Source: an uncultured Flavobacteriaceae bacterium (lineage in GTDB: Bacteria; Bacteroidota; Bacteroidia; Flavobacteriales; Flavobacteriaceae). Taken from it: a stretch of 64,000 nt of DNA. Below the pieces are notes generated by a model. It was not told the origin of the DNA. It searched no databases and saw nothing but the letters and a program-made list of their open reading frames with translations. The position numbers and the translations under genes are program-made. Below are positions 1 to 64,000 of the stretch, in pieces (positions within the stretch are counted from its first letter, which is position 1; every line of letters begins with the position of its first letter). The stretch lies in NCBI GenBank assembly GCA_947497145.1, contig CANMFQ010000013.1, positions 1 through 64,000 of the forward strand. The letters are read 5' to 3'.

Positions 1-75
1 GTGGTTTAGCACCATTGCCTATACAACGACGCTGATGGACCTACCATCATCTTAATTACAGCATTCAACCAGTTT

Positions 76-187
76 TTTTTTATTTATTGCCGTGGTTGAT
101 TCTTGGCACACTATGATTTCTTGCTTTTTTTTCAATCTCAGTATTAAATTCATAACAATATTGATGGATGTAATCAATCAATTCAGG
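76..187 (-). other. Stop-bounded coding scrap at left edge
   Basis: Reading leftward there is a coherent stretch of about 37 codons (EIYPELIDYIHQYCYEF, ending NHGNK) bounded by stops on both sides and without an ATG. Its composition looks protein-like, so it may be a remnant of a small cassette gene downstream of the lipoprotein gene at 205-656. I do not recognise the family. The rest of 1-200 holds no gene I can support. Confidence 0.25.
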
Positions 188-204
188 ATAGATCTCTCAC
201 GCCT

Positions 205-656
205 TTAGTCTTTTTTATATTTATAAACGCGATACCCATCTTTTTGCTCGAATCCATCCGGCATATATCCTCTTTTGAGTATTCCATCTACTATAATTGT
301 CATATTTAATCCCATTCCATCATTTAATTCATCAGATATTAGAAGGGTTTCTTCTTTTTTATTGAATGATTCAGTTACATAATTTCTAGCATCTTCAATC
401 GTAGTTAATATGTTTTGTTTAAATTGTGTATTCTTTTTTGGTTTATCCTTTTTAAGACATTTACATTCCGAGTCTTGAAGTTTAGCCATTTCTTCGCATA
501 TGGATTTGGATGCTTTCATTCCCTCTTCATCGCAACTCTCATATTGCCCTATCATTTGTCCGTTTTTCAAAACTTCGCATATTTCGCATTGTTTTTTACA
601 ACTGCTAAAAAAAAAAAAAAAAAAATGATTGTTATTAAAATGTATAAGTATTTCAT
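205..656 (-). CDS. Putative lipoprotein, signal peptide interrupted by a T19 tract (frameshifted as sequenced)
   Basis: The ORF track starts this gene at 696, giving an odd N-terminus (MSTDIQLLQI...) before a run of six Phe and SSCKKQ. A better start is the ATG at 656, in another frame. It reads MKYLYILITII followed by poly-Phe, a classic lipoprotein signal peptide, and the body frame then supplies SSC as the lipobox with Cys as the lipidation site. The two frames meet inside the 19-base A/T homopolymer at 607-625. One extra base or two fewer would join them. The mature part (about 140 residues) is rich in Cys and Lys and I do not recognise its family. The gene sits directly downstream of a recombinase-tail module, as if it were a captured cassette. 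Either slipped-strand phase variation or a homopolymer sequencing error explains the break. Confidence 0.6.
607..625. repeat. Homopolymer tract A19 (T19 on coding strand)
   Basis: Nineteen consecutive A residues lie within the signal-peptide region of the lipoprotein gene on the minus strand. Tracts of this length are prone to slippage. The reading frames on either side are out of register by one base at the observed length. Confidence 0.9.
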
Positions 657-668
657 TGTTTTTTAGTA

Positions 669-772
669 TTTGCAACAATTGTATATCGGTACTCAAGTAA
701 GTACATTTCTTTTTTAGGATTACTAATCTAAGGGATTTTTTATCGATTTAAAAGTATTTGTTGCTACATGGG
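669..772 (-). repeat. Recombinase-tail/att-like module, copy 1
   Basis: About 104 bp closely match 14570-14675 on the plus strand, with roughly a dozen differences. The module covers the last codons of a tyrosine recombinase (THVATNTF...SIKNPLD-stop) and about 50 bp beyond. It contains the dyad GTACTtgAGTAC-like core (here GTACTTACTTGAGTAC) and TATACAATTGTTG. In both copies an unrelated gene starts immediately afterwards, the lipoprotein here. The arrangement resembles an integrase gene plus attachment site feeding a cassette, but this is inference. Confidence 0.7.
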
Positions 773-960
773 TATACATTTCGGTTGTTTTAGATGAGCG
801 ATACCCTAAAAATACTTAAATAGCGCATAAATCTAAGCCAGAGGCTAGTACGTGCGTAGCTAAATATATTAGGATTACACTCCTCATTATTTTTGCTTTC
901 AACGCGGCTGTTTTCACAATTTTCAATATGCTTATTTCGCTGTATTTACCACTCTTCTTA
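723..960 (-). pseudogene. Tyrosine recombinase/integrase C-terminal remnant
   Basis: Translation of the minus strand gives GKYSEISILKIVKTAALKAKI, then LATHVLASGLDLCAI, an in-frame TAA, and VFLGYRSSKTTEMYTHVA...IKNPLD. This follows the XerC/IntI-like C-terminal pattern (GKYSE..V..IVKKAA..A, then H.FATHLLE.G.DLRYIQELLGH.SSKTTEIYTHV). The region around the R of HxxR is scrambled and a stop splits the helix before LGH, so it is dead. The active-site Tyr (TEMYTHV) survives. No intact N-terminal half is present to the right. A second, shorter remnant with the same tail lies at about 14480-14619. Confidence 0.75.
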
Positions 961-969
961 TCTTCAAAA

Positions 970-1293
970 AAAAGGTGTATTATACGTTTACAAATAGCAC
1001 CATTATAAAAGCACCGCTATTTTATGTTGCCATATCTAAAGAACATCTAATAAGAAATTTTACACCAGCAAGTACAAACCCATTAGAACAGCGAAAACAA
1101 ACCGATGCTGCTTACCTAAAAATAACAAAGCAACTACGTACCAATAGCAAATTCTTCAAACGGCATAATTGTAGGCTGTGTAAACAGGCAGTACTATAAC
1201 TATTTTGAAGCCCTTAAAATTGTTACAATACCACAAGCTTACCTAGTGAAAAGAAAGCCATAAAGCTTAGTTTTACAAAAGGGAAAAAAGCGT
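970..1293 (+). pseudogene. Decayed coding remnant of unknown function
   Basis: The plus-strand ORF at 975-1199 (74 codons) and a shifted continuation (VNRQYYNYFEALKIVTIPQAY..., then IKLSFTKGKKA-stop) read like one ancestral protein broken by frameshifts near 1165 and 1258. There is no signal peptide or motif that I recognise. It lies between the recombinase remnant and the rpsA terminator and is probably accessory debris. Confidence 0.3.
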
Positions 1294-1337
1294 AAAAAAA
1301 AAGGGAGTGAAAACCGTACTTGTTTTCACTCCCTTTT
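1294..1337 (-). terminator. Rho-independent terminator of rpsA
   Basis: A perfect 16-bp inverted repeat AAAAGGGAGTGAAAAC / GTTTTCACTCCCTTTT (1299-1314 and 1322-1337) with a 7-nt loop lies 65 bp beyond the rpsA stop. The plus-strand A run at 1294-1302 gives a U tract on the rpsA transcript. Confidence 0.9.
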
Positions 1338-1401
1338 AAACTATTGCTTAAGTCCTCAAAAAACAGGAGGACTTAAGCTGTACTTACAGATGTAAAGCGG
1401 C

Positions 1402-3273
1402 TTATTTTTTACCAGCTTCCATCTTATCTTTCAACGCTTGTAGTGCTTCGTTTGCATCACCAATAGTTGGTTTTGACTCATCAGCGCTAGCAGCTTGTCT
1501 TTTGGCAGCTGCTTTTATGTTGCGTTTTTCTTCTTCTCTAAAGATAGCAGTATGACTGGCTACTACGCGCTTAAAGTCTTTGTTAAACTCAATAATTTTA
1601 AATTGAGCTTCTTCACCTTTACCGAGTTTTTTACCATCTTCTTTCTCTAAATGACGTTGCGGTATAAATGCCGTAATGTCTTCATTGAATTCGATAGTAG
1701 CGCCTTTATCAACGATATCAGTAATAGTAGCTGTATGTACAGTATCTACACCAAATTCGCTTTCATACTTATCCCAAGGGTTTTCAGTAGTTTGTTTGTG
1801 ACCTAAGCTTAACTTACGGCCATCAACATCTAATTCTAATACCTCTACTTCTAAAGTATCGCCTACATTTACAAACTCAGATGGGTGTTTAATTTTCTTA
1901 GTCCAAGATAAATCAGAGATATAAATTAATCCGTCAATACCTTCTTCTAATTCTACAAACACACCAAAGTTGGTGAAGTTTCTAACAATACCTTTATGTT
2001 TAGATCCAACAGGGTATTTTGTTGTAATATCAGTCCATGGGTCTGGCGTCATTTGTTTAACACCAAGCGACATCTTACGATCTTCTCTATCAAGTGTTAA
2101 TACAACGGCTTCAACCTCATCACCTACTTTTACAAAATCTTGTGCCGAACGCAAGTGCGTAGACCAAGACATTTCTGATACGTGAATTAATCCTTCAACA
2201 CCTTCTACAACTTCAATAAATGCACCGTAATCAGCTATAACAACTACTTTACCTTTTACCTTGTCGCCAATTTTGATATCTTCACTTAAAGCATCCCAAG
2301 GATGTTTCTCTAATTGTTTCAATCCTAATTGGATTCTAGATTTGTTTTCATCAAAATCAAGAATTACAACATTCAATTTTTGGTCTAGTTCAACAACCTC
2401 ATTAGGGTGGTTAATTCTACTCCAAGAAAGGTCAGTAATATGTACTAAACCATCAACACCACCTAAGTCAATAAAGACACCGTAAGAAGTAATGTTTTTA
2501 ACAACACCTTCTAATACTTGTCCTTTTTCTAGTTGGCTGATGATTTCTTTTTTCTGTTCTTCAATATCAGCTTCAATCAATGCTTTGTGTGATACAACAA
2601 CGTTTTTAAATTCATGGTTAATTTTCACCACCTTGAATTCCATTGTTTTATTCACATATTGATCGTAGTCACGAATAGGTTTCACATCAATTTGTGAACC
2701 TGGTAAGAAGGCTTCAATTCCAAAAACATCGACAATCATACCACCTTTAGTTCTGCATTTTACAAAACCACTTACTACTTCTTCGTTATCATGGGCAGCA
2801 TTTACTCTATCCCAAGCCATAATGGTTCTGGCCTTTCTGTGTGAAAGTACCAATTGACCACTTTTATCTTCACGAATATCAATAAGAACCTCAACCTTAT
2901 CACCAACTGATAAGTTAGGGTTGTAGCGAAATTCATTTAAAGAGATTACCCCTTCAGACTTAGCGTTGATATCAATAATCGCTTCACGATCAGTAATATA
3001 AACAACAGTACCTTGTACTACTTCCTCATCGGCAGTATCAACAAAGTTTTCTGCAACTAACTTTTCAAACTCCTCTAATTTAGAATCGTCAACACGCTCA
3101 ATACCTTGCTCGTATTTTTCCCAATTAAAGTTTTCTAAAAATTCTTTTGGATCTTGAACAGGAACCTGCTCTTTTACTTCTTCAACTGTTTCAACAGTTT
3201 CTTGTGCTGTTTCTACAGTCTCTTGTGCTGCTTCAGTAGTTTCTTCTACTTGAGCTTTTTTTTCTTCAGCCAT
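1402..3273 (-). CDS. rpsA: 30S ribosomal protein S1
   Basis: S1 is an mRNA-binding protein of the small ribosomal subunit. The 623-residue protein has a Glu-rich N-terminal tail (about residues 1-65) and then six consecutive S1 (OB-fold) domains. Typical signatures include GVFIDLGGVDGLVHITDLSW and GAFIEVVEGVEGLIHVSEMSW. It ends in a Lys/Ala-rich tail. Length and six-domain layout fit the Bacteroidota S1, which is longer than the E. coli protein (557). It is a monocistronic unit with its own candidate promoter, a long leader containing two stem-loops and a strong terminator. The ATG at 3273 is the only sensible start. Confidence 0.97.
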   Translation of the reverse strand: MAEEKKAQVEETTEAAQETVETAQETVETVEEVKEQVPVQDPKEFLENFNWEKYEQGIERVDDSKLEEFEKLVAENFVDTADEEVVQGTVVYITDREAIIDINAKSEGVISLNEFRYNPNLSVGDKVEVLIDIREDKSGQLVLSHRKARTIMAWDRVNAAHDNEEVVSGFVKCRTKGGMIVDVFGIEAFLPGSQIDVKPIRDYDQYVNKTMEFKVVKINHEFKNVVVSHKALIEADIEEQKKEIISQLEKGQVLEGVVKNITSYGVFIDLGGVDGLVHITDLSWSRINHPNEVVELDQKLNVVILDFDENKSRIQLGLKQLEKHPWDALSEDIKIGDKVKGKVVVIADYGAFIEVVEGVEGLIHVSEMSWSTHLRSAQDFVKVGDEVEAVVLTLDREDRKMSLGVKQMTPDPWTDITTKYPVGSKHKGIVRNFTNFGVFVELEEGIDGLIYISDLSWTKKIKHPSEFVNVGDTLEVEVLELDVDGRKLSLGHKQTTENPWDKYESEFGVDTVHTATITDIVDKGATIEFNEDITAFIPQRHLEKEDGKKLGKGEEAQFKIIEFNKDFKRVVASHTAIFREEEKRNIKAAAKRQAASADESKPTIGDANEALQALKDKMEAGKK

Positions 3274-3391
3274 TATATAGCTTAAAATTTGTATTCTACA
3301 GTTTCTTAAGAGTTAAACGACTACTGTAGAAGTTGTTATTTATTGTTTTTTTTGTTCCCTTTTACTCTTTGTGCTGCCGTTAAAAGGGGTG
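3274..3391 (-). promoter_or_regulatory. Structured 5' leader of rpsA
   Basis: If transcription starts just downstream of the -7 box at 3392-3399, the leader is about 110 nt. It contains two perfect inverted repeats: CCCTTTTA/TAAAAGGG (3357-3364 and 3381-3388) and, nearer the start codon, TTCTACAGT/ACTGTAGAA (3294-3302 and 3323-3331). S1 autoregulates its own translation in E. coli. A similar role for this leader is an inference. Confidence 0.5.
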
Positions 3392-3423
3392 CAAAAATAC
3401 ACTTTTTATCATAGTATACCAAC
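3392..3423 (-). promoter_or_regulatory. Candidate rpsA promoter
   Basis: On the minus strand, GTTG (3420-3423), a 20-nt spacer and TATTTTTG (3392-3399) match the Bacteroidota sigma-ABfr consensus TTTG / 17-23 / TAnnTTTG, with a perfect -7 box. Confidence 0.6.
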
Positions 3424-3535
3424 TCTTATGAAATATTAGATACCAAACAATAAACTATTTTACTTATTTCCACGTTAATTATTTCAATTTTTCACTATAT
3501 TGGTGACTTAAATATTAACCGTTAAAAAACAATTT

Positions 3536-3916
3536 ATGAGTGTTAAAGCAAAATATCAAGGCGTTTTAAACCTTGGTGAGCAATTAGGAATTAAAAATGG
3601 AGACGTTGCCGAAGAAGGTGGGGTTTTAAAAATAAAAGGAGAAGCAAACACACCTTACGAAAAAAATCTTTTATGGGATAAAATAAAAGAATTAGGTGGC
3701 GAAAATGCTTCAGATATTAAAGCAAATATTTCAGTATCTGATGATTCTGTTTACCATAGACATACTGTTGCTGGTGGTGAGTCATTAAGTAAGATTGCTA
3801 AGCACTACTATGGTGACCCTATGAAATACAAGCAAATTTTTGAAGCGAATACTGATATTCTTAAAAATCCAGATGTAATTCATCCTGATCAGGTTTTGGT
3901 AATTCCAAACCTATAA
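3536..3916 (+). CDS. LysM peptidoglycan-binding domain protein (Kbp/YgaU-like)
   Basis: The 126-residue protein has an N-terminal half (about 1-70) resembling a short, degenerate BON-like domain. A C-terminal LysM domain (about 73-125) starts YHRHTVAGGESLSKIAKHYYGDP and ends VIHPDQVLVIPNL. This BON-plus-LysM layout is that of the E. coli potassium-binding protein Kbp (YgaU, 149 residues), here somewhat shorter. No signal peptide is visible, as in Kbp. The ATG follows an A-rich stretch without a Shine-Dalgarno sequence, normal for this phylum. It is transcribed away from rpsA and ends at a terminator shared with cmk. Potassium binding is family knowledge and not shown here. Confidence 0.85.
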   Translation: MSVKAKYQGVLNLGEQLGIKNGDVAEEGGVLKIKGEANTPYEKNLLWDKIKELGGENASDIKANISVSDDSVYHRHTVAGGESLSKIAKHYYGDPMKYKQIFEANTDILKNPDVIHPDQVLVIPNL

Positions 3917-3941
3917 GTATATCCTAAAAATATAGGAAAAT

Positions 3942-3972
3942 AAAAATGCCGCTCATTTCAGCGGCATTTTTT
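3942..3972. terminator. Bidirectional terminator between the LysM gene and cmk
   Basis: AAAAATGCCGCT / AGCGGCATTTTT (3942-3953 and 3960-3971) with a 6-nt loop has A and T tracts on both sides. It can end both convergent transcripts and overlaps the cmk stop codon. Confidence 0.9.
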
Positions 3973-4663
3973 ATTGCTTTTCAATCACCCTAAGGGCAAA
4001 ATTATACATACGCTCAAACTGTTCTTCTAAGCCCATATCACTATTATCAAACTCAATAGCATCTACGGCCTTTTTTAGCGGCGAAAATTCTCTGTGAGAA
4101 TCTATATGATCACGTTTTTGAACATTGTGTAGCACATCTTCATAATTAACATCTTCTCCCCTATCTAACAGTTCTTTGTAACGGCGATAAGCTCTTTTTT
4201 CTGGTGATGCTGTCATAAATATTTTCAACTCTGCCTCAGGAAAAACTACGGTACCAATATCTCTACCATCCATAACAATACCTTTTTCGGCGCCCATTTG
4301 CTTTTGCATCTCTACCAATTTTAGGCGCACTTCTTCAATAGCTGCAACCCTGCTTACATTTTGCGAAACTGCCAAGGTGCGTATTTCCCTTTCTACATTT
4401 TCACCATCCATATACATTTCAGCATACCCAAGCGCTTCATTGTATTTAAAAACCAATGTAATTTCTGATAACGATTGCACCAATGCTTCGGCATCTTCTG
4501 TTGCTCCACCTATATACCCCTTACGCATTGCAAAAAGGGTAATAGCCCGGTACATTGCGCCCGTATCTACATACACATAACCCAACGATTTTGACAATTG
4601 CTTGGCAATAGTACTTTTACCTGTTGATGAATAGCCGTCAATAGCGATGATTATCTTTTTCAT
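3971..4663 (-). CDS. cmk: Cytidylate kinase
   Basis: This kinase phosphorylates CMP/dCMP to the diphosphates using ATP in pyrimidine nucleotide salvage. The 230-residue protein starts MKKIIIAIDGYSSTGKST, a P-loop at residues 10-17. It also has the YVDTGAMYRA nucleotide-binding segment, MDGRDIGTVVFP and the lid region RAYRRYKELL, all characteristic of Cmk, and the length matches. It lies downstream of lon on the same strand, but about 280 bp with hairpins and a short palindromic repeat separate them, so it is probably transcribed independently. Confidence 0.96.
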   Translation of the reverse strand: MKKIIIAIDGYSSTGKSTIAKQLSKSLGYVYVDTGAMYRAITLFAMRKGYIGGATEDAEALVQSLSEITLVFKYNEALGYAEMYMDGENVEREIRTLAVSQNVSRVAAIEEVRLKLVEMQKQMGAEKGIVMDGRDIGTVVFPEAELKIFMTASPEKRAYRRYKELLDRGEDVNYEDVLHNVQKRDHIDSHREFSPLKKAVDAIEFDNSDMGLEEQFERMYNFALRVIEKQ

Positions 4664-4689
4664 CTGTTATTTTTTATTGGTTTTCAAAA

Positions 4690-4716
4690 TTGGGTGTTTT
4701 ATTTTGAAACACCCAA
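4690..4716. repeat. Perfect hairpin upstream of cmk
   Basis: TTGGGTGTTT / AAACACCCAA (4690-4699 and 4707-4716) has a 7-nt loop and lies 27 bp before the cmk start codon. It may be a leader structure of cmk or the end of the neighbouring repeat element. Its role is unknown. Confidence 0.5.
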
Positions 4717-4735
4717 TAGTATCAATTCTATTAAA

Positions 4736-4841
4736 TAGTATCTGGTGCGAAATAGACGCATTTTTACAATTTGAATTATTTTTAATGAAAAAAGGGCAAA
4801 AGAAACAAATTTACTTTTTAGCTATTTTCAACCAGATACTA
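4736..4841. repeat. Short dispersed palindromic repeat (MITE-like), copy A
   Basis: Perfect 11-bp terminal inverted repeats TAGTATCTGGT / ACCAGATACTA (4736-4746 and 4831-4841) flank a 106-bp AT-rich element. The repeats continue imperfectly inward (GCGAAATAG versus TGAAAATAG). It has no coding capacity. The ends resemble copies B (24519-24600) and C (36184-36242), which carry TAGTGTCTG ends and a shared AGTAAATTTGCTTCTTTTTG-like interior. Confidence 0.6.
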
Positions 4842-4850
4842 CATAACAAA

Positions 4851-4905
4851 GGTACTATCGATTTCGTTGTGAATTAAAAAATTTCAACACTAAATCGATA
4901 GTACC
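4851..4905 (-). terminator. Long hairpin downstream of lon
   Basis: A perfect 14-bp inverted repeat GGTACTATCGATTT / AAATCGATAGTACC (4851-4864 and 4892-4905) lies 40 bp beyond the lon stop. It lacks a clear T tract, so it may act as a terminator or a 3' stabilising structure. Confidence 0.5.
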
Positions 4906-4944
4906 TGTAAACTAAAATGCGCTATTACGCTATTATAATGTGTC

Positions 4945-7395
4945 TTATAGCTTTTTAGGATTTTTCACCTTTTGATTGGTTATCGCAATATCAATAACTT
5001 CATGCATATCTTTTACATAATGAAATTTTAAGCCTTTAAGGTAATTTTCTTTAATTTCAAGAATGTCACGCTCATTCTCTTTACTGAGAATAATTTCTTT
5101 AATATGTGCTCTTTTAGCCGCCAATATTTTTTCTTTTACGCCACCAACGGGAAGCACTTTACCACGCAGGGTAATTTCACCTGTCATAGCCAAACTTCTT
5201 TTTACTTTACGTTGTGTAAAAAGCGACACCAAAGAGGTTAGCATCGTAATACCTGCACTAGGGCCATCTTTTGGTGTAGCACCTTCTGGCACGTGAATAT
5301 GTACATTGTATTTGTCAAATACATCGGCATCTATATCAAAACGATCGGCATTTGATTTGATATATTCCATGGCTATAGTAGCCGATTCTTTCATTACCTT
5401 TCCTAAATTTCCTGTGATATTTAATGCTCCTTTACCTTTTGATAAGATCGATTCAATAAAAAGTATATCACCACCAACACTGGTCCATGCCAAGCCTGTA
5501 ACTACTCCAGCTACATCATTATTCTCATATTTATCACGCTCCATACGGGCTGGTCCCAAGACCTTTTCTATAATGGCATTGCTAACTTTAATTTCATACT
5601 CCTCTTCAATAGCTATAGATTTGGCGCCGTAGCGTACCATTTTGGCTATTTGTTTTTCTAAAGAACGTACGCCCGACTCACGGGTATAACCCTCAACAAT
5701 TTTTTCTAATTGCGGTTTCGCTATTTTAAGATCTTTGGTTGTTAAGCCATGCTCTTCTAATTGTTTTGGTAGCAAATGACGGCGTGCTATTTCAACCTTT
5801 TCCTCTATGGTATACCCAGTAACATTAATAATTTCCATTCGGTCACGCAATGCAGGCTGAATAGTAGAAAGATTATTAGCCGTAGCAATAAACATCACCT
5901 TAGACAGGTCATAGCCCATTTCTAAAAAGTTGTCATAAAACTCACTATTTTGCTCAGGATCTAACACCTCTAACATGGCCGATGACGGATCTCCTTGGTG
6001 GCTATTTGACAACTTGTCTATCTCATCTAATATAAACACTGGGTTCGACTTACCCGCCTTCTTCAAGCTTTGTACAATACGCCCAGGCATAGCCCCAATA
6101 TACGTTTTTCTATGACCGCGAATTTCGGCCTCATCACGTAAACCACCCAATGAAATACGCACATACTCCCGTCCTAAAGCCTCGGCAACAGATTTACCCA
6201 AAGAGGTTTTACCAACCCCTGGAGGGCCGTACAAGCATAAAATGGGTGATTTCATATCATTACGCAATTTTAAAACCGCTAAATATTCAATTATTCTTCG
6301 CTTTACATCCTCTAAACCATAATGATCTCTGTCTAGTATACGCTCTGCACGCTTAAGGTCAAATTTATCTTTTGAAAAATCATTCCATGGTAAATCTAAA
6401 AACAGATCTAAATAATTTCTTTGAATAGAATACTCGGCAACCTGAGGATTCATACGTTGCATTTTTGCTAATTCCTTATCAAAATGCGCCGCTATTTTTT
6501 TATCCCATTTTTTCTTTTTCGCACGTTTACGCATCTCTTGTATTTCCTCATCATAAGAAACACCGCCCAACTCTTCTTGAATGGTTTTCATTTGCTGATG
6601 CAAGAAATATTCACGCTGTTGCTGATCCATATCATTTCGAACTTTGGATTGAATGTCATTTTTCAATTCCAATTTTTGAAACTCCATGTTCATATATTTC
6701 AACGTAGCCAATGCCCGTTGTTGCAAATTGCCAATTTCAAGCAGCTCTTGCTTATCCTTAACATCTAAATTTAAATTTGAAGACACAAAATTGATAAGAA
6801 AAGAATCGCTTTCAATATTCTTTATTGCAAAAGATGCCTCAGAAGGAATATTAGGATTGTTGCGTATAATACGCAATGAGAGCTCTTTTATCGACTCAAT
6901 AATAGCCAAAAACTCACTATTATTTGTGGTTGGCCTTACTTCTTCGGTTTCAATAATTCTTGCCGTAATGTACGGTTCTTCAGTTAAGACCTCTGAAATT
7001 TCAAAACGCTTTTTACCTTGTATGATTACAGTAGTATTACCATCAGGCATTTGCAAAACACGTAGAATTTTAGCCACCGTACCAAGCGTATTAATATCTT
7101 CTACTCCTGGGTTTTCGGTTTCTGGGTCTTTTTGAGACACCACGCCAATAACTTTATTTCCGTTATTAGCATCTTTAATAAGTTTTATTGACTTATCACG
7201 CCCCGCAGTAATAGGTATTACAACCCCTGGAAACAAAACCGTATTTCGCAAAGGCAAAATAGGCAAAGTGTCAGGTAAATCTTCGCTATTCATTTGCTCC
7301 TCATCTTCAGGAGTCAATAGCGGTATTAACTCTGCATCTTCTTCGATAGAGTGCAAAACCATATTGTCAAAATTGGTAAAATTAAAATTCCCCAT
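4945..7395 (-). CDS. lon: ATP-dependent protease Lon
   Basis: Lon is a cytosolic AAA+ serine protease that degrades misfolded and regulatory proteins. In this 816-residue protein the N-terminal LON substrate-binding domain starts near LPILPLRNTVLFPG (about residue 45). A coiled-coil middle region follows, then the Walker A motif GPPGVGKTS (from residue 390) and the Walker B VFILDEIDKL. The C-terminal Lon protease domain has the catalytic Ser in PKDGPSAGIT (Ser713) and the partner Lys in GGVKEKILAAKRA (about 756). All key residues are present and the length is normal for the phylum. It diverges from the sigma-factor operon. The candidate -7 box TATTTTTG lies about 33 bp before the start. Confidence 0.98.
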   Translation of the reverse strand: MGNFNFTNFDNMVLHSIEEDAELIPLLTPEDEEQMNSEDLPDTLPILPLRNTVLFPGVVIPITAGRDKSIKLIKDANNGNKVIGVVSQKDPETENPGVEDINTLGTVAKILRVLQMPDGNTTVIIQGKKRFEISEVLTEEPYITARIIETEEVRPTTNNSEFLAIIESIKELSLRIIRNNPNIPSEASFAIKNIESDSFLINFVSSNLNLDVKDKQELLEIGNLQQRALATLKYMNMEFQKLELKNDIQSKVRNDMDQQQREYFLHQQMKTIQEELGGVSYDEEIQEMRKRAKKKKWDKKIAAHFDKELAKMQRMNPQVAEYSIQRNYLDLFLDLPWNDFSKDKFDLKRAERILDRDHYGLEDVKRRIIEYLAVLKLRNDMKSPILCLYGPPGVGKTSLGKSVAEALGREYVRISLGGLRDEAEIRGHRKTYIGAMPGRIVQSLKKAGKSNPVFILDEIDKLSNSHQGDPSSAMLEVLDPEQNSEFYDNFLEMGYDLSKVMFIATANNLSTIQPALRDRMEIINVTGYTIEEKVEIARRHLLPKQLEEHGLTTKDLKIAKPQLEKIVEGYTRESGVRSLEKQIAKMVRYGAKSIAIEEEYEIKVSNAIIEKVLGPARMERDKYENNDVAGVVTGLAWTSVGGDILFIESILSKGKGALNITGNLGKVMKESATIAMEYIKSNADRFDIDADVFDKYNVHIHVPEGATPKDGPSAGITMLTSLVSLFTQRKVKRSLAMTGEITLRGKVLPVGGVKEKILAAKRAHIKEIILSKENERDILEIKENYLKGLKFHYVKDMHEVIDIAITNQKVKNPKKL

Positions 7396-7427
7396 ATATT
7401 TATATCAGTCATTCTGTCATAAAACGA

Positions 7428-7435
7428 CAAAAATA
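7428..7435 (-). promoter_or_regulatory. Candidate -7 box of lon
   Basis: TATTTTTG on the minus strand is a perfect match to TAnnTTTG. It is 33 bp upstream of the lon ATG and predicts a leader of roughly 25 nt. No convincing -33 TTTG was found at the right spacing. Confidence 0.45.
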
Positions 7436-7657
7436 CTTATTTAAAATTTATTAATTAATGTGTAAAAAGACTAACTATCATTATGTTAGCAAAAAAATAA
7501 CCTCATATACATACCAGTAAAACAATTCTTGTGCCATACCTTAACCTATTTTGGCAAAGCTTAGTATAACGAATAATAGATAATTATTTATATTTTTTTT
7601 ATTGTAAACTGTAACAGTTCGTAAATTGAGTCATCTTTAAGACAAACCATTCATTTT

Positions 7658-8212
7658 TTGAGCCACAAGAAAGAACACATAGACGTTTTATTACAATCGT
7701 GCCTAAAAGGAAACCAAACAGCCCAATTAGAAATTTATAATCGGTATTACAAAGCAATGTATAATACCGCGTTACGAATTGTAAAAGACAGCGCTGAAGC
7801 CGAAGATGTGATGCAAGAATCATTTTTAAAGGCATTTACAAAGTTAGACACCTTTAAAGGAGATGTAGCTTTTGGAGCTTGGCTTAAGCGCATTGTAATA
7901 AATAACAGTATATATCATTACAAAAAACAACAGAAAAAAAACGAAGTTGATTTGAATGATGTAATTTATAAGGTCGAAGATAATGACAGTAATGCTTTTG
8001 ATCATGCGTCAACAAAACAGAAGGCTCAAAAAGTAATGGAGACCATGAAATTATTGAAAGACAATTATAGAATTTCTTTGACCTTACATTTAATAGAAGG
8101 GTATGATTATGACGAAATAAGTGAGATTATGAATATCAGTTATGCCAATTGCAGAACGACCATCTCTAGGGCAAAAGAAAGTTTGAGAAACAAATTAACA
8201 ATAGCATACTAA
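7658..8212 (+). CDS. ECF-type RNA polymerase sigma factor
   Basis: The 184-residue sigma-70-family protein belongs to the extracytoplasmic-function group. Region 2 is at about residues 10-80 (YNRYYKAMYNTALRIVKDSAEAEDVMQESFLKAF). Region 4 is at about 125-180 (SLTLHLIEGYDYDEISEIMNIS, then helix-turn-helix ANCRTTISRAKESL). The track start is a TTG at 7658. No in-frame ATG occurs before residue 33, inside region 2, so a non-ATG start here or slightly upstream is required. The stop overlaps the next ATG by one base (TAATG), so it is translationally coupled to a membrane protein that is probably its anti-sigma factor. Targets are unknown; the two downstream surface-protein genes are the obvious candidates. 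Confidence 0.88.
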   Translation: MSHKKEHIDVLLQSCLKGNQTAQLEIYNRYYKAMYNTALRIVKDSAEAEDVMQESFLKAFTKLDTFKGDVAFGAWLKRIVINNSIYHYKKQQKKNEVDLNDVIYKVEDNDSNAFDHASTKQKAQKVMETMKLLKDNYRISLTLHLIEGYDYDEISEIMNISYANCRTTISRAKESLRNKLTIAY

Positions 8213-8772
8213 TGAAAGAAGATAATTTAGATACAATTTTTGACAGCCTTAAAGGCAACTTCGATACTGAAGAGCCCAACAATGGCCATCAACAAAGGTT
8301 TATTGAAAAGTTACAAGCTTCAAGTAATGTAGTTACTGTACACAAAAAAAAGAACGCTTGGATAAAACCGTGGTCTATTGCCGCCTCAGTGGCTATGCTT
8401 TGCGCCTTAGCATTCACCTTTTTTAATAACCAAAAAAGTATTGATGAGAAGGTTGCCGAAATATCACCTGAAGTATCAAAAACAGAATTTTACTTTGCTA
8501 ACCTCATTGAAGAACAAGTAAAAGAATTACAAAGCGAAAGCACACCTGAAACAAAAAAAATTATTGATGATACCATGGTGCAATTAAAAAAACTTGAAGA
8601 TAATTACAAAACACTAGAACAAGACCTTATAACAGGCGGTAATAGCAAAATCATTCTAAGCGCCATGATCACCAATTTTCAAACACGAATAAACCTTTTG
8701 CAAGACGTACTTGAACAAATAACAACGATAAAAGAACTAAAAAACAATACTGAGGTGCAAGCAACACTTTAA
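8212..8772 (+). CDS. Probable anti-sigma factor, single-pass membrane protein
   Basis: The 186-residue protein has a soluble N-terminus (about 1-45), one transmembrane helix (about 50-67, WSIAASVAMLCALAFTFF) and an external part with coiled-coil character (EEQVKELQSESTPETKK, then KLEDNYKTLEQDL). The gene overlaps the ECF sigma gene by one base. This order and topology are typical of a sigma/anti-sigma pair. The N-terminal region shows no zinc-binding HxxxCxxC motif, so it is not a ZAS-type anti-sigma and the function rests mainly on context. Confidence 0.65.
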   Translation: MKEDNLDTIFDSLKGNFDTEEPNNGHQQRFIEKLQASSNVVTVHKKKNAWIKPWSIAASVAMLCALAFTFFNNQKSIDEKVAEISPEVSKTEFYFANLIEEQVKELQSESTPETKKIIDDTMVQLKKLEDNYKTLEQDLITGGNSKIILSAMITNFQTRINLLQDVLEQITTIKELKNNTEVQATL

Positions 8773-8825
8773 AGCCGGTAAAAACACATCAGTTAACCTG
8801 CTAACAACATAAAAAAGTAAAAGAA

Positions 8826-9917
8826 ATGAAAATAACACTACAAAAAATATCGCTATCATTACTGTTGCTATTTCCGCTCCTACTTGCAGCTAGCGACGGA
8901 AATTGTTATGGCAAATACAGCAAAGAAAAAACAATAAAAAAAGAATTTTCTGTTGATGCAGACGCCGTTTTAAAGGTAGATAACAGTTACGGCAACCTCA
9001 ATATTACCTCATGGAATGAAAACCGTGTAGTTATTGAAGTTCATATAAAAACAGCTGGTAATAATGAAGAAAAGGTATTGAAAAAATTAAATCAAATTTC
9101 TGTTGATTTTGAAGCTACTAATCAGCTAGTATCTGCACGCACTGTTTTTGAAAAATCGCGTAGCAATTGGGGTTGGAACTGGGGTAGCAACAATGATGTA
9201 CATATGCAAATTAACTACACCATTAAAGTACCCATAAAAAATAACGTTCGATTAAATAACGACTACGGAAGTATTATTCTTGATCGTATTGATGGTCATG
9301 CCAAAATTAGTTGCGACTACGGGCGCTTAGAAATTGGAGAATTGAGAGGACGAAACAATGAACTAAATTTTGATTACACCTCAAAATCTACCATTGAGTT
9401 TATGAATAGCGGCACCATAAAAGCTGATTATTCAGACTTTACCATAGAAAAAGCAGGAGATTTAATCATTAAAGCCGATTACACAAATTCAACCATAAGA
9501 AGCATGAAAAACTTAGATTATTCAAGTGATTATGGCAATATCACCGTTGAATCTGCCGAAAATATTCAAGGTAATGGCAGCTATATTACCATAAAACTAG
9601 GCACTGTACATGGTAACGTAGCCATTAATACTGATTATGGTTCTGTAAAAATTGCTAAAATGGCTGCCGATGCAGGCAATGTAAAAATACACAGCGATTA
9701 CACAGGCATAAAAATTGGGTACGACCCCAATTATCATTTTAACTTTGAAATAAACACGTCATACGCAGGTGTTAGAGGTATTGATGATTTTGAGTTAAAC
9801 ATTAGCCAAGTTAAGAATACTAGTAAATACTACAAAGGGTATTATGGTAATGAAACAAGCCCTAATTTCATTGACCTTTCAAGTGATTATGGAGGCATTA
9901 CTTTATACCAAAATTAA
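8826..9917 (+). CDS. Secreted DUF4097-like beta-repeat protein
   Basis: The 363-residue protein has a signal peptide (residues 1-24 or so, LQKISLSLLLLFPLLLAAS) and a right-handed beta-strand repeat body. The body is marked by recurring DYG/DYT motifs (VDNSYGNLNI, LNNDYGSIIL, SCDYGRLEI, SSDYGNITV, NTDYGSVKI, SSDYGGITL). This is the pattern of DUF4097-type putative adhesin/envelope proteins often found beside ECF sigma genes. It follows the anti-sigma gene by 53 bp on the same strand, probably in one operon. Location is periplasmic or surface and the biochemical role is unknown. Confidence 0.75.
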   Translation: MKITLQKISLSLLLLFPLLLAASDGNCYGKYSKEKTIKKEFSVDADAVLKVDNSYGNLNITSWNENRVVIEVHIKTAGNNEEKVLKKLNQISVDFEATNQLVSARTVFEKSRSNWGWNWGSNNDVHMQINYTIKVPIKNNVRLNNDYGSIILDRIDGHAKISCDYGRLEIGELRGRNNELNFDYTSKSTIEFMNSGTIKADYSDFTIEKAGDLIIKADYTNSTIRSMKNLDYSSDYGNITVESAENIQGNGSYITIKLGTVHGNVAINTDYGSVKIAKMAADAGNVKIHSDYTGIKIGYDPNYHFNFEINTSYAGVRGIDDFELNISQVKNTSKYYKGYYGNETSPNFIDLSSDYGGITLYQN

Positions 9918-10054
9918 TATAGCACACACGCACTACATCGCAGGAATGCAGAGCATTAAAAAACGTTAAAAACAAACAGCAATCAGTCAATTTAGTACAA
10001 AGCAATAGCTGTATTTTTTTGACAAATTATAACTATCAATTAAAAATCAAACAC

Positions 10055-10777
10055 ATGAAAAAACTATTGAGCCTAAGTTTAGTATTTGTAACCATCTCTT
10101 GTGCTGCACAATGGGGTAAAAAAATAAAAGGAAACGGAAATGTGGTCACCATTGAAAGAAACGTTGGTGACTACGATGCCATTTCAGTAGCGGGTTGGTA
10201 TGACGTAGATTTAGTTGAAGGTAAGGAAGGAAAACTAACCTTAGAGGGAGAATCAAACCTATTAACACACATCAAAACCGAAGTAAAAAACGGAAGATTA
10301 GTAATTAAAATAGAAAACGGCTGTAATTTAAAACCTGCATCACCCAGAAACACTATAAAAATTACCGTTCCTGTTGAAGATATATCGTCAATTTCTCTAT
10401 CTGGTTCAGGTGATATTGTAGGTAAAACAACTATTAAAGCCGATGATTTTAAAACAAGCATGTCAGGTTCTGGCGATATCACTTTAGCTATTGAAGCTGA
10501 TGCTATAAACACCAGCATGTCAGGCTCTGGTGACATCAAACTAAGTGGGCGTACCAATAGTTTTGAGGCTCGGGTTTCAGGTAGCGGTGATATAAAAGCC
10601 TATACCCTTGAAGCAGATCATGTAGAGGCAACAGTTTCTGGCTCTGCTGATATAAAAATTACCGCAAACAAGAGTTTAAAAGCACGAGTATCAGGTTCTG
10701 GAGATATTAGCTACCGTGGTAATCCAGATAAGGTAGACACCAAATCTTCAGGTTCAGGAGATATTTCAAAAGCATAA
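10055..10777 (+). CDS. Head-GIN domain (DUF2807) secreted protein
   Basis: The track begins at a TTG (10019), but the ATG at 10055 gives the proper signal peptide MKKLLSLSLVFVTISCAAQW, so I use it. The mature protein of about 220 residues is a beta-solenoid made of repeats ending in SGSGDI, at least seven copies (SLSGSGDIVG, SMSGSGDITL, SMSGSGDIKL, RVSGSGDIKA, TVSGSADIKI, RVSGSGDISY, KSSGSGDISK). This is the DUF2807 GIN motif. A Cys at the end of the hydrophobic core could make it a lipoprotein. It is the last gene of the sigma-led cluster and is followed by a terminator. Confidence 0.82.
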   Translation: MKKLLSLSLVFVTISCAAQWGKKIKGNGNVVTIERNVGDYDAISVAGWYDVDLVEGKEGKLTLEGESNLLTHIKTEVKNGRLVIKIENGCNLKPASPRNTIKITVPVEDISSISLSGSGDIVGKTTIKADDFKTSMSGSGDITLAIEADAINTSMSGSGDIKLSGRTNSFEARVSGSGDIKAYTLEADHVEATVSGSADIKITANKSLKARVSGSGDISYRGNPDKVDTKSSGSGDISKA

Positions 10778-10857
10778 AACGGAGCTTATTCATCAATCAA
10801 AAACGCCCTTAAATTTATTTGTAAAAATTTATAGGTAATCAACATCGCTAATCAAAC

Positions 10858-10888
10858 AAAAAGTCTCTTTCATCAAGAGGCTTTTTTT
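10858..10888 (+). terminator. Terminator after the GIN-domain gene
   Basis: AAAAAGTCTCTT / AAGAGGCTTTTTTT has a 5-nt loop, one G-U pair and a T7 tract. It lies 80 bp after the stop. Confidence 0.85.
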
Positions 10889-11008
10889 ATGGTACAAACT
10901 CAGCCGTAGCACTAAAAAGAGCACAAACCCAAGCACTATTACCCTAGCGTATTGCACCCCAACCAAACAGTAGCAGCTACAATCGTTTTCTAAAAAAGGC
11001 CAAAATGC

Positions 11009-11037
11009 TTTCATTTATCTATTTAAATGTAAATTTG
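11009..11037 (+). promoter_or_regulatory. Candidate SulP promoter, nearly leaderless
   Basis: TTTC (11009-11012), a 17-nt spacer and a perfect TAAATTTG (11030-11037). The SulP ATG is at 11042, only 4 nt after the -7 box, so the transcript would begin at or near the start codon if this promoter is used. Confidence 0.45.
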
Positions 11038-11041
11038 ACCA

Positions 11042-12781
11042 ATGCAAAAAGTATTTCCATTTCTGGCATGGTTATCAAATTATAAGCGAACCGATTTTTT
11101 AAGCGATTTGGTAGCAGGGCTTACCGTAGGTGTTATTTTAATTCCGCAGGGCATGGCGTATGCTATGATTGCTGGCCTCCCTCCTGTTTACGGACTTTAT
11201 GCTTCCATTTTTCCGCTCTTAGTATATATGTTTTTAGGCACCTCCAGGCATTTAGCGCTGGGGCCTGTTGCTATGGACTCGCTATTAGTAGCCGCAGGCT
11301 TAGGCACGCTCACTATTCATGGGGTAGAAAATTATATTGCCATGGCCATTTTTTTGGCTTTCATGGTAGGTGCAATACAACTGCTTTTAGGAATATGCCG
11401 TATGGGCTTTTTGGTGAATTTTTTATCAAAACCCGTTATTAGCGGCTTTACCTCAGCTGCAGCACTAATTATTATTTTTAGCCAACTCAAACATTTACTG
11501 GGTACCAACATTGAAAAAAGTAATAAATTTCACCAATTACTACTCAATGCTTTTGAAAAAATTTCAGAAACTAACAGCTATGATTTCGTCATTGGCATTC
11601 TAGGTATTGTAATCATCATTGGATTAAAAAAATGGAGCAAAAAAATACCTTCGATACTCTTTGTAGTTATTTTAGGAATTCTTGCTGTATACTTCTTCAA
11701 TCTAAGTACTTATGGTATTAAAATTGTGGGTACTATCCCTACAGGATTACCCAACTTCGCCATTCCCAACATCAATTTAGATAATGTGCTAAGTATATGG
11801 CCCATAGCTTTAACACTCGCTCTAGTTGGCTATCTTGAAACCATATCAATTGGTAAGGCGCTTGAAGAAAAAGCAGGTATCGAAACTGTAGACTCCAATC
11901 AAGAACTTGTTGCCTTAGGCTTTTCAAATATTATTGGCTCATTTTTTCAATCATACCCAGCCACAGCTAGTTTTTCTCGATCGGCAATCAACGGAGACGC
12001 AGGAGCCCGAACCAATTTATCAGCAATATTTGCTGTTATCTTAGTGGTGCTTACCCTATTGTTTTTAACACCTTTATTTTACTATTTACCCAATGCTATT
12101 TTGGCAAGTATTATCATGGTTTCTGTTTTTGGACTGATTGATTTGTCATACGCAAAAAATCTATGGAATAACCGTAAAGACGAGTTCATAGGTTTGGTTG
12201 TCACCTTTTTAACGACCCTTTTTGCAGGTATTCCGCAAGGCATCTTGGTAGGCGTTTTATTTTCATTATTGCTTATGGTATACCGTACTTCAAAACCCCA
12301 TTTTGCCGTTTTAGGGAATATAAAAGGAACCGAATACTATAAAAACATACAACGCTTTGGTGACGAAGTAGTTGAACGCAACGACCTTTTAATTGTTCGG
12401 TTTGATGCCCAACTATATTTTGGCAACGCCAGTTTTTTTAAGAGAGAACTATTTAAACACATTGATGCCAAAGGCAGCACCCTCCAAGGAGTCATATTAA
12501 ATGCCGAATCAATAAACTATATTGACAGTAGCGCGGCACAAATGCTTACAAAGGTTATTGCTGAAATACATGAGCGCAATATTCAGTTTTATATTGCCGG
12601 CGCCATTGGTCCTGCAAGAGATATTATTTTTAGTAGCGGTATTATTGGTGAATTACACAAAGAGTTCCTTTTTGTAAAAACTAAAGAAGCCGTAGCCTAT
12701 TTTGATGACCCCAGTACTATTTCTATCTTACAAGAAAAAATAGCCAATCAAAACCGGACGAAATTAAACAGAAAAACATAA
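11042..12781 (+). CDS. SulP-family anion transporter with STAS domain
   Basis: This is an inner-membrane secondary transporter of the SulP/SLC26 family (sulfate, bicarbonate or other anions). The 579-residue protein has the family start PFLAWLSNYKRTDFLSDLVAGLTVGVILIPQGMAYAMIAGLPP, many hydrophobic helices to about residue 420, and a C-terminal cytosolic STAS domain (about 440-555) with the typical AESINYIDSSAAQML segment. The length is normal. The start is secure because the conserved first helix begins at residue 5. Substrate cannot be read from sequence. The neighbouring MBL-rhodanese gene handles sulfur, which makes sulfate or a sulfur oxyanion plausible, but many flavobacterial SulPs carry bicarbonate. 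Confidence 0.9.
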   Translation: MQKVFPFLAWLSNYKRTDFLSDLVAGLTVGVILIPQGMAYAMIAGLPPVYGLYASIFPLLVYMFLGTSRHLALGPVAMDSLLVAAGLGTLTIHGVENYIAMAIFLAFMVGAIQLLLGICRMGFLVNFLSKPVISGFTSAAALIIIFSQLKHLLGTNIEKSNKFHQLLLNAFEKISETNSYDFVIGILGIVIIIGLKKWSKKIPSILFVVILGILAVYFFNLSTYGIKIVGTIPTGLPNFAIPNINLDNVLSIWPIALTLALVGYLETISIGKALEEKAGIETVDSNQELVALGFSNIIGSFFQSYPATASFSRSAINGDAGARTNLSAIFAVILVVLTLLFLTPLFYYLPNAILASIIMVSVFGLIDLSYAKNLWNNRKDEFIGLVVTFLTTLFAGIPQGILVGVLFSLLLMVYRTSKPHFAVLGNIKGTEYYKNIQRFGDEVVERNDLLIVRFDAQLYFGNASFFKRELFKHIDAKGSTLQGVILNAESINYIDSSAAQMLTKVIAEIHERNIQFYIAGAIGPARDIIFSSGIIGELHKEFLFVKTKEAVAYFDDPSTISILQEKIANQNRTKLNRKT

Positions 12782-12958
12782 GAAAATTTACAGAAGCCTT
12801 ACTTTTGCACCCAACATACCTAATAGTAGCTTACTGTCTTGGTAGTCAGCACCCAAAAAGAGGGCAAAGAACAACAAAGAGTATTATAATAAACGACTAA
12901 TATGAGCTCAAAATAAGTTTTGGGTTAATACCCCATAACAGGGGCAATACATGAATTT

Positions 12959-14368
12959 ATGAATATAGAACAAATATATACAGGCTGTTTAGCACAAGGA
13001 GCATATTACATTGAAAGTAACGGAGAGGTTGCTATCATTGATCCGCTAAGAGAAGTACAACCTTACTTAGACCGTGCTAAACGCGACCAAGCGAAGATTA
13101 AATATATTTTTGAAACTCATTTTCATGCCGATTTTGTCAGTGGCCATGTTACTCTTTCTCAACAAAGTGGTGCTCCTATTGTATTTGGCCCTCAAGCAAA
13201 CCCTAGTTTTGAAGCCATAATAGCCAAAGACGAACAAGAGTTTAAGCTTGGTGATATTACCATTACGGTTTTGCACACCCCAGGGCATACCATGGAAAGC
13301 ACCACCTATCTTTTAAAAGATGCCCAAGGTAAAGATCATGCTATTTTTTCAGGAGACACCTTGTTTTTGGGTGATGTTGGCAGACCCGATTTAGCGCAAA
13401 AAGCGGCTGAAATGACCCAGGAGGATTTAGCTGGAATTTTATATGACAGTTTACGAACCAAAATAATGCCTTTGGCTGATGATGTTATTGTATACCCCGC
13501 TCATGGGGCTGGCTCTGCCTGTGGTAAAAATATGATGAAAGAAACGGTAGACACCCTAGGCAACCAAAAAAAGGTAAACTACGCCCTACGTGCCGATATG
13601 ACAAAGGAAGAGTTTATAACAGAAGTTACTGATGGTCTTTTGCCACCACCAAAATACTTTCCTTTAAATGTAAAAATGAACAAAGAAGGCTATGAAGATA
13701 TTGCCGCTGTACTAGACAGAGGAACTACCGCATTATCACCCGATGATTTTGAAACAGCTGCCAATGAAACAGGTGCTTTAGTACTTGATGTACGTCACCA
13801 AAATGATTTTGTAAAAGGCCATATACCACGGGCCATTTTTATTGGCTTAAATGGCGATTTCGCTCCTTGGGTGGGTGCCCTTATTGCTGATACCAAACAG
13901 CCTATATTATTGGTTATACCTGAAGGAAAAGAAAAAGAGACCATTACCCGACTGTCAAGAGTTGGTTTTGATGGCACTATTGGCTATTTAAACGGAAGTT
14001 TTGATGCATGGGTAAAAGCTGGAAAAGAATTTGATACCATCACCTCCCTCCCTGCCGATGAAGTAACACCAAAAATAAATAAAAAAGAAGCCGTAGTTTT
14101 TGACGTTAGAAAAGAAGGGGAATTTCAAGCAGAACATATTGCAAATGCCAAGCACACCCCCTTAAGCGCATTAAACACCTATTTAGGTGAGTTTCCATCA
14201 GCAGGTACGTTTTATGTGCATTGTGCAGGAGGGTATCGTTCGGTAATTGCTGCTTCTATTCTAAAAAGTAGGGGTATTCATAATTTTATTGATATCGCAG
14301 GCGGGTTTGGTGCGCTTAAAAAATCAGGTGCCGAGGTTACTGATTATGTGTGCCCTTCAACTTTATGA
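12959..14368 (+). CDS. MBL-fold hydrolase fused to two rhodanese domains (persulfide dioxygenase-like)
   Basis: Residues 1-250 form a metallo-beta-lactamase-fold domain with the metal motif THFHADFVSGH (His54, His56, Asp58, His63), then HTPGHTMES, FSGDTLFLGDVGRPD and YPAHGAGSACG. This matches the ETHE1/BlhA-type persulfide dioxygenase group. Two rhodanese domains follow. The first (about 258-350) has no Cys at the active-site loop (LLVIPEGKEKE) and is probably structural. The second (about 365-465) keeps it as HCAGGYRS (Cys422). The fusion would oxidise glutathione- or protein-bound persulfide and pass sulfane sulfur. The ATG at 12959 overlaps an out-of-frame ATG at 12951 that stops after three codons. 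Role in sulfide detoxification is inferred from family. Confidence 0.9.
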   Translation: MNIEQIYTGCLAQGAYYIESNGEVAIIDPLREVQPYLDRAKRDQAKIKYIFETHFHADFVSGHVTLSQQSGAPIVFGPQANPSFEAIIAKDEQEFKLGDITITVLHTPGHTMESTTYLLKDAQGKDHAIFSGDTLFLGDVGRPDLAQKAAEMTQEDLAGILYDSLRTKIMPLADDVIVYPAHGAGSACGKNMMKETVDTLGNQKKVNYALRADMTKEEFITEVTDGLLPPPKYFPLNVKMNKEGYEDIAAVLDRGTTALSPDDFETAANETGALVLDVRHQNDFVKGHIPRAIFIGLNGDFAPWVGALIADTKQPILLVIPEGKEKETITRLSRVGFDGTIGYLNGSFDAWVKAGKEFDTITSLPADEVTPKINKKEAVVFDVRKEGEFQAEHIANAKHTPLSALNTYLGEFPSAGTFYVHCAGGYRSVIAASILKSRGIHNFIDIAGGFGALKKSGAEVTDYVCPSTL

Positions 14369-14479
14369 TGGTTTGCCATTAGTGTGATGCTATTAAACAA
14401 TAATAACTACCCCTTTGTACGGTACGTACGCCCTATAAAGGCAGCTGTATTAACTAAACTGACCGCTTTGTTGGCACTC

Positions 14480-14619
14480 TGTGGAGATGATTGCATTAGC
14501 GATGCTTTTATGATGATTAATTCATGCACCCCTATTAAAGTGCTTTTAAAACATTTGGCTGCAAAACCACCCATGTAGTAACAAATACTTTTACATCTAT
14601 TAAAAATCGCTTAGATTAG
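14480..14619 (+). pseudogene. Second tyrosine recombinase C-terminal remnant
   Basis: Plus-strand reading gives CTPIKVLLKHLAA and then, after a one-base shift, KTTHVVTNTFTSIKNRLD-stop. This corresponds to the LGH...KTT...YTHV...IK.PLD end of XerC/IntI-like recombinases, but several residues including the active-site Tyr segment are deleted. The tail and what follows it match the remnant at 723-960. The overlapping ORF at 14384-14578 in the track is not a real gene. Confidence 0.65.
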
Positions 14620-14675
14620 TACTACTAAAAAAAGAAATGTACGTACTTGAGTACGGTTATACAATTGTTGGCAAA
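14570..14675 (+). repeat. Recombinase-tail/att-like module, copy 2
   Basis: This is the same module as 669-772 (minus strand): CCCATGTAG...AACAAATACTTTTA, then CTTAGATTAG (stop), AAAAAAGAAATGTAC, the perfect dyad GTACTtgAGTAC, and TATACAATTGTTGGCAAA. The RDD gene starts 8 bp after its end. Confidence 0.7.
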
Positions 14676-14683
14676 CATTTCAG

Positions 14684-15256
14684 ATGAGCGAAAGCGAATA
14701 CAAAGGAATTCTACATAAACATGTAAATCAGCTTGCGAATATCAACCCGAGATTTCATAGAATTTCGAGTATGCTATTGGACCATATGTATATGTCGATA
14801 GTTACAGTTCCACCTTTGGGTCTGTTAATGATACTCATGACTACTGGGATTTTAAAATTTAGCGACCAACTTTTGAGAATTGGTTACTTATCTATGTTCT
14901 TCATTTATCTCAATAAAGACTTTTTTAAAGCAAAAAGTCCAGCCAAAAGGATTTTAGGTTATCAAGTAATTAATCGAAAAAATGGAGAACGTGCCAATGA
15001 GTTACAATGCTTTATTAGAAATCTAACTATATGTGTCATCTGGCCACTAGAAGTAATCATCGGACTTATTAACCCTGAAAGACGCATTGGAGATTTCTTG
15101 GCCAATACTAAAGTCATAAAATCGGATAAGGAAAAGCTAAAAACAATCTGGATAGATTTTAAAAATATTCGTTTAAAGCCAAGCTATTTGCTTATTATTA
15201 TTATCGGAATAATATATTTTTATGGCGTTAATAAATTAATGATAAGATTAGAATGA
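14684..15256 (+). CDS. RDD-family membrane protein
   Basis: The 190-residue protein has an RDD domain: a first membrane segment (about 38-62, YMSIVTVPPLGLLMILMTTGIL), KRILGYQVINRKNGERANELQC, a second region ICVIWPLEVIIGLINPERRIGDFLANTKVI, and a final helix (about 165-182, YLLIIIIGIIYFYG). The family members are small membrane proteins of varied, mostly unknown function. The gene begins directly after a recombinase-tail module and is followed at once by a group II intron end on the opposite strand. It looks like a mobile cassette and not part of the flanking operons. Confidence 0.8.
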   Translation: MSESEYKGILHKHVNQLANINPRFHRISSMLLDHMYMSIVTVPPLGLLMILMTTGILKFSDQLLRIGYLSMFFIYLNKDFFKAKSPAKRILGYQVINRKNGERANELQCFIRNLTICVIWPLEVIIGLINPERRIGDFLANTKVIKSDKEKLKTIWIDFKNIRLKPSYLLIIIIGIIYFYGVNKLMIRLE

Positions 15257-15269
15257 AAACGATTTACCA

Positions 15270-15440
15270 GTCGAGTAAGCAAAGGGAATTTCACCCCTAA
15301 ATGGCACACAGAACCGTACGTGATAGTCCCGCGTAATACAGCTCTTGTTAAACAGTCTTTGGTTTAAGTTCTAATGAACTTATAACCCAGCTTACTAATG
15401 GTTCAAGACCTTACCCCTCACCATAAGGGATTTGCATTGG
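15270..15440 (-). mobile_element. 3' remnant of a group II intron (domain V/VI)
   Basis: The minus strand carries GAGCTGTATTACGCGG... CACGTACGGTTCTGTG (15311-15344), the domain V pattern with pairable ends GAGCTGTA/TACGGTTC. This is followed by GGGGTGAAATTCCC and the end sequence CTTACTCGACT at about 15270, as in many bacterial group II introns. The stretch up to about 15440 (GGTGAGGGGTAAGGTCTTGAACC...) resembles the region upstream of domain V. No reverse-transcriptase ORF remains, so the intron is a fragment. It abuts the RDD gene end in the opposite orientation. Confidence 0.7.
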
Positions 15441-15819
15441 TTTGTAATATCCAATTATGACAATGTAGAAATTGCCGACCAAATTTCGATAATTCCAACT
15501 TAACGCTTTCAAAATAACGGAAATTGGCAACCATGTTTGTATCCAGCTTTTATAACCCATAATTCATCTTCTCTTCTTACTAAGTCAAATCATTTGGTAT
15601 AAAATACCGATTAAATCAAATAGCACATAAAATGAGGATTTAAACATAATTCAAATTTAAGTAAGATATTTACTACAGTAAATGTAGGTTTTATGCAATT
15701 TTATACATTATACTACGTTTTATCCTGTATTATGAGCATTTAATCGATTTTTTCAATACTACAAGAATTGAATACACTAGCAAAAAACGCTTTCAGGTAT
15801 ACATTAATAATTAGTAAAA
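15441..15819. other. Non-coding gap before the fibre locus
   Basis: On the minus strand a weak, stop-interrupted reading (VANFRYFESVKLELSKFG, then FLHCHNWILQ) at about 15430-15560 may be the tail of an element-borne ORF. From about 15570 to 15819 the sequence is AT-rich upstream region with no gene or clear promoter that I can support. Confidence 0.3.
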
Positions 15820-16335
15820 ATGAAAAGTAGCTTTATATTCTTATTCGTTGTTTTTAGTGTCTGCGCACAAGAACCAGATGAATCATCGGTACGTTTATTA
15901 AGGTCTACCATAACCACCGTAGGCTCATCTTCTACTTCTTTTAATAATTATTACATAGCGCAAAGTATTGGTCAATCAGGAATAATAGGGAAAGTAGACG
16001 TAGACAAGACAACAGTACAACAAGGTTTTCTCTCAAGTATTATGTCTTTTGAAATAAATAATACTAGTGATGAATTAGTAAATGAAATCTTAGAATTCGT
16101 CGTATTCCCCAATCCATTTATTGACTATGTAGAAGTTAGTTTTTCAAAAAAAATACAGCAAGATATTCTTATTGATATAACCGATGATACTGGTAGACTA
16201 ATTAAAAGCAAAAAATATTTACCAACGAACAAAATTAAAATCCCTATCGGTGATATTAGTGTAGGCCTTTATTTTTTGCAGATTAAAACGGGTGAAAATG
16301 TGGAAATCAAAAAAATAATAAAAACAGATCATTAG
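15820..16335 (+). CDS. Secreted protein with T9SS type A sorting domain
   Basis: The 171-residue protein has a signal peptide (1-16, MKSSFIFLFVVFSVCA), a short middle part (STSFNNYYIAQSIGQSGIIG) and a C-terminal T9SS type A sorting domain (about 88-170). That domain begins VFPNPFIDYVEV and ends with a GLYFLQIKTGENVEIKKIIK-type strand pair. Such domains direct export through the type IX secretion system and attachment at the cell surface. It is the first gene of a same-strand cluster (15820-24549). The tight spacing to the next gene (1 bp) suggests co-transcription. It may be an anchor or accessory for the fibre protein; this is inference. Confidence 0.75.
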   Translation: MKSSFIFLFVVFSVCAQEPDESSVRLLRSTITTVGSSSTSFNNYYIAQSIGQSGIIGKVDVDKTTVQQGFLSSIMSFEINNTSDELVNEILEFVVFPNPFIDYVEVSFSKKIQQDILIDITDDTGRLIKSKKYLPTNKIKIPIGDISVGLYFLQIKTGENVEIKKIIKTDH

Positions 16336-16336
16336 C

Positions 16337-16999
16337 GTGCTAAAAAACGAAATTACATACTTAATTTTATTTTTTTGCCTCGAATTTGGTTTTTTGCTCA
16401 AGGTAAATGCACAACAAATTTATGTAGAAATAGGTGCTGCAAATGCCATTTTTAAGGATTATCAAAATAGTAAAGGCGAAAATACACTAGAAGCCTATTC
16501 CTCAAAGCCACTTAGGCCATTTTTAGCATGTGGTTATCGGTTAAATATTTTGAACAACAAAGTACACCTTAACATCGGCTTAAATGAAAGTAGTTATCGC
16601 ATTGAAACGGCCTTTTTATTAAACAATACAACAATACCTACAACCTATAAATTATCGTATTTAGGTTTACTAGTAGGAACAAATATTTCCATCATCAAAT
16701 GGAAAGATATTATGTTTCAACTACATGCTCATTTATCTAATGATTGGTTAACCTCTGCAGTTAATGAGTATGAAAATCACAAAATAGATTTATATAGGCA
16801 ACTAGATAAAAGAATATTAAGGTATCACGCAGGGCTTGCAATGCAATATAATGTATCTAATGATATCGATATTTTTTTAAAATATACAATTGCAAATAGC
16901 TTTAAACTGCAAAGCCAAGATTTTCAAAATGGTGAGCATTACTCTTTACTAACTAAATCTTTATCCATAGGGTTATTATACACAATAAGGAGATGGTGA
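16337..16999 (+). CDS. Probable outer-membrane beta-barrel protein
   Basis: The gene starts with GTG one base after the previous stop. The 220-residue product begins with a signal peptide (about 1-25, ending KVNAQQ). The mature part has alternating short beta-strands separated by polar turns, with aromatic ends (IYVEIGAANAIFKDY, FLACGYRLNILNNKVHLNIGLNESSYRI, SLSIGLLYTIRRW). That is the style of small outer-membrane barrels and PorP/SprF-like partners, though I cannot match it to PorP/SprF specifically. It overlaps the next gene by 7 bp, so translation is coupled within the fibre cluster. Confidence 0.6.
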   Translation: MLKNEITYLILFFCLEFGFLLKVNAQQIYVEIGAANAIFKDYQNSKGENTLEAYSSKPLRPFLACGYRLNILNNKVHLNIGLNESSYRIETAFLLNNTTIPTTYKLSYLGLLVGTNISIIKWKDIMFQLHAHLSNDWLTSAVNEYENHKIDLYRQLDKRILRYHAGLAMQYNVSNDIDIFLKYTIANSFKLQSQDFQNGEHYSLLTKSLSIGLLYTIRRW

Positions 17000-18126
17000 A
17001 AACGAATAAAATAACAGTAGCATTTTTGTTTTTTATACTAAGCACAGTAGCATATAGTCAAACTCCTGGGTTTAACTATCAGGCTTTAATTTTAGATAAT
17101 ACTGAAGTTGAAATACCGGGCGAAGCTATAACATCGAAAAGACCTCTAGCCCTAGAGAATGTTATAATGCGCTTTTCTATAGAAAGTACCAATACCATTT
17201 TATACACAGAAACTCATGATGTAGTTACTGATGAAAATGGTATGATCTCGGTTATTGTAGGCGAAGGAGTGCCAGTCACCTCTACGTTTGATCAAATAGC
17301 ATGGGATGGCGAGTTAAAATACTTAAATGTAGAAATAAATATAGTACGCAATAATGAAGGGTTTACCCTTTTAGATTCACAAAAAATAGTATACCTACCA
17401 CAAGAAATTCCTGAGAATACTACTAAGATCGTATATAGTTTAAACGATTTAACCGAACCTCATGATATTGGAGAAATAGTATTGGTAAAAAATTACAATG
17501 CTACTAACCAAGCTGTATTCGTTATTTGGAATGGAGAAGAATGGTTGGCTGTTTCTGGTGATTCTAGTCCAATTATCGAAAATGCCATTTTGCAGGTGGC
17601 TAATGCTGTAGATAGAGATAACCAATTTCCTAATCCGGAAATAGGAGATCAAGTATGGAATCGCAGCTGCTCTTGTGTACAAGTATTTAACGGTACATCT
17701 TGGATATCAACTAGTAATATTAGCGCATTAAATGGGGTAACCAAAAATGGAGATATTATTAAACTAGGAGGCGCATTAACAGAGCCTACTGAAATTACAA
17801 CCAGCCCAAACAATACACTGGCCATAAAAAACCTTGAAGAATCAAATTTAGAAGAAGATTTATTTGTAAAAATAGATGCAACAACAGGAGTTCTTAAACG
17901 CAGTACTGTATCCTCAGTAGTAAAGCAAGAAGAAGCAATAATATATGCTACTAATTTTCAACTCAATTTCACCACTCCTTTACCTATCACAGACCCAAAA
18001 AAAATTGATGTTTATAGAAATGGCGTTAAAATAGATTTTACCGTACTAAATAATTCTACCATTAAATTAGAACAAGACGCTATTTGCTATGAAAATGATA
18101 AAATAAGAATCGTACAATTATACTAA
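16993..18126 (+). CDS. Secreted protein of the fibre cluster, unknown function
   Basis: The 377-residue protein has a signal peptide (about 1-22, ending VAYSQ). It opens with TPGFNYQALILDN, a start common among Bacteroidota surface proteins that carry tail-fibre-like modules. Around 195-240 is a DxWN...VQVFNGTSWI segment (VGDQVWNRSCSCVQVFNGTSW) resembling the label-and-value repeats of the downstream fibre protein. The C-terminus (about 330-377) has KKIDVYRNGVKIDF...NDKIRIVQLY. This is shared in outline with the next gene (YQKVAVYRNGAKLRAN...GDIFEVQWIH), suggesting a common C-terminal domain. Function is unknown; a structural role at the surface is likely from context. Confidence 0.6.
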   Translation: MVKTNKITVAFLFFILSTVAYSQTPGFNYQALILDNTEVEIPGEAITSKRPLALENVIMRFSIESTNTILYTETHDVVTDENGMISVIVGEGVPVTSTFDQIAWDGELKYLNVEINIVRNNEGFTLLDSQKIVYLPQEIPENTTKIVYSLNDLTEPHDIGEIVLVKNYNATNQAVFVIWNGEEWLAVSGDSSPIIENAILQVANAVDRDNQFPNPEIGDQVWNRSCSCVQVFNGTSWISTSNISALNGVTKNGDIIKLGGALTEPTEITTSPNNTLAIKNLEESNLEEDLFVKIDATTGVLKRSTVSSVVKQEEAIIYATNFQLNFTTPLPITDPKKIDVYRNGVKIDFTVLNNSTIKLEQDAICYENDKIRIVQLY

Positions 18127-18144
18127 CATTTAAAACCAACAGAA

Positions 18145-18876
18145 ATGAAAACAAAAAAAATAAATTATTTAAAAACACTTTTACTAGGGCTGCTTATTAC
18201 GGCAGGAACTACGATACAAGCACAGCAAATAACAGGTGATGCTGGAAAAATTGAAGATGCAAGTGTATCTCAAGTACTTAATGGAACCGTTAGGGTTATT
18301 GATAATAAAGGAACAAAAAAATACCTTCAAGTAAAAAATGGATTAACGCTTTTAACAGATACTACACCAGATGGTGGAATTATATCTACTTGGCAGTTAG
18401 GGGGTACCTTAACAAACAATACATATATTGATGCTACAGGCAAAATTTTCTCATTAGATGGACTAAAGCTAACTCCTTCTAGTGCGGCAGCTTCTACTAA
18501 TGCAACAGATCAATCTGTGGGTACAAATGGTACAACGCTGGGTTCTACAGGAACAGCAGCTACAGGAACAGGTTGGACTGTTTTAATTAGAGACGAAGCT
18601 ACGGGAGAAATAAGTAAAATGCTAGTTTCTAACCTCATAGAAGGTGGGCATATGGAAGTTACAGCCGCTGCAAATGCCACAGTACCTACTATAGCAGATG
18701 CTTCTATACCAGGAGAGTATCAAAAAGTTGCTGTCTATAGAAACGGAGCAAAATTAAGAGCGAATGTCGATTATTCTGTTGCTGCAGGAGCCGTTACTTT
18801 AACTCCTGTTTCTGCTGCCCCAAATGATTGGAGCATTTATTCTGGTGATATTTTTGAAGTCCAATGGATTCACTAA
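18145..18876 (+). CDS. Secreted protein of the fibre cluster, unknown function
   Basis: The 243-residue protein has a signal peptide (about 1-27, LLLGLLITAGTTIQAQQ). An early GTVRVIDNKGTKKYLQVKNG segment matches the start of the mature fibre protein (VRVIDNKGTIKKIKNNQ). A Thr/Ala/Gly-rich middle follows, and the C-terminal VYRNG domain is shared with the upstream gene. It therefore bridges the other two proteins of the locus by sequence and may be an adaptor or minor fibre subunit. It is 18 bp from the previous gene, same strand. Confidence 0.6.
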   Translation: MKTKKINYLKTLLLGLLITAGTTIQAQQITGDAGKIEDASVSQVLNGTVRVIDNKGTKKYLQVKNGLTLLTDTTPDGGIISTWQLGGTLTNNTYIDATGKIFSLDGLKLTPSSAAASTNATDQSVGTNGTTLGSTGTAATGTGWTVLIRDEATGEISKMLVSNLIEGGHMEVTAAANATVPTIADASIPGEYQKVAVYRNGAKLRANVDYSVAAGAVTLTPVSAAPNDWSIYSGDIFEVQWIH

Positions 18877-19043
18877 AATCAGCTTTTTCACTCCTCCCTA
18901 AATCTTATAATTAACTACTAAAAAAGTGCTATGCAAAGCTATTGAAAATAAAAAAATTGTATCAATTACGAAACAAACAACATAGTAAACAGTATAAAAT
19001 CAAGTAATTACATACAATTTTCAACATAAATTACGAGAGTCTG

Positions 19044-19850
19044 TTGAATATACTCAAACAAATACTAAAGACAAATCTATTTTCCTATCAGCGGAATAAG
19101 TACGTTTTGGTAGCTGTGGAGGGTATGGTCATCAATTACTCGTCTAAATATCTTACTATGGATAGTAACGCTAACCTTTATAAAACACATACAGAGCATC
19201 CCTATTGCGATATTGTACAAAGTGAATACCGCAAAAGAGGTCGTAAGTTGTTCTTGTATCTTGAAAAAACAAGCGTAAACCGTTCATTTTTTTTAAAGAT
19301 ATATCAAGATCATTTCGGCATAGATAGTACGCCCTTCGCATATTGGAAGCTGACTAAATGCCGGCAAAATAAATTTTACCACATCGCTACGTACGGCGTA
19401 CCAAACAAAGATTACGGCACTGTGCAGTCTGCTATGTATTATCCGTATACACCTCATACAAACGGTACTGTAGGTGCTATTTTTAAGCGTCTAGCCTTAA
19501 GCCCTACTTCACCACAAGGGCTACAGTATTGCAAGGATAAAAAAACACCGCAAAAAAACTACACCCAAAGTGGTGATTGGGATTATCCCTCTGGCAAACA
19601 TCTCTTAAACCCATTCCAAACAACAAGTACAAAACTAAATACACCACCTACGAATAAAAAAAAATATAGAAAACACCCCTATATCGACCCAAAACCCCAA
19701 AAAAAAATAGAGACACTATTTTCTCGATGGTGCACCCTGTTCATAATAAAAAATTACACGAAATACGTTGAGGGTTTAAAAACAAGATTAGTATCCAAAA
19801 TAGCAACACGAGTCATAGTTCAGTTTAGTCACAAAGTTGTCTTTAATTGA
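19044..19850 (+). mobile_element. Diverged IS982-family transposase ORF
   Basis: The 268-residue reading frame aligns by eye to IS982-type transposases throughout. It has an N-terminal YLTMDSNANLYKTH block, YRKRGRKLFLYLEK, a first acidic residue in GIDSTPF, NKDYGTVQSAMYY, the ALSPTSPQGLQYCKD region, a second Asp in SGDWDYPS, the RKHPYIDPKPQKKIETLFS block containing the Glu, and IIKNYTKYVEGLKTRLVSKIA at the end. The D-D-E residues appear retained, but many family-conserved positions are altered and it is slightly short. The start is a TTG with no clear upstream signals and I see no terminal inverted repeats. It is probably inactive. It separates the fibre gene from its upstream partners. Confidence 0.65.
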
Positions 19851-19908
19851 AATACAAACAACATCATAATAAGTACTATTTAAAATATAACGAGTTATAA
19901 AAATTAAG

Positions 19909-22900
19909 ATGAATAACTATATAAAACTAAGCATTCTACTATTTGTTTTATCCTTTAGCAGTGTACTACATGCACAAGAGGTTAGGGTAATAGACAATAA
20001 AGGAACCATTAAAAAAATTAAAAACAATCAGGTAAAAACGGCTAGTACCGCCCCTACTAATCCATTAGAAGGCGATGTATGGTTTGACACCACAACTAAC
20101 ATTTCTAAAATTTACGATGGTACACAATGGTTGGTTATCGATTTAGACAGGGTCACTACAAGTACTACAGCACCTACCGCTCCTGTAATTGGCGATGTTT
20201 GGATTGACGATAGCACCTCTCCAAATAGCAACAAAATTTGGGATGGCGCACAATGGAACACCCTAGGGAATGGCAGTAGTTGGACTCTGAATGGAAATGC
20301 AGGTACAGACCCTGCGGTAAATTTCATAGGCACTACTGATGCTAAAGATTTGGTAATAAAAGCAAATAATACCGAAGAACTTAGAGTTAAAGCAAGTAAC
20401 GGACAAGTTTTAATCAATCAAGCCACTTCGAATAGTGATTTTCCATTAATGATAAAAGCAAATGGTAGTCTACATAATCTTTTAGCATTTCAAAATACTA
20501 CTAACGACACAAAATGGCATGTAAATCTTTCTGGAAATGGTTTAAACTTTGCAGAAACCAATGTTAATAATTATAGGCTTTTTCTTAAAGAAGGTGGTGA
20601 TGTAGGTGTTGGTACAGCAACCCCTACTGCAAAATTGCATATTAACGATGCTACTGACTTTGACCTTGCAGCAGGCAGAAGACCACCTTTACGGGTAGGT
20701 ACCACCACTGGCCTTCATTTAGATATTGATGGTAATGAGATTGGAGCTTACGATAACAATACATTTGCTCAGTTACGTATTAATGCTTCTGGTTCTACAT
20801 CTAATACACTAATAAACCCTGACGGTGGTAATGTAGGTATAGGTACAAATAACGCTACAGAAAAATTAGAAATAACTAATGGAGGTATTCAATTGAATGA
20901 ACAATATGGAATAGGTTTTAGAGGAGAAAGACCTTTAAATAGTAGTGTATTAAATGATGGTGCTAAAATATATTACCATGGCGATTATTTTGGTACAGAT
21001 GTAGACGCTCTTGTTATTGAAAAAACAGATAAGGATGGTGATGATGCTGATGGCGGTATTGTTTTTACCGAGAAAGGACAGGATAATATTCGTGAAACAC
21101 AAATGGTTATTCGAAATTCTAAAGTAGGTGTTAACTTAAGTGCCCCAACAACCACATTAGATGTAAACGGTCAAGTGCGTATTCGTGACGGTAATCCAGG
21201 GGCAGGAAAAGTACTAACCTCAGATGCAACAGGTTTAGCAACATGGCAAGCAGTACCTAGCAGTGCAGACAATTTAGGAAACCACACAGCAACACAAAAT
21301 CTTAACTTATCTACCTTTAAATTAGTAGGCAACAATGGAAGCAATGGAATTTCTATAGCGAATAATGGTAATGTAGGGATTGGTACAAATTCGCTAAGTG
21401 CTAATTTACATGTTTTCAACTCTTCAGGAGACACAAAGGCCATTTTTGGAAAAGAAAATACAGATGCCGTACATCTAATAAGCTCTGGAACAAGTTCTTA
21501 CATAGGCTTAGGAACAATTAACACAGGTGCAGGTTCTAGAGGGCTATTTGAATATGATAGGACTAGTGGAAAATTACATTATTTAAATGGAGTATCTGGC
21601 ACAGAAACTGAGAGATTAACAATACACCCAACAGGTAATGTTGGTATTGGCACAACAAATCCGGCAACAACTTTAGATGTTAATGGACAGGTAAAAATTT
21701 CAGGAGGAGCTCCAGCAGCAGGTAAAGTACTAACCTCAGATGCAGCAGGCCTAGCAACATGGCAAGCAGTACCTAGCAGTGCAGATAACTTAGGGAACCA
21801 CACCGCAACACAAAACCTTAATTTAGCCACACATAAATTAGTGGGTAATAATGGTAGCTCTGGAATTTCTATTGCTAATAATGGTAATGTAGGTATAAAT
21901 ACTTCTACACCTGAAACAACCTTAGATGTTAATGGGAATTCAAATACGAATAGTTTAGCAATTTCTGGCAATGGTGTATCGGGTGGTTTTCCTGCTGGAA
22001 ATCATTGGCGTTTTGGACAAAGTTCAACTGATAATGACCTGCTAATAGGAAGAAATGGTAACAGCTCAGTTATTACTATCAAGAGAGCTACTAATAACAC
22101 CCTAATCAATACAGGTAAAGTAGGTATTGGCACAACAACACCAAGTGATAGACTTACCGTTCATAATGGTGCTATTATAAATTCTTCTAACAATAGCATT
22201 GTTGGAATTGGTTTTAAGCCAGATTTTAGTACTAACAACAGTGCCAATGAAAATCAAATAAGGTTTATGTCTACTGGTCTTGGTGATGGTAGTAATGGCT
22301 ATAAATTTTCATGGCGTAATGATGATGGATCACAACGAGTAGACCCAATATTTTTTCATAAAAACGGGAATATTGGAATAAACACCAATTTACCTTCTGC
22401 TACTCTAGATGTTTTCGGCCAAATAAAAATTTCTGGAGGAACACCAGGAGCAGGAAAAGTACTAACCTCTGATGCAGCAGGCCTAGCAACATGGCAAGCA
22501 GTACCAAGTAGTGCAGACAACTTAGGGAATCATACAGCAACACAAAACCTTAATTTAGCTACCCATAAATTAGTGGGTAACGGAGGAACTTCAGGAATCG
22601 CTATAAATAATTCGGGGAAAGTAGAAATTACTTCTACCAGTAATAATTTACTAAAATTAAAAAACATCAATAGTGCGGATCCTGTAGTTGCTGCTTCATA
22701 TATTGAGTTTTTAACCTCAAATAATACCAGAACAGGCTATGTAGGTGATGGTAGTTCAGGATCTAATGCAATGAGCTTTAATGCTGAACAAGGAAATGCT
22801 AATATTCTTGCAAAAGATGACATCACATTTCGTACTAATGGTTCACAAAAAGCTATAATAAAAGCAAATGGTAGAATGGGTATTGGTACAACAAACCCAG

Positions 22901-24549
22901 GTGCCTTTTTACATGTAGCTAGTGATATTAATGCAGGACCAGGTGTTGTTCCTCCATTTAAAATAGGGCCAAATGCTGGTATACATCTTGATTTTGATGG
23001 TAATGAAATTTTAGCTTTTAATGGTGGTGTTTTCTCTGATTTATTTCTTACTTCAGCAAAAACCATTATTAATAAAGATGGTGGTAATGTTGGTATTGGA
23101 TTAGTTGATCCAGATACAAAATTAACAGTTAAATCAAATACCTTAGGAACTAATGTTGGAGCAGAATCAAGAATGATACGTGGTATAACGCAAACTTCAT
23201 CATCTAATGAGAGTAAATTAGATTTCAAAACGAGAAGACATATAGCAGGGAATAACTGGGCCGGAACGTCTTCTAGAATACAAAGAAAAGTAGATAATAC
23301 AAACCAAGCTTTTATTGATTTTGGAATTCAAGGAATAAGTGGAAATACTGGATTAGGTTTTGGTACAGGTAGCAACAATAATACAACAAGAATGGTTATT
23401 AGTGAAAATGGTAATGTTGGTATTGGAACAACTTCCCCTGGTGCTCCTCTAGAGATTGCTGCTACAAATCATAAATTATTAAAATTAAAAGATACCGGTA
23501 GCTCAGATCCTGTATCTGCCATAGCATTTATAGAGTTTACCACTTCTAATGATACTAGAATGGGATATATAGGAGATGGAAATGGCGGGAATGATACATT
23601 TGAATTTAGTGCTGCTCAAGGAGATGCTCGTATTGCCGCTAAAGATGACATTAGATTTGCTACTAATAATACACAAAAAGCTATTATAAAAGCAAATGGT
23701 AATGTAGGTATTGGTACAAATAACCCTACAGAAAAATTAGAAATAGCTAATGGCGGCATACAATTGAACGGGAATTATGGTATAGGATTTAATCAGGAGG
23801 AACCATTAAATAGCGACCCTTTAGGTGATGGCGCTAAAATATATTATGACTCTTCATATTTTGGAGGCAGTACAGACGCACTAGTCATAGAAAAAACAGA
23901 TATTCTTCAACCCAATCCAGATGGGGGAATTGTTTTTGCTAAAAAAGGTGGAGACAAAGCTAGAGTAACACAAATGGTTATTCGTGGTGACGGTAATGTT
24001 GGTATCGGTGTAGAAACTCCATCCGCTAAACTAGAAGTTTGTGGTAACGCAAAAATAGTAGGGCGAATTTACGCCAATACCAGCAGCTTATCGGCAGGCT
24101 TAACTTGTTCTTCTGATGAGCGTTTAAAAAAGAATATTCTTAATTACAACAATGCCCTGCAAACAATTAGCCTTTTAAAAGGAAAACAATACAACTGGCG
24201 TAACAAAAAATTTACAAACAGAGGTTTTGATGCACGTATTAAATATGGGTTTATTGCTCAGGAAGTAGAAAAGGTTTTACCTAGTTTAGTATATGAAGAC
24301 GAAAAAGGGTTTAAATCTGTAGATTATATTCAGGTTATCCCTATTCTTACCAATGCTATTCAAGAACAACAAACGGAATTGGCACAAATAAAAGAACAAA
24401 ACAAACAGTTACTAGCAAAACTAGAAGCTATAGAAACAGAAAATGGGGCTATAAAAACGCAACTGTCTAGCTTAGCTGAAATGAAAGATGAACTACAAGA
24501 AATTAAAGCATTACTAAGTAGTGACTGGTCAGAAATACCAAAAAAATAA
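19909..24549 (+). CDS. Giant modular fibre protein with S74 intramolecular-chaperone domain
   Basis: The 1546-residue protein has a signal peptide (1-23, ending VLHAQE), a short VRVIDNKGTIKK block, and two GDVWFD/GDVWID..KIYDGTQW label repeats. A very long tail-fibre-like region (about 120-1390) follows, in which modules each end in NGNVGIGT. The C-terminal peptidase S74 domain (about 1400-1500) starts SSDERLKKNILNYNNALQTI and includes YGFIAQEVEKVLPSLV. A trimeric-style coiled coil (QEQQTELAQIKEQNKQLLAKLEAIE) closes the protein. S74 domains assist trimer folding of phage tail spikes and then cleave themselves off. Here a secreted, trimeric surface fibre is likely. There is no T9SS domain of its own; the 15820 gene may supply that. 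The last ten codons fall inside dispersed repeat copy B. Confidence 0.85.
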   Translation: MNNYIKLSILLFVLSFSSVLHAQEVRVIDNKGTIKKIKNNQVKTASTAPTNPLEGDVWFDTTTNISKIYDGTQWLVIDLDRVTTSTTAPTAPVIGDVWIDDSTSPNSNKIWDGAQWNTLGNGSSWTLNGNAGTDPAVNFIGTTDAKDLVIKANNTEELRVKASNGQVLINQATSNSDFPLMIKANGSLHNLLAFQNTTNDTKWHVNLSGNGLNFAETNVNNYRLFLKEGGDVGVGTATPTAKLHINDATDFDLAAGRRPPLRVGTTTGLHLDIDGNEIGAYDNNTFAQLRINASGSTSNTLINPDGGNVGIGTNNATEKLEITNGGIQLNEQYGIGFRGERPLNSSVLNDGAKIYYHGDYFGTDVDALVIEKTDKDGDDADGGIVFTEKGQDNIRETQMVIRNSKVGVNLSAPTTTLDVNGQVRIRDGNPGAGKVLTSDATGLATWQAVPSSADNLGNHTATQNLNLSTFKLVGNNGSNGISIANNGNVGIGTNSLSANLHVFNSSGDTKAIFGKENTDAVHLISSGTSSYIGLGTINTGAGSRGLFEYDRTSGKLHYLNGVSGTETERLTIHPTGNVGIGTTNPATTLDVNGQVKISGGAPAAGKVLTSDAAGLATWQAVPSSADNLGNHTATQNLNLATHKLVGNNGSSGISIANNGNVGINTSTPETTLDVNGNSNTNSLAISGNGVSGGFPAGNHWRFGQSSTDNDLLIGRNGNSSVITIKRATNNTLINTGKVGIGTTTPSDRLTVHNGAIINSSNNSIVGIGFKPDFSTNNSANENQIRFMSTGLGDGSNGYKFSWRNDDGSQRVDPIFFHKNGNIGINTNLPSATLDVFGQIKISGGTPGAGKVLTSDAAGLATWQAVPSSADNLGNHTATQNLNLATHKLVGNGGTSGIAINNSGKVEITSTSNNLLKLKNINSADPVVAASYIEFLTSNNTRTGYVGDGSSGSNAMSFNAEQGNANILAKDDITFRTNGSQKAIIKANGRMGIGTTNPGAFLHVASDINAGPGVVPPFKIGPNAGIHLDFDGNEILAFNGGVFSDLFLTSAKTIINKDGGNVGIGLVDPDTKLTVKSNTLGTNVGAESRMIRGITQTSSSNESKLDFKTRRHIAGNNWAGTSSRIQRKVDNTNQAFIDFGIQGISGNTGLGFGTGSNNNTTRMVISENGNVGIGTTSPGAPLEIAATNHKLLKLKDTGSSDPVSAIAFIEFTTSNDTRMGYIGDGNGGNDTFEFSAAQGDARIAAKDDIRFATNNTQKAIIKANGNVGIGTNNPTEKLEIANGGIQLNGNYGIGFNQEEPLNSDPLGDGAKIYYDSSYFGGSTDALVIEKTDILQPNPDGGIVFAKKGGDKARVTQMVIRGDGNVGIGVETPSAKLEVCGNAKIVGRIYANTSSLSAGLTCSSDERLKKNILNYNNALQTISLLKGKQYNWRNKKFTNRGFDARIKYGFIAQEVEKVLPSLVYEDEKGFKSVDYIQVIPILTNAIQEQQTELAQIKEQNKQLLAKLEAIETENGAIKTQLSSLAEMKDELQEIKALLSSDWSEIPKK
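21148..22630 (+). repeat. Three intragenic repeat units of about 235 bp in the fibre gene
   Basis: Units at about 21148-21386, 21664-21906 and 22402-22630 encode TTLDVNGQV...GAGKVLTSDA.GLATWQAVPSSADN and then LGNHTATQNLNL...KLVGN. The nucleotide sequence is nearly identical in the middle (AGTACTAACCTCAGATGCA). This suggests recent duplication or ongoing recombination. Other module pairs in the same gene are more diverged: 20640-20850 with 22905-23100, 20856-21130 with 23733-24010, and 22640-22890 with 23470-23710. Confidence 0.85.
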
Positions 24550-24600
24550 ACAGAAAATGAATCAAATGGTAAAAATTCGTTTCTTTTTGACCAGACACTA
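24519..24600. repeat. Short dispersed palindromic repeat, copy B
   Basis: The ends are TAGTGACTGGTCA (24519-24531) and TGACCAGACACTA (24588-24600), complementary at 12 of 13 positions. The left part (AGAAATACCAAAAAAATAAA) matches copy C (GGAAATACCCAAAAAGTAAA) and the right part (TTCGTTTCTTTTTGACCAGACACTA) matches the right end of copy C. It begins inside the fibre gene and provides its final codons and stop. Confidence 0.65.
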
Positions 24601-24669
24601 CGTACTAAAAAAAATTCGCGTAACATGTACCTGATAGTCTCCTCCAGCGCTCAACATTGACGATATGCC

Positions 24670-25668
24670 CTACCCTTTCATATATTTACCAGGATTATTC
24701 TCAAAGCTAACTTTACAGCCGTCACAGCAAAAATAAACCTGCTCCCCTTCGTAAACCACAATATGCTTAGGATTCTTTTTTGACACGGGCACATTACAAA
24801 CAGGGTTGATATAATATTCTTCTGCAAAGGTGTTGGTTGCAGCTGTTTCAGCAGGCGTACTTTCTGCCTCCGTATTTGTTATTTCTACCGTAGTGGCCTT
24901 TCTAAAATGGGCGATAATATCAGCCAAAATACTGATAGCTACTTCACTTGCCAGCTTTGCGTTAATATCCAATCCCACCGGACTCCGCAGCTGATCAATA
25001 CGTTGTTCGCTCACCCCTTCCTTGAGTAAATAAGCTTTAATGTCTGTTGCTTTTTTGACACTAGCTACAAAACCAACATAACCCACAGCGGTTTGCAGGG
25101 CTTTTTTTACTGACAATGCATCATCTTCACCCTGAGTGGTAACAATAATATAGGTGTTTTGTAAATTTTTAAAGGGCGTAAAGTCTACAATATCTGCAAC
25201 GCTATTTGCTGTAGGAAACATTTGCACATCTGCAGCTGTTGCCATTACAGCAACTCTAAAATCAGCCGCTGCCGCCATTTGCACCAATTTTCGGGCAATA
25301 TTACTCTTACCTACAACAATCAATTCTGGTTGTGGTATTACGGGCTCTATAAGTACTTCTAAAGTTCCTTTACTTTGACATGACATAACGTATTCTTTAT
25401 AAGTTGCTGTTTGGCGTGTGCCGCCTTCTGGTGAAATTCTCACTCGTCGGTAACGTTTGGTTTTAATAACATCAAGCGCTTCTTTTATGACAATACCACG
25501 TACACAACCACCACCAATCCACCCGATAAGTTCACCTGTTTCTAAAATAATTGCCTTATCACCAACCTTACCAGAGCTTGGTGCTATACGATCTACCACT
25601 TGAGCAATGGCAAAATTGCTTCCTTGACCCAAGTAGGTTTCTATTTTTAATGCGAGTTCATTAAACAT
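24670..25668 (-). CDS. XdhC/CoxI-family molybdoenzyme maturation factor with C-terminal YHS domain
   Basis: XdhC-type proteins bind the molybdenum cofactor and help sulfurate and insert it into xanthine-dehydrogenase-family enzymes. This 332-residue protein has the XdhC/CoxI N-terminal domain (FAIAQVVDRIAPSSGKVGDKAIILETGELIGWIGGGCVRG), a central Rossmann-like domain (about 115-240, ending QLRSPVGLDINAKLASEVAISILADI), and an added YHS metal-binding domain (about 283-332, INPVCNVPVS...VYFCCDGCKVSFENNPGKY). A YHS tail carries Cys residues that bind metals; delivering copper to the Mo/Cu centre is a tempting but unproven role. It overlaps coxE by 8 bp and is the last gene of the cox operon. Confidence 0.85.
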   Translation of the reverse strand: MFNELALKIETYLGQGSNFAIAQVVDRIAPSSGKVGDKAIILETGELIGWIGGGCVRGIVIKEALDVIKTKRYRRVRISPEGGTRQTATYKEYVMSCQSKGTLEVLIEPVIPQPELIVVGKSNIARKLVQMAAAADFRVAVMATAADVQMFPTANSVADIVDFTPFKNLQNTYIIVTTQGEDDALSVKKALQTAVGYVGFVASVKKATDIKAYLLKEGVSEQRIDQLRSPVGLDINAKLASEVAISILADIIAHFRKATTVEITNTEAESTPAETAATNTFAEEYYINPVCNVPVSKKNPKHIVVYEGEQVYFCCDGCKVSFENNPGKYMKG

Positions 25669-26794
25669 TCATCAATAATTTTTCTAATTTTAGTAAACTG
25701 TCTAAGTTATGCGCCGATTCAAATGCGTCTAAATGTGGCATAACATTTACAATGCCTTTTTGTATGGGCTGATACCCTTCCATCCCCTTCAAAGGATTTA
25801 ACCATACCAGTGTTTTACATTTATTTTTAATAGTGCGTACCGCTTCTTTAAGCTCGGTAACATTTCCCGTTTCAAGCCCGTCACTTAATATAACTACAAC
25901 ATGTTTTTGGCTCAAAAATTTGCTTCCATACGTGTTCAAAAATTCTGTTAACGATTCGCCAATCTTTGTTCCGCTTGACCATGAGTGTACATTACTACCA
26001 ATCTGCTTCAAAATCAACTGCTCATTATTTTGTCGCAACAAGGGGGTAATATGCGTTAAATGTGTACTAAAGGTAAAGAACTCTAAACTTTTAAAATACT
26101 TTTTCAATACCATTACATACCGCAAAAGATAGTAGCTATAGGTGTCCATAGAACCACTCACATCGAGTATAAACACCACTTTACGCTTTTCTTTGCGTTT
26201 CTTTTTGTGTGCTAATTTTAAGAGTAAACCTCCCTTTTCTATACCGTGTCGTATGGTTTTTCTTATTGCTATCTTTCCCTTATTCGCTGTTTTTAAACGT
26301 CGTTTAACACGCATACTCATTTGATGAAAAAGAGCTTCCGCCAATTCCTCCAAACGTTCTTTATCGGTAATAGCTACTTTTGAAAAATCAGTTACCCGCA
26401 AACGGCTATTTTCATTAGCGCCTTTGGTTTCCTTGGCTTCAATGTTGCTTTCCTTTTTAGGAATATTAAATTTAGCTCCCAAAAAGATTACTGTAGCGGT
26501 ATCTGGTTCTTTTTTAAGTTGCTGTAACTGCTTTTTTCGTTGTTCTAATTTCGACTCATAATAACGACTCCAAAAACGATTAAACATTTCATCAAAACGT
26601 TCAAAATGCTCTCGACGAGTACAAAAAATAGCTTTTAAACTATGGTGAAATAATCTACGATCAAGTGCGTAACCTCGCTTAGCCACTTCAAAAGCATCAT
26701 ATGTTTCCTGTGGCCCCAAAACAAAGTGTCGCTCTCTACAATATATTGTAAAGTCGATAATACGTTCTTTAAATGTTTTGGTTACTTCTTGCAT
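25661..26794 (-). CDS. coxE: CoxE-like VWA-domain protein
   Basis: CoxE works with the MoxR-type ATPase CoxD to mature the Cu-S-Mo centre of CO dehydrogenase. The 377-residue protein has a CoxE-type N-terminal region (about 1-190), with KLEQRKKQLQQLKK and a basic segment, and a C-terminal VWA domain (about 200-360). The MIDAS motif FILDVSGSM, SSGTKIGESL and VILSDGLETGN are all present, so metal binding should be intact. It lies 33 bp downstream of coxD and overlaps the xdhC-like gene. Confidence 0.88.
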   Translation of the reverse strand: MQEVTKTFKERIIDFTIYCRERHFVLGPQETYDAFEVAKRGYALDRRLFHHSLKAIFCTRREHFERFDEMFNRFWSRYYESKLEQRKKQLQQLKKEPDTATVIFLGAKFNIPKKESNIEAKETKGANENSRLRVTDFSKVAITDKERLEELAEALFHQMSMRVKRRLKTANKGKIAIRKTIRHGIEKGGLLLKLAHKKKRKEKRKVVFILDVSGSMDTYSYYLLRYVMVLKKYFKSLEFFTFSTHLTHITPLLRQNNEQLILKQIGSNVHSWSSGTKIGESLTEFLNTYGSKFLSQKHVVVILSDGLETGNVTELKEAVRTIKNKCKTLVWLNPLKGMEGYQPIQKGIVNVMPHLDAFESAHNLDSLLKLEKLLMNV

Positions 26795-26827
26795 AAAAGG
26801 AGAATTACTAACACACTAGACAGGGGT

Positions 26828-27688
26828 TTACAAAAATTCTTGAACCGTTTTATTACGCACAAATGCAACATCATCTTTATGCTTTAACACACTACCAATC
26901 GTTGTTTTCACAATCGCATCGGTAATATGTGTTTGATTCATTAGTAACAGTGTTTTTGCCCAGTCTAACGATTCAGCAATGCCTGGTGGTTTATGGAGGT
27001 TTGATTTTCGAAGATTGTGAATAAAAGTTACTATTTGCGCTGCAAGTTGCTGATCAATATGCGGCAGCTTTTTAGCTATAATATCAATTTCCTTGGTTTT
27101 TGAAGGAAAATCTACCCAATGATACAAACAGCGTCTACGCAAGGCATCGCTAAGTTCTCGGGTTCTGTTAGATGTTAAAATAACCAAAGGCTTTGAAACT
27201 GCTTTTATGGTACCCAATTCTGGGATGCTTATTTGAAAATCAGATAGTAATTCTAGTAGATACGCTTCAAATTCTTCATCAGCACGATCAATTTCATCTA
27301 TTAATAAAACTACAGGCTTTTGGGCGCTTATTGCCTGTAATAAGGGGCGTTTAAGCACGTAGTCCATGCCAAAAATTTGATTTCCCAACTGTTTTTTATC
27401 CTTTTCTTGCTCAAATAGTTTGATGTGGAGCAACTGCTTCTGATAGTTCCATTCATAAATGGTGGTACTAACATCTAAACCTTCATAGCATTGCAAGCGA
27501 ATAAGGGATGTATGTAAATGCTCAGCCAAGGTTTTTGCCAACATCGTTTTACCCACACCCGGATTACCTTCTAAAAGCAATGGTTTTTCTAAATTTTTTA
27601 AAAGAAAAACAGCTGTTGCCAACTCGTCATTTAAAATATAATCATGCTCATAAAAATCTTCTATAAGCCTTGCTATTTCTGTATTCAA
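26828..27688 (-). CDS. coxD: MoxR-type AAA+ ATPase (CoxD)
   Basis: The 286-residue AAA+ protein has Walker A GNPGVGKTML (about residues 40-49), Walker B VVLLIDEIDRADEEFEAYLLELL, sensor 1 VILTSNRTRELSDALRRRC, and a MoxR C-terminal lid (IAESLDWAKTLLL). CoxD remodels apo-CO dehydrogenase so that sulfur and copper can be added to the Mo site. It is paired with CoxE immediately downstream. A hairpin separates it from coxG, so its expression may be set below that of the structural genes. Confidence 0.9.
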   Translation of the reverse strand: MNTEIARLIEDFYEHDYILNDELATAVFLLKNLEKPLLLEGNPGVGKTMLAKTLAEHLHTSLIRLQCYEGLDVSTTIYEWNYQKQLLHIKLFEQEKDKKQLGNQIFGMDYVLKRPLLQAISAQKPVVLLIDEIDRADEEFEAYLLELLSDFQISIPELGTIKAVSKPLVILTSNRTRELSDALRRRCLYHWVDFPSKTKEIDIIAKKLPHIDQQLAAQIVTFIHNLRKSNLHKPPGIAESLDWAKTLLLMNQTHITDAIVKTTIGSVLKHKDDVAFVRNKTVQEFL

Positions 27689-27702
27689 TAGTGTTAATTT
27701 AG

Positions 27703-27733
27703 AAAAGCTATGCCCAAGCTGCGCATAGCTTTT
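27703..27733 (-). terminator. Hairpin between coxG and coxD (attenuator or weak terminator)
   Basis: A perfect 11-bp inverted repeat AAAAGCTATGC / GCATAGCTTTT (27703-27713 and 27723-27733) has a 9-nt loop. On the cox transcript it ends in only four U residues, so it may be a partial terminator or an RNA-processing site. It could reduce maturation-gene expression relative to coxMSLG. Confidence 0.45.
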
Positions 27734-27759
27734 GTTAAAACCGTAATGTACATCAAAAA

Positions 27760-28230
27760 CTAAGCGGCCGCCTCGGCAGCAGCTAGTTTCTTTGAAAAAT
27801 TAGAAACAAATTGCTTAAACAACTGATTTGAAACTGTTGTTATTAGTCGTGAACCAAATTGTGCTATTTTTCCATTGACCGTAACATCCATAACAGCATC
27901 TAATTTTACACCGCCTTCATCGCGATCACTAAGGTTAATCGTCATCATCATTTCAGCATTTCCATTTCCCTTGGAATCAACGCCATCACCCGCAATAATA
28001 ATTTTCCTATTTTCAAGATCAATTTCGTTGTAATAAATATCGGCATCATATTTCACCCCCATAGGGCCAAATTTCATTCCCACCTTCCCTTTGTAATGAT
28101 TATCAGCTACTTTTTCATCAATAGAAACCCCAGGTACACAATCCATTATTTTTTCAGGATCTATAAGGTGTTCCCACACCAATTCAGTGCTTTGCGGCAC
28201 TTCAAAAGATTTATCTAATTGTGTTTTCAT
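27760..28230 (-). CDS. coxG: CoxG-like SRPBCC-fold protein
   Basis: CoxG is associated with membrane recruitment of aerobic CO dehydrogenase. The track starts at 28257, but the second Met at 28230 (MKTQLDKSFEVPQSTELVWEHL) is the usual family start. The resulting 156-residue protein has the SRPBCC/CoxG fold signatures DPEKIMDCVPGVS, YKGKVGMKFGPMGVKYDAD and VTVNGKIAQFGSRLI, ending in an amphipathic helix. It lacks the long membrane-anchor tail found in some CoxG proteins. It lies between coxL and coxD in the cluster. Confidence 0.88.
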   Translation of the reverse strand: MKTQLDKSFEVPQSTELVWEHLIDPEKIMDCVPGVSIDEKVADNHYKGKVGMKFGPMGVKYDADIYYNEIDLENRKIIIAGDGVDSKGNGNAEMMMTINLSDRDEGGVKLDAVMDVTVNGKIAQFGSRLITTVSNQLFKQFVSNFSKKLAAAEAAA

Positions 28231-28391
28231 GTATTTTTTGTTTTTATTATGGCTCATTCTAGAAAAAACAATGACAATAATATGCCAATGTTTGTTTGTA
28301 TATAGCTGCTAACTTAAAGTTCGGGTATTTAAAGCTAGCAGGTATATCGATATCATAGAATAATCAAGCTCAATTTTAAAATATATTCATT

Positions 28392-30752
28392 TTAATTTTT
28401 GTGTGCCTGTATGGCTTCCCAAACTTTGGCAGGTGTAATAGGAATATCTAAATGCTTAATGCCCAACGGTGATAAGGCATCAATAATAGCATTGGCTATT
28501 GCTGGCGGTGCGCCCACTGTTGGCGATTCTGCCACTCCCTTAGCTCCTAGTGGATGATGCGGTGATGGTGTTATGGTATGACCAGTTTCCCAATGTGGCG
28601 ATTCTACAGCCGTAGGCACAAGATAATCCATTAAAGTACCATTTAAAACATTTCCTTCATCATCATATTCAATACCTTCATACATAGCCGGAGCGATACC
28701 TTGGGTAAGTCCGCCATGTACTTGACCTTCAACAATCATAGGGTTTATTATATTACCACAATCATCAATAGCCACAAAGCGTTTAACATCGATAGCCCCA
28801 GTTTCCTCATCCACCTCAACTACACAAATATAAGCTCCATTTGGAAAGGTCAAATTTGGTGGATCATAATAATGCGTAGCTTCAAAACCAGGCTCTAATC
28901 CTGGCGGAATATTGGTATACGCAGCGAAAGCTACATCTTGTATCGTTTTTGATTTCTCCGGAGCTCCTTTCACAAAGTACTTTCCTACCTCCCACTCGAT
29001 ATCTTCTTCACTTACCTCTAATAGGTGTGCTGCTATTTTCTTGCCTTTATCACGTAATTTTCGAGCCGCTATTGCAGCTGCTGCCCCTGCTGTGGGAGTA
29101 CTTCTACTCGCATAAGTTCCTAAGCCGTAAGGTGCGGTATCTGTATCGCCTTCGTCTATTTCAATATCGGTATACGGAATTCCTAATTCTTCAGCTAGAA
29201 TCTGCGCATAGGTAGTTTCATGCCCTTGTCCTTGTGATTTAGTCCCAAAACGTGCCAATGCTTTTCCTGTAGGATGCACTCTTATTTCAGCACTATCAAA
29301 CATAGCTATACCCAAAATATCAAAATCTTTAGAAGGACCAGCACCCACAACTTCGGTAAAGGTACAAATACCGATACCCATCAGTTTTCCTTGTGCTCGT
29401 TTCTCGGCTTGCTCTTTTTTATACTTGTCATAACCAATCATATCCATAGCCTTCTCAAGGGTCTGCTTGTAATCACCACTATCATAACTCCATCCTAAAG
29501 GCGAAGCATACGGAAATTGTTCTTTCTTGATAAAGTTTTCAAAGCGCAACTGTGCAGGATCCTTACCTATTTCGGCTGCCAATTTATCGACCATACGCTC
29601 AATGGCATGCACCGCTTCTGTCACCCTAAAAGAGCAACGATAAGCAACTCCCCCCGGAGCTTTATTGGTATACACAGCATCTAGCTCTGCAAAGGCATGC
29701 TCGTAATCATAAGAGCCAGTACAAATAGAAAACATTCCCGTAGGATACTTTGACGGGTTTGCTGACGAATCGGTATACCCATGATCGGCTAACGTAGACA
29801 CCTTAAAGGCTTGTATTTTTCCGTCTTTGGTCGCTGCTAATTCACAATCCATGTGATAATCTCGTGCAAAACCGTTTACTAAATTTTCTGAACGATCTTC
29901 TATCCATTTTACAGGTTTTCCAATTAAGAAAGTAGCTGCAATGGCCACAACATAAGAAGGATAAACGGGTACTTTTCCACCAAATCCACCGCCAATATCT
30001 GGCGCAATAACTCTAATTTTTTCTTCAGATAATCCTACGTGACCTGCTACCAAAGCAACAACCGTACGAATAGCATGTGGTGCCTGAGTGGTCAAATAAA
30101 CCACCAATTTTTCGGTATCCTTGTCATAAGAAGCAACACAACCACAGGTTTCAATAGAAGCTACATGTATTCGAGGTAGATGAATACGCTCTTTTACAAC
30201 AACATCTGCATTGGCGATTACCTCATCTGTTTTTTCACGATCACCGCGCTCCCAATGGTAAATTTTATTGTCTTTTTGTCCTTCCTTATCGGGGCGTAAA
30301 AGTGGGGCATCTTCATCTAAAGCTTTAAAGGGATCAACAATTGCTGGCATAGGTTCATAATCTACTTCAACAGCTTCTGCCCCATCTACTGCGATATAAC
30401 GATCTGTAGCAATAACAGCACATACTTCTTGTGACTGGTGCATAACCGTATCTGTAGGCAATACCATTTGCGTATCTGACAATAAGGTAGGCATCCAATG
30501 TAAATTAAACTCTTTTAAATCATAACCTGTGATTACCGCCAATACGCCCGGAATAGCTAGTGCCTTTTCCTTATTAATACTTTTTATTTTTGCATATGCA
30601 TACGGGCTACGTACCATAACCATGGTCAATTGCCCTGGTAGTTTTACATCATCGACATAATTGCCTTTGCCGTGTAAAAACCGTGCATCTTCTTTTCTTT
30701 TTACAGAGTGACCCATTCCGCCTACCGCTGCTGATGTTTTACATTTAAACAT
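28392..30752 (-). CDS. coxL: Aerobic CO dehydrogenase large (molybdopterin) subunit, form I
   Basis: CoxL carries the Mo/Cu active site that oxidises CO to CO2 with water. The 786-residue protein has the normal layout: an a/b-hammerhead N-terminal domain (about 15-130) and then molybdopterin-binding domains with IGGGFGGKVPVYP. The active-site loop reads VAYRCSFR with Cys at residue 373. AYxCSFR is the signature of form I (true CO-oxidising) enzymes; form II and other xanthine-dehydrogenase relatives have AYxGAGR or similar. Near the C-terminus, GAKGVAESPT carries the catalytic Glu. It follows coxS by 18 bp in the order M-S-L. Among flavobacteria this enzyme would permit CO use as an energy supplement. 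Confidence 0.95.
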   Translation of the reverse strand: MFKCKTSAAVGGMGHSVKRKEDARFLHGKGNYVDDVKLPGQLTMVMVRSPYAYAKIKSINKEKALAIPGVLAVITGYDLKEFNLHWMPTLLSDTQMVLPTDTVMHQSQEVCAVIATDRYIAVDGAEAVEVDYEPMPAIVDPFKALDEDAPLLRPDKEGQKDNKIYHWERGDREKTDEVIANADVVVKERIHLPRIHVASIETCGCVASYDKDTEKLVVYLTTQAPHAIRTVVALVAGHVGLSEEKIRVIAPDIGGGFGGKVPVYPSYVVAIAATFLIGKPVKWIEDRSENLVNGFARDYHMDCELAATKDGKIQAFKVSTLADHGYTDSSANPSKYPTGMFSICTGSYDYEHAFAELDAVYTNKAPGGVAYRCSFRVTEAVHAIERMVDKLAAEIGKDPAQLRFENFIKKEQFPYASPLGWSYDSGDYKQTLEKAMDMIGYDKYKKEQAEKRAQGKLMGIGICTFTEVVGAGPSKDFDILGIAMFDSAEIRVHPTGKALARFGTKSQGQGHETTYAQILAEELGIPYTDIEIDEGDTDTAPYGLGTYASRSTPTAGAAAAIAARKLRDKGKKIAAHLLEVSEEDIEWEVGKYFVKGAPEKSKTIQDVAFAAYTNIPPGLEPGFEATHYYDPPNLTFPNGAYICVVEVDEETGAIDVKRFVAIDDCGNIINPMIVEGQVHGGLTQGIAPAMYEGIEYDDEGNVLNGTLMDYLVPTAVESPHWETGHTITPSPHHPLGAKGVAESPTVGAPPAIANAIIDALSPLGIKHLDIPITPAKVWEAIQAHKN

Positions 30753-30770
30753 AATTCTTAATTTATGAGG

Positions 30771-31259
30771 TTAGACTGATTCTGATTCGTTCTGCATTTC
30801 TTTTGCTGCTTGCTGTATCGATTTTACGATATTATTGTAACCGGTACACCTACAAAGATTTCCTGAAATACCCCATCGAATCTCTTCTTCAGTAGGGTTG
30901 GGGTTATTTTTCAACAAATCAACAGAACGTAAAATCATTCCTGGAGTACAAAAACCACAATGTAAACCATGTTGGTCATGAAAAGCTTTTTGTAGGGGAT
31001 GGTTTGTACCGTCTGCCGCCAAGCCTTCAATAGTGGTAATTTCTGCCCCATCTGCACGCACCGCCAAATAGGTGCATGATTTTATAGACTGCCCGTTTAA
31101 TAGAATGGTACAAGCCCCACAATTGGACGTATCACACCCAATATGGGTACCTGTTAAGTCTAAATTTTCTCGTATAAAATGTACTAGGAGCAGGCGTGAA
31201 TCTACCTCGGCAGTTACCTGTTCTCCATTTATTGTCATTGTTATTGTATGTTTTGCCAT
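30771..31259 (-). CDS. coxS: CO dehydrogenase small (2Fe-2S) subunit
   Basis: This 162-residue subunit transfers electrons from the Mo site to FAD. The N-terminal plant-type ferredoxin domain has [18 protein letters not shown] (four-Cys cluster with the later Cys in KSCTYLA). The C-terminal 2Fe-2S domain has CGFCTPGMI and [13 protein letters not shown]. All eight cluster Cys residues are visible. It lies between coxM and coxL with short gaps of 12 and 18 bp. Confidence 0.96.
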
Positions 31260-31271
31260 GTTGTTCTATTT

Positions 31272-32141
31272 TTAGTGTTGAGCGCGTTCAATTGCTAAAC
31301 GAATCATACGCTGGGTAATGGTATTTAAAATCGATCGCTTATAGGCCTCAGACCCTCGCAAATCTGAAGTGGGCTCAGAATCTTCACTTGCAATAGTTCC
31401 TACCTGCGCTATAAGGTCATCAGTTATCTTTTTGCCTTTTAATACCGCTTCACCCCGATCCAAACGCATAGGAGCAGCACTTACATTGGTAAGACCAATA
31501 CCAATTTCTTGGCAAATACCTGAGTCATCTAATACTACATGTACAGCAACACCAGCTGTAGCATAATCACCAACTTTTCGCTCTACTTTATGATAAGCAC
31601 CTCCACTTCCCTTTTTCTTTTTTGGCAATTGAATTTCAACCAACACATCAGAAGGCTCTAGCGCGGTCATATAAAACCCATGAAAAAAATCATCAATTGG
31701 TATTACTTTTTGTCCTTCTGTACCTTCTGCAATAATTGTAGCTCTCATGGCAAGCATTAAAGCTGGCTGATCGTTTGCTGCATCACCGTGCGCAATATTA
31801 CCCCCAATAGTACCTGCATTTCTTACTGAGGGATCAGCAGTAAGCTTAATGGCATCCATAAAAATAGGATAATCACGTCTAAGCAGTGTATTGTACTCCA
31901 TTTCAGATTGCGTGGTTAGCGCTCCTATTCTGAGTATTTCACCTTCTTCTTTAATGTAAGAAAGTCCATCAATTTTACTGATATCAATAATGTGTTCGGG
32001 GGTGGCAAAACGAAGTTTCATCATGGGCAACAAACTGTGGCCACCAGACATGTACTTCGCTTCCTCACCAAGTTTTTGAGACAAAGCAATAGCATCTTGA
32101 ACCGAGCTCGCCTTGTGATAGGTGAAATTAGCGGGAATCAT
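31272..32141 (-). CDS. coxM: CO dehydrogenase medium (FAD) subunit
   Basis: The 289-residue FAD-binding subunit of the molybdenum hydroxylase has the two FAD motifs: AKYMSGGHSLLPMMKLR (about residues 28-44) and the TIGGNIAHGD loop (about 110). The C-terminal CO_deh_flav_C domain starts with YHKVERKVGDYATAGVAV. The family length is about 285-290. It is the first gene of the cox operon, 34 bp downstream of a candidate promoter. A partial homologue lies at the right edge of the window. Confidence 0.95.
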   Translation of the reverse strand: MIPANFTYHKASSVQDAIALSQKLGEEAKYMSGGHSLLPMMKLRFATPEHIIDISKIDGLSYIKEEGEILRIGALTTQSEMEYNTLLRRDYPIFMDAIKLTADPSVRNAGTIGGNIAHGDAANDQPALMLAMRATIIAEGTEGQKVIPIDDFFHGFYMTALEPSDVLVEIQLPKKKKGSGGAYHKVERKVGDYATAGVAVHVVLDDSGICQEIGIGLTNVSAAPMRLDRGEAVLKGKKITDDLIAQVGTIASEDSEPTSDLRGSEAYKRSILNTITQRMIRLAIERAQH

Positions 32142-32174
32142 AATTTTTTAAGAGTTTAGTTATTAAGTAACCCT

Positions 32175-32206
32175 TAAATATATCTTTTATATTTCAATAC
32201 AACAAA
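32175..32206 (-). promoter_or_regulatory. Candidate cox operon promoter
   Basis: On the minus strand, TTTG (32203-32206), a 20-nt spacer and TATATTTA (32175-32182) match TTTG / 17-23 / TAnnTTTG at 11 of 12 fixed positions in all but the last base. The predicted leader is about 27 nt before coxM. It diverges from ppgK. Confidence 0.55.
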
Positions 32207-32387
32207 CAGATTATGAAATAGTTGACAATTTCGTAATAAATTGAATAAAAAATATGATCTCATTTTTTAAAAACTAAAAAACCTTCATAATCGCATATAC
32301 CTTGTGAATTTATAAAAAAAGCAAATTAAATACTCCTAAAAAATATGCTCTTCAACAATTTAGGAAACAGCTACCAAAAGTTTTTGT

Positions 32388-32395
32388 TACTTTTG
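32388..32395 (+). promoter_or_regulatory. Candidate -7 box of ppgK
   Basis: TACTTTTG matches TAnnTTTG perfectly and is 26 bp before the start codon. Only a weak -33 match (TTTA at 32359, spacing 25) is present. Confidence 0.4.
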
Positions 32396-32421
32396 AAATC
32401 GAATCAAAAAAAACCAACTAA

Positions 32422-33171
32422 ATGGAAGTACTCGGAATTGACGTAGGAGGCTCTGGCATAAAAGGAGCATTAGTAAACTCTATAACAGGAGAAATGTTAA
32501 CCAAACGTTTTCGAATTCCTACTCCCCCATCACGAAAACCCGCAGAAATGGCTGCGGTGATTGCTGAAATTGTAAAACATTTTGATCATAAAGGTCCCGT
32601 GGGAGTTGGCTTCCCAACCGTAATTAAACACGGTATCTGTAAATCACCAGGAAACCTTCATAAATCTTGGATGAACTGCAATGTAAAAGAACTGCTTACA
32701 GAATACACCAAGCTACCTGTAACCGTAGTTAACGATGCTGATGCAGCAGGTTTTGCTTCGATGAATTATGGCGTAGGAAAAGATAAAAAGGGTTTAGTGG
32801 TTATGATCACTATTGGAACAGGTTTAGGTAGTGGTGCTTTTATTGATGGCGAATTGATTCCTAATTTTGAGCTTGGCCAAATTCCATATAAAAAATACAA
32901 AAAAATAGAGCTTTGGGCGGCAGGCTCAGCCAAAGATCGTGAAGGACTTACCTATAAACAATGGGGCAAACGCTTTAATAAATTCTTAAAATACGTTGAA
33001 TTAATTATTGCACCTGACCTTATTATTGTTGGCGGTGGGGCATCAAAAGATTTTAAACAATTTGAAAGCTGTATAAAAATTGAAACTCCTGTTATACCTG
33101 CAACCTTGAGAAACCAAGCAGGTATTGTTGGTGCTGCCGCTGCTGCATTGCATCAGGCGCCTAGAGATTAG
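32422..33171 (+). CDS. ppgK: Polyphosphate glucokinase (ROK family)
   Basis: The 249-residue ROK-family kinase phosphorylates glucose using polyphosphate or ATP. It has the phosphate-binding start EVLGIDVGGSGIKGALVNS, PVGVGFPTVIKHG, VVNDADAAGFASMNYG with the catalytic Asp, TIGTGLGSGAFIDGELIPNFELGQIPY, and LIIVGGGASKDF. The size and the GSGIKGA..N and FELGQ segments fit the PpgK subgroup and not general ROK regulators, and no helix-turn-helix domain is present. It is a single gene between divergent cox and convergent typA. Confidence 0.88.
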   Translation: MEVLGIDVGGSGIKGALVNSITGEMLTKRFRIPTPPSRKPAEMAAVIAEIVKHFDHKGPVGVGFPTVIKHGICKSPGNLHKSWMNCNVKELLTEYTKLPVTVVNDADAAGFASMNYGVGKDKKGLVVMITIGTGLGSGAFIDGELIPNFELGQIPYKKYKKIELWAAGSAKDREGLTYKQWGKRFNKFLKYVELIIAPDLIIVGGGASKDFKQFESCIKIETPVIPATLRNQAGIVGAAAAALHQAPRD

Positions 33172-33337
33172 ATAGCGGTTTAACCCGCTAGCGTGTTGAA
33201 AAACGTAGGTTATGGTAAAAAATGTCTATGTTACTTGGATTAAAGACCACTGCGTTGCAAGAATTAAGAACAAAGACATTCAGGTCTACTTTCTTTTTAC
33301 TCCAAAAAAACAACACATTTACATTAAAAACTACGAT

Positions 33338-33374
33338 AAAAAAAGCCCCTTATGATTTGAAAATCATAAGGGGC
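33338..33374 (-). terminator. Terminator of typA
   Basis: GCCCCTTATGATTT / AAATCATAAGGGGC (33345-33358 and 33361-33374) forms a 14-bp stem, with seven A on the plus strand giving a U tract on the typA transcript. It lies 23 bp past the typA stop. Confidence 0.9.
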
Positions 33375-33396
33375 AAATTTTACAACTATAGTGTTG

Positions 33397-35196
33397 TTAA
33401 TTAATCTTATTTCGTTTACGCTCAACTTCTGTCAAGTGTATTTTACGAATTCTTAAATGTTTTGGTGTTACCTCAACATATTCGTCTTTTTGAATATACT
33501 CTAACGCTTCTTCTAAGGAGAATTTAATTGCTGGTACAATCTTAGCCTTATCATCAGCTCCTGAAGAACGAACGTTTGAAAGTTTCTTTGTTTTTGTGAT
33601 ATTAACGGTCATATCATCACCACGAGAATTCTCGCCAATTACTTGTCCTTCATAAATATCTTCTCCTGGATCTACAAAGAATTTTCCACGATCTTGAAGT
33701 TTATCAATAGAATATGGTATTGCTTTTCCTTTTTCCATAGAAACCAATGATCCATTTTGACGCTGTGGAATATCGCCCTTCATAGGTTGGTACTCTAAAA
33801 ATCGGTGTGCCATAATAGCCTCACCTGCGGTAGCTGTCAACAATTGATTACGTAAGCCAATAATACCACGAGAAGGGATCAAAAACTCACAAATCATTCT
33901 ATCTCCTTTAGCTTCCATACTCGTCATCTCACCTTTACGAATAGAAACCATTTCAACAGCTCTACCCGAAACTTCTTCTGGTAAGTCGATAGTTAAACTC
34001 TCAACAGGCTCACATTTAACGCCATCAATTTCTTTAATAATTACTTGAGGCTGACCAATTTGCAATTCATAGCCTTCTCTACGCATGGTTTCTATTAAAA
34101 CAGAAAGGTGCAATACACCACGGCCAAAGACCAAAAATTTATCTGCACTATCGGTTTCATTTACGCGTAATGCTAAATTCTTTTCTAATTCACGCTCTAA
34201 ACGCTCTTTGATATGACGCGAAGTAACGAATTTACCATCTTGCCCAAAAAATGGACTATCATTAATGGTAAACAACATACTCATAGTAGGCTCATCAATA
34301 GCAATTGTTTTCAATCCTTCCGGATTTTCTATATCTGCTACAGTATCACCTATTTCAAATCCTTCAACACCAACTAAAGCACAAATATCACCTGTTTCAA
34401 CTTCTTGTACTTTTTTACGACCTAGGCCTTCAAATACAAAAAGCTCTTTAATTTTTGATTTTACAATACTCCCATCTCTTTTTACCAAAGAAATTTGTTG
34501 GCCTTCTTTCAATGTACCACGTTGTAACCTTCCGATAGCAATTCGTCCTGTAAAAGAAGAAAAGTCTAAAGAAGTGATTAACATTTGGGTATTACCTTCT
34601 GTAGTTTCGAACGTTGGAATATGTTCAATAACCATATCAAGCAAAGGCTCTATATTTTCAGTTTCATTCTTCCAATCATCACTCATCCAGTTATTTTTTG
34701 CTGAACCGTAAACGGTAGGAAAATCTAACTGCCATTCTTCTGCACCCAACTCAAACATTAGGTCAAAAACTTTTTCATGTACCTCTTCAGGAGTACAGTT
34801 TTCTTTATCAACTTTATTGATAACTACACAAGGTTTTAAACCCAAATCAATTGCCTTTTGCAAAACAAAACGGGTTTGTGGCATAGGACCTTCAAAAGCA
34901 TCTACCAATAACAAAACACCATCTGCCATATTCAAAACACGCTCTACTTCACCACCAAAATCGGCGTGACCAGGGGTGTCGATAATATTTATTTTTGTGT
35001 CTTTATAGACTACAGATACGTTTTTAGAGGTAATTGTAATTCCTCTCTCCCGTTCTAAATCGTTGTTATCTAAAATTAAATCTCCAGTGTTTTGATTCTC
35101 ACGAAACAACTGACAATGGTACATAATTTTATCAACCAAGGTTGTTTTACCGTGGTCAACGTGGGCAATAATGGCAATATTTTTTGTTGCTGACAT
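33397..35196 (-). CDS. typA: Translational GTPase TypA/BipA
   Basis: TypA is a ribosome-associated GTPase of the EF-G group. It has G1 AHVDHGKTTLVDKI, switch ERGITITSKN, G3 DTPGHADFGG and G4 NKVDKENC. Domain 2, an EF-G-like domain and the TypA-specific C-terminal domain follow (LTATAGEAIMAHRFLEYQPMKGD; then KFSLEEALEYIQKDEYVEVTPKHLRIRK). The track starts at 35211, but the Met five residues on (MSATKNIAIIAHVD, 35196) is the family start. A perfect -7 box TATCTTTG lies 41 bp upstream of that start. Confidence 0.96.
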   Translation of the reverse strand: MSATKNIAIIAHVDHGKTTLVDKIMYHCQLFRENQNTGDLILDNNDLERERGITITSKNVSVVYKDTKINIIDTPGHADFGGEVERVLNMADGVLLLVDAFEGPMPQTRFVLQKAIDLGLKPCVVINKVDKENCTPEEVHEKVFDLMFELGAEEWQLDFPTVYGSAKNNWMSDDWKNETENIEPLLDMVIEHIPTFETTEGNTQMLITSLDFSSFTGRIAIGRLQRGTLKEGQQISLVKRDGSIVKSKIKELFVFEGLGRKKVQEVETGDICALVGVEGFEIGDTVADIENPEGLKTIAIDEPTMSMLFTINDSPFFGQDGKFVTSRHIKERLERELEKNLALRVNETDSADKFLVFGRGVLHLSVLIETMRREGYELQIGQPQVIIKEIDGVKCEPVESLTIDLPEEVSGRAVEMVSIRKGEMTSMEAKGDRMICEFLIPSRGIIGLRNQLLTATAGEAIMAHRFLEYQPMKGDIPQRQNGSLVSMEKGKAIPYSIDKLQDRGKFFVDPGEDIYEGQVIGENSRGDDMTVNITKTKKLSNVRSSGADDKAKIVPAIKFSLEEALEYIQKDEYVEVTPKHLRIRKIHLTEVERKRNKIN

Positions 35197-35236
35197 ATTC
35201 TTAAATTTCAATAGTAACCCTACTATTTTGAGCGTG

Positions 35237-35271
35237 CAAAGATACTGCTATTTTTTTCTTTAAAAGCGAAA
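35237..35271 (-). promoter_or_regulatory. Candidate typA promoter
   Basis: On the minus strand, TTTC (35268-35271) with a 23-nt spacer, or TTTT (35262-35265) with a 17-nt spacer, precedes a perfect TATCTTTG (35237-35244). Confidence 0.55.
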
Positions 35272-35432
35272 CTTATGTTATTTTTACTGTGTTGATATTG
35301 AGCGGATTGTTTTTAGAAAAACTTCATTACAATATCATTACCAGCGATGGAGGCTTTCCATATTGTTACTGCATCTACCAAAAAACACCTGTAGGCTCGT
35401 ATGCATGCTCAAGCTTGCACCAAAAGTCAATC

Positions 35433-35966
35433 TTAGTGTCTTGTACGTATCGCCCAGCCTATTCTGGCTCCCAAAATTAGCGTAGCTCCACGCCCAAAAT
35501 CTCCTTCATAATAGCCAAGTCCACCTTCTAGACGGTAAAAAAATCCACGTCTGTACGTTCGTTGTATTCCATAAACAGGCCCTACAACAAATGCAGATTC
35601 TATTGCTAAATCCCCAATTATGGGATTTCCATTTTGATAGACCAATGTACCAGCAATGTAATTACCTGAATTACCTGCAATACGCTTCCCTTTCGCTAGC
35701 CTTCTTTCCATATTGTAGTAATAGCGATACTGCCCTCTAAGAATAGGATAAATACCATAATTTGTTGTACAACCACTGCAACCTCGAAGTCCAAAACCTG
35801 TTATCACTTCTAAACTAGCAGTAGCATTTTTTGAAGTACCAATTTCGTACAATACACTCGGCAAAGGCAAGCCCAATTGCAGCTGACTCCCTTCAACATT
35901 TTTATCTGATTGTGCCTGTATACGGCATTGAAACACTAGAAACAAGACAACAAAAACTAAACGCAT
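35433..35966 (-). CDS. Small outer-membrane protein, probable beta-barrel
   Basis: The 177-residue protein has a signal peptide (about 1-19, LVFVVLFLVFQCRIQAQ) and a mature part of alternating strands rich in Gly and aromatics (EVITGFGLRGCSGCTTNYGIYPILRGQYRYYYNMERRL, then GFFYRLEGGLGYYEGDF, and GATLILGARIGWAI at the C-terminus). This suggests an eight-stranded barrel. It has a CSGC pair of Cys. I do not recognise a named family. It stands alone between divergent typA and the large nuclease gene. Confidence 0.6.
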   Translation of the reverse strand: MRLVFVVLFLVFQCRIQAQSDKNVEGSQLQLGLPLPSVLYEIGTSKNATASLEVITGFGLRGCSGCTTNYGIYPILRGQYRYYYNMERRLAKGKRIAGNSGNYIAGTLVYQNGNPIIGDLAIESAFVVGPVYGIQRTYRRGFFYRLEGGLGYYEGDFGRGATLILGARIGWAIRTRH

Positions 35967-36183
35967 ATTACTATTGATTTTAAAGGATTACACGTACTTT
36001 TTTCAAAAAGTGTATGTGCTTACTCTATCAAAGATACCTAAAAACATATAATCTAAACAAGCCTTATTATTCAACTCTTATTAAGCTAGGGTTAAACCCA
36101 GTTTATGCGTTAGAAAACCTATTACCACTTTTTAAAATAAAATGCTGCACTGCTTTTTTTTGTTTAACCGTTGCGATTGCAAA

Positions 36184-36242
36184 TAGTGTCTGATTGGAAA
36201 TACCCAAAAAGTAAATTTGCTTCTTTTTGCGACCAGACACTA
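36184..36242. repeat. Short dispersed palindromic repeat, copy C
   Basis: TAGTGTCTG / CAGACACTA (36184-36192 and 36234-36242) bounds a 59-bp element. The interior GGAAATACCCAAAAAGTAAATTTGCTTCTTTTTG shares both halves with copy B at 24519-24600, and the AGTAAATTTG-like part with copy A. It lies in an intergenic gap between 35967 and 36312 that otherwise holds only the terminator below. Confidence 0.65.
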
Positions 36243-36252
36243 AATAGGGTAA

Positions 36253-36292
36253 AAAAAAAGAGTCCAAAAACTAAATTTAAGGACTCTTTTTT
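36253..36292 (-). terminator. Terminator of the lamin-tail/nuclease gene
   Basis: AAAAAAAGAGTCC / GGACTCTTTTTT (36253-36265 and 36281-36292) has a 15-nt loop and a U tract on the minus-strand transcript. It lies 20 bp beyond the stop. Confidence 0.85.
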
Positions 36293-36312
36293 AATGGATA
36301 GTTTCTTCACTA

Positions 36313-39300
36313 TCATTTCACAAAACGCAGTGTTTTTTGTTCTTCCCCATTAACTACAGGCTTTAGAAAATAGATTCCCCTACCGAGTTTTCTCACATTT
36401 AATTTAACTATAGATTTTCCTGAGCGCACATTTTTAGTGCTTTGTAAACGCTTTCTACCATAAAAATCATACACTACAAAACTTGCCCTTACATCTTGGG
36501 TACTTTTAATAGATACTTGCGCCGTATTTCTCACAGGGTTTCGTGCCAATCTCACCTTTGTAAACACCAATGGCGTTTCTCCATCACAACTACCTAACTT
36601 TGCCCCTCTTCTAATAAAACGTTCAGCCGTCCATGGTGGTAAGCAAAGTGTTTTACCCTTATAGCATACTTGAACTTTTGCAAAATGAGGATTGTTACCA
36701 CAGCTAACATCTTGTACTGTTACTTTTATCTCTTTGCTCACCGAACAACCATGGGCATCTGTAACCGTTACCGTAAATACCGTATCCTCTTTAGGACAAA
36801 CGGTAATACTGTTGCCTGTTTCACCTGTACTCCAAACAATATCATAAGTTTCTGACGTATTCGCTATATTCTGTATGAATAAGGTGGCACATTCTTCCTT
36901 AGCATAGCCCAAATACACAGTAGTATCACCCGAGATATCATAGGTTATAGCAGCCGGTTCAGTAATTTCAATACCATCAATAAGTAATTCTGAGTTTTGG
37001 GCATCTTGAATAATTACAGCATAGTCACCTGCAGGAAGCCCCGTAGCTGTTTCGGTATCCTGCCCATCACTCCACATATACGTATAGGGCGGCACACCAC
37101 CCGTAACCATAAGTGCAATAGCACCGTCATTTGCGCCATTACAACTTACATTAGTAGCAGTTACAGTAGCTTCTAAAGGAGCGTTCATAAACTTAAACCG
37201 TGCAGACACTGGAAAGTGGTCAGAAGCTGTACGGGCATAATCACTATCATAAAATTCATAATGCACACTCACAGAATTGTTTATATACTCTGCTGACAAT
37301 TCATTGGTAAATGTAATATGGTCAATCATATTTTCTCTTGAAACAAAAGAACGAAAACCTTGCTCACTAAGCACTTCTGTAATCACCGTATAGTTATCAG
37401 CATCTGCAACATAGCTTTCAAAACTAGAAACAGTTGTGGAAACATCTGCTACCGTTTCGTCTACATCATCATTATAATCCCCTAATAAAATTACATTTCT
37501 ATCAGCAAATTGTGCGTCTAAAGAATCTTTTAATACTTCCACATCAAACTTACGCATATCATACCTATTCTGTGGCTGATTGCTGCTGTTTGCACGAGCG
37601 TGTAATGCAATAATATCTAATTGCTCGGTCACCCCATTTATAGTCACATCAGCAGTCATTAAAAAAGGTAATCGACCACTGGCATAAAAGCGATTAGTTT
37701 CACTAGGGTAGCCCACCAAAGCACTGTCATCACCGCCATTATAGGAAGGGTGAATGGTTTTTAAAAGTGCCCTTGTTCGTATAGGATTTACGGTTTCTGT
37801 TTTATAAATAAAGCCTACTTTTTGAAAAGGAGGGTCACCAGCAGGATACGAAACGGCATCAGACAACACAAAATCATACCCTGGCAACAAACCAACCATT
37901 TCTTCAAACAAAGCATCATCTGCTATTTCTTCAACAGTATATACATCAGCATCTAATTCAGCTAAAACAGCAAGCACACTGTCTCTTTGAATAGCATCAG
38001 ACATAGGATTACCTGCTGGTGGAGCATTATTCTCATTTCCAAACCACTCAATATTCCAAGCAACAATATCAAAAGTATCGTCTTTAGGAATACCAAGTGT
38101 ATCACCTGGTGGCACAAAGGTTTCAGCGCAAGGCACATCGGCACCTATACGCGGTAATAACTGAAAAGTATCATTAAACCGCCCAACTACTCCAATAACC
38201 TCAGCACAAGATGCTGGCTGCGCTAGCCCTACCAAATCTGTCACATCAAAATCAACACGAAGCTGTCCCGCACCACTAGCATCGGTTAAGGTAAAATTAG
38301 AATTTCCAAACAGCAAATCACCAGGATTAGGAAAATTAACATTAGCTATTCGTACCAGTTCTCCGGGATAATCGCCCAATTGGGATAGCGTAATTGTTTG
38401 TGGTGTTATCGTGGTTGTTGGTGGCGCATTTTTTTCTACCACAGCAACAGGACTAATTTGCACCAAACCATTGAAAGCAGTACGGGTACCTGTTACCGTT
38501 AGTGAATCGCCAATAGCAAAAACACCGTCGCCATGTACGGCCTCATCAAAAATTGCAATACCACCAGAGGCATCTTGAATAAATGCAGGACCACCAAAAT
38601 TATCTGCAGCTGTAAGTATACCCGTTACGGTAACAATATCGCCATCGGTAGCCGCTCTAGCAGCTGCAATACTAATAATTTCACCAGGATTGACTACGGC
38701 ATCATTTGCCGCACCGGGTGTAGGTGTTCGAGCTTCATAGGAACTGGTATTTCGTACTCCCCCTGCTCCATTGGGTATTCTTTGTAAAGATTCATTAGCA
38801 GAATCACCATGTATACTTTCATTGAGTTGCTCCTCTCCATCATTTAACAATACCAACAATTCGGCATCATCAGCATCATTCGTATCGTACACAATAGCAT
38901 CAACAAGACCTATGAGTGTCACAGGCATACCTGTTTCAAAATCGGCAGCATCACCAGCATACAAAGCAACAGCATCGGCTCCATTTTGAAACGTATTAGA
39001 AGGAACTACCAAATCTACATTGCGTACCGCCTCATTTCCAATAACAAAATAGCCTTCAGAATTAGTGGAATAATTAGTCAAGTCAATTACCCTGTAGCTA
39101 TTATCATTATTACCATTATACAATACTAACACCAAGCCATTTAAAGTGGTATTGCCAGTTCCACCATCAAACAATTCTACAAACTCTAAAGTGTCTGTCC
39201 CCGCAGTATCGGCATCGAGTTCATTAATAACAATAGCAATTGGTCCCACCACATTAGCCACCTCATTTTCACGAGCAGGTGTATTAACCGCTTGCCCGTT

Positions 39301-40398
39301 GGCTGCCTCTGCATCAGGAAAATCTGGTAAACCCTGACCATCAAAATCATTACGCACCCAATCAGAAACAGCATCTGTATCCGTAGCATTTGGAATTCTT
39401 GAAGCTCCGCCAACAGTTAAAGAAAGACCATCAAAACCGCGCTCTAAAACAACTGCTGTGTAATTCATATCGTTAGTACCCCCATCATGAACGCCAACCC
39501 CATCAGTAATACGCTCCCAAGGCATTACATCCAAGGCGCCATCATCATCAGTATCTAAATCATCGCCTAAGCTTCCCGTAAAATTCTCAACCAAAAGCAG
39601 CGATAAGGTTCCGTTCTCAAGAGCATTATTTAAAAAGCCTGTTGTATAATATCCATTGGTATCTGTAGTTCCAAGGGTAATGACTTCATCAATTGTCCCC
39701 AGCGCACTATTATCTCCTTCAATTTCTAAAAGCGAAAAGGCACTTAAATCAGTATTTGGAGGAGCGTATATTTCAATAAATTCGTTTGTATCACTACCAT
39801 CATGATTACATACAAACTCATTAATTATTGGATTTAACGTAGGCACTCCAAAACTTTGCCCCGTATTTATGGCTTCAAACGTATTGGCAGTACTTACCTC
39901 CCAAGAAAAATCATCATATTCAAGCCCCTCTCCTACCAAACTCAGTGAAGCGCCAATAGGTGTAGCCGAGCTTTCAGCTACTCCAATATCTGTACTGGTC
40001 ATTCCATCTGCTGGCCCACCAACCGCGGTTAATACACCTTCGTAGCTTAAAAATTGAATCACATTGTCCGAATTATCGACCAAAGCAATGCCGTCTGGCG
40101 CACCATTTTGCAAACCACTAACAGAAACGATAACTGTTCCATAGCCATTTTGCTGATTATCAATTGTAGTAGCCAAATTACGAGACCCATAAACGGCACC
40201 ATTTGAACCATTGTAAAAAACCAAAGACCAACCTGATAAATTGGTTCCTGCAACCCCTGCTATTTCAATAGCTTCACCAACATCTGTACCAGCATTATCG
40301 TAATGTATTTCATTAATAAAGACTGTCTGCCCCATTAAACTAGTACAACAAAACAACAGTAAACCTACTGCTAAGGATTTAAGTATTCTTCTTTTCAT
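36313..40398 (-). CDS. T9SS-exported lamin-tail and endonuclease/exonuclease/phosphatase protein
   Basis: I take the start at 40398 (MKRRILKSLAVGLLLFCCTSLMGQ, a signal peptide). The resulting protein is 1361 residues. It has three lamin-tail-like domains, each opening with an INE motif (FINEIHYDNAGTD, IINEFVCNHDGSD, VINELDADTAGTD). An OB-like/DUF5689-type module follows (TDGDIVTVTGILTAADNFG). The EEP nuclease domain (about 790-1080) has DIVAWNIEWFG, HARANSS, LGDYNDDVDE and the catalytic ASDHFPV. A SprB-type repeat (CNGANDGAIALMVTGGVPPYTYMWSDGQ) and a T9SS type A sorting domain follow, ending GRGIYFLKPVVNGEEQKTLRFVK. It is likely a cell-surface or secreted nuclease for nucleotide or phosphate scavenging, similar in plan to ExeM-type nucleases. 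Confidence 0.88.
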   Translation of the reverse strand: MKRRILKSLAVGLLLFCCTSLMGQTVFINEIHYDNAGTDVGEAIEIAGVAGTNLSGWSLVFYNGSNGAVYGSRNLATTIDNQQNGYGTVIVSVSGLQNGAPDGIALVDNSDNVIQFLSYEGVLTAVGGPADGMTSTDIGVAESSATPIGASLSLVGEGLEYDDFSWEVSTANTFEAINTGQSFGVPTLNPIINEFVCNHDGSDTNEFIEIYAPPNTDLSAFSLLEIEGDNSALGTIDEVITLGTTDTNGYYTTGFLNNALENGTLSLLLVENFTGSLGDDLDTDDDGALDVMPWERITDGVGVHDGGTNDMNYTAVVLERGFDGLSLTVGGASRIPNATDTDAVSDWVRNDFDGQGLPDFPDAEAANGQAVNTPARENEVANVVGPIAIVINELDADTAGTDTLEFVELFDGGTGNTTLNGLVLVLYNGNNDNSYRVIDLTNYSTNSEGYFVIGNEAVRNVDLVVPSNTFQNGADAVALYAGDAADFETGMPVTLIGLVDAIVYDTNDADDAELLVLLNDGEEQLNESIHGDSANESLQRIPNGAGGVRNTSSYEARTPTPGAANDAVVNPGEIISIAAARAATDGDIVTVTGILTAADNFGGPAFIQDASGGIAIFDEAVHGDGVFAIGDSLTVTGTRTAFNGLVQISPVAVVEKNAPPTTTITPQTITLSQLGDYPGELVRIANVNFPNPGDLLFGNSNFTLTDASGAGQLRVDFDVTDLVGLAQPASCAEVIGVVGRFNDTFQLLPRIGADVPCAETFVPPGDTLGIPKDDTFDIVAWNIEWFGNENNAPPAGNPMSDAIQRDSVLAVLAELDADVYTVEEIADDALFEEMVGLLPGYDFVLSDAVSYPAGDPPFQKVGFIYKTETVNPIRTRALLKTIHPSYNGGDDSALVGYPSETNRFYASGRLPFLMTADVTINGVTEQLDIIALHARANSSNQPQNRYDMRKFDVEVLKDSLDAQFADRNVILLGDYNDDVDETVADVSTTVSSFESYVADADNYTVITEVLSEQGFRSFVSRENMIDHITFTNELSAEYINNSVSVHYEFYDSDYARTASDHFPVSARFKFMNAPLEATVTATNVSCNGANDGAIALMVTGGVPPYTYMWSDGQDTETATGLPAGDYAVIIQDAQNSELLIDGIEITEPAAITYDISGDTTVYLGYAKEECATLFIQNIANTSETYDIVWSTGETGNSITVCPKEDTVFTVTVTDAHGCSVSKEIKVTVQDVSCGNNPHFAKVQVCYKGKTLCLPPWTAERFIRRGAKLGSCDGETPLVFTKVRLARNPVRNTAQVSIKSTQDVRASFVVYDFYGRKRLQSTKNVRSGKSIVKLNVRKLGRGIYFLKPVVNGEEQKTLRFVK

Positions 40399-40677
40399 AT
40401 TAATATAGTTTAGCATCAATTACACAATAAACAAAATTACATAATCACCTCACTGTCTGTACATTTAATCATATTAAATTATGATTAAGAACTCATCAAG
40501 ACATGTTCTTTCACCTGCTAATTATCCATTTTGCACCCCAATTTTGTCATTTTTGAGTTCCGTAGTCATATTACGGAACAAAAAAATGCCTTCTCCCCGG
40601 CACTAAAACGATAATTATTGGTTCCAAACAAAAAGTCAAGACGAGTTGGACAATAAAAATGATGTATCAATTTTTAA

Positions 40678-40712
40678 TTTCAAGGTATGATTCGTACGAA
40701 ATAGTATCTTTA
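40678..40712 (+). promoter_or_regulatory. Candidate kdsA promoter
   Basis: TTTC (40678-40681), a 23-nt spacer and TATCTTTA (40705-40712, one mismatch to TAnnTTTG) lie 17 bp before the kdsA ATG. The rest of the gap 40420-40677 shows nothing that I can name. Confidence 0.4.
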
Positions 40713-40729
40713 CATAAAAATCACATAGC

Positions 40730-41551
40730 ATGAATCTTTCTTACATACCTCAAATAAAACATACTAAAAGTAGTCAATTTTTCTTACTATCAGGCCCTTG
40801 CGCTATTGAAGGTGAAGAAATGGCTTTACGTATTGCTGAGAAAATTGTTTCAATTACCGATAAATTAGAAATACCCTATGTTTTTAAAGGGAGTTTTAAA
40901 AAAGCAAATCGTAGTCGTGTAGATTCTTTTACAGGCATAGGAGACAAGAAAGCACTAAAGATTCTTCGTAAAGTATCAGAAACCTTTAACGTACCTACCA
41001 TTACAGATATTCACACCGAACAAGATGCTGATATGGCAGCCGAATATGTTGATGTGCTTCAAATTCCTGCATTCTTGGTAAGGCAAACCGATTTGGTTGT
41101 TGCCGCTGCAAAAACAGGTAAAGTAGTCAATTTAAAGAAAGGGCAATTTATGAGTCCCGAAAGTATGAAACATGCCGTAACCAAAGTAACTGATTCTGGC
41201 AATGAGCAGGTTATGGTTACCGACCGAGGCACCATGTTTGGATACCAGGATATGGTGGTTGATTTTAGAGGAATTCCTACCATGAAAGCCTATGCGCCTG
41301 TGGTTTTAGATGTAACCCATTCCCTACAGCAACCCAACCAATCATCGGGTGTTACAGGAGGGCGACCAGATATGATTGAAACAATTGCTAGAGCAGGAAT
41401 CGCAACAGGCGTAGATGGTATTTTTATGGAGACCCATTTTGACCCCGCTAATGCCAAAAGCGATGGAGCAAACATGTTGCATTTAAACCATTTAGAAAAA
41501 TTACTAACGAATTTAGTTGCCCTACGAAAAACCGTGAATAGCTTGCAATAA
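40730..41551 (+). CDS. kdsA: 3-deoxy-8-phosphooctulonate synthase (KDO-8-P synthase)
   Basis: KdsA condenses phosphoenolpyruvate and arabinose 5-phosphate to KDO-8-phosphate for lipopolysaccharide. The 273-residue protein has the family blocks LLSGPCAIEGEEMALRIAE, YVFKGSFKKANRSRVDSFTGIG, VPTITDIHTEQDA, LQIPAFLVRQTDLVVAAAKTGKVVNLKKGQF, MVTDRGTMFGYQDMVVDFRG and VLDVTHSLQQPN. The residue after SGP is Cys, as in the metal-dependent class. It is followed at 43 bp by a DUF3857 gene on the same strand. Confidence 0.96.
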   Translation: MNLSYIPQIKHTKSSQFFLLSGPCAIEGEEMALRIAEKIVSITDKLEIPYVFKGSFKKANRSRVDSFTGIGDKKALKILRKVSETFNVPTITDIHTEQDADMAAEYVDVLQIPAFLVRQTDLVVAAAKTGKVVNLKKGQFMSPESMKHAVTKVTDSGNEQVMVTDRGTMFGYQDMVVDFRGIPTMKAYAPVVLDVTHSLQQPNQSSGVTGGRPDMIETIARAGIATGVDGIFMETHFDPANAKSDGANMLHLNHLEKLLTNLVALRKTVNSLQ

Positions 41552-41594
41552 AGTGTGTTAATACAAGTTATTTAACAATACCAACCAAACCAAT

Positions 41595-43562
41595 ATGCGT
41601 TCCATTATTATTACCCTAACCCTATTTTTTATAAATAGCTATTGTTTTTATGCTCAACAACCAGATACTTTTGGAAGAGTAACCGATTACGAACGGAATT
41701 TAACCAGCTACGAAAAAGACACCACTGCAAACGCTTTAGTTCTCTATGAAAGAGGTGATAATTACTTTAAAGTAATAAATAGATATGTACGGTTAGTTAA
41801 AGAATATCATGTTAAAATAAAACTTTTCAATGAAAAAGCATTTGATGAAGCTACCATTACTATTCCTCTACGTAGAACTCAAAAATCATCAGAAAAACTT
41901 ACCAATATCAAGGCATTAACGCATAACGGCACAAAACAATTTAATGTACTACCTAAAGAGATTTTCACAAAAGATATAAACCAATACAGGACAGAAAAAT
42001 CCTTTACTTTTCCTAAACTAGAAAAAGGTAGTATTATTGAATATACATACACTGTAGTATCGCCATTTTTTTACAATTTTAGAGGTTGGAATTTTCAATG
42101 GAGTATTCCTAAACTATACAGCGAATTTAATGCGAAAATTCCGGGGAATTACATTTACAATCGCTCATTAATTGGCACTCTTAAATTGGATGTTAATGAT
42201 GCAAGTATCAAAAAAGAGTGTTTTCATATTGATGGTATTCCAAAAAGCGCCGATTGTGAAATTCTAAAGTATGCAATGAAAAATATTCCTTCTTTTAAAA
42301 TTGAGGAAGATTATATGTTAGCGCCGTCAAATTACATTTCTAGATTAGATTTTGAACTGTCAGAGCACCGTCTTTTTAATGGCAGTATAGATAGGTACAC
42401 CAAAACATGGAATGATGTAGACAAGGAATTTAAAAATGACAAAAACATTGGTAGACAACTTTCTAAAACTGGATTTTTTGAAAACCATGTACCCAACGAA
42501 TTATTAACTACAGGAGACCCACTTACACGAGCAAAAAATATTTACACTTTTGTACAACAACACTTCACTTGGAATAAGCGCTATGGCATCTACAGAAAAG
42601 CACGTGTTAAAGAAGCCTTTGAAGAGCGCAAGGGTAACGTTTCTGAAATAAACATGTCATTAATTAACTTACTCAATGCAGCGAAAATTAAAACCAATTT
42701 AATGTTATTATCTACCAGAAGTCAGGGACTACCCAAAAAGACACACCCTGTAATGAGTGATTTTAATTATGTAATTGCCAAAATTACAATTGATGAAAAA
42801 GAATATTTTCTAGACGCCACCAGTAAATACCACCCTTTTGGAATTCTTCCTTTTCGAACATTAAATGTTTACGGAAGAGTAATGGATTTTAAAAATCATA
42901 GTTATTGGCAAAATATTCAGCCTGAAGCAAATAATCTAAAACAAGCAAGAGCTGTAATTAGTTTTAATCTTGAGGAACAAAAAGCTAGCGGCATTATTGA
43001 TGTTGTCAATACTGGATACAATGCGATAAATAAAAAAATAACATTTGACAACTATACTGAAGATGTATATTTAAAGAATTGGGAGAAAAAAATAGCAGGA
43101 GATTTTGAAATTATAAACTACAAGCTAAATAAAGATAGAAGTACTGAAACTATGGTTTCTGAGCGTTTTGAATATGAACTACAAAACATTATTAACGGAG
43201 ATATAATTTACTTAAATCCGTTTTTGATTCGTTTTTTTAACAAGAACCCCTTCACGCTTGAAAAACGTAATTACCCTGTAGACTTTGGATACCCTAGAAA
43301 ATATAAATACCTAACAACTATAAAAATACCTGAAGGCTATAAAATACAGGAACTCCCCAAAAACCAACGTATTAAACTAGGTGAAAATCTCGTTATTCTA
43401 AGGTTTCTTGCAGAAGCCCAAAATAATCAAGTGGGCATTTCATTTAATTTAGACCTAAATAATAGTACATACTCCAGCAAAGACTATGAAAATTTGAAGC
43501 AAATCTTCAAACAAATCACCAACATTCAACAAAATTCATTACTCGTTTTTAAAAAGGAATAG
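41595..43562 (+). CDS. DUF3857/transglutaminase-like secreted protein
   Basis: The 655-residue protein has a signal peptide (about 1-21, ending FYAQQ), a DUF3857 domain (about 55-230, with ALTHNGTKQFNVLPKEIFTKDINQYRTEKSFTFPKLEKGSIIEYTYTV) and a transglutaminase-like domain (about 290-430). In the last, the Cys of the usual catalytic triad is not evident: GNVSEINMSLINLLNAAKI has Ser where a Cys-bearing turn is usual, while FLDATSKYHPFG keeps the Asp. It is thus probably a non-catalytic envelope protein. It sits between kdsA and a sulfatase with 43- and 46-bp gaps. Confidence 0.75.
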   Translation: MRSIIITLTLFFINSYCFYAQQPDTFGRVTDYERNLTSYEKDTTANALVLYERGDNYFKVINRYVRLVKEYHVKIKLFNEKAFDEATITIPLRRTQKSSEKLTNIKALTHNGTKQFNVLPKEIFTKDINQYRTEKSFTFPKLEKGSIIEYTYTVVSPFFYNFRGWNFQWSIPKLYSEFNAKIPGNYIYNRSLIGTLKLDVNDASIKKECFHIDGIPKSADCEILKYAMKNIPSFKIEEDYMLAPSNYISRLDFELSEHRLFNGSIDRYTKTWNDVDKEFKNDKNIGRQLSKTGFFENHVPNELLTTGDPLTRAKNIYTFVQQHFTWNKRYGIYRKARVKEAFEERKGNVSEINMSLINLLNAAKIKTNLMLLSTRSQGLPKKTHPVMSDFNYVIAKITIDEKEYFLDATSKYHPFGILPFRTLNVYGRVMDFKNHSYWQNIQPEANNLKQARAVISFNLEEQKASGIIDVVNTGYNAINKKITFDNYTEDVYLKNWEKKIAGDFEIINYKLNKDRSTETMVSERFEYELQNIINGDIIYLNPFLIRFFNKNPFTLEKRNYPVDFGYPRKYKYLTTIKIPEGYKIQELPKNQRIKLGENLVILRFLAEAQNNQVGISFNLDLNNSTYSSKDYENLKQIFKQITNIQQNSLLVFKKE

Positions 43563-43608
43563 GCTTATTTTTTTGTACTTTAGGGCGACCTTTTAAATCA
43601 ACGTAAGT

Positions 43609-45213
43609 ATGCACCTAAAAACCACTCTTTTTTGTCTTCTTTTCTCCATTTTATTTTTTTCGTGTACCCAAGTAAAAAAAGAGCAAAAACCTGCTAAGCG
43701 TCCTAATATCGTCTTCATCATGTCAGACGACCATGCGTACCAAGCCATTAGCGCCTATAGCGACAAGCTTATTAAAACACCCAACATAGACCGTATAGCC
43801 AAAGAAGGCATGCTCTTTACAAATGCAAGCGTAACCAATAGTATTTGCGCTCCATCTCGCGCAGTAATCCTTACTGGTAAGCACTCGCACATTAATGGAA
43901 AAATCGACAATCGCTCTCCTTTTGACACCACCAATGTGACCTTCCCGCAACTACTAAAAAAAGCTGGATACCAAACAGCCATGTTTGGAAAGCTACATTT
44001 TGGCAACAACCCCAAAGGTTTTGATGAGTTTAAAATACTACCTGGTCAAGGCGATTACTACAACCCCGTTTTCAACACGCAAAAAGGAGACACAACCATT
44101 ACTGGCTATGTAACTGACATTATCACTGATCTTACCATTGATTGGCTTGAAAAACGCAGAGATACAGCAAAGCCATTTTTGTTGATGTATTTACACAAAG
44201 CACCACATCGCTCATGGATTCCGGCTAAAAGACATTACACAACCTTTACAAAAAAGATATTTCCATTACCCGAAACCTTATTTGACACGTACAAAACTAG
44301 AGGTAAGGCAGCAAAAACGGCAGAAATGAATATTCTTAAGCATATGATTTTGAATTACGACAATAAAATATATGCTGATGTTATTGATGAATTACAAATT
44401 GAAGACCGCAAACTTCACGACCCCTTAGACCGAATGACCGATGCGCAAAGAGCTTCTTGGACTGCCGTATACGACCCTATAAACACTGCTTTTAAAAACC
44501 AATACCCGCAAATGAATGATTCTACCCTAATGGTTTGGAAATACCAACGGTATATGCAAGACTATTTAGGCACTATTGCTGCGGTTGACGAAAACGTTGG
44601 GCGATTACTAAACTATTTAGACCAACAAAAACTTAGTGACAATACCCTAGTAGTGTACACCTCTGACCAAGGTTTTTATTTAGGAGAACACGGCTGGTTT
44701 GACAAACGGTTTATGTATGATGAATCTTTTAAAACTCCGCTACTTATTAAATGGCCCCACGTGATTACGCCGGGCACTACAGAAAATGAAATGGTACAAA
44801 ATCTAGATTTTGCACAAACCTTTTTAGAAATTGCTGGTATTACCGCTCCCGATGATATGCAAGGTAAAAGTTTAGTCCCGTTACTTAAAGGTGAAAAAGA
44901 AAAGTGGAATCGCGAAGCGGTATATTATCATTATTACGAATATCCTGCCGAACATGCTGTAAAAAGACACTATGGTATCGCCACCAAAAACTTTAAATTG
45001 ATTCATTTTTATTATGATGTAGATGAATGGGAATTGTACGACCGCAAAAAAGACCCTCAAGAAATAAATAATGTTATTAATGACCCTGCTTACGCCACCA
45101 CCGTAGCTGAATTAAAACAAAAACTTAAAGAACTCCGCATCAAATATAAAGATTCAGACAAGCTAAGTAATCAATACATTCAAATATATAAGGATAATGG
45201 GTGGATTGAGTAG
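43609..45213 (+). CDS. Sulfatase (formylglycine type), lipoprotein
   Basis: The 534-residue protein has a lipoprotein signal (LLFSILFFSCTQ). The metal-binding start RPNIVFIMSDDHAYQ gives the two Asp ligands. The maturation motif is SICAPSRAVILTGK, CxPSR with Cys80 to be converted to formylglycine. Further blocks are GYQTAMFGKLHFG (Lys/His), LMYLHKAPH and VVYTSDQGFYLGEHGWFDK. All catalytic elements are present, so it should cleave sulfate esters, most likely on an algal or animal polysaccharide. It is tethered to a membrane facing the periplasm or surface. The required sulfatase-maturating enzyme is not in the window. It is followed by a multihaem cytochrome and a SusCD pair. Confidence 0.92.
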   Translation: MHLKTTLFCLLFSILFFSCTQVKKEQKPAKRPNIVFIMSDDHAYQAISAYSDKLIKTPNIDRIAKEGMLFTNASVTNSICAPSRAVILTGKHSHINGKIDNRSPFDTTNVTFPQLLKKAGYQTAMFGKLHFGNNPKGFDEFKILPGQGDYYNPVFNTQKGDTTITGYVTDIITDLTIDWLEKRRDTAKPFLLMYLHKAPHRSWIPAKRHYTTFTKKIFPLPETLFDTYKTRGKAAKTAEMNILKHMILNYDNKIYADVIDELQIEDRKLHDPLDRMTDAQRASWTAVYDPINTAFKNQYPQMNDSTLMVWKYQRYMQDYLGTIAAVDENVGRLLNYLDQQKLSDNTLVVYTSDQGFYLGEHGWFDKRFMYDESFKTPLLIKWPHVITPGTTENEMVQNLDFAQTFLEIAGITAPDDMQGKSLVPLLKGEKEKWNREAVYYHYYEYPAEHAVKRHYGIATKNFKLIHFYYDVDEWELYDRKKDPQEINNVINDPAYATTVAELKQKLKELRIKYKDSDKLSNQYIQIYKDNGWIE

Positions 45214-45389
45214 ACATGCTAGTTTAAGTTCAACTTGAGATAAAGTAATAATAGCTTTTAATAGATAAAGTCGACTAAGGAAAAACTAAAATCACGTCCT
45301 TTAATTATTTCTACATGAATTTTAGTAGTTCGTTCACAGGCATTACTTTAAATACCTTATTTTCGTTAATCAATTGATTGTAAAATGTT

Positions 45390-46649
45390 ATGCAGCGCAC
45401 CAAGAACATGGTAAATAAAAGGATACTAAAAACATTCACCTTATTCGGAATTGCCTTTTCTTTATTATTTCTACTATGGAAATGCAAAAACAAAACCATA
45501 GCATCTGACTATCTTGAACCAACGGTTTTAGCGACACATTATAATGGCGAACAATTTGTTGGCTCAACAACATGTGCAGAGTGCCATGCAGACATATATG
45601 AATCTTATATGCACACGGCGCATTACAATACTTCATCTAAAGCCACTGAACATAGTATAAAAGGTAGCTTTAAAAAAGGAAAAAACACTTTAGAACTTCA
45701 AGATGCCACATTAACAATGCTTCAAAAGGGAGCTTCTTTTTATCAAGAAACTGAATTTAAATTTAATCATAAAAAAAAATCTTCTTCCAAATTAGATATA
45801 GTCATTGGCTCTGGTGTAAAAGGGCAAACCTATCTACATTGGGAAGACGATAAGCTTTACCAACTTCAAGCATCATACTTCACTCCAACAAATAGCTGGA
45901 TAAATAGTCCTAGTTTTCCAAAAAGCAGCTTAAAAAGACCAATTACTGATGCCTGCTTAAAATGTCATGTAACATTTGCTAAAAACAAAGATTATTCTGG
46001 AAAAAGCAACACTTACGATACGAGTAAAATCATTTATGGAATTGACTGCGAGCGTTGTCATAGACCAAGTGCAAAACATGTAACCTACCACAGAGCCAAC
46101 CCAAATGACTTAAAACCCAAACACATCATTAAAATAGACACCCTAAACAGAACCCAACATCTTGATATTTGCGCACAATGCCACTCTGGTTTACGAGCCC
46201 GACAACTCAAAGAAAACCCATTTTCTTTTTTAACTGGAGAACGTTTAGATGATTATGCTAAAAACTACAATTCAAATTGGTCAAAAGGTACACTTGACGT
46301 GCACGGTAATCAATATGGGCTCTTAAAAAGCAGTAAATGTTTTAAAAATTCTGAGACATTAAATTGTACAACCTGCCACAACCCACATGAAAACCAAAGA
46401 GCTAAGCACAGCTTTTTTAATCAAAAGTGTATTTCATGTCACAATGAAGCCACTACAACTTGCAGTGCTTCAGCAGATACAACGAAACACATGGACAATA
46501 ACTGTATTGCCTGCCATATGCCTCTTTCGCCATCAAAATCAATGAAACTACAATTAAATAAAAACAGCCCTGAAACCCCAGTCTACATCAGAACGCATTT
46601 AATAGATATCTATCCAGAGGTGATTTCTTCACCAGAAGCTTCACAATAG
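45390..46649 (+). CDS. Multihaem c-type cytochrome (seven CxxCH motifs)
   Basis: The 419-residue secreted protein has an N-terminal membrane/signal segment (LKTFTLFGIAFSLLFLLWKCK) and seven haem-binding motifs: CAECH, CLKCH, CERCH, CAQCH, CTTCH, CISCH and CIACH. The first block VGSTTCAECHADIYESYMHTAHY is typical of the cytochrome c554-like family. A second Met at 45408 (MVNKRILK) is an equally good start. It is an electron-transfer protein of the periplasm or outer membrane. It is commonly seen in flavobacteria near ASPIC/FG-GAP proteins; one lies at 52116. The electron donor and acceptor are not known. Confidence 0.85.
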   Translation: MQRTKNMVNKRILKTFTLFGIAFSLLFLLWKCKNKTIASDYLEPTVLATHYNGEQFVGSTTCAECHADIYESYMHTAHYNTSSKATEHSIKGSFKKGKNTLELQDATLTMLQKGASFYQETEFKFNHKKKSSSKLDIVIGSGVKGQTYLHWEDDKLYQLQASYFTPTNSWINSPSFPKSSLKRPITDACLKCHVTFAKNKDYSGKSNTYDTSKIIYGIDCERCHRPSAKHVTYHRANPNDLKPKHIIKIDTLNRTQHLDICAQCHSGLRARQLKENPFSFLTGERLDDYAKNYNSNWSKGTLDVHGNQYGLLKSSKCFKNSETLNCTTCHNPHENQRAKHSFFNQKCISCHNEATTTCSASADTTKHMDNNCIACHMPLSPSKSMKLQLNKNSPETPVYIRTHLIDIYPEVISSPEASQ

Positions 46650-46865
46650 TTTCAGCTACTAAAATTACCTGATAGACAAGTTATCTTTGTTGACACAATA
46701 AATCATCTATTGATAACTAAGACAAACACGCTAATTAAAAAATATTCATTTTTACCGTATTAGACATTAATGCACTACAAATCAACCTATTTAACAATGT
46801 AGCCGATTTCATAATCTAACATTATATACTTCTTTTTTTAAATTTCTTGGGAATTTCTTAACAAA

Positions 46866-46895
46866 ATTGGTCAACTAACATTTTTTGTATATTTT
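46866..46895 (+). promoter_or_regulatory. Candidate susCD promoter
   Basis: ATTG (46866-46869), an 18-nt spacer and TATATTTT (46888-46895) give a leader of about 80 nt before the susC-like ATG. The match is moderate. The rest of 46650-46984 is AT-rich with no gene. Confidence 0.35.
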
Positions 46896-46984
46896 TAGCT
46901 TTTAATAGATTTTTAACAATAACATCGTAGGAACTAAACTACAAACAAACTCATTTTTTAACTAACTTTAAATTTAACATCTTT

Positions 46985-49900
46985 ATGAAGACTACGCTAT
47001 TTAAAAGTTTCATGCTGGTTGGCGCATTTTTGTGCTATGGACTAGTACATGCACAGACGGTGTCTGGTACAGTGTCTGATGAAACAGGGCCACTGCCAGG
47101 TGCCAATGTCATAGTGAAAGGTACAACCAATGGTACACAAACAGATTTTGATGGAAACTACACCATCAATGCAGCATCAGATGCAACATTGGTATTTAGT
47201 TATATTGGTTACAAAGCAACAGAAGTAGCCATAAACGGGCAATCTACAATTAACGTTACCTTACAAGAAGATGCTAGCAAACTAGATGAAGTAATTGTAA
47301 CAGGATATGGTACACAGGCCAAGAAAGATTTAACAGGTGCTGTAGCCGTAGTTGACACCGAAGAGTTATTAGCAACGCCTGCTACCACTTTTGCGCAACA
47401 ACTACAAGGTAGAGCTGCAGGGGTAAGCATTATTAATGATGCAAGACCTGGCGGTGAAGCTACCGTACGTATCCGTGGTTTTGGTACTGTAGGTAATAAT
47501 GACCCCTTATATGTTATTGATGGTGTACCTACGCAAGCACAATCAAACTTAAACCCTAATGATATTGAATCATTACAAATATTGAAAGATGCCTCTGCTG
47601 CATCGATTTATGGTTCAAGAGCTGCGAATGGTGTTATTATCATCACAACGAAAAAAGGTAAATTAGGAAAACCAACCATTACTTACGACAGCTATTATGG
47701 TATTCAAAATGCAGCTGAAAATGTAGAAGCATTAAATGCAGAAGAATTAGGAAGGTATTTATATTTAGCCGATTTGTATGCTGGTAAAGAGCCTTCACAT
47801 GGACAATATACATTTGGTCCAAATGGTGAGGTTACTATCCCTGATTATGTATTTCCAAGTAGAGGTGCTGAAGGTACTCCTGAAGTTGACCCTAGTCTTT
47901 ATGCTTTGGAGGAAGGTAATATTTATGCCATTACACGATCTGCTGATACCAATTGGTGGAAAGAAGTTACAAGATCGGCACCTATTAAAAGCCACAATAT
48001 ATCAGCTTCTGGTGCTACAGACAAAGCACGCTATTCTTTTTCGTTAGGGTATTTTTCTGCAGATTATATCACGAAGTTTTCAAGCTATGACCGAGTATCA
48101 TTAAGAGCAAATACCGAATTTAAAGCGCTCAATGATAAGTTAACAATTGGTGAGAATTTCACAGCATCCTTTGACAATCAAAAAGGAGACTTTAATAATG
48201 ATCAAGAACAAAATGCAGTATCCGCAGGATATAAACACCATCCATTGTTACCTATTTATGATATTGCTGGTAACTTTGCAGGGAGTAGAGGTGCTAACCT
48301 AGGAAACAACTTCAACCCGTATGCCAACTTAAAAAGAAATGAAGATGATCGTACGTATCGACTACGTCTTTTAGGTAACGTTTTTGCTGATTATGCCCTG
48401 ACGCCAAACTTGAAGATAAGAACCAGTTTTGGTGTTGACGCTAGAGTACAAAGAGAAAGAGACTTGGGGCGTCCGCAACCTGAATATGTAGAGGGTAACT
48501 TTGTCAACGAGTCAACAGCAAGAGAAGAATATGAATACCAATGGACCTGGCAAAATACCTTAAGCTATTCTAAAACCTTTAATGAAGACCACAATTTCAG
48601 TGCTTATGTTGGTGTTGAATCAATACAACAGTTTGAAGAGCGTTTTGAAGCTAGCAGACAGCGTTTTGCTTTTGAAACTACGAACATTTTAAGTTATTTA
48701 GACTTAGGTAATGCCACTACGGCATCAAATAGAGGTTATGTAGAACAGGATTATTCGCTATGGTCTCAGTTTGGAAAAATAAATTATGATTATAAAGGAA
48801 AATATCTAGCACAATTTATCCTTAGAAATGATTCTTCTTCACGTTTTTTATCAGCTAAAAGGAGTGCGGTATTCCCTGCCTTTAGTTTAGGATGGAGAAT
48901 TTCTGATGAAAGCTTTATGGAAGATGTCGATTGGATTAATAATTTAAAACTAAGATACGGTTGGGGACAAACAGGTAACCAACAAATAGGTGATTATAAC
49001 GCATTTACGACCTTCCGCTCTGATATCCTTACTGGAGGCTATCCTATTGATGGGTCTACAAGTTCACCACGAATTGGTTTTTCAACAGGAGCCTTCGGTA
49101 ATCCAAATGCTAAATGGGAAACTACAACTTCCAACAATATTGGTCTGGATTTAGTAATGTTGGATAGCAAAATCACGTTTAATTTAGACCTTTGGAATCG
49201 AATCACCAGAGACATGTTATTTCGTACACCAGTAACCTATACCGCAGGTCAAGCTGATGAACCACGTTTTAATGTTGGTGGTTTAACCAATAAAGGTATA
49301 GATGTCAGTTTAGGCTTTAGAGACCAAAAAGGCGATTTTAGTTATGGTATTAGTGGTAATATTTCAGCTTACAAAAACAATGTAGACTTTTTAAGCGATA
49401 GCCCTGATACACGATTTTTTGGTAACTCAAGAAGGGTTCCTTCTTTAAACGTTACCCAAGCAGGAAGTCCATTATCATCATTCTTTGGTTACAAAACGGT
49501 AGGTATATTTCAATCGCAGGCTGAAGCAGATGCATGGCCAGAATATGGCGATTACAATGCTCCGGGTAAATTTAAAGTTGCCGACATCAACAATGACGGT
49601 GTAATTAATGATGACGACCGTACTATTATCGGTAGTCCACACCCTGATTTCACTTATGGTCTTAACCTTGATTTAGCGTACAAAAATTTAAGTTTAAACG
49701 TTTTCGCAAATGGATCACAAGGCAATGAAATATATAACTATGTACGCTATTTTGCAGATTTCAACACCTTTCAAGGTAACCGTTCTAAGCGTGCATTGTA
49801 TGATGCATGGCAACCAAGCAACCCTACAGCCCCTGTTAGCCAATGGGTAGCCGCCAACCCTAACGCAACATCACCTATTCCTGATGCTGATGATGCAGTT

Positions 49901-50185
49901 AGTAGTAGACCTTCTACCTATTTTATTGAAGATGGTAGCTTCTTTAGACTTAAAAATGTACAGTTAACCTATAATTTTGATCAAAAAGTACTAGAAAGCA
50001 TAGGCGGCATATCAAGAGCATCTATTTATGTACAAGGTCAAAATTTAGCTACCTTTACGAAATATTCTGGTTTAAATCCTGAGATTCAAACCTCAAGCGA
50101 CCAAACACCTACTCTTGGTTATGATGGCGGTTATTTACCTGTATCCCGAACGTTCCTGCTTGGATTGAACATAACTTTAAATTAA
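46985..50185 (+). CDS. SusC/RagA-family TonB-linked outer-membrane protein
   Basis: This is a TonB-dependent importer that works with a SusD-like lipoprotein to take up oligomers. The 1066-residue protein has a signal peptide (1-23, ending HAQ) and a carboxypeptidase-D-like N-terminal domain (about 25-105, VSGTVSDETGPLPGANVIVKGTTNGTQTDFDGNY). The SusC TonB-box region is LDEVIVTGYGTQAKKDLTGAV. A plug domain (about 120-225, with DPLYVIDGVP and ILKDASAASIYGSRAANGVI) and a barrel to the C-terminal aromatic strand (LPVSRTFLLGLNITLN) follow. No regulatory STN domain is present. It pairs with the SusD gene 19 bp downstream. Confidence 0.96.
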   Translation: MKTTLFKSFMLVGAFLCYGLVHAQTVSGTVSDETGPLPGANVIVKGTTNGTQTDFDGNYTINAASDATLVFSYIGYKATEVAINGQSTINVTLQEDASKLDEVIVTGYGTQAKKDLTGAVAVVDTEELLATPATTFAQQLQGRAAGVSIINDARPGGEATVRIRGFGTVGNNDPLYVIDGVPTQAQSNLNPNDIESLQILKDASAASIYGSRAANGVIIITTKKGKLGKPTITYDSYYGIQNAAENVEALNAEELGRYLYLADLYAGKEPSHGQYTFGPNGEVTIPDYVFPSRGAEGTPEVDPSLYALEEGNIYAITRSADTNWWKEVTRSAPIKSHNISASGATDKARYSFSLGYFSADYITKFSSYDRVSLRANTEFKALNDKLTIGENFTASFDNQKGDFNNDQEQNAVSAGYKHHPLLPIYDIAGNFAGSRGANLGNNFNPYANLKRNEDDRTYRLRLLGNVFADYALTPNLKIRTSFGVDARVQRERDLGRPQPEYVEGNFVNESTAREEYEYQWTWQNTLSYSKTFNEDHNFSAYVGVESIQQFEERFEASRQRFAFETTNILSYLDLGNATTASNRGYVEQDYSLWSQFGKINYDYKGKYLAQFILRNDSSSRFLSAKRSAVFPAFSLGWRISDESFMEDVDWINNLKLRYGWGQTGNQQIGDYNAFTTFRSDILTGGYPIDGSTSSPRIGFSTGAFGNPNAKWETTTSNNIGLDLVMLDSKITFNLDLWNRITRDMLFRTPVTYTAGQADEPRFNVGGLTNKGIDVSLGFRDQKGDFSYGISGNISAYKNNVDFLSDSPDTRFFGNSRRVPSLNVTQAGSPLSSFFGYKTVGIFQSQAEADAWPEYGDYNAPGKFKVADINNDGVINDDDRTIIGSPHPDFTYGLNLDLAYKNLSLNVFANGSQGNEIYNYVRYFADFNTFQGNRSKRALYDAWQPSNPTAPVSQWVAANPNATSPIPDADDAVSSRPSTYFIEDGSFFRLKNVQLTYNFDQKVLESIGGISRASIYVQGQNLATFTKYSGLNPEIQTSSDQTPTLGYDGGYLPVSRTFLLGLNITLN

Positions 50186-50204
50186 TTTTAAAAATTATTC
50201 ATAT

Positions 50205-51959
50205 ATGAAAACTAAAAATATAATTTTCACTGCCTGCATCGCTATCATGATGTTTATAACAGGCTGTACGGATGAATATTTAACACGAGAACCCGAAGGT
50301 AGTTTTAGTGTATCAGATGTAACAACTGCTGACGGTGTTGAAGGCTTATTATTAGGTGCCTACAATATGGTACCTGGTGGCGGCCTTACTGGGCAAACTT
50401 GGCACAACGACATACACAGTTGGGTATTTAATATCGCCTCTGATGATGCCTTAAAAGGCACTGACGCGGGTGACCAACCTGAACAATCATTCATTGAAGC
50501 CTATGATTTTCAATCATTTAACGTACATATTAGAAATAAATGGTGGGGTCTTTACAAGGGCGTTGCGGCTACAAACATTGTGCTTACTACTTTACCCAAT
50601 GTAGAAGACATCAATGATGCTCGTAGAGCACAAGTTATTGCTGAAGCGCGCTTTTTAAGAGGATTATTTCATTTTGAAGCGAGAAAAATGTGGAGAATGC
50701 CCACTTACGTGAGTGATGAAAACTTTGACCTTAATGATTTAGAAAGTACCAAAGTACCTAATGACCGTGAAATTTGGCCTTTGATAGAAGCTGATTTTGA
50801 AGCTGCGGCAGCTGTTTTACCAACAACCCAAAGTGAAGTAGGTAGACCAACCAGTTGGGCTGCTAAAGCATTTTTAGCAAAAGCAAAAATGTACCAAGGT
50901 TGGGATGCTGATGGTAATGCCAATACGGCAAAATTAAGTGAAGCTAAAGTTATCTTAGATGAAATTGTAAATGATGGTCCTTTCTCGCTCGTTCCTAAAT
51001 TTGAAGACAATTTCTTAGTTGCTACAAGAAACAATGCAGAATCAATCTTTGAAGTACAGTACGCTATTAGTCAATCGTCAGGTGATGCTTCAAATAGAGG
51101 GATTGGTTTAGCGCACCCTTATACAGATCCATGGGGTTGCTGTGGTTTCTACCAAGCATCACAAAACTTAGTGAATGCCTATAAAACTGAAGATGGTTTA
51201 CCATTATTAGATAATTTTGACGACGAAGATGTAAGTGCAGAAGTAGATGAAACCACCACCCTTTCAACCTATACAGGTACTTTAGACCCAAGATTAGATC
51301 ACACGGTAGGTCGCCCTGGTATTTTGTACAAAGGTTTCAAAATTTATCAAAATGATTTTGTACGTGACATTACCTATGCAGGGCCATTTTTCAGTATGAA
51401 ACATGTTGCAGAACCTGAAAATCATGGTCAAGGAGGCTGGCAAAACCTGTCTGCTAACAACTACAGAATTATGCGTTACGACATGATTTTGTTATGGCTT
51501 GCAGAAGCTGAAGTAGAAATAGGTAGTTTAGAACGTGCAAGAGAGCTCGTAAATATGATTCGCATGAGAGCCTCAAATCCTGATGATTTTGTTCCTAAAG
51601 CAATTCAAGGAGAAGAACGAAATGACTTTACGGTTGTTGAAGATGAACCCGCTGCAAATTATGAAATTGCTACCTATGATACAGCATGGACAGATAAAGA
51701 TGTTGCTAGAAAAGCAGTTCGTTTTGAAACGCGTTTAGAGTTTGCCTTAGAAGGTCATCGTTTCTTTGATTTACAACGATGGGGTATTGCCGCAGAAACA
51801 CTTAATGCCTATATCGCTAGTGAATCACAACATAGAAACTATTTGCAAGGAAAAACATTTACCGAAGGAAAACATGAATTTTTCCCTATTCCTATTGAAG
51901 CAATTGACAGATCAGCTGTTGAAGGACAACCAACGTTAACACAAGATCCAGCATACTAA
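50205..51959 (+). CDS. SusD/RagB-family nutrient-binding lipoprotein
   Basis: This is the outer-membrane lid protein of the SusCD importer. The 584-residue protein has a lipoprotein signal ending MMFITGCTDEYLTREPEGSF. The N-terminal SusD-like domain has NKWWGLYKGVAATNIVL and AEARFLRGLFHFEARKMW. The C-terminal domain has RLEFALEGHRFFDLQRWG and GKHEFFPIPIEAIDRS. The length is typical. It is followed by a terminator, so the operon is susC-susD. Substrate is unknown; the nearby sulfatase hints at a sulfated glycan. Confidence 0.95.
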   Translation: MKTKNIIFTACIAIMMFITGCTDEYLTREPEGSFSVSDVTTADGVEGLLLGAYNMVPGGGLTGQTWHNDIHSWVFNIASDDALKGTDAGDQPEQSFIEAYDFQSFNVHIRNKWWGLYKGVAATNIVLTTLPNVEDINDARRAQVIAEARFLRGLFHFEARKMWRMPTYVSDENFDLNDLESTKVPNDREIWPLIEADFEAAAAVLPTTQSEVGRPTSWAAKAFLAKAKMYQGWDADGNANTAKLSEAKVILDEIVNDGPFSLVPKFEDNFLVATRNNAESIFEVQYAISQSSGDASNRGIGLAHPYTDPWGCCGFYQASQNLVNAYKTEDGLPLLDNFDDEDVSAEVDETTTLSTYTGTLDPRLDHTVGRPGILYKGFKIYQNDFVRDITYAGPFFSMKHVAEPENHGQGGWQNLSANNYRIMRYDMILLWLAEAEVEIGSLERARELVNMIRMRASNPDDFVPKAIQGEERNDFTVVEDEPAANYEIATYDTAWTDKDVARKAVRFETRLEFALEGHRFFDLQRWGIAAETLNAYIASESQHRNYLQGKTFTEGKHEFFPIPIEAIDRSAVEGQPTLTQDPAY

Positions 51960-51997
51960 GCAATATCAAATATAGCTTGTACAAGCTAAAATAAACG

Positions 51998-52039
51998 AAA
52001 AAGACCATGGGTAATTTTTTACCAATCATGGTCTTTTTT
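51998..52039 (+). terminator. Terminator after susD
   Basis: AAAAAGACCATG / CATGGTCTTTTTT (51998-52009 and 52027-52039) with an inner GGTAA/TTACC pairing and a T6 tract. Confidence 0.9.
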
Positions 52040-52115
52040 GTATTTTTAAACCTTCTTTATTACTACAATAAAGATTCCTTTTTTCAATTCGATTTTCTTA
52101 AGAAACATTCCTGCA

Positions 52116-55100
52116 ATGACCAAGAATTTACTTTTCGTATTTTTAACTGCACTTTTTTTTTCAGCATGCAATAGCGATGAAAAAAAACTATTCAAATTGC
52201 TTCCCTCAACCCATACCGGTATTGATTTCAACAATACAATTGTTGAAGTTGATAGCTCAAATATTTTAAACAACGAATATATTTTTAATGGTGGTGGCGT
52301 AGCCATAGGTGATTTTAACAACGATGAGAAGCCCGATATTTTCTTTACAGGAAACCAAGTATCTAATAAACTATATCTCAATGAAGGAAATTTCAAATTT
52401 CAAGATGTTTCTTCAATAGCAGGTATTGAAGCAATTGACAAATGGAGCACCGGTGTAGCTTTGGCTGATATTAATGCAGACGGCTGGCTTGATATCTATG
52501 TATGTGCAGCCATGTTACCTTCTGAAGAACAACGATCAAATATGCTTTTTGTACATCAAGGTTTAGACGAAAAGGGACATCCAAAATTCAAAGAAATGGC
52601 TAAAGTTTACGGTATCGCAGAAAGCCGTAATAGTATGGGAGCTACATTTTTTGATTATGACAAAGACGGCCTCTTAGATCTATATGTATTAAACAATGAG
52701 CAGGTACACACCTTACCCACCAATTACAGACCTAAAATTACTGACGGAAGTGCTATAAGCAATGATCGATTATACCACAATAATGGGGATGGCACTTTTA
52801 CTGATGTAACCCTAGCTGCTGGTATTACAATTGAAGGTTTTGGGTTGAGCATTGCCGTAGCGGATATTAATTATGACGGATGGCCTGATCTACATATAAG
52901 TAATGATTACCTCACTAATGACCTGCTATACATTAACAATCAAGACGGTACTTTTTCAAACAAAATAAAAGATAATATAAAGCATCAAAGCAAATTTTCA
53001 ATGGGTTCTGATATTGCCGATTATAACAATGATGGGTATGTAGACATCATCACTTTAGATATGTTGGCAGAAACTAATTATCGAATGAAAACCACTATAG
53101 GTAATAATAATTATATCAATTACATCTTTAATAAACGGTGGAATTACGAATACCAATACACCAGAAACATGTTACACATGGGCAATGGACCTGATCTTCC
53201 CTTTAGCGAAATTGGGCTTATGGCAGGAGTAAGTAAAACTGACTGGAGTTGGTCTCCCTTATTTGTAGATATGGACAATGACGGCTACCGTGACTTATTG
53301 ATTACCAATGGTTTTCCACGTGATATTACCGACAAAGATTTTGGTGATTACAATTTAACCGTAAGTCAATTTCTTAGTCCTATTAAAATTTTAGATTCCA
53401 TTCCTATTGTAAAAATTCCTAATTATGCTTTTAAAAATAATAAAGATGGAATTTTTACAGACACCAGCACACTTTGGGGTATCGATATTCCTTCTTTCTC
53501 TAATGGGGCAGCTTTCGCTGACCTAGATCTTGATGGTGATATGGATTATATTGTAAACAACATTAATGAAGAAGCGTTTGTCTTTGAGAATACGCTCAGC
53601 GCCAAAAATGAAGCTACAAACCAATTTTTAAAAATTAAATTACAAGGACCAAAATCAAATCCGCTAGGAATAGGAACAAAATTAACTATCAGATTTAATG
53701 ACAATACTTTTCAATACTTAGAACATTACCTAACCAGAGGCTATATGTCTTCTATAGAACCAACCGTTCATTTTGGCTTAGGAGATCATCAAGAAATTGC
53801 TGCTGTAGAAGTACTATGGCCCGATGGTAAGTATCAGAAAATTTCGAAAACAGCAAGCAATCAAATCCTCAAAATAAACTATACTAATGCAGAAGTAATT
53901 CAACTATCTGCCTTATCATTTCCATTAATACCCAAAACCAATAAACCCCTATTCAACGAAGTTTCAAAAGAAAAAGGAATTGATTACACTCATAAAGAAC
54001 GTGATTTTATAGATTACAACATACAACGTGTATTACCTCATAAACTGACTCAAAATGGTCCATGTATTGCTACTGGAGATGTAAATAAAGATGGCTTAGA
54101 AGATTTTATTATAGGAAGTTCAAGCACCTATTCTCCTCAGTTATTTTTACAACAAGTAGACGGATCTTTCGTTCAAAAACCATTATTTACAGAAAAAAAT
54201 GACAAGCTATATGAAGAAGAAAGTATGGTTTTATTCGATTTAGAAAATGATGGTGATTTGGACCTTTACCTAGTTTCAGGAAGTAATGAATTTGAAAAGG
54301 ATAGTGAAAACTACACGGATAGATTATTGATTAATGACGGAACAGGTGTATTTACTTCTGGTATAGGAAAAATGCCTAAAATTAATGCAAGCGGTGCAGT
54401 TGTAAAAGCTCAAGACTTTGATCAAGATGGCTTTACTGATCTTTTCATAGGCGGAAGAACGCCTGTAGCACAATTTCCGAAGCCCGAAAAAAGCTACTTA
54501 TTAAAAAATATAAATGGCGTATTAACAGATGTAACTCAAAAATATGCTTCTCAATTATCTCAAATAGGGATGATAACAGATGCCACTTGGGCAGATGTAG
54601 ATGCTGACAATTTAGTTGATCTTATTGTTGTTGGCGAACTTATGCCGATAACCATCTTTAAAAACAATAAAACTTCCTTTACAAAACTTGAACAAAATGG
54701 CTTAGAAACCATTTTTGGTTGGTGGGAAAGCATTGCATCGGGCGATTTTGACAATGATGGCGATATAGATTTTGTTGTGGGAAACCTTGGAGCAAATAAT
54801 TTTTTACAGCCTTCGGAAGACAAACCTGTAACTATACTCGCCAAAGATTTTGACAACAATGGTAGCGTTGACCCTGTAATGTTCGCTTACCTAAAAAAAG
54901 ATCGTAATAGTTACGCCTCTTTTCCTGTAAATTTTTGGGGAGACCTATCTGCTCAAAGTCCATTATTTAGGTCAAAGTTTAAACTATTTAAAGAATATGC
55001 TAAAACTACCCAAAAAGACCTTTTTACAACTCAAGAATTAGAAGGCTCTAAAAAACTAATTGGCAACTATGATAAAACCAGTTATGTTGAAAATTTAGGT

Positions 55101-55466
55101 GATGGTAATTTTAAAGCCCATGCACTACCAATGGCTGTACAATTAGCCCCTATCAATGCCCTATTGCCAATAGACTATAATGCCGATGGAAATTTGGATG
55201 TATTATTAATCGGCAATGATTATGGCAATGAAACCTTCATTGGCAGATATGATGCTTTCAACGGAGGGCTTTTAAAAGGTGATGGTAGTGGAAATTTTGA
55301 ACCTATTGAATTAGCAAAAACAGGTTTTAAAGCTCCTTATGACGCTAAGGCTATGGCTAAAATTACAGGCAATGACGGACAACCTTTATACATTGTTACT
55401 CAAAACAAAAACAAATTATTACTGTTTTCTCAATCAGATTCCACTCCTAGTCCGCTAAACAGATGA
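52116..55466 (+). CDS. FG-GAP/VCBS repeat lipoprotein with ASPIC/UnbV domain
   Basis: The 1116-residue surface lipoprotein has a signal ending LFFSACNSDEKK. It has many FG-GAP/VCBS calcium-binding repeats with DxNxDGxxD loops (GDFNNDEKPDIFF, ADINADGWLDIYV, YDKDGLLDLYV, ADLDLDGDMDYIV, GDVNKDGLEDFII, DFDQDGFTDLFIG, GDFDNDGDIDFVV). An ASPIC/UnbV domain (about 510-590, GIGTKLTIRFNDNTFQYLEHYLTRGY...VEVLWPDGKYQ) splits two beta-propeller halves. The family is frequent beside SusCD pairs in Bacteroidota and probably binds or presents substrates. It is separated from susD by a terminator, so it has its own promoter. Confidence 0.9.
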   Translation: MTKNLLFVFLTALFFSACNSDEKKLFKLLPSTHTGIDFNNTIVEVDSSNILNNEYIFNGGGVAIGDFNNDEKPDIFFTGNQVSNKLYLNEGNFKFQDVSSIAGIEAIDKWSTGVALADINADGWLDIYVCAAMLPSEEQRSNMLFVHQGLDEKGHPKFKEMAKVYGIAESRNSMGATFFDYDKDGLLDLYVLNNEQVHTLPTNYRPKITDGSAISNDRLYHNNGDGTFTDVTLAAGITIEGFGLSIAVADINYDGWPDLHISNDYLTNDLLYINNQDGTFSNKIKDNIKHQSKFSMGSDIADYNNDGYVDIITLDMLAETNYRMKTTIGNNNYINYIFNKRWNYEYQYTRNMLHMGNGPDLPFSEIGLMAGVSKTDWSWSPLFVDMDNDGYRDLLITNGFPRDITDKDFGDYNLTVSQFLSPIKILDSIPIVKIPNYAFKNNKDGIFTDTSTLWGIDIPSFSNGAAFADLDLDGDMDYIVNNINEEAFVFENTLSAKNEATNQFLKIKLQGPKSNPLGIGTKLTIRFNDNTFQYLEHYLTRGYMSSIEPTVHFGLGDHQEIAAVEVLWPDGKYQKISKTASNQILKINYTNAEVIQLSALSFPLIPKTNKPLFNEVSKEKGIDYTHKERDFIDYNIQRVLPHKLTQNGPCIATGDVNKDGLEDFIIGSSSTYSPQLFLQQVDGSFVQKPLFTEKNDKLYEEESMVLFDLENDGDLDLYLVSGSNEFEKDSENYTDRLLINDGTGVFTSGIGKMPKINASGAVVKAQDFDQDGFTDLFIGGRTPVAQFPKPEKSYLLKNINGVLTDVTQKYASQLSQIGMITDATWADVDADNLVDLIVVGELMPITIFKNNKTSFTKLEQNGLETIFGWWESIASGDFDNDGDIDFVVGNLGANNFLQPSEDKPVTILAKDFDNNGSVDPVMFAYLKKDRNSYASFPVNFWGDLSAQSPLFRSKFKLFKEYAKTTQKDLFTTQELEGSKKLIGNYDKTSYVENLGDGNFKAHALPMAVQLAPINALLPIDYNADGNLDVLLIGNDYGNETFIGRYDAFNGGLLKGDGSGNFEPIELAKTGFKAPYDAKAMAKITGNDGQPLYIVTQNKNKLLLFSQSDSTPSPLNR

Positions 55467-55791
55467 TAAAACTTAATGTAACAGCATATAAAATAGCTAT
55501 TTAGTTTGCATAAAACAGTAAAGCTAAATTCATGTTGAATCTATTCCTTTTAGGTCTTAAAATTTCCTAAAATACATTTAGCAATTGTATTATGAACCAG
55601 TTTGTTTTTTCATATGATGAAATCACCTTTTTTATTATAATTCGCACAAACATTCTAACAATTAAAAACAATCAGTCCGCAGCTATCAATATCCTTTACT
55701 CAAACAACATATTTTAAACAAAGACAACAAGAATTCTACTTGAAATGCGAAACAACTACTAACTTTTTCTTAATTTCGCAATCTCAAAATT
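55467..55791. other. Gap upstream of tRNA-Leu
   Basis: An AT-rich non-coding stretch. TAATTTCG at 55771-55778 (one mismatch to TAnnTTTG) sits 14 bp before the tRNA and recurs, in the context CTTAATTTCGCAAT, upstream of aconitase, so it is a plausible -7 element. I see nothing else here. Confidence 0.35.
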
Positions 55792-55875
55792 GCGCACGTG
55801 GCGGAATTGGTAGACGCGCCAGCTTGAGGGGCTGGTGACCATTAGGTCGTGGAAGTTCGAGTCTTCTCGTGCGCA
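55792..55875 (+). tRNA. tRNA-Leu (anticodon GAG)
   Basis: The acceptor stem GCGCACG pairs with CGTGCGC and the discriminator is A. The anticodon stem-loop is CCAGC-TTGAGGG-GCTGG with anticodon GAG, reading CUC/CUU. A long variable arm (TGACCATTAGGTCGTG) marks it as class II, and the T-loop is GTTCGAGTC. The total of 84 nt fits Leu. CCA is not encoded. Confidence 0.96.
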
Positions 55876-55882
55876 CAAACAC

Positions 55883-55917
55883 AAAACCCTGAGAATTGTA
55901 TGATTTTCAGGGTTTTT
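55883..55917 (+). terminator. Terminator after tRNA-Leu
   Basis: AAAACCCTGA / TCAGGGTTTTT (55883-55892 and 55907-55917) begins 8 bp after the tRNA end and has a T5 tract. Confidence 0.85.
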
Positions 55918-56012
55918 GTATTTTCTATCAAAATTTAATCCTTCAACCTTGCCGTTGAAGAACAGCGCTATTCTCTTTGATTTTATATTTTTAATATCAT
56001 ATTCTGTAAAAT

Positions 56013-56043
56013 TTTAAAACAACTATGAGGTAATTTAAATTTG
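56013..56043 (+). promoter_or_regulatory. Candidate promoter of the carotenoid operon
   Basis: TCTG (56013-56016), a 19-nt spacer and a perfect TAAATTTG (56036-56043). The -7 box overlaps the TTG at 56041 that the ORF track uses as a start, which supports the ATG at 56065 as the true start of the regulator. Confidence 0.6.
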
Positions 56044-56064
56044 TTTAACTATTTTTACAAAACT

Positions 56065-56964
56065 ATGAACAATGTAAAAAAAAACTTCAGTATTCGAGAC
56101 TTAGAAAATTTGTCTGGCATTAAAGCACATACAATTCGTATATGGGAAAAACGCTATAATTTACTTTCACCAGAAAGAACTTCTACGAATATAAGAACCT
56201 ATAGTATAAGTAGTCTTCAAAAGCTATTAAACATCACCTTACTGTACAACAACAACTACAAAATATCTAAAATTGCGAAAATTCCTGAAGTTGATATACC
56301 TCTTTTAGTTAAAGAAATTGTTTCTAAAAATAGCACCAAACATCAAGCTATAAATGCGCTAAAATTAGCGATGATTAATTTTGACCAAAGCCTCTTTAAT
56401 AATACGTATACCAATATTACAGCAGAAACCTCTTTTAGGGAGGTTTTTAAAGATATATTCATTCCTTTTTTAAACGAATTGGGTTTTCTTTGGCAAACTG
56501 ATTCCATTAGTCCAGCGCACGAGCATTTTATTACAGGATTAATTAAGCAAAAAATAATCGTTAACACAGAGCTATTACAGCACCAACAGGCAGTAAAAAA
56601 TGATAAAATATTTGTTCCTTTTTTACCTGAAAATGAAATCCATGAAATTGGATTACTGTATTTAAATTATGAGATTGTACTCAGAGGCTACAAATCAATT
56701 TATTTAGGACAAACCATTCCAATTGATACGCTAGAAGATGTTATGAAATATTTTGACAACATCTGCTTTGTTTCCTATTTTACCGTAGCTCCCTCCAAAG
56801 AAAAAATTGAAAAATTCATGGCTGATTTTAATAGTTTAGCAAAAATTCACACAAACATTGAGTTGTGGGTACTAGGTCGTCAAACGAAACATTTAGAAAC
56901 ATCAATATTGCCAAATTTTGTACGAACGTTCACCTCAATTGATCAAGTTGTTCAAGAGCTATAA
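56065..56964 (+). CDS. MerR-family regulator with B12-binding domain (CarH/LitR-like)
   Basis: I use the ATG at 56065, giving 299 residues. The N-terminal MerR helix-turn-helix (about 5-70) reads FSIRDLENLSGIKAHTIRIWEKRYNLLSPERT. The middle helical domain and a C-terminal Rossmann-like domain match the cobalamin-binding module of CarA/CarH/LitR. The Wx9EH motif is Trp143...Glu153-His154 (WQTDSISPAHEH). The ExH motif with the His that would coordinate cobalt is ENEIHEIG (His193). In CarH the B12-bound tetramer represses carotenoid genes in the dark and falls apart in light. It lies 20 bp upstream of crtI and is probably both regulator and first gene of the operon. Confidence 0.82.
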   Translation: MNNVKKNFSIRDLENLSGIKAHTIRIWEKRYNLLSPERTSTNIRTYSISSLQKLLNITLLYNNNYKISKIAKIPEVDIPLLVKEIVSKNSTKHQAINALKLAMINFDQSLFNNTYTNITAETSFREVFKDIFIPFLNELGFLWQTDSISPAHEHFITGLIKQKIIVNTELLQHQQAVKNDKIFVPFLPENEIHEIGLLYLNYEIVLRGYKSIYLGQTIPIDTLEDVMKYFDNICFVSYFTVAPSKEKIEKFMADFNSLAKIHTNIELWVLGRQTKHLETSILPNFVRTFTSIDQVVQEL

Positions 56965-56984
56965 GCGAAGTTATACATAAAACT

Positions 56985-58445
56985 ATGTCAAAGAAGGTTA
57001 TTATAATAGGATCAGGGTTTTCGTCGCTATCAGCATCATGCCACTTAGCAAAAGCTGGGTTTGACGTTAGCGTTTACGAAAAAAACAACACCGTTGGAGG
57101 TCGAGCACGCCAGCTAGTTAAAGATGGCTTCACATTCGACATTGGTCCAAGCTGGTATTGGATGCCAGATATTTTCGAAAAGTTTTTTAATGATTTTGAA
57201 AAAAAAACAACCGACTTTTATCAACTTGACAAATTAGACCCTGCGTACAAAATTTTCTTTTCTGACGATACCATTACAATTGGTGATTGCATGGATAAAA
57301 TATGTACAGAGTTTGAGCGTATCGAGCCAGGTAGCGCTGTACATCTCAGAAAATTTATTTTAAAAGCACAAGAAAACTACCGCATCGCTATTGACAAAGT
57401 GGTTTTACGTCCTGGTCTTAGCCCACTTGAATTAGTCACACCTGAAACCATAGCAAAAGTTGATCAGTTTTTCAAAACTATTAGTAGTGAAGTACGACGT
57501 AATTTTAAAAACAAAAAGCTCATTTCAGCCCTAGAATTCCCTGTTTTATTTCTGGGTGCAAAACCCAACAACACCCCAGCATTTTACAGTTTTATGAATT
57601 TTGCTGATTTTGGTTTAGGCACCTGGCATCCAAAAGGAGGTATGTATGAAATTGTTAAGGCTATGGTTTCCTTAGCAAAAACATTAGGAGTGAAATTTCA
57701 TACCAATACGCCTGTAAAAAAAATAAGGGTAGAAAATGGCAAAGCCGTTGGTATTATCGCCAATAAAACTGCTATTGATTGTGACATTGTTGTTAGTGGT
57801 GCTGATTATCATCATTCTGAAACCCTATTAGACTCAAAATACCGGCAATATTCAGAAGCCTACTGGTCTAAAAAAACCTTTGCCCCTTCTTCATTACTTT
57901 TTTATATCGGCTTCGATAAAAAATTAAAAAATATTGAACATCACAATTTGTTTTTTGACACAGACTTTGAGCAACATGCAAAAGAAATTTATGACAGTCC
58001 GCAATGGCCAACAAACCCCTTGTTTTACGCAAATTTCCCATCAGTAACTGATGCTAGCATGGCGCCTAGTGGCTGTGAAACTGGTTTTTTTTTAGTGCCC
58101 ATAGCACCTGGTTTAGAGGATACCCCTACACTAAGAGATACATATTTTAAGCTTATTATGGCACGATTTAAAGCTAGAACAGGCCAAGAAATTGAAAATA
58201 ACATTATCTTCAAAGAGTCTTTCTGTGTAAATGATTTCATTGAGCAGTACAACTCGTATAAAGGCAACGCGTATGGTATGGCGAATACACTTATGCAAAC
58301 TGCTTTTTTACGACCTAAATTGAAAAGCAAAAAGGTAGAAAATCTGTTTTTCACAGGACAACTTACGGTACCAGGACCAGGAGTTCCTCCTGCATTGATA
58401 TCAGGAAAATTAGTAGCATCATTAATCAATAAGAACAATAGCTAA
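56985..58445 (+). CDS. crtI: Phytoene desaturase
   Basis: CrtI is an FAD-dependent enzyme that converts phytoene to lycopene by stepwise desaturation. The 486-residue protein has the dinucleotide motif KKVIIIGSGFSSLSASCHLAKAGFDVSVYEKN. GRARQLVKDGFTFDIGPSWYWMPD follows, and the CrtI C-terminal signature is LFFTGQLTVPGPGVPPALISGKLVASLI. The length is standard. It is followed by crtB after 4 bp. The first Gly-rich loop is GSGFSSLSA, slightly unusual for the usual GAGIGGLAA but with the key glycines kept. Confidence 0.95.
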   Translation: MSKKVIIIGSGFSSLSASCHLAKAGFDVSVYEKNNTVGGRARQLVKDGFTFDIGPSWYWMPDIFEKFFNDFEKKTTDFYQLDKLDPAYKIFFSDDTITIGDCMDKICTEFERIEPGSAVHLRKFILKAQENYRIAIDKVVLRPGLSPLELVTPETIAKVDQFFKTISSEVRRNFKNKKLISALEFPVLFLGAKPNNTPAFYSFMNFADFGLGTWHPKGGMYEIVKAMVSLAKTLGVKFHTNTPVKKIRVENGKAVGIIANKTAIDCDIVVSGADYHHSETLLDSKYRQYSEAYWSKKTFAPSSLLFYIGFDKKLKNIEHHNLFFDTDFEQHAKEIYDSPQWPTNPLFYANFPSVTDASMAPSGCETGFFLVPIAPGLEDTPTLRDTYFKLIMARFKARTGQEIENNIIFKESFCVNDFIEQYNSYKGNAYGMANTLMQTAFLRPKLKSKKVENLFFTGQLTVPGPGVPPALISGKLVASLINKNNS

Positions 58446-58449
58446 ACTT

Positions 58450-59289
58450 ATGAAAAGTATTTTTGACAAGGTATCTTATGATTGTAGTAAGATTACCACC
58501 GAATCATACAGCACCTCATTTGCTTTGGCTACCAAAATGTTGTCATCATCAATACGTGCTGACATTTACAATATCTATGGCTTTGTTCGTTTTGCAGATG
58601 AAATCGTTGATTCTTTTCATGCTTATAACAAAACTAATTTATTTAATAAATTTGAAGCAGATTTAAAAATTGCTATTGTTGAAAAGATCAGTTTAAATCC
58701 AATTTTAAACGCTTTTCAGCATACTTTTCACACCTACGATATTCCATTTGATTTGGTTGAATCGTTTATGAAAAGTATGCGTATGGATCTTACAAAAACA
58801 GCTTACAAAACCGAGGAGGAATATAAAGAGTACATTTATGGCTCTGCTGATGTGGTTGGCTTAATGTGCCTAAAAGTTTTTGTAAAAGGTGATGACGTTA
58901 AATTTAATCAGTTGAAAGAACCTGCCATGGCATTGGGTTCTGCCTTTCAAAAAGTCAACTTTTTAAGAGATTTAAAAGCTGATTTTGAAGATTTAAATAG
59001 GGCGTATTTTCCCCATGCTGATTTGACAGAATTAGACGAAACATCGAAAAAACTAATAATTGACGAAATAAAAAATGATTTTCAATTGGGAAAAAAAGGA
59101 ATTTTAAAACTTCCTGAAGAGGCGAAATTTGGGGTTTACACTGCCTATAAATATTATTACAAACTATTACAAAAACTAGAAAAAACCCCTTCGCTAGAAA
59201 TTAAAAATACTAGAATAAGAGTGCCTAATTATCAAAAATTTGGGCTTTTGGCAAAATCATATTTTAATTACAAATTACACCTAGTTTAA
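58450..59289 (+). CDS. crtB: Phytoene synthase
   Basis: CrtB condenses two geranylgeranyl diphosphates to phytoene. The 279-residue protein has the first Asp-rich region YGFVRFADEIVDSFHAYNK (DEIVD) and the second Asp-rich region VNFLRDLKADFEDLNRAYFP, with YIYGSADVVGLMCLKVF between them. Both metal-binding motifs are intact. The start ATG lies 4 bp after the crtI stop, and crtZ starts 1 bp after its own stop region. Confidence 0.94.
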   Translation: MKSIFDKVSYDCSKITTESYSTSFALATKMLSSSIRADIYNIYGFVRFADEIVDSFHAYNKTNLFNKFEADLKIAIVEKISLNPILNAFQHTFHTYDIPFDLVESFMKSMRMDLTKTAYKTEEEYKEYIYGSADVVGLMCLKVFVKGDDVKFNQLKEPAMALGSAFQKVNFLRDLKADFEDLNRAYFPHADLTELDETSKKLIIDEIKNDFQLGKKGILKLPEEAKFGVYTAYKYYYKLLQKLEKTPSLEIKNTRIRVPNYQKFGLLAKSYFNYKLHLV

Positions 59290-59290
59290 A

Positions 59291-59743
59291 ATGAAAATAT
59301 TTATCTGGACACTTATATTTAGCGGTACTTTTATATTCATGGAATTCATGGCGTGGTTTACGCACAAGTACATTATGCATGGCCTTTTATGGAGTTTACA
59401 CAAAGACCATCACCACAAAGATCATGATTCTTGGTTTGAACGTAATGACGCTTTTTTCATTTTTTATGCCATTGTAAGCATGTCACTTTTTTATGCTGGT
59501 GCTAATGGCTGGTGGTACGGATGGGCCATAGGCTTTGGTATATTGGCTTATGGTATTGCGTATTTCTTGGTACATGATATTTTCATTCACCGACGTTTTA
59601 AATTATTTAGAAATACAAAAAACTGGTATGCCTTAGGCATACGACGTGCGCACAAAATGCATCACAAACATTTAGGCAAAGATGATGGAGAATGTTTTGG
59701 TATGTTATTCGTTCCTTTTAAATACTTTAAAAAAGATAAATAG
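59291..59743 (+). CDS. crtZ: Beta-carotene hydroxylase
   Basis: CrtZ is a di-iron membrane hydroxylase adding 3-OH groups to beta-ionone rings to make zeaxanthin. The 150-residue protein has the His-rich motifs HKYIMHG, HKDHHHKDH, HDIFIHRR and RRAHKMHHKH, and membrane helices (FIWTLIFSGTFIFMEFMAWF; IFYAIVSMSLFYAGA; GFGILAYGIAYFL). No lycopene cyclase gene is adjacent, although the product is needed to make the CrtZ substrate. It is the last gene of the visible operon. Confidence 0.93.
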   Translation: MKIFIWTLIFSGTFIFMEFMAWFTHKYIMHGLLWSLHKDHHHKDHDSWFERNDAFFIFYAIVSMSLFYAGANGWWYGWAIGFGILAYGIAYFLVHDIFIHRRFKLFRNTKNWYALGIRRAHKMHHKHLGKDDGECFGMLFVPFKYFKKDK

Positions 59744-59828
59744 TATCAAGTTAGTAACATTCAAGCGGTAAATGAGGCTCGTTTTAGCTGGTTTAAAATG
59801 GTAGCTGTAAGTGACTAAGACCCCATAA

Positions 59829-60383
59829 CTACTCGACTATGAGGGCTTGAATCAAATCATGAACGGTTTTATTATCCCAATCAGAAATTTTATTTTGATG
59901 AATTCTGATCAAACCGTTTTTATCTATTAAATAACAGCCAGAAGGTTTTAGTAATTTTATAGGACTAGCTTCCCCAATGATTTGATAGGTAACAGGAAAG
60001 TTATATTTATTCTTAGCCATAAAGGCTTCTACCGGTTCTTTTTCCTCATCCGTGATTAAATAAAAGTCTATCTCACCCTTATAACGTTCGTAGAGTTTCT
60101 CGATATCTTTAAGCTGTGCTCTTGAAGGCAGATGCCATGAGGCCCAAAAATTAATAAAAACAACCTTTCCTTCTGATTTTTTAAAATTAAAATAATTCCA
60201 ATCGGCATCTTTCAATTTCCAATTATAATCCTGTATTCTTGCACTAGATTCTGGAGAAATAACGGTTGGTTGGCTCGCAAACAAACGATTTAACTGTAAT
60301 TTACTATAGTCTCCCAAAGGCGTTACAAAAAATGAAAGTCCAAATACAATAACTAAAAGTGTGTAAATTGTTTGCTTTTTCAT
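59829..60383 (-). CDS. TlpA-like thioredoxin-fold protein lacking active-site cysteines
   Basis: The 184-residue periplasmic protein is membrane-anchored by an N-terminal helix (about 5-22, IYTLLVIVFGLSFFVTPLG) and has a TlpA/ResA-like thioredoxin fold. The active-site segment reads VVFINFWASWHLPSR, where CxxC is replaced by His84-Leu-Pro-Ser87. Thiol-disulfide exchange is therefore unlikely. The cis-Pro strand region (NFPVTYQIIGEASPI) and LIDKNGLIRIHQNKIS remain. It may bind substrates or partners without redox activity. It is a single gene after the aconitase terminator. Confidence 0.82.
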   Translation of the reverse strand: MKKQTIYTLLVIVFGLSFFVTPLGDYSKLQLNRLFASQPTVISPESSARIQDYNWKLKDADWNYFNFKKSEGKVVFINFWASWHLPSRAQLKDIEKLYERYKGEIDFYLITDEEKEPVEAFMAKNKYNFPVTYQIIGEASPIKLLKPSGCYLIDKNGLIRIHQNKISDWDNKTVHDLIQALIVE

Positions 60384-60406
60384 AAGGAATCAGTAGGCTC
60401 AAAACT

Positions 60407-60437
60407 AAAAAACTCCCGACGATTATCGAGAGTTTTT
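60407..60437 (-). terminator. Terminator of aconitase
   Basis: AAAAAACTC / GAGTTTTT flanks CCCGACGATTATCGA (inner CGA/TCG pairing), with a U tract on the minus strand. It is about 22 bp beyond the acn stop. Confidence 0.75.
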
Positions 60438-60458
60438 AGCATTTATTTCAAAGAAAAC

Positions 60459-62732
60459 TTATGATGCGTTTTCTCTCTTAATAACATTTAAAGCAGAACC
60501 TTCACGATACCACCCTATTTGAGCATCATTATACGTGTGATTTGCCAATATTGTATCTTTACTTCCATCTGCGTGAACCACCTCTATTGTCAATGGTTTT
60601 CCTGGAGTAAAATCGGCTATATCAACAAAATTGAAGGTATCATCTTCTTGAATAAGGTCATAATCGCTTTCATTAGCAAAAGTGAGCCCTAGCATTCCTT
60701 GCTTTTTCAAATTTGTTTCATGAATACGAGCAAATGACTTTACCAAAACAGCAGCAACTCCAAGGTGCCGTGGCTCCATGGCTGCATGTTCTCTTGAAGA
60801 ACCTTCACCGTAGTTATGATCTCCAACAACAATTGTTTTTATTCCAGCCGCCTTATATTCACGTTGCGTATCAGGCACACCACCATATTCACCTGTCAAT
60901 TGATTTTTAACAAAATTGGTTTTCTTATTAAAAGCATTTACTGCACCTATCAAACAATTGTTTGAAATATTATCTAAATGCCCTCTAAAACGCAACCATG
61001 GACCTGCCATAGAAATATGATCGGTAGTACATTTTCCAAAAGCTTTAATCAATAATTTAGCGCCTTGAAGCTCTTCATCTTTAATAGGTACAAAAGGCTC
61101 TAATAATTGTAAACGTTCTGAATCAGTCGCTACTTTAACCTCAACTCCTGAGCCATCTTCATCTGGTGAAAGAAAACCTGCATCTTCAACTTCAAAACCT
61201 TTAGGAGGTAATTCCCAACCAGTTGGCTCATCAAACTTCACTTCTTCACCATTTTCATTAATCAGGGTATCTGTAAGTGGATTAAAATCTAATCTACCTG
61301 CTACTGCAATTGCAGCTGTTAATTCTGGTGAAGCTACAAAAGCATGTGTATTTGGGTTACCATCAGCACGTTTTGCAAAGTTTCTATTAAAAGAATGTAC
61401 AATGCTATTTTTAGGTGCGTTCTTTGGATCATTATATCTCGCCCATTGCCCAATACAAGGACCACATGCGTTTGTAAATATTTTAGCATCTAACTGCTCA
61501 AAAACATTTAAAATACCATCTCTTTCGGCTGTAAAGCGTACTTGCTCAGAACCAGGATTGATTCCTAATTCAGCTTTCATTTTCAAGCCTTTATCCAACG
61601 CTTGTTGTGCAATAGAAGAAGCTCTTGACAAATCTTCATAAGAAGAGTTTGTACAAGAACCAATCAGTCCCCATTCTACTTGTAGTGGCCAATCATTTTC
61701 TTTTGCTTTCGCCGTCATTTCACCACCAACAGCAGTAGATAAATCAGGCGTAAAAGGACCGTTTAATAATGGCCCTAATTCTGATAAGTTTATTTCAATT
61801 ACCTGATCAAAATACTGCTCAGGATTTTCATATACTGCCTCATCAGCAGTTAAATATTCTTTTACTTGATTCGCTGCATCAGCAACATCAGCTCTATCGG
61901 TAGCTCTTAAATAGCGCTCCATAGATTCATCATAACCAAAAGTTGATGTTGTTGCGCCTATTTCAGCTCCCATATTACAGATAGTTCCTTTACCTGTACA
62001 TGACAATGCCTTAGCACCAGAACCAAAATATTCTACAATAGCACCAGTTCCACCTTTTACGGTAAGAATTTCAGCTACCTTTAGTATGACATCTTTAGGT
62101 GCCGTCCAACCTGATATTGTTCCTGTTAATTTAACGCCTATTAACTTCGGGAATTTCAATTCCCAAGCCATTCCAGCCATCACATCAACGGCATCAGCCC
62201 CACCTACTCCAATGGCGACCATACCCAATCCACCAGCATTCACGGTGTGTGAATCTGTGCCTATCATCATTCCACCTGGAAAAGCGTAATTTTCTAAAAC
62301 TACTTGGTGTATAATTCCAGCTCCTGGCTTCCAAAAACCTATCCCATATTTATTAGAAACAGATTCTAAAAAATTAAATACCTCAGCACTGGTTGAATTT
62401 GCAGATTTTAAATCTACAGCAGCACCATTTTTTGCTTGTATTAAGTGATCACAGTGTACTGTGGTTGGCACAGCTACTTTAGGCTTTCCTGCCTGCATAA
62501 ACTGTAATAACGCCATTTGCGCGGTAGCATCTTGGCAAGCGATTCGATCGGGTGCAAAATCTACATAATCTTTTCCTCGCGTAAATGCGGTTGAAGGAAC
62601 ACCATCCCATAAATGAGCGTATAAAATCTTCTCAGAAAGGGTAAGTGGTTTGCCGACAATTTCACGAGCTTTATCAACCCTTTCGGCCATATTGGCGTAA
62701 ACGCCTTTGATCATATCGATATCAAATGCCAT
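60459..62732 (-). CDS. acn: Aconitate hydratase
   Basis: Aconitase is a 4Fe-4S TCA-cycle enzyme interconverting citrate and isocitrate. The 757-residue protein resembles mitochondrial-type aconitases. It begins [39 protein letters not shown]. It has the substrate motif [21 protein letters not shown], the cluster ligands in [11 protein letters not shown] and [11 protein letters not shown], and the C-terminal swivel domain with [19 protein letters not shown]. All three cluster Cys residues are present. It has its own promoter region to the right and a terminator to the left. Confidence 0.95.
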
Positions 62733-62762
62733 TCTATATTATTTTAGGTTATTGCAATATTG

Positions 62763-62770
62763 CGAAATTA
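62763..62770 (-). promoter_or_regulatory. Candidate -7 box of acn
   Basis: On the minus strand TAATTTCG lies 30 bp before the acn ATG, preceded by TTTT at a 20-nt spacing. The same CTTAATTTCGCAAT string occurs before tRNA-Leu. Confidence 0.4.
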
Positions 62771-63147
62771 AGAAAATAGTAGGGGCTATTAAAATTTTCT
62801 ATCAGTATAACGATCAATTTAGCAAATTACTTTATAGAGCACGCCTATTTTTGAAGAATTAGCAATCAAAATCACACAATTCAAAAAAAGTATATCGTAC
62901 ACCTTATTTTTACCGAAAACAATACACTCTACACATGAAAACACGCGTTTTTATATACCCCTTTCTGTACAGCGTTTTTAAACTCCGCTGGTACATCAAA
63001 AAATCAGTACATACCTACAGCTACGCAAAGGATTTTTAATAGTCAAAAAACTGAAATACACAAATTATAAAGTAGCTGCAGTATCGCATGCTCTCTACTA
63101 TTAAGAATACCATAAGTAGCTGCTATTTTTTGGTTAAAAAGATGGTG
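62771..63147. other. Gap between acn and the small lipoprotein gene
   Basis: The region is mostly non-coding. A possible small plus-strand ORF at 62935-63039 encodes 34 residues (MKTRVFIYPFLYSVFKLRWY...), basic and partly hydrophobic, but it has no supporting context. I see no RNA gene or repeat. Confidence 0.25.
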
Positions 63148-63579
63148 TCAGTCTGTTATTTTCTCATACTTGTAGGTACAACCTTCAATACAAACTGTAC
63201 TCGTGGGAATTAAAAGTACATAATCTGATTCAAAAGTTATGGTATACGTAATCTCCTCAGGTATATCTTCTACTGGGTCCGTAGGCGAATCACAAGCATA
63301 ATTTAAAATCAAATTGTCGAGCTCTAACACATAGGTACCTCCTTCGCATGTATCGTAGCTGCTTGACACAAAGATACCGTTGCTCATAAATTGAATTTCT
63401 TCTCCTTCTTCTACAGCCACCCAATACTGTGGTCCTCCTGCGCTAATGTAGGCTTCTGTCAGTTTCCAACTTCCAATTATTGAGCTAGCCCTTGGTTTTA
63501 ACACATCATCTTCATCACTACAAGCAAATAACACAAATAATATTAAAGCATATATACCTAATACGCTATTCTTTGCCAT
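63148..63579 (-). CDS. Small lipocalin-like lipoprotein
   Basis: The track start at 63678 gives an implausible leader. The ATG at 63579 gives MAKNSVLGIYALILFVLFACSDEDD, a lipoprotein signal with Cys at the lipobox, so I use it (143 residues). The mature protein begins with SIIGSWKLTEAYIS and has EIQFMSNGIFVSSSYDTCEGGTY and TYTITFESDYVLLIPT. This is the strand pattern of lipocalin-like domain proteins common in Bacteroidota. It has four Cys residues in the mature part (DTCEGG, YACDS, TVCIEGC) that could form disulfides. The ligand is unknown. Confidence 0.7.
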   Translation of the reverse strand: MAKNSVLGIYALILFVLFACSDEDDVLKPRASSIIGSWKLTEAYISAGGPQYWVAVEEGEEIQFMSNGIFVSSSYDTCEGGTYVLELDNLILNYACDSPTDPVEDIPEEITYTITFESDYVLLIPTSTVCIEGCTYKYEKITD

Positions 63580-63755
63580 ACCCCTACTTTTTTTCAAGAT
63601 GGTATTTTCTTTAAAAGGTTTCGTTTTATTACATAACCAATTCCAGAAGGAACTATTGATAAAAAAATAAAAACCCAAATTACGTATTAAACCATCAATA
63701 AAAACAGTTTATCAAACACATAATTTGGATTTCTCAATATGTAGACCGCTGTACG

Positions 63756-64000
63756 CTATGCTTCCAAGGCCTTTTTAACAAACACTTTTGCCAAATGTGT
63801 GCGGTATTCTTCGTCTGCAAAATGGTCACTCATCACCTCAACGCCATCTGTGGCATGTTCGGCGGCTTTACTACCCTCAGCAGCATAGGCATTTTCAACA
63901 GCTGTTGCTCGATACGGTGTGTCAGAAACTCCCGTTACGCCAACTTTTACTGCATCACCCTCTTTTACCACAGCGACACCAACAACCGCAAAACGCGATG
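63756..64000 (-). CDS. Partial second FAD subunit of a molybdenum hydroxylase (CoxM-like), cut by window edge
   Basis: The frame is open to the right edge, so the track's Met at 63971 is internal. The visible 81 codons read RFAVVGVAVVKEGDAVKVGVTGVSDTPYRATAVE, then ATDGVEVMSDHFADEEYRTHLAKVFVKKALEA. This is the C-terminal part of the CO_deh_flav_C domain, comparable to LTNVSAAPMRLDRGEA...YKRSILNTITQRMIRLAIE in the CoxM at 31272. The sequence is clearly distinct, so it belongs to a second xanthine-dehydrogenase-family enzyme. Partner subunits should lie beyond 64000, since nothing similar is between here and acn. Confidence 0.85.
   Translation of the reverse strand, partial: SRFAVVGVAVVKEGDAVKVGVTGVSDTPYRATAVENAYAAEGSKAAEHATDGVEVMSDHFADEEYRTHLAKVFVKKALEA

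Follow-up and report, generated by a model that had tools for sequence, protein, structure and literature searches.

The mosaic adhesive trimer (MAT) fibres of Bdellovibrio bacteriovorus consist of a fixed N-terminal domain placed after the signal peptide, a repetitive shaft, and exchangeable tips, some of which are of the S74 type and some not (Caulton et al. 2024, PMC10769870). Predatory bacteria recognise their prey with the help of these fibres, whose attachment to the cell was stated to be an open question by their discoverers (PMC10769870). Individual features of the locus described here are also found, or have possible counterparts, in the S74 phage tail fibres (the long tail fibre of phage S16, 6f45, and the K1F endosialidase), in fibre proteins from T7-like phages and their relatives (PDB 9efk, 8es4 and 8vbx), and in T9SS-dependent adhesins such as SprB and RemA.

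The window analysed is the whole stretch of 64,000 nt, and the feature under study lies at positions 15820 to 24549 on its + strand. This locus is a conserved and unnamed Bacteroidota fibre operon, in which the proposed base and coupler are constant, the tips can be exchanged and, in most complete operons, a T9SS-sorted partner is present. It resembles the MAT fibres in that the tips are exchangeable and the shaft of its fibre is similar to theirs in sequence; the N-domain of one of its proteins (linkA) shows a similarity to theirs that stays below the curated cut-off. Unlike in these single chains, the base and the tip are on separate polypeptides, which would be joined via the product of a third gene (linkB), and, while the surface partner of MAT fibres is unknown, the present locus comprises a T9SS-sorted partner and a barrel. 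As in S74 phage tail fibres, an SDxxxK-bearing S74 domain follows a repetitive shaft in the C-terminal part of the protein; unlike these, the gene is chromosomal, has an apparent signal peptide, and belongs to a T9SS-linked operon with no phage genes around. The fold of T7-like phage fibre proteins may resemble that of a domain found here (the VYRNG domain), which, in contrast to the phage situation, sits at the C-terminal end of two linker proteins. Finally, SprB, RemA and the proteins of this locus have in common that they are Bacteroidota surface proteins tied to the T9SS, as predicted from sequence in our case, but here the sorting domain is borne by a separate small protein, and linkA, linkB and the fibre are without it.

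MAT proteins are recognised by a conserved beta-rich N-domain of about 130 aa following the signal peptide. The linkA protein of the window matched the corresponding model (NF053851, Bdello_MAT_N) with an E-value of 4.3e-5 and 23.4 bits, under the curated cut-off of 60, and 9 of 30 linkA members matched it as well. The N-domain is carried by linkA and the S74 tip by a separate gene, instead of both being on one polypeptide; exchangeable tips on a repetitive shaft were found, as judged from the tally of tips given below and from the matches of the fibre shaft, by sequence, to the MAT structures 8oml and 8ond. Because the set is split over three genes and the N-domain match is below cut-off, we did not file the locus as MAT; by analogy, it may work like a MAT or an S74 fibre. 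In another genome of the same genus (locus L107), a single-chain protein of 1162 aa has a MAT-like N-domain and an S74-type C-terminal end, and the gene immediately before its own is small and, by its sequence, apparently encodes a T9SS type A protein.

Gene content of the locus

The region had been described in a preliminary description as five same-strand secreted genes with shared sequence links, and five intact ORFs were recovered at the coordinates given there (Table 1). All five products are predicted to be secreted, since each has, as judged by eye, an N-terminal hydrophobic stretch ending in AQ, SQ or similar. The statement that a T9SS domain occurs in the first gene only was borne out: its product qualifies as a type A T9SS cargo (PF18962; 49.2 bits for a cut-off of 27; E = 6.7e-13), and no C-terminal sorting domain was matched in linkA, linkB or the fibre with Pfam and NCBIfam. 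Likewise, S74 is restricted to the last of the five genes (PF13884; 62.3 bits for a cut-off of 22; E = 5.4e-17), where the domain is complete. The Ser/Lys dyad on which the preliminary reading had been made to depend is present by sequence: the motif SDERLK, starting at residue 1402 of the fibre, fits SDxxxK and aligns with SDRRIK of the phage fibre 6f45. The fibre also matches phage tail-fibre PHROGs. It contains three exact copies of WQAVPSSADNLGNHTATQNLNL, at residues 446, 618 and 862, a sign of recent duplication within the fibre.

Table 1. Features of the fibre locus (positions are those of the window)
Feature	Position	Strand	Profile
Small T9SS type A protein, 171 aa	15820..16335	+	PF18962
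Putative small outer-membrane beta-barrel, 220 aa	16337..16999	+	PF13568 (weak)
linkA, 377 aa: MAT-like N-domain, middle modules, C-terminal VYRNG domain	16993..18126	+	
linkB, 243 aa: VIDNKGT N-end and VYRNG C-domain	18145..18876	+	
Decayed insertion sequence, outside the fibre system; transposase remnant ORF 19044-19850	18915..19900 (boundaries approximate)	+	
Fibre, 1546 aa: VIDNKGT N-end, VGIGT-type repeats, S74 tip domain, C-terminal coiled coil	19909..24549	+	
S74 domain within the fibre gene	24112..24294	+	PF13884 (genome search)

The barrel had been called as such in the preliminary description, and the call is supported by homologues, one of which (L050) matches PF13568 with an E-value of 6.6e-5 while another (L086) is fused to an OmpA domain (E = 2.9e-15); in the window itself the match is weak (E = 0.023). 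The OmpA fusion supports a role of the barrel as a membrane anchor, which we regard as probable on the basis of sequence; the barrel looks too small to act as an export pore for the fibre. The product of the first gene is the probable carrier or anchor of the set.

The five genes do not form one tight run in this genome, because linkB and the fibre gene are about 1 kb apart, with a decayed insertion sequence between them. This element shares 64% identity with a further copy elsewhere in the genome (G000:C11:468-1381), whose ORF is a DDE_Tnp_1 transposase (E = 5.4e-16), and it stops only a few bases 5' of the start codon of the fibre. ORF 19044-19850 was considered as a sixth gene and ruled out, being the decayed transposase. 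A scan for sigma-70 promoters returned sites no commoner than in shuffled sequences, with a consensus that does not cover Bacteroidota promoters.

Distribution, end motifs and exchangeable parts

linkB was found in 9 of the 120 relatives searched and in 12 genomes of an evenly drawn sample of the family (n = 301), while a species-wide genome collection yielded 113 stretches with linkB relatives. Eighty of the latter were kept (L021 to L100), and the counts of motifs and gene order given below rest on 81 loci. The kept loci all belong to Bacteroidota, mostly Flavobacteriaceae, with a few from Weeksellaceae, Sphingobacteriaceae, Chitinophagaceae and Paludibacteraceae. linkA stands directly 5' of linkB, on the same strand and with short gaps, in 80 of the 81 loci. 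The motifs at the ends of the proteins follow a strict grammar: (i) the C-terminal [FY]RNG motif is present in 80/80 linkA and 80/81 linkB proteins, and in none of 77 next genes, (ii) the N-terminal VIDNKGT-type motif is absent from all 80 linkA proteins, present in all 81 linkB proteins (six as DNRGT), and present in nearly every complete next gene. The links first noticed in the window, namely VYRNG between 16993 and 18145 and VRVIDNKGT between 18145 and 19909, are exact, and with these counts they are not due to chance. The constant parts of the set are linkA, linkB and a fibre starting with VIDNKGT.

Two architectures were distinguished. Type I, which comprises most loci, consists of linkA, linkB and one or more fibres, after which comes a T9SS type B protein (CHU_C domain) of ~380 aa. 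Type II, to which the window belongs, begins with the small type A T9SS protein and the barrel, followed by linkA, linkB and the fibre. The preliminary description had made its reading depend on finding the five genes together elsewhere, and the same five-gene order with a VIDNKGT fibre occurs in eight further genomes (L037, L042, L044, L045, L050, L062, L076 and L093), the small T9SS-A gene standing first in all eight; the five genes thus hold as a set elsewhere, though parted in the window. Within the run scored, ~18 of 74 loci have no T9SS partner, in some cases owing to contig ends. A described system with this exact set had been said not to be known, and none was found in the part of the open-access literature that was searched. 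Beside some type I loci (L013, L015 and L016), a second set was seen, consisting of a protein of 1136 to 1347 aa with a VKIGDNPQ-like start and then its own protein with a type B-like C-terminal end.

The N-domain of linkA is associated with the type of anchor: MAT-like N-domains go with type A in 10 loci and with type B in none, whereas other N-domains go with type B in 45 loci and with type A in one. This sole exception (L045) is an artefact, as a frame break puts the MAT-like part in a separate ORF. The Fisher value for this pairing (p = 3e-10) ignores relatedness and is not to be read as a probability. The type B gene and the linkA N-domain are at opposite ends of the operon, the former past the fibre, so that adjacency alone is insufficient to explain the pairing; and since the type II label requires at least six changes on the linkB tree, one common origin of linkB does not account for it either.

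Among the eight loci of the same order, only L093 has an S74 tip. A Pfam scan of 91 fibre and neighbouring proteins identified S74 (n = 5), BclA_C (n = 5), YadA_head (n = 4), C1q (n = 3), CBM_5_12 (n = 2), Gp10_C (n = 2) and other tips. The view of the S74 fibre as the defining part of the set therefore had to be given up, because tips are exchanged freely between loci; moreover, among 301 genomes of the family, 85 encoded S74 proteins, and with such a frequency S74 alone is unremarkable. Several of the tip domains (among S74, C1q, BclA_C and YadA_head) are known from trimeric proteins.

AlphaFold2 modelled the VYRNG domain with a pLDDT of about 96 in linkA and about 97 in linkB, the remainder of linkB giving a low-confidence model. 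Foldseek placed fibre and tail proteins of phages LME-1, HRP29, PhiM1 and A4 among the best PDB matches of this domain (E = 0.004 to 0.06; probability near 1.0), in a list where unrelated proteins stand at similar E-values among the phage matches, and a search of a viral structure library gave phage tail proteins (best E = 2e-5). At the sequence level, one weak profile match of the linker to PDB 9efk (E = 0.0096) was obtained, similarity being otherwise negligible, and profiles of linkA and linkB against PDB sequences returned nothing convincing. The matched region of T7-like fibres attaches the fibre to the tail; this analogy suggests that the VYRNG domain may receive the N-terminal end of the next segment.

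The fibre had been termed phage-tail-derived. S74, and apparently also the VYRNG fold, are indeed like those of phage fibres, but no linkB homologue was found in the phage records and viral contigs searched; the term therefore fits single modules and not the whole set.

Proposed assembly and its alternatives

What was observed directly is how the genes are ordered, which modules stand at the protein ends, that tips are exchanged, and which linkA N-domain goes with which anchor. We favour, with moderate confidence, a reading in which three polypeptides and an anchoring module make up a trimeric adhesive fibre on the cell surface, similar to the MAT fibres of Bdellovibrio; that it forms trimers, docks in a given order, is exported by the route proposed, is displayed on the surface and serves adhesion is what we infer. 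In favour of this reading are the recurrent gene order, the end-motif grammar, the pairing of N-domain and anchor, the tip domains known from trimeric proteins, the phage-like VYRNG fold, the similarity of linkA to Bdello_MAT_N, the OmpA fusion of a barrel homologue, the single-chain version in L107 and the small T9SS-A genes upstream of MAT-N-type genes described below. linkA, proposed as the base from its modules, would take up the VIDNKGT N-terminal end of linkB in its C-terminal VYRNG domain, and linkB, the proposed coupler, would in turn take up that of the long fibre, with its repetitive, probably beta-helical shaft and swappable tip. The S74 chaperone would trimerise the tip and then cut itself off at Ser1402, the self-cleavage site proposed from the motif. 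The N-domain of linkA would fit one of two anchors, the T9SS-A protein with the barrel (as in the window) or the far-end T9SS-B protein (as in most other loci). In the former case, the T9SS protein and the barrel would hold the base of the fibre. The T9SS partner may ferry the base over the outer membrane, or may cap and hold it at the surface; linkA, linkB and the fibre, being without a sorting domain, would accordingly either travel together with this partner or be assembled outside with the partner as a cap. To our knowledge, Bdellovibrio has no T9SS; as MAT fibres are surface-exposed there, a T9SS would not be needed in principle for such fibres. If the fibre parts do travel with the T9SS partner, the T9SS would export proteins without a sorting signal. 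The locus is also a candidate answer, for Bacteroidota, to the question of MAT anchoring, offering both a conserved partner sorted by the T9SS and a barrel, one homologue of which bears OmpA, and its swappable couplers and tips suggest a modular Bacteroidota adhesion system that is unnamed in present annotation.

Several observations go against this favoured reading. From the results above, these are the modest PDB E-values of the VYRNG fold (0.004 to 0.06), the low-confidence model of linkB outside its C-domain, the loci in which no T9SS partner was seen, and the occurrence of surface MAT fibres in Bdellovibrio; to them are added the lack of coevolution at the junctions and a related site in genome G010, of the same genus. 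At that site (L108; G010:C1:244000-256000), an intact fibre orthologue of 1344 aa stands alone behind a decayed small T9SS gene, linkA and linkB being gone. Another linkA-linkB locus lies elsewhere in the same genome (L018), so that the lone tip may either act in trans or be in the process of being lost. For the proposed docking junctions, coevolution was evaluated in 65 loci and had to be rejected: linkB distances correlated neither with those of linkA nor with those of the fibre (~0.07), which decouples linkB from both neighbours, and its own two halves correlated weakly (0.16). linkB has apparently been exchanged between loci, or recombined, in line with the linkB tree; the choice of the loci by linkB similarity may add to the decoupling. 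The distances of the linkA C-domain and of the fibre N-terminal end, in contrast, showed a partial correlation of 0.67.

These data bear on an alternative that we consider unlikely, in which linkA, linkB and the fibre are separate, co-regulated and unjoined surface proteins drawn from one Bacteroidota pool of modules. linkA and linkB would then be short proteins occupying, or competing for, identical docking sites, and the fibre would be an adhesin in its own right. The separate evolution of linkB, the persistence of the G010 fibre without local partners and the single-chain fibre of L107 all speak for it. It accounts poorly, however, for a near-invariant gene order over 81 loci, for the strictness of the end-motif grammar, and for the correlation between the linkA C-domain and the fibre N-terminal end.

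Rather improbable, in our opinion, is that the locus is a decaying remnant whose operon was split by the insertion sequence, the fibre having ceased to be produced or to assemble with linkA and linkB. The position of the decayed element directly 5' of the fibre, and the G010 site with its decayed T9SS gene and missing middle genes, point in that direction; yet all five ORFs are intact in the window, the 4.6-kb fibre frame has stayed open although the insertion sequence has diverged considerably (64%), and the fibre frame of G010 is open too. Phage origin of the whole set was rejected, as no relative of linkB turned up in the phage records and viral contigs searched. That the set was captured from a phage as a tail-fibre cassette, or belongs to a tail-like particle, is largely refuted and very improbable: matches to phage tail-fibre families were obtained for S74 and for the repeat modules, and the VYRNG fold appears similar to that of phage fibre or tail proteins, but all parts have apparent signal peptides, a T9SS partner is in the operon, and genes for a tail, sheath or baseplate were not seen in the vicinity.

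Returning to the favoured reading of an anchored fibre, its anchoring module may have a wider counterpart. Among 30 loci encoding MAT-N-type genes in Flavobacteriaceae (L110 to L139), a small T9SS-A protein was seen by inspection directly upstream in 16. Pfam detected the sorting domain in 18 of 27 scanned proteins, one of them being the window's own. As eight genomes contained 10 to 110 T9SS type A domains each, a neighbour picked at random would be expected to carry one in ~1% of cases. Of the hints that the T9SS protein serves the base of the fibre, this pairing is the most general, and a T9SS-A gene upstream of single-chain MAT-N-type genes may be a general arrangement in Flavobacteriaceae. 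Only tentatively do we extend this to a general Bacteroidota way of mounting MAT-type fibres, in which a small upstream T9SS-sorted protein would carry or lock a base without a sorting domain, the present fibre being in addition divided over three genes with couplers and tips exchangeable between strains. If true, this would amount to hitchhiker secretion via the T9SS and would give a MAT-like fibre a named anchor.

Other genes in the window

Downstream of the fibre, the - strand carries an aerobic carbon monoxide dehydrogenase-like cluster (24670-32141) with XdhC-like, VWA, MoxR-like ATPase and CoxG-like accessory genes. Its large subunit (28392-30752) passes TIGR02416 (1214 bits for a cut-off of 991) and contains the motif AYRCSFR, which we take to mark form I CoxL. 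Further on, a 1368-aa protein encoded on the - strand (36313-40419) carries a type A domain of the T9SS and matches ExeM/NucH extracellular nucleases weakly, and a SusC/SusD-like pair on the + strand (46985-51959) is followed by a 1116-aa protein without an NCBIfam match.

Follow-up and report, generated by a model that had tools for sequence, protein, structure and literature searches.

The regulator gene and its operon

The window, i.e., the whole stretch of 64,000 nucleotides from an uncultured Flavobacteriaceae bacterium that was analyzed here, contains a gene for a MerR-type regulator that is followed on the same strand by three carotenoid biosynthesis genes. The features at the locus, including conserved positions within the regulator, are the following:

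55792 to 55876: tRNA-Leu gene, upstream of the regulator gene
55883 to 55916, plus strand: strong terminator-like hairpin after the tRNA-Leu gene, separating the operon from upstream transcription
56036 to 56043, plus strand: -7 promoter box TAAATTTG, a perfect Bacteroidetes TAnnTTTG, ending 21 nt before the ATG
56042 to 56049, plus strand: TGTTTAAC, a candidate operator that overlaps both the -7 box and the initiation region (TTTGTTnA at a fixed distance from the ATG)
56065 to 56964, plus strand: MerR-type regulator of 299 amino acids (aa) with an ATG start, candidate adenosylcobalamin (AdoCbl) photoreceptor and autorepressor
56086 to 56283, plus strand: MerR winged-helix DNA-binding domain (aa 8 to 73; PF13411, 47.4 bits, above cutoff)
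56350 to 56556, plus strand: four-helix-bundle cap domain B12-binding_2 (aa 96 to 164; PF02607, 33.5 bits, cutoff 23)
56491 to 56493, plus strand: codon of Trp143, the putative adenosyl-stacking Trp (W131 in Thermus thermophilus CarH, TtCarH), forming GxxW together with G140
56521 to 56526, plus strand: codons of Glu153-His154 (E141-H142 in TtCarH), forming W-x9-EH with Trp143
56635 to 56652, plus strand: E191-x-H193-x-x-G196, putative lower axial His motif (H193 corresponds to H177 in TtCarH)
56740 to 56961, plus strand: C-terminal half of the Rossmann domain, the least conserved part (aa 226 to 299; SxL reads S237-Y-F, GG reads G271-R272)
56985 to 58445, plus strand: crtI, phytoene desaturase (NF058655 CrtID, 726.6 bits, cutoff 640)
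58450 to 59289, plus strand: crtB, phytoene synthase (PF00494)
59291 to 59743, plus strand: crtZ-like carotene hydroxylase gene, assigned by its His motifs and gene order, without a library match

A sequence-only reading had placed the regulator in front of crtI-crtB-crtZ and had assigned its open reading frame (ORF), the ATG at 56065, Trp143, Glu153-His154, and His193; all of these proved exact upon re-reading of the sequence. The gap between the regulator gene and crtI is 20 nt. Since the tRNA-Leu gene and the terminator-like hairpin lie upstream, transcription of the operon is expected to begin at a promoter of its own. The regulator gene is the first one of this yellow-pigment operon, and the bacterium is of a marine type. 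The crtI product scores above the cutoff of a model for bifunctional phytoene desaturase/3,4-desaturase, and a search of the bacterium's own genome with PF18916 gave no lycopene cyclase. Upstream of the tRNA-Leu gene, positions 46985 to 55466 encode a SusC/SusD-like pair and then a 1116-aa protein with FG-GAP-like repeats, recognized by eye.

The order regulator-crtI-crtB-crtZ was found in 92 of 100 loci (80 named GTDB contigs and 20 loci from whole genomes, a few possibly representing the same species twice). Three further loci share it, two being cut by contig ends and one lacking a recognized crtZ, which brings the total to 95, and in four loci crtIBZ are arranged divergently beside the regulator. 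Overall, crt genes adjoin the regulator in 99 of the loci, L106 being the single one without. At the genome level, the regulator is present in 97 of 121 Flavobacteriaceae genomes, all 97 of which carry this crtI (a 98th match, in G023, is HTH-only and was not counted), and in none of the 16 genomes without crtI. In a divergent flavobacterial subtype (L047, L048, L050, and L052; 32 to 39% identity), a putative fasciclin-domain gene flanks the regulator near the crt operon; the MerR-B12 gene of Eleftheria terrae (L198) also neighbors a fasciclin gene.

A MerR family regulator before crtI has been reported in Sediminicola YIK13, Flavobacterium TH167, and Nonlabens spongiae, and in the available parts of these reports it is assigned neither a cofactor nor a light response nor an operator (PMC4732338, PMC5887021, PMC11855829). 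The gene position was already known from genome papers, and in the available parts of this openly licensed literature a cofactor or light claim was found in none.

Promoter and candidate operator

Upstream of the start codon, the promoter-overlapping element TAnnTTTGTTnA occurs in 80 of 82 loci, compared with 0.3 expected from Markov shuffles. In the window, the ATG follows 25 nt after the start of the TTTG in the -7 box, and 71 of 80 anchored loci have this same distance. Within the extended element lies TGTnnA, which is the CarH half site TnnACA read as its reverse complement, and in nine loci the element forms part of the palindrome TTTGTTnAACAAA. From this conservation we infer that the element could be an operator, for which it is the best candidate; it may equally be core promoter, and we lean slightly toward a regulator that acts through an element overlapping the -7 box.

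According to the competing explanation, TTTGTTnA would be core promoter only, and the regulator would bind elsewhere or control other genes, which is compatible with its proposed part as a photoreceptor. This is consistent with the fusion of TTTGTTnA to the -7 box and with the failure of a clear regulon to emerge beyond the operon, as TANNTTTGTTNAAC has 12 matches in the own genome and 10 in the reversed control. Likewise, no consistent element of the TTTGTTnA type was seen in non-flavobacterial homologs. On the other hand, TAnnTTTG boxes of other ORFs at the same loci mostly lack the TTnA extension (present in 17 of 120), which speaks against this explanation, and a purely core-promoter role appears possible but rather unlikely to us. 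Among the genomic matches, TACATTTGTTTAAC has a similar geometry, with a GNAT acetyltransferase gene following 20 nt downstream (L189, G000 C10:38386); this is a possible second target site, too weak to claim.

The sequence-only reading had described a good promoter with a 20-nt leader after its -7 box. The label "good" applies to the -7 box only, while a -33 (TTG-type) element was neither seen at the expected spacing in the window nor found conserved among relatives. The 20 nt are correct as the gap between box and ATG; as a 5' untranslated region they overstate the length, the true one probably being a few nucleotides shorter. A sigma-70 scan for TTGACA/TATAAT was discarded, as this consensus is uninformative for Bacteroidota. 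The same reading had suggested looking for a CarH operator-like repeat, and none emerged: positions 55880 to 56075 hold 4 TnnACA/TGTnnA matches versus 2.9 expected, none of them 11 bp apart, and the tandem 11-bp TnnACA pair of CarH operators was found neither in the window nor in any of 82 relatives. CarH operators are known to be plastic (PMC9304148). Some relatives carry a further upstream repeat with 46-bp spacing, which the window does not retain at this position.

Cofactor motifs, predicted fold, and B12 supply

The regulator has all tested features of the broad LitR/CarH family, namely, a MerR HTH, a B12-binding_2 domain with Wx9EH, and a Rossmann domain with (E/D)xHxxG, which here reads E191-I-H193-E-I-G196. 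A Pfam search gave no match to the Rossmann B12-binding model PF02310, and the best NCBIfam match was the CarH model NF052513 with 68.4 bits versus a curated cutoff of 400 bits. Against solved structures, phmmer returned T. thermophilus CarH as best matches (E = 3e-11). An AlphaFold model built from 58 sequences (mean pLDDT of 87.9) comprises HTH, helical-bundle, and Rossmann parts, and its top solved matches in Foldseek were full-length CarH with AdoCbl (5c8d and 5c8e; E = 4e-14). The cobalamin domain of CarH alone matched the model with a TM score of ~0.84 by target length and an rmsd of ~2.7 Å, and the next Foldseek family was the B12-binding domain of a Chloracidobacterium MerR protein (8jbs/8jbt). 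The Rossmann part is present in the model, with alternating strands and helices, and was matched to CarH.

We aligned 159 homologs, comprising 133 flavobacterial proteins termed type A (including that of the window) and a more divergent set of 26, most of which come from other lineages of Bacteroidota. G140, W143, and E153 are invariant in all 159, while 157 have H154 and 158 have H193. The exceptions are confined to two proteins, L156 (H154Q) and L180 (both His positions lost); among the type A proteins there is one H154Q. With this degree of conservation, W-x9-EH and the axial His can be taken as no chance motif. In the Bacteroidota homolog L180, EH is changed to EV and the axial His to Ala, making it a natural candidate for a B12-independent, CarA-like protein. 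In Myxococcus CarA, which is cofactor independent, Wx9EH is lost (PMC9304148), and its retention here together with the axial His argues for continued use of AdoCbl.

Other positions are less well kept. Published light signatures are GxxW, EH, GxxH, and GxxxP (PMC11796333), three of which are present in the regulator (GFLW, EH, and GQTIP); GxxH reads N190-E-I-H, and NxxH is the form in 123 of 133 type A proteins, with GxxH in 16 of the 26 others. The nucleotide-tail motifs (S/T)xL and GG read S-Y-F and G-R and are degenerate across the group; most type A proteins have Arg, Lys, or His instead of the second Gly of GG (position 272). Within type A, the C-terminal half of the Rossmann domain has a mean entropy of 2.2 bits versus 0.8 to 1.2 bits for the other structured parts. 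Furthermore, His132 of TtCarH aligns with Gln144, and Gln occupies this position in 130 of the 133 type A proteins. In TtCarH, His132 is the light-state cobalt ligand; according to the most recent study, an H132A variant still binds AdoCbl but its tetramer disassembles poorly in light, whereas an earlier report had found that it does disassemble (PMC10442372). AdoCbl binding by the regulator is therefore plausible, and the light step may run differently. Since three aligned proteobacterial MerR-B12 proteins likewise have no His at this position, we do not treat His132 as a defining residue.

The own genome encodes a PduO-type adenosyltransferase and methylmalonyl-CoA mutase, owing to which AdoCbl should be available in the host, and it also carries a cobalamin riboswitch. 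Of the crtI-containing genomes, 97 have a PduO-type adenosyltransferase and 8 do not; the regulator occurs in 93 of the former and 4 of the latter (Fisher's test, P = 0.0009, ignoring phylogenetic relatedness). Of the four genomes that keep the regulator without a recognized adenosyltransferase, G008 and G063 encode a B12-binding protein of methylmalonyl-CoA-mutase size. The small, 99% complete genome G065 (L020/L116) has a motif-complete regulator but neither a PduO nor a CobA adenosyltransferase; its sole B12-binding protein is of methionine synthase size, and no AdoCbl enzyme was recognized. We let G065 stand as a small counterexample to AdoCbl use.

These four genomes, the degenerate tail motifs, and the unmatched PF02310 would be in line with the main rival explanation, a regulator of CarH fold that has lost cofactor use and is instead controlled by a partner protein or some other signal, for which Myxococcus CarA and class II LitR provide precedents (PMC9304148, PMC9758184). 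However, the loss of B12 use in CarA accompanied that of Wx9EH, and here few positions in the effector half are as conserved as Wx9EH and the axial His, so we consider B12 independence unlikely. Still less probable in our view is a cobalamin sensor that signals B12 status or redox state through bound AdoCbl and for which light is incidental. It would account for the conserved binding motifs, and the Gln in place of His132 could blunt a light-driven structural change, but carotenoid genes are the targets in practically every locus, and the adenosyl-facing Trp and Glu that serve light sensing in CarH are invariant.

Proposed mechanism and relation to known systems

We favor, with some confidence, a regulator that would act as an AdoCbl-dependent, light-relieved autorepressor of the crt operon. 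In the dark, AdoCbl would be held between the four-helix cap and the Rossmann domain. Trp143 would stack on the adenosyl group, Glu153 and His154 would make contact with this group, and His193 would be the lower cobalt ligand. The AdoCbl-loaded regulator would then oligomerize and bind the TGTTTAAC-type element, which overlaps the -7 box and the start point of the promoter from which the regulator itself is transcribed, and the bound oligomer would keep the regulator-crtI-crtB-crtZ operon low. Upon exposure to light, the Co-C bond would break, the adenosyl group would leave, and the oligomer would loosen, so that the operon could be transcribed and a photoprotective carotenoid be made. AdoCbl binding, light response, oligomer change, and repression are carried over from CarH by analogy; binding is likely in our judgment and, once binding is granted, a light response is likely too.

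The CarH/LitR-like B12 light switch put forward in the sequence-only reading is thus supported in part: the predicted fold, the invariant adenosyl-face and lower-axial motifs, the crt synteny, and the AdoCbl supply agree with it, while the missing CarH operator repeats, the degenerate tail motifs, and the Gln at the His132 position do not. Stimulation of the crt promoter, by the classical MerR mode or by RNA polymerase contact, appears improbable to us. It would be in line with the lack of a conserved -33 element, which may leave the promoter in need of help, and with a conserved AAnTTTTAA block that many relatives have ~40 bp before the -7 box, but protein bound at the strongest conserved extra element, over the -7 box and start point, would presumably block transcription, and characterized CarH proteins are repressors (PMC9304148, PMC4557120).

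A search of the openly licensed literature returned no experiment on this regulator family. In Flavobacterium sp. JSWR-1, zeaxanthin production is highest under white and lowest under green light (PMC11016774), a pattern that, if the strain carries this regulator, does not fit a simple green-induced CarH model. If the mechanism is true, a B12-based light switch governs carotenoids in most carotenoid-making Flavobacteriaceae and in other Bacteroidota, light-controlled pigment is a family-wide trait of Flavobacteriaceae, and pigmentation and light protection of abundant aquatic heterotrophs depend on vitamin B12 that they scavenge. With its tail motifs lost and His132 missing, the regulator family would then also serve as a natural test case for the CarH parts that light sensing truly requires.

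Outside Flavobacteriaceae, nine loci from other families of the class (L165, L166, L167, L171, L173, L174, L175, L178, and L179) have a small gene between the regulator and crtI(-crtB) or just upstream of a divergent crtI. The two that were scanned encode ECF-type sigma factors, and the remainder resemble them in their C termini. In a tree, all Bacteroidota proteins lie apart from TtCarH and the proteobacterial proteins, and the type A clade is nested among the ECF-linked ones, which suggests that the sigma gene was lost in the lineage of the window (the root is uncertain and branches are long). More speculatively, and with doubt on our part, there could be a Bacteroidota-wide CarH variant in which the adenosyl face is frozen, the tail pocket is loosened (so that B12 scavengers could use corrinoids with different lower bases), and the light step proceeds without bis-His ligation (His132), acting at the promoter-fused TGTTnA in Flavobacteriaceae and via an ECF sigma factor elsewhere. 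In Chryseobacterium lacus, light-induced crt expression has been reported without car/lit genes; as none of six sampled genomes of another family in the same order carries a homolog of the regulator either, this counts neither for nor against the mechanism.

Compared with known systems, the regulator shares with T. thermophilus CarH (5c8d/5c8e; class I LitR/CarH) the MerR HTH, four-helix bundle, and Rossmann parts, Wx9EH, ExHxxG, the predicted fold, and a position adjoining carotenoid genes (in Thermus a crtB-type synthase and photolyase). It differs in its identity of only ~24%, degenerate SxL/GG, Gln144 for His132, NxxH for GxxH, its place at the head of the crt operon, the lack of the tandem 11-bp operator, and an NF052513 score of 68 versus 400 bits. 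Streptomyces LitR-LitS resembles the ECF sigma plus crtI-crtB layout of non-flavobacterial Bacteroidota, while the operon of the window has no sigma gene; light-induced carotenogenesis in Streptomyces follows such a layout (Takano 2005, as cited in PMC11016774). Myxococcus xanthus CarA, a B12-independent CarH paralog, has the same domain layout and a carotenoid target (PMC9304148) but no Wx9EH, which the flavobacterial regulator keeps (W143 and E153 invariant, H154 in 157 of 159), so that a CarA-type assignment is unlikely. Class II LitR (Pseudomonas PplR/PmlR2) belongs to the same family and keeps the four-helix bundle but lacks the Rossmann domain, and PmlR2 acts together with a LOV photoreceptor (PMC9758184); this assignment was rejected, as the regulator has both domains and the axial His, the modeled Rossmann part is matched to CarH, and the neighbors are crt genes. 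MliR of Bizionia was dismissed as an ortholog since it has no effector domain. On paper, the regulator works like CarH; because the curated CarH score, the tail motifs, and the operator array all fell short, we file it as a divergent variant of the LitR/CarH family rather than as CarH itself.
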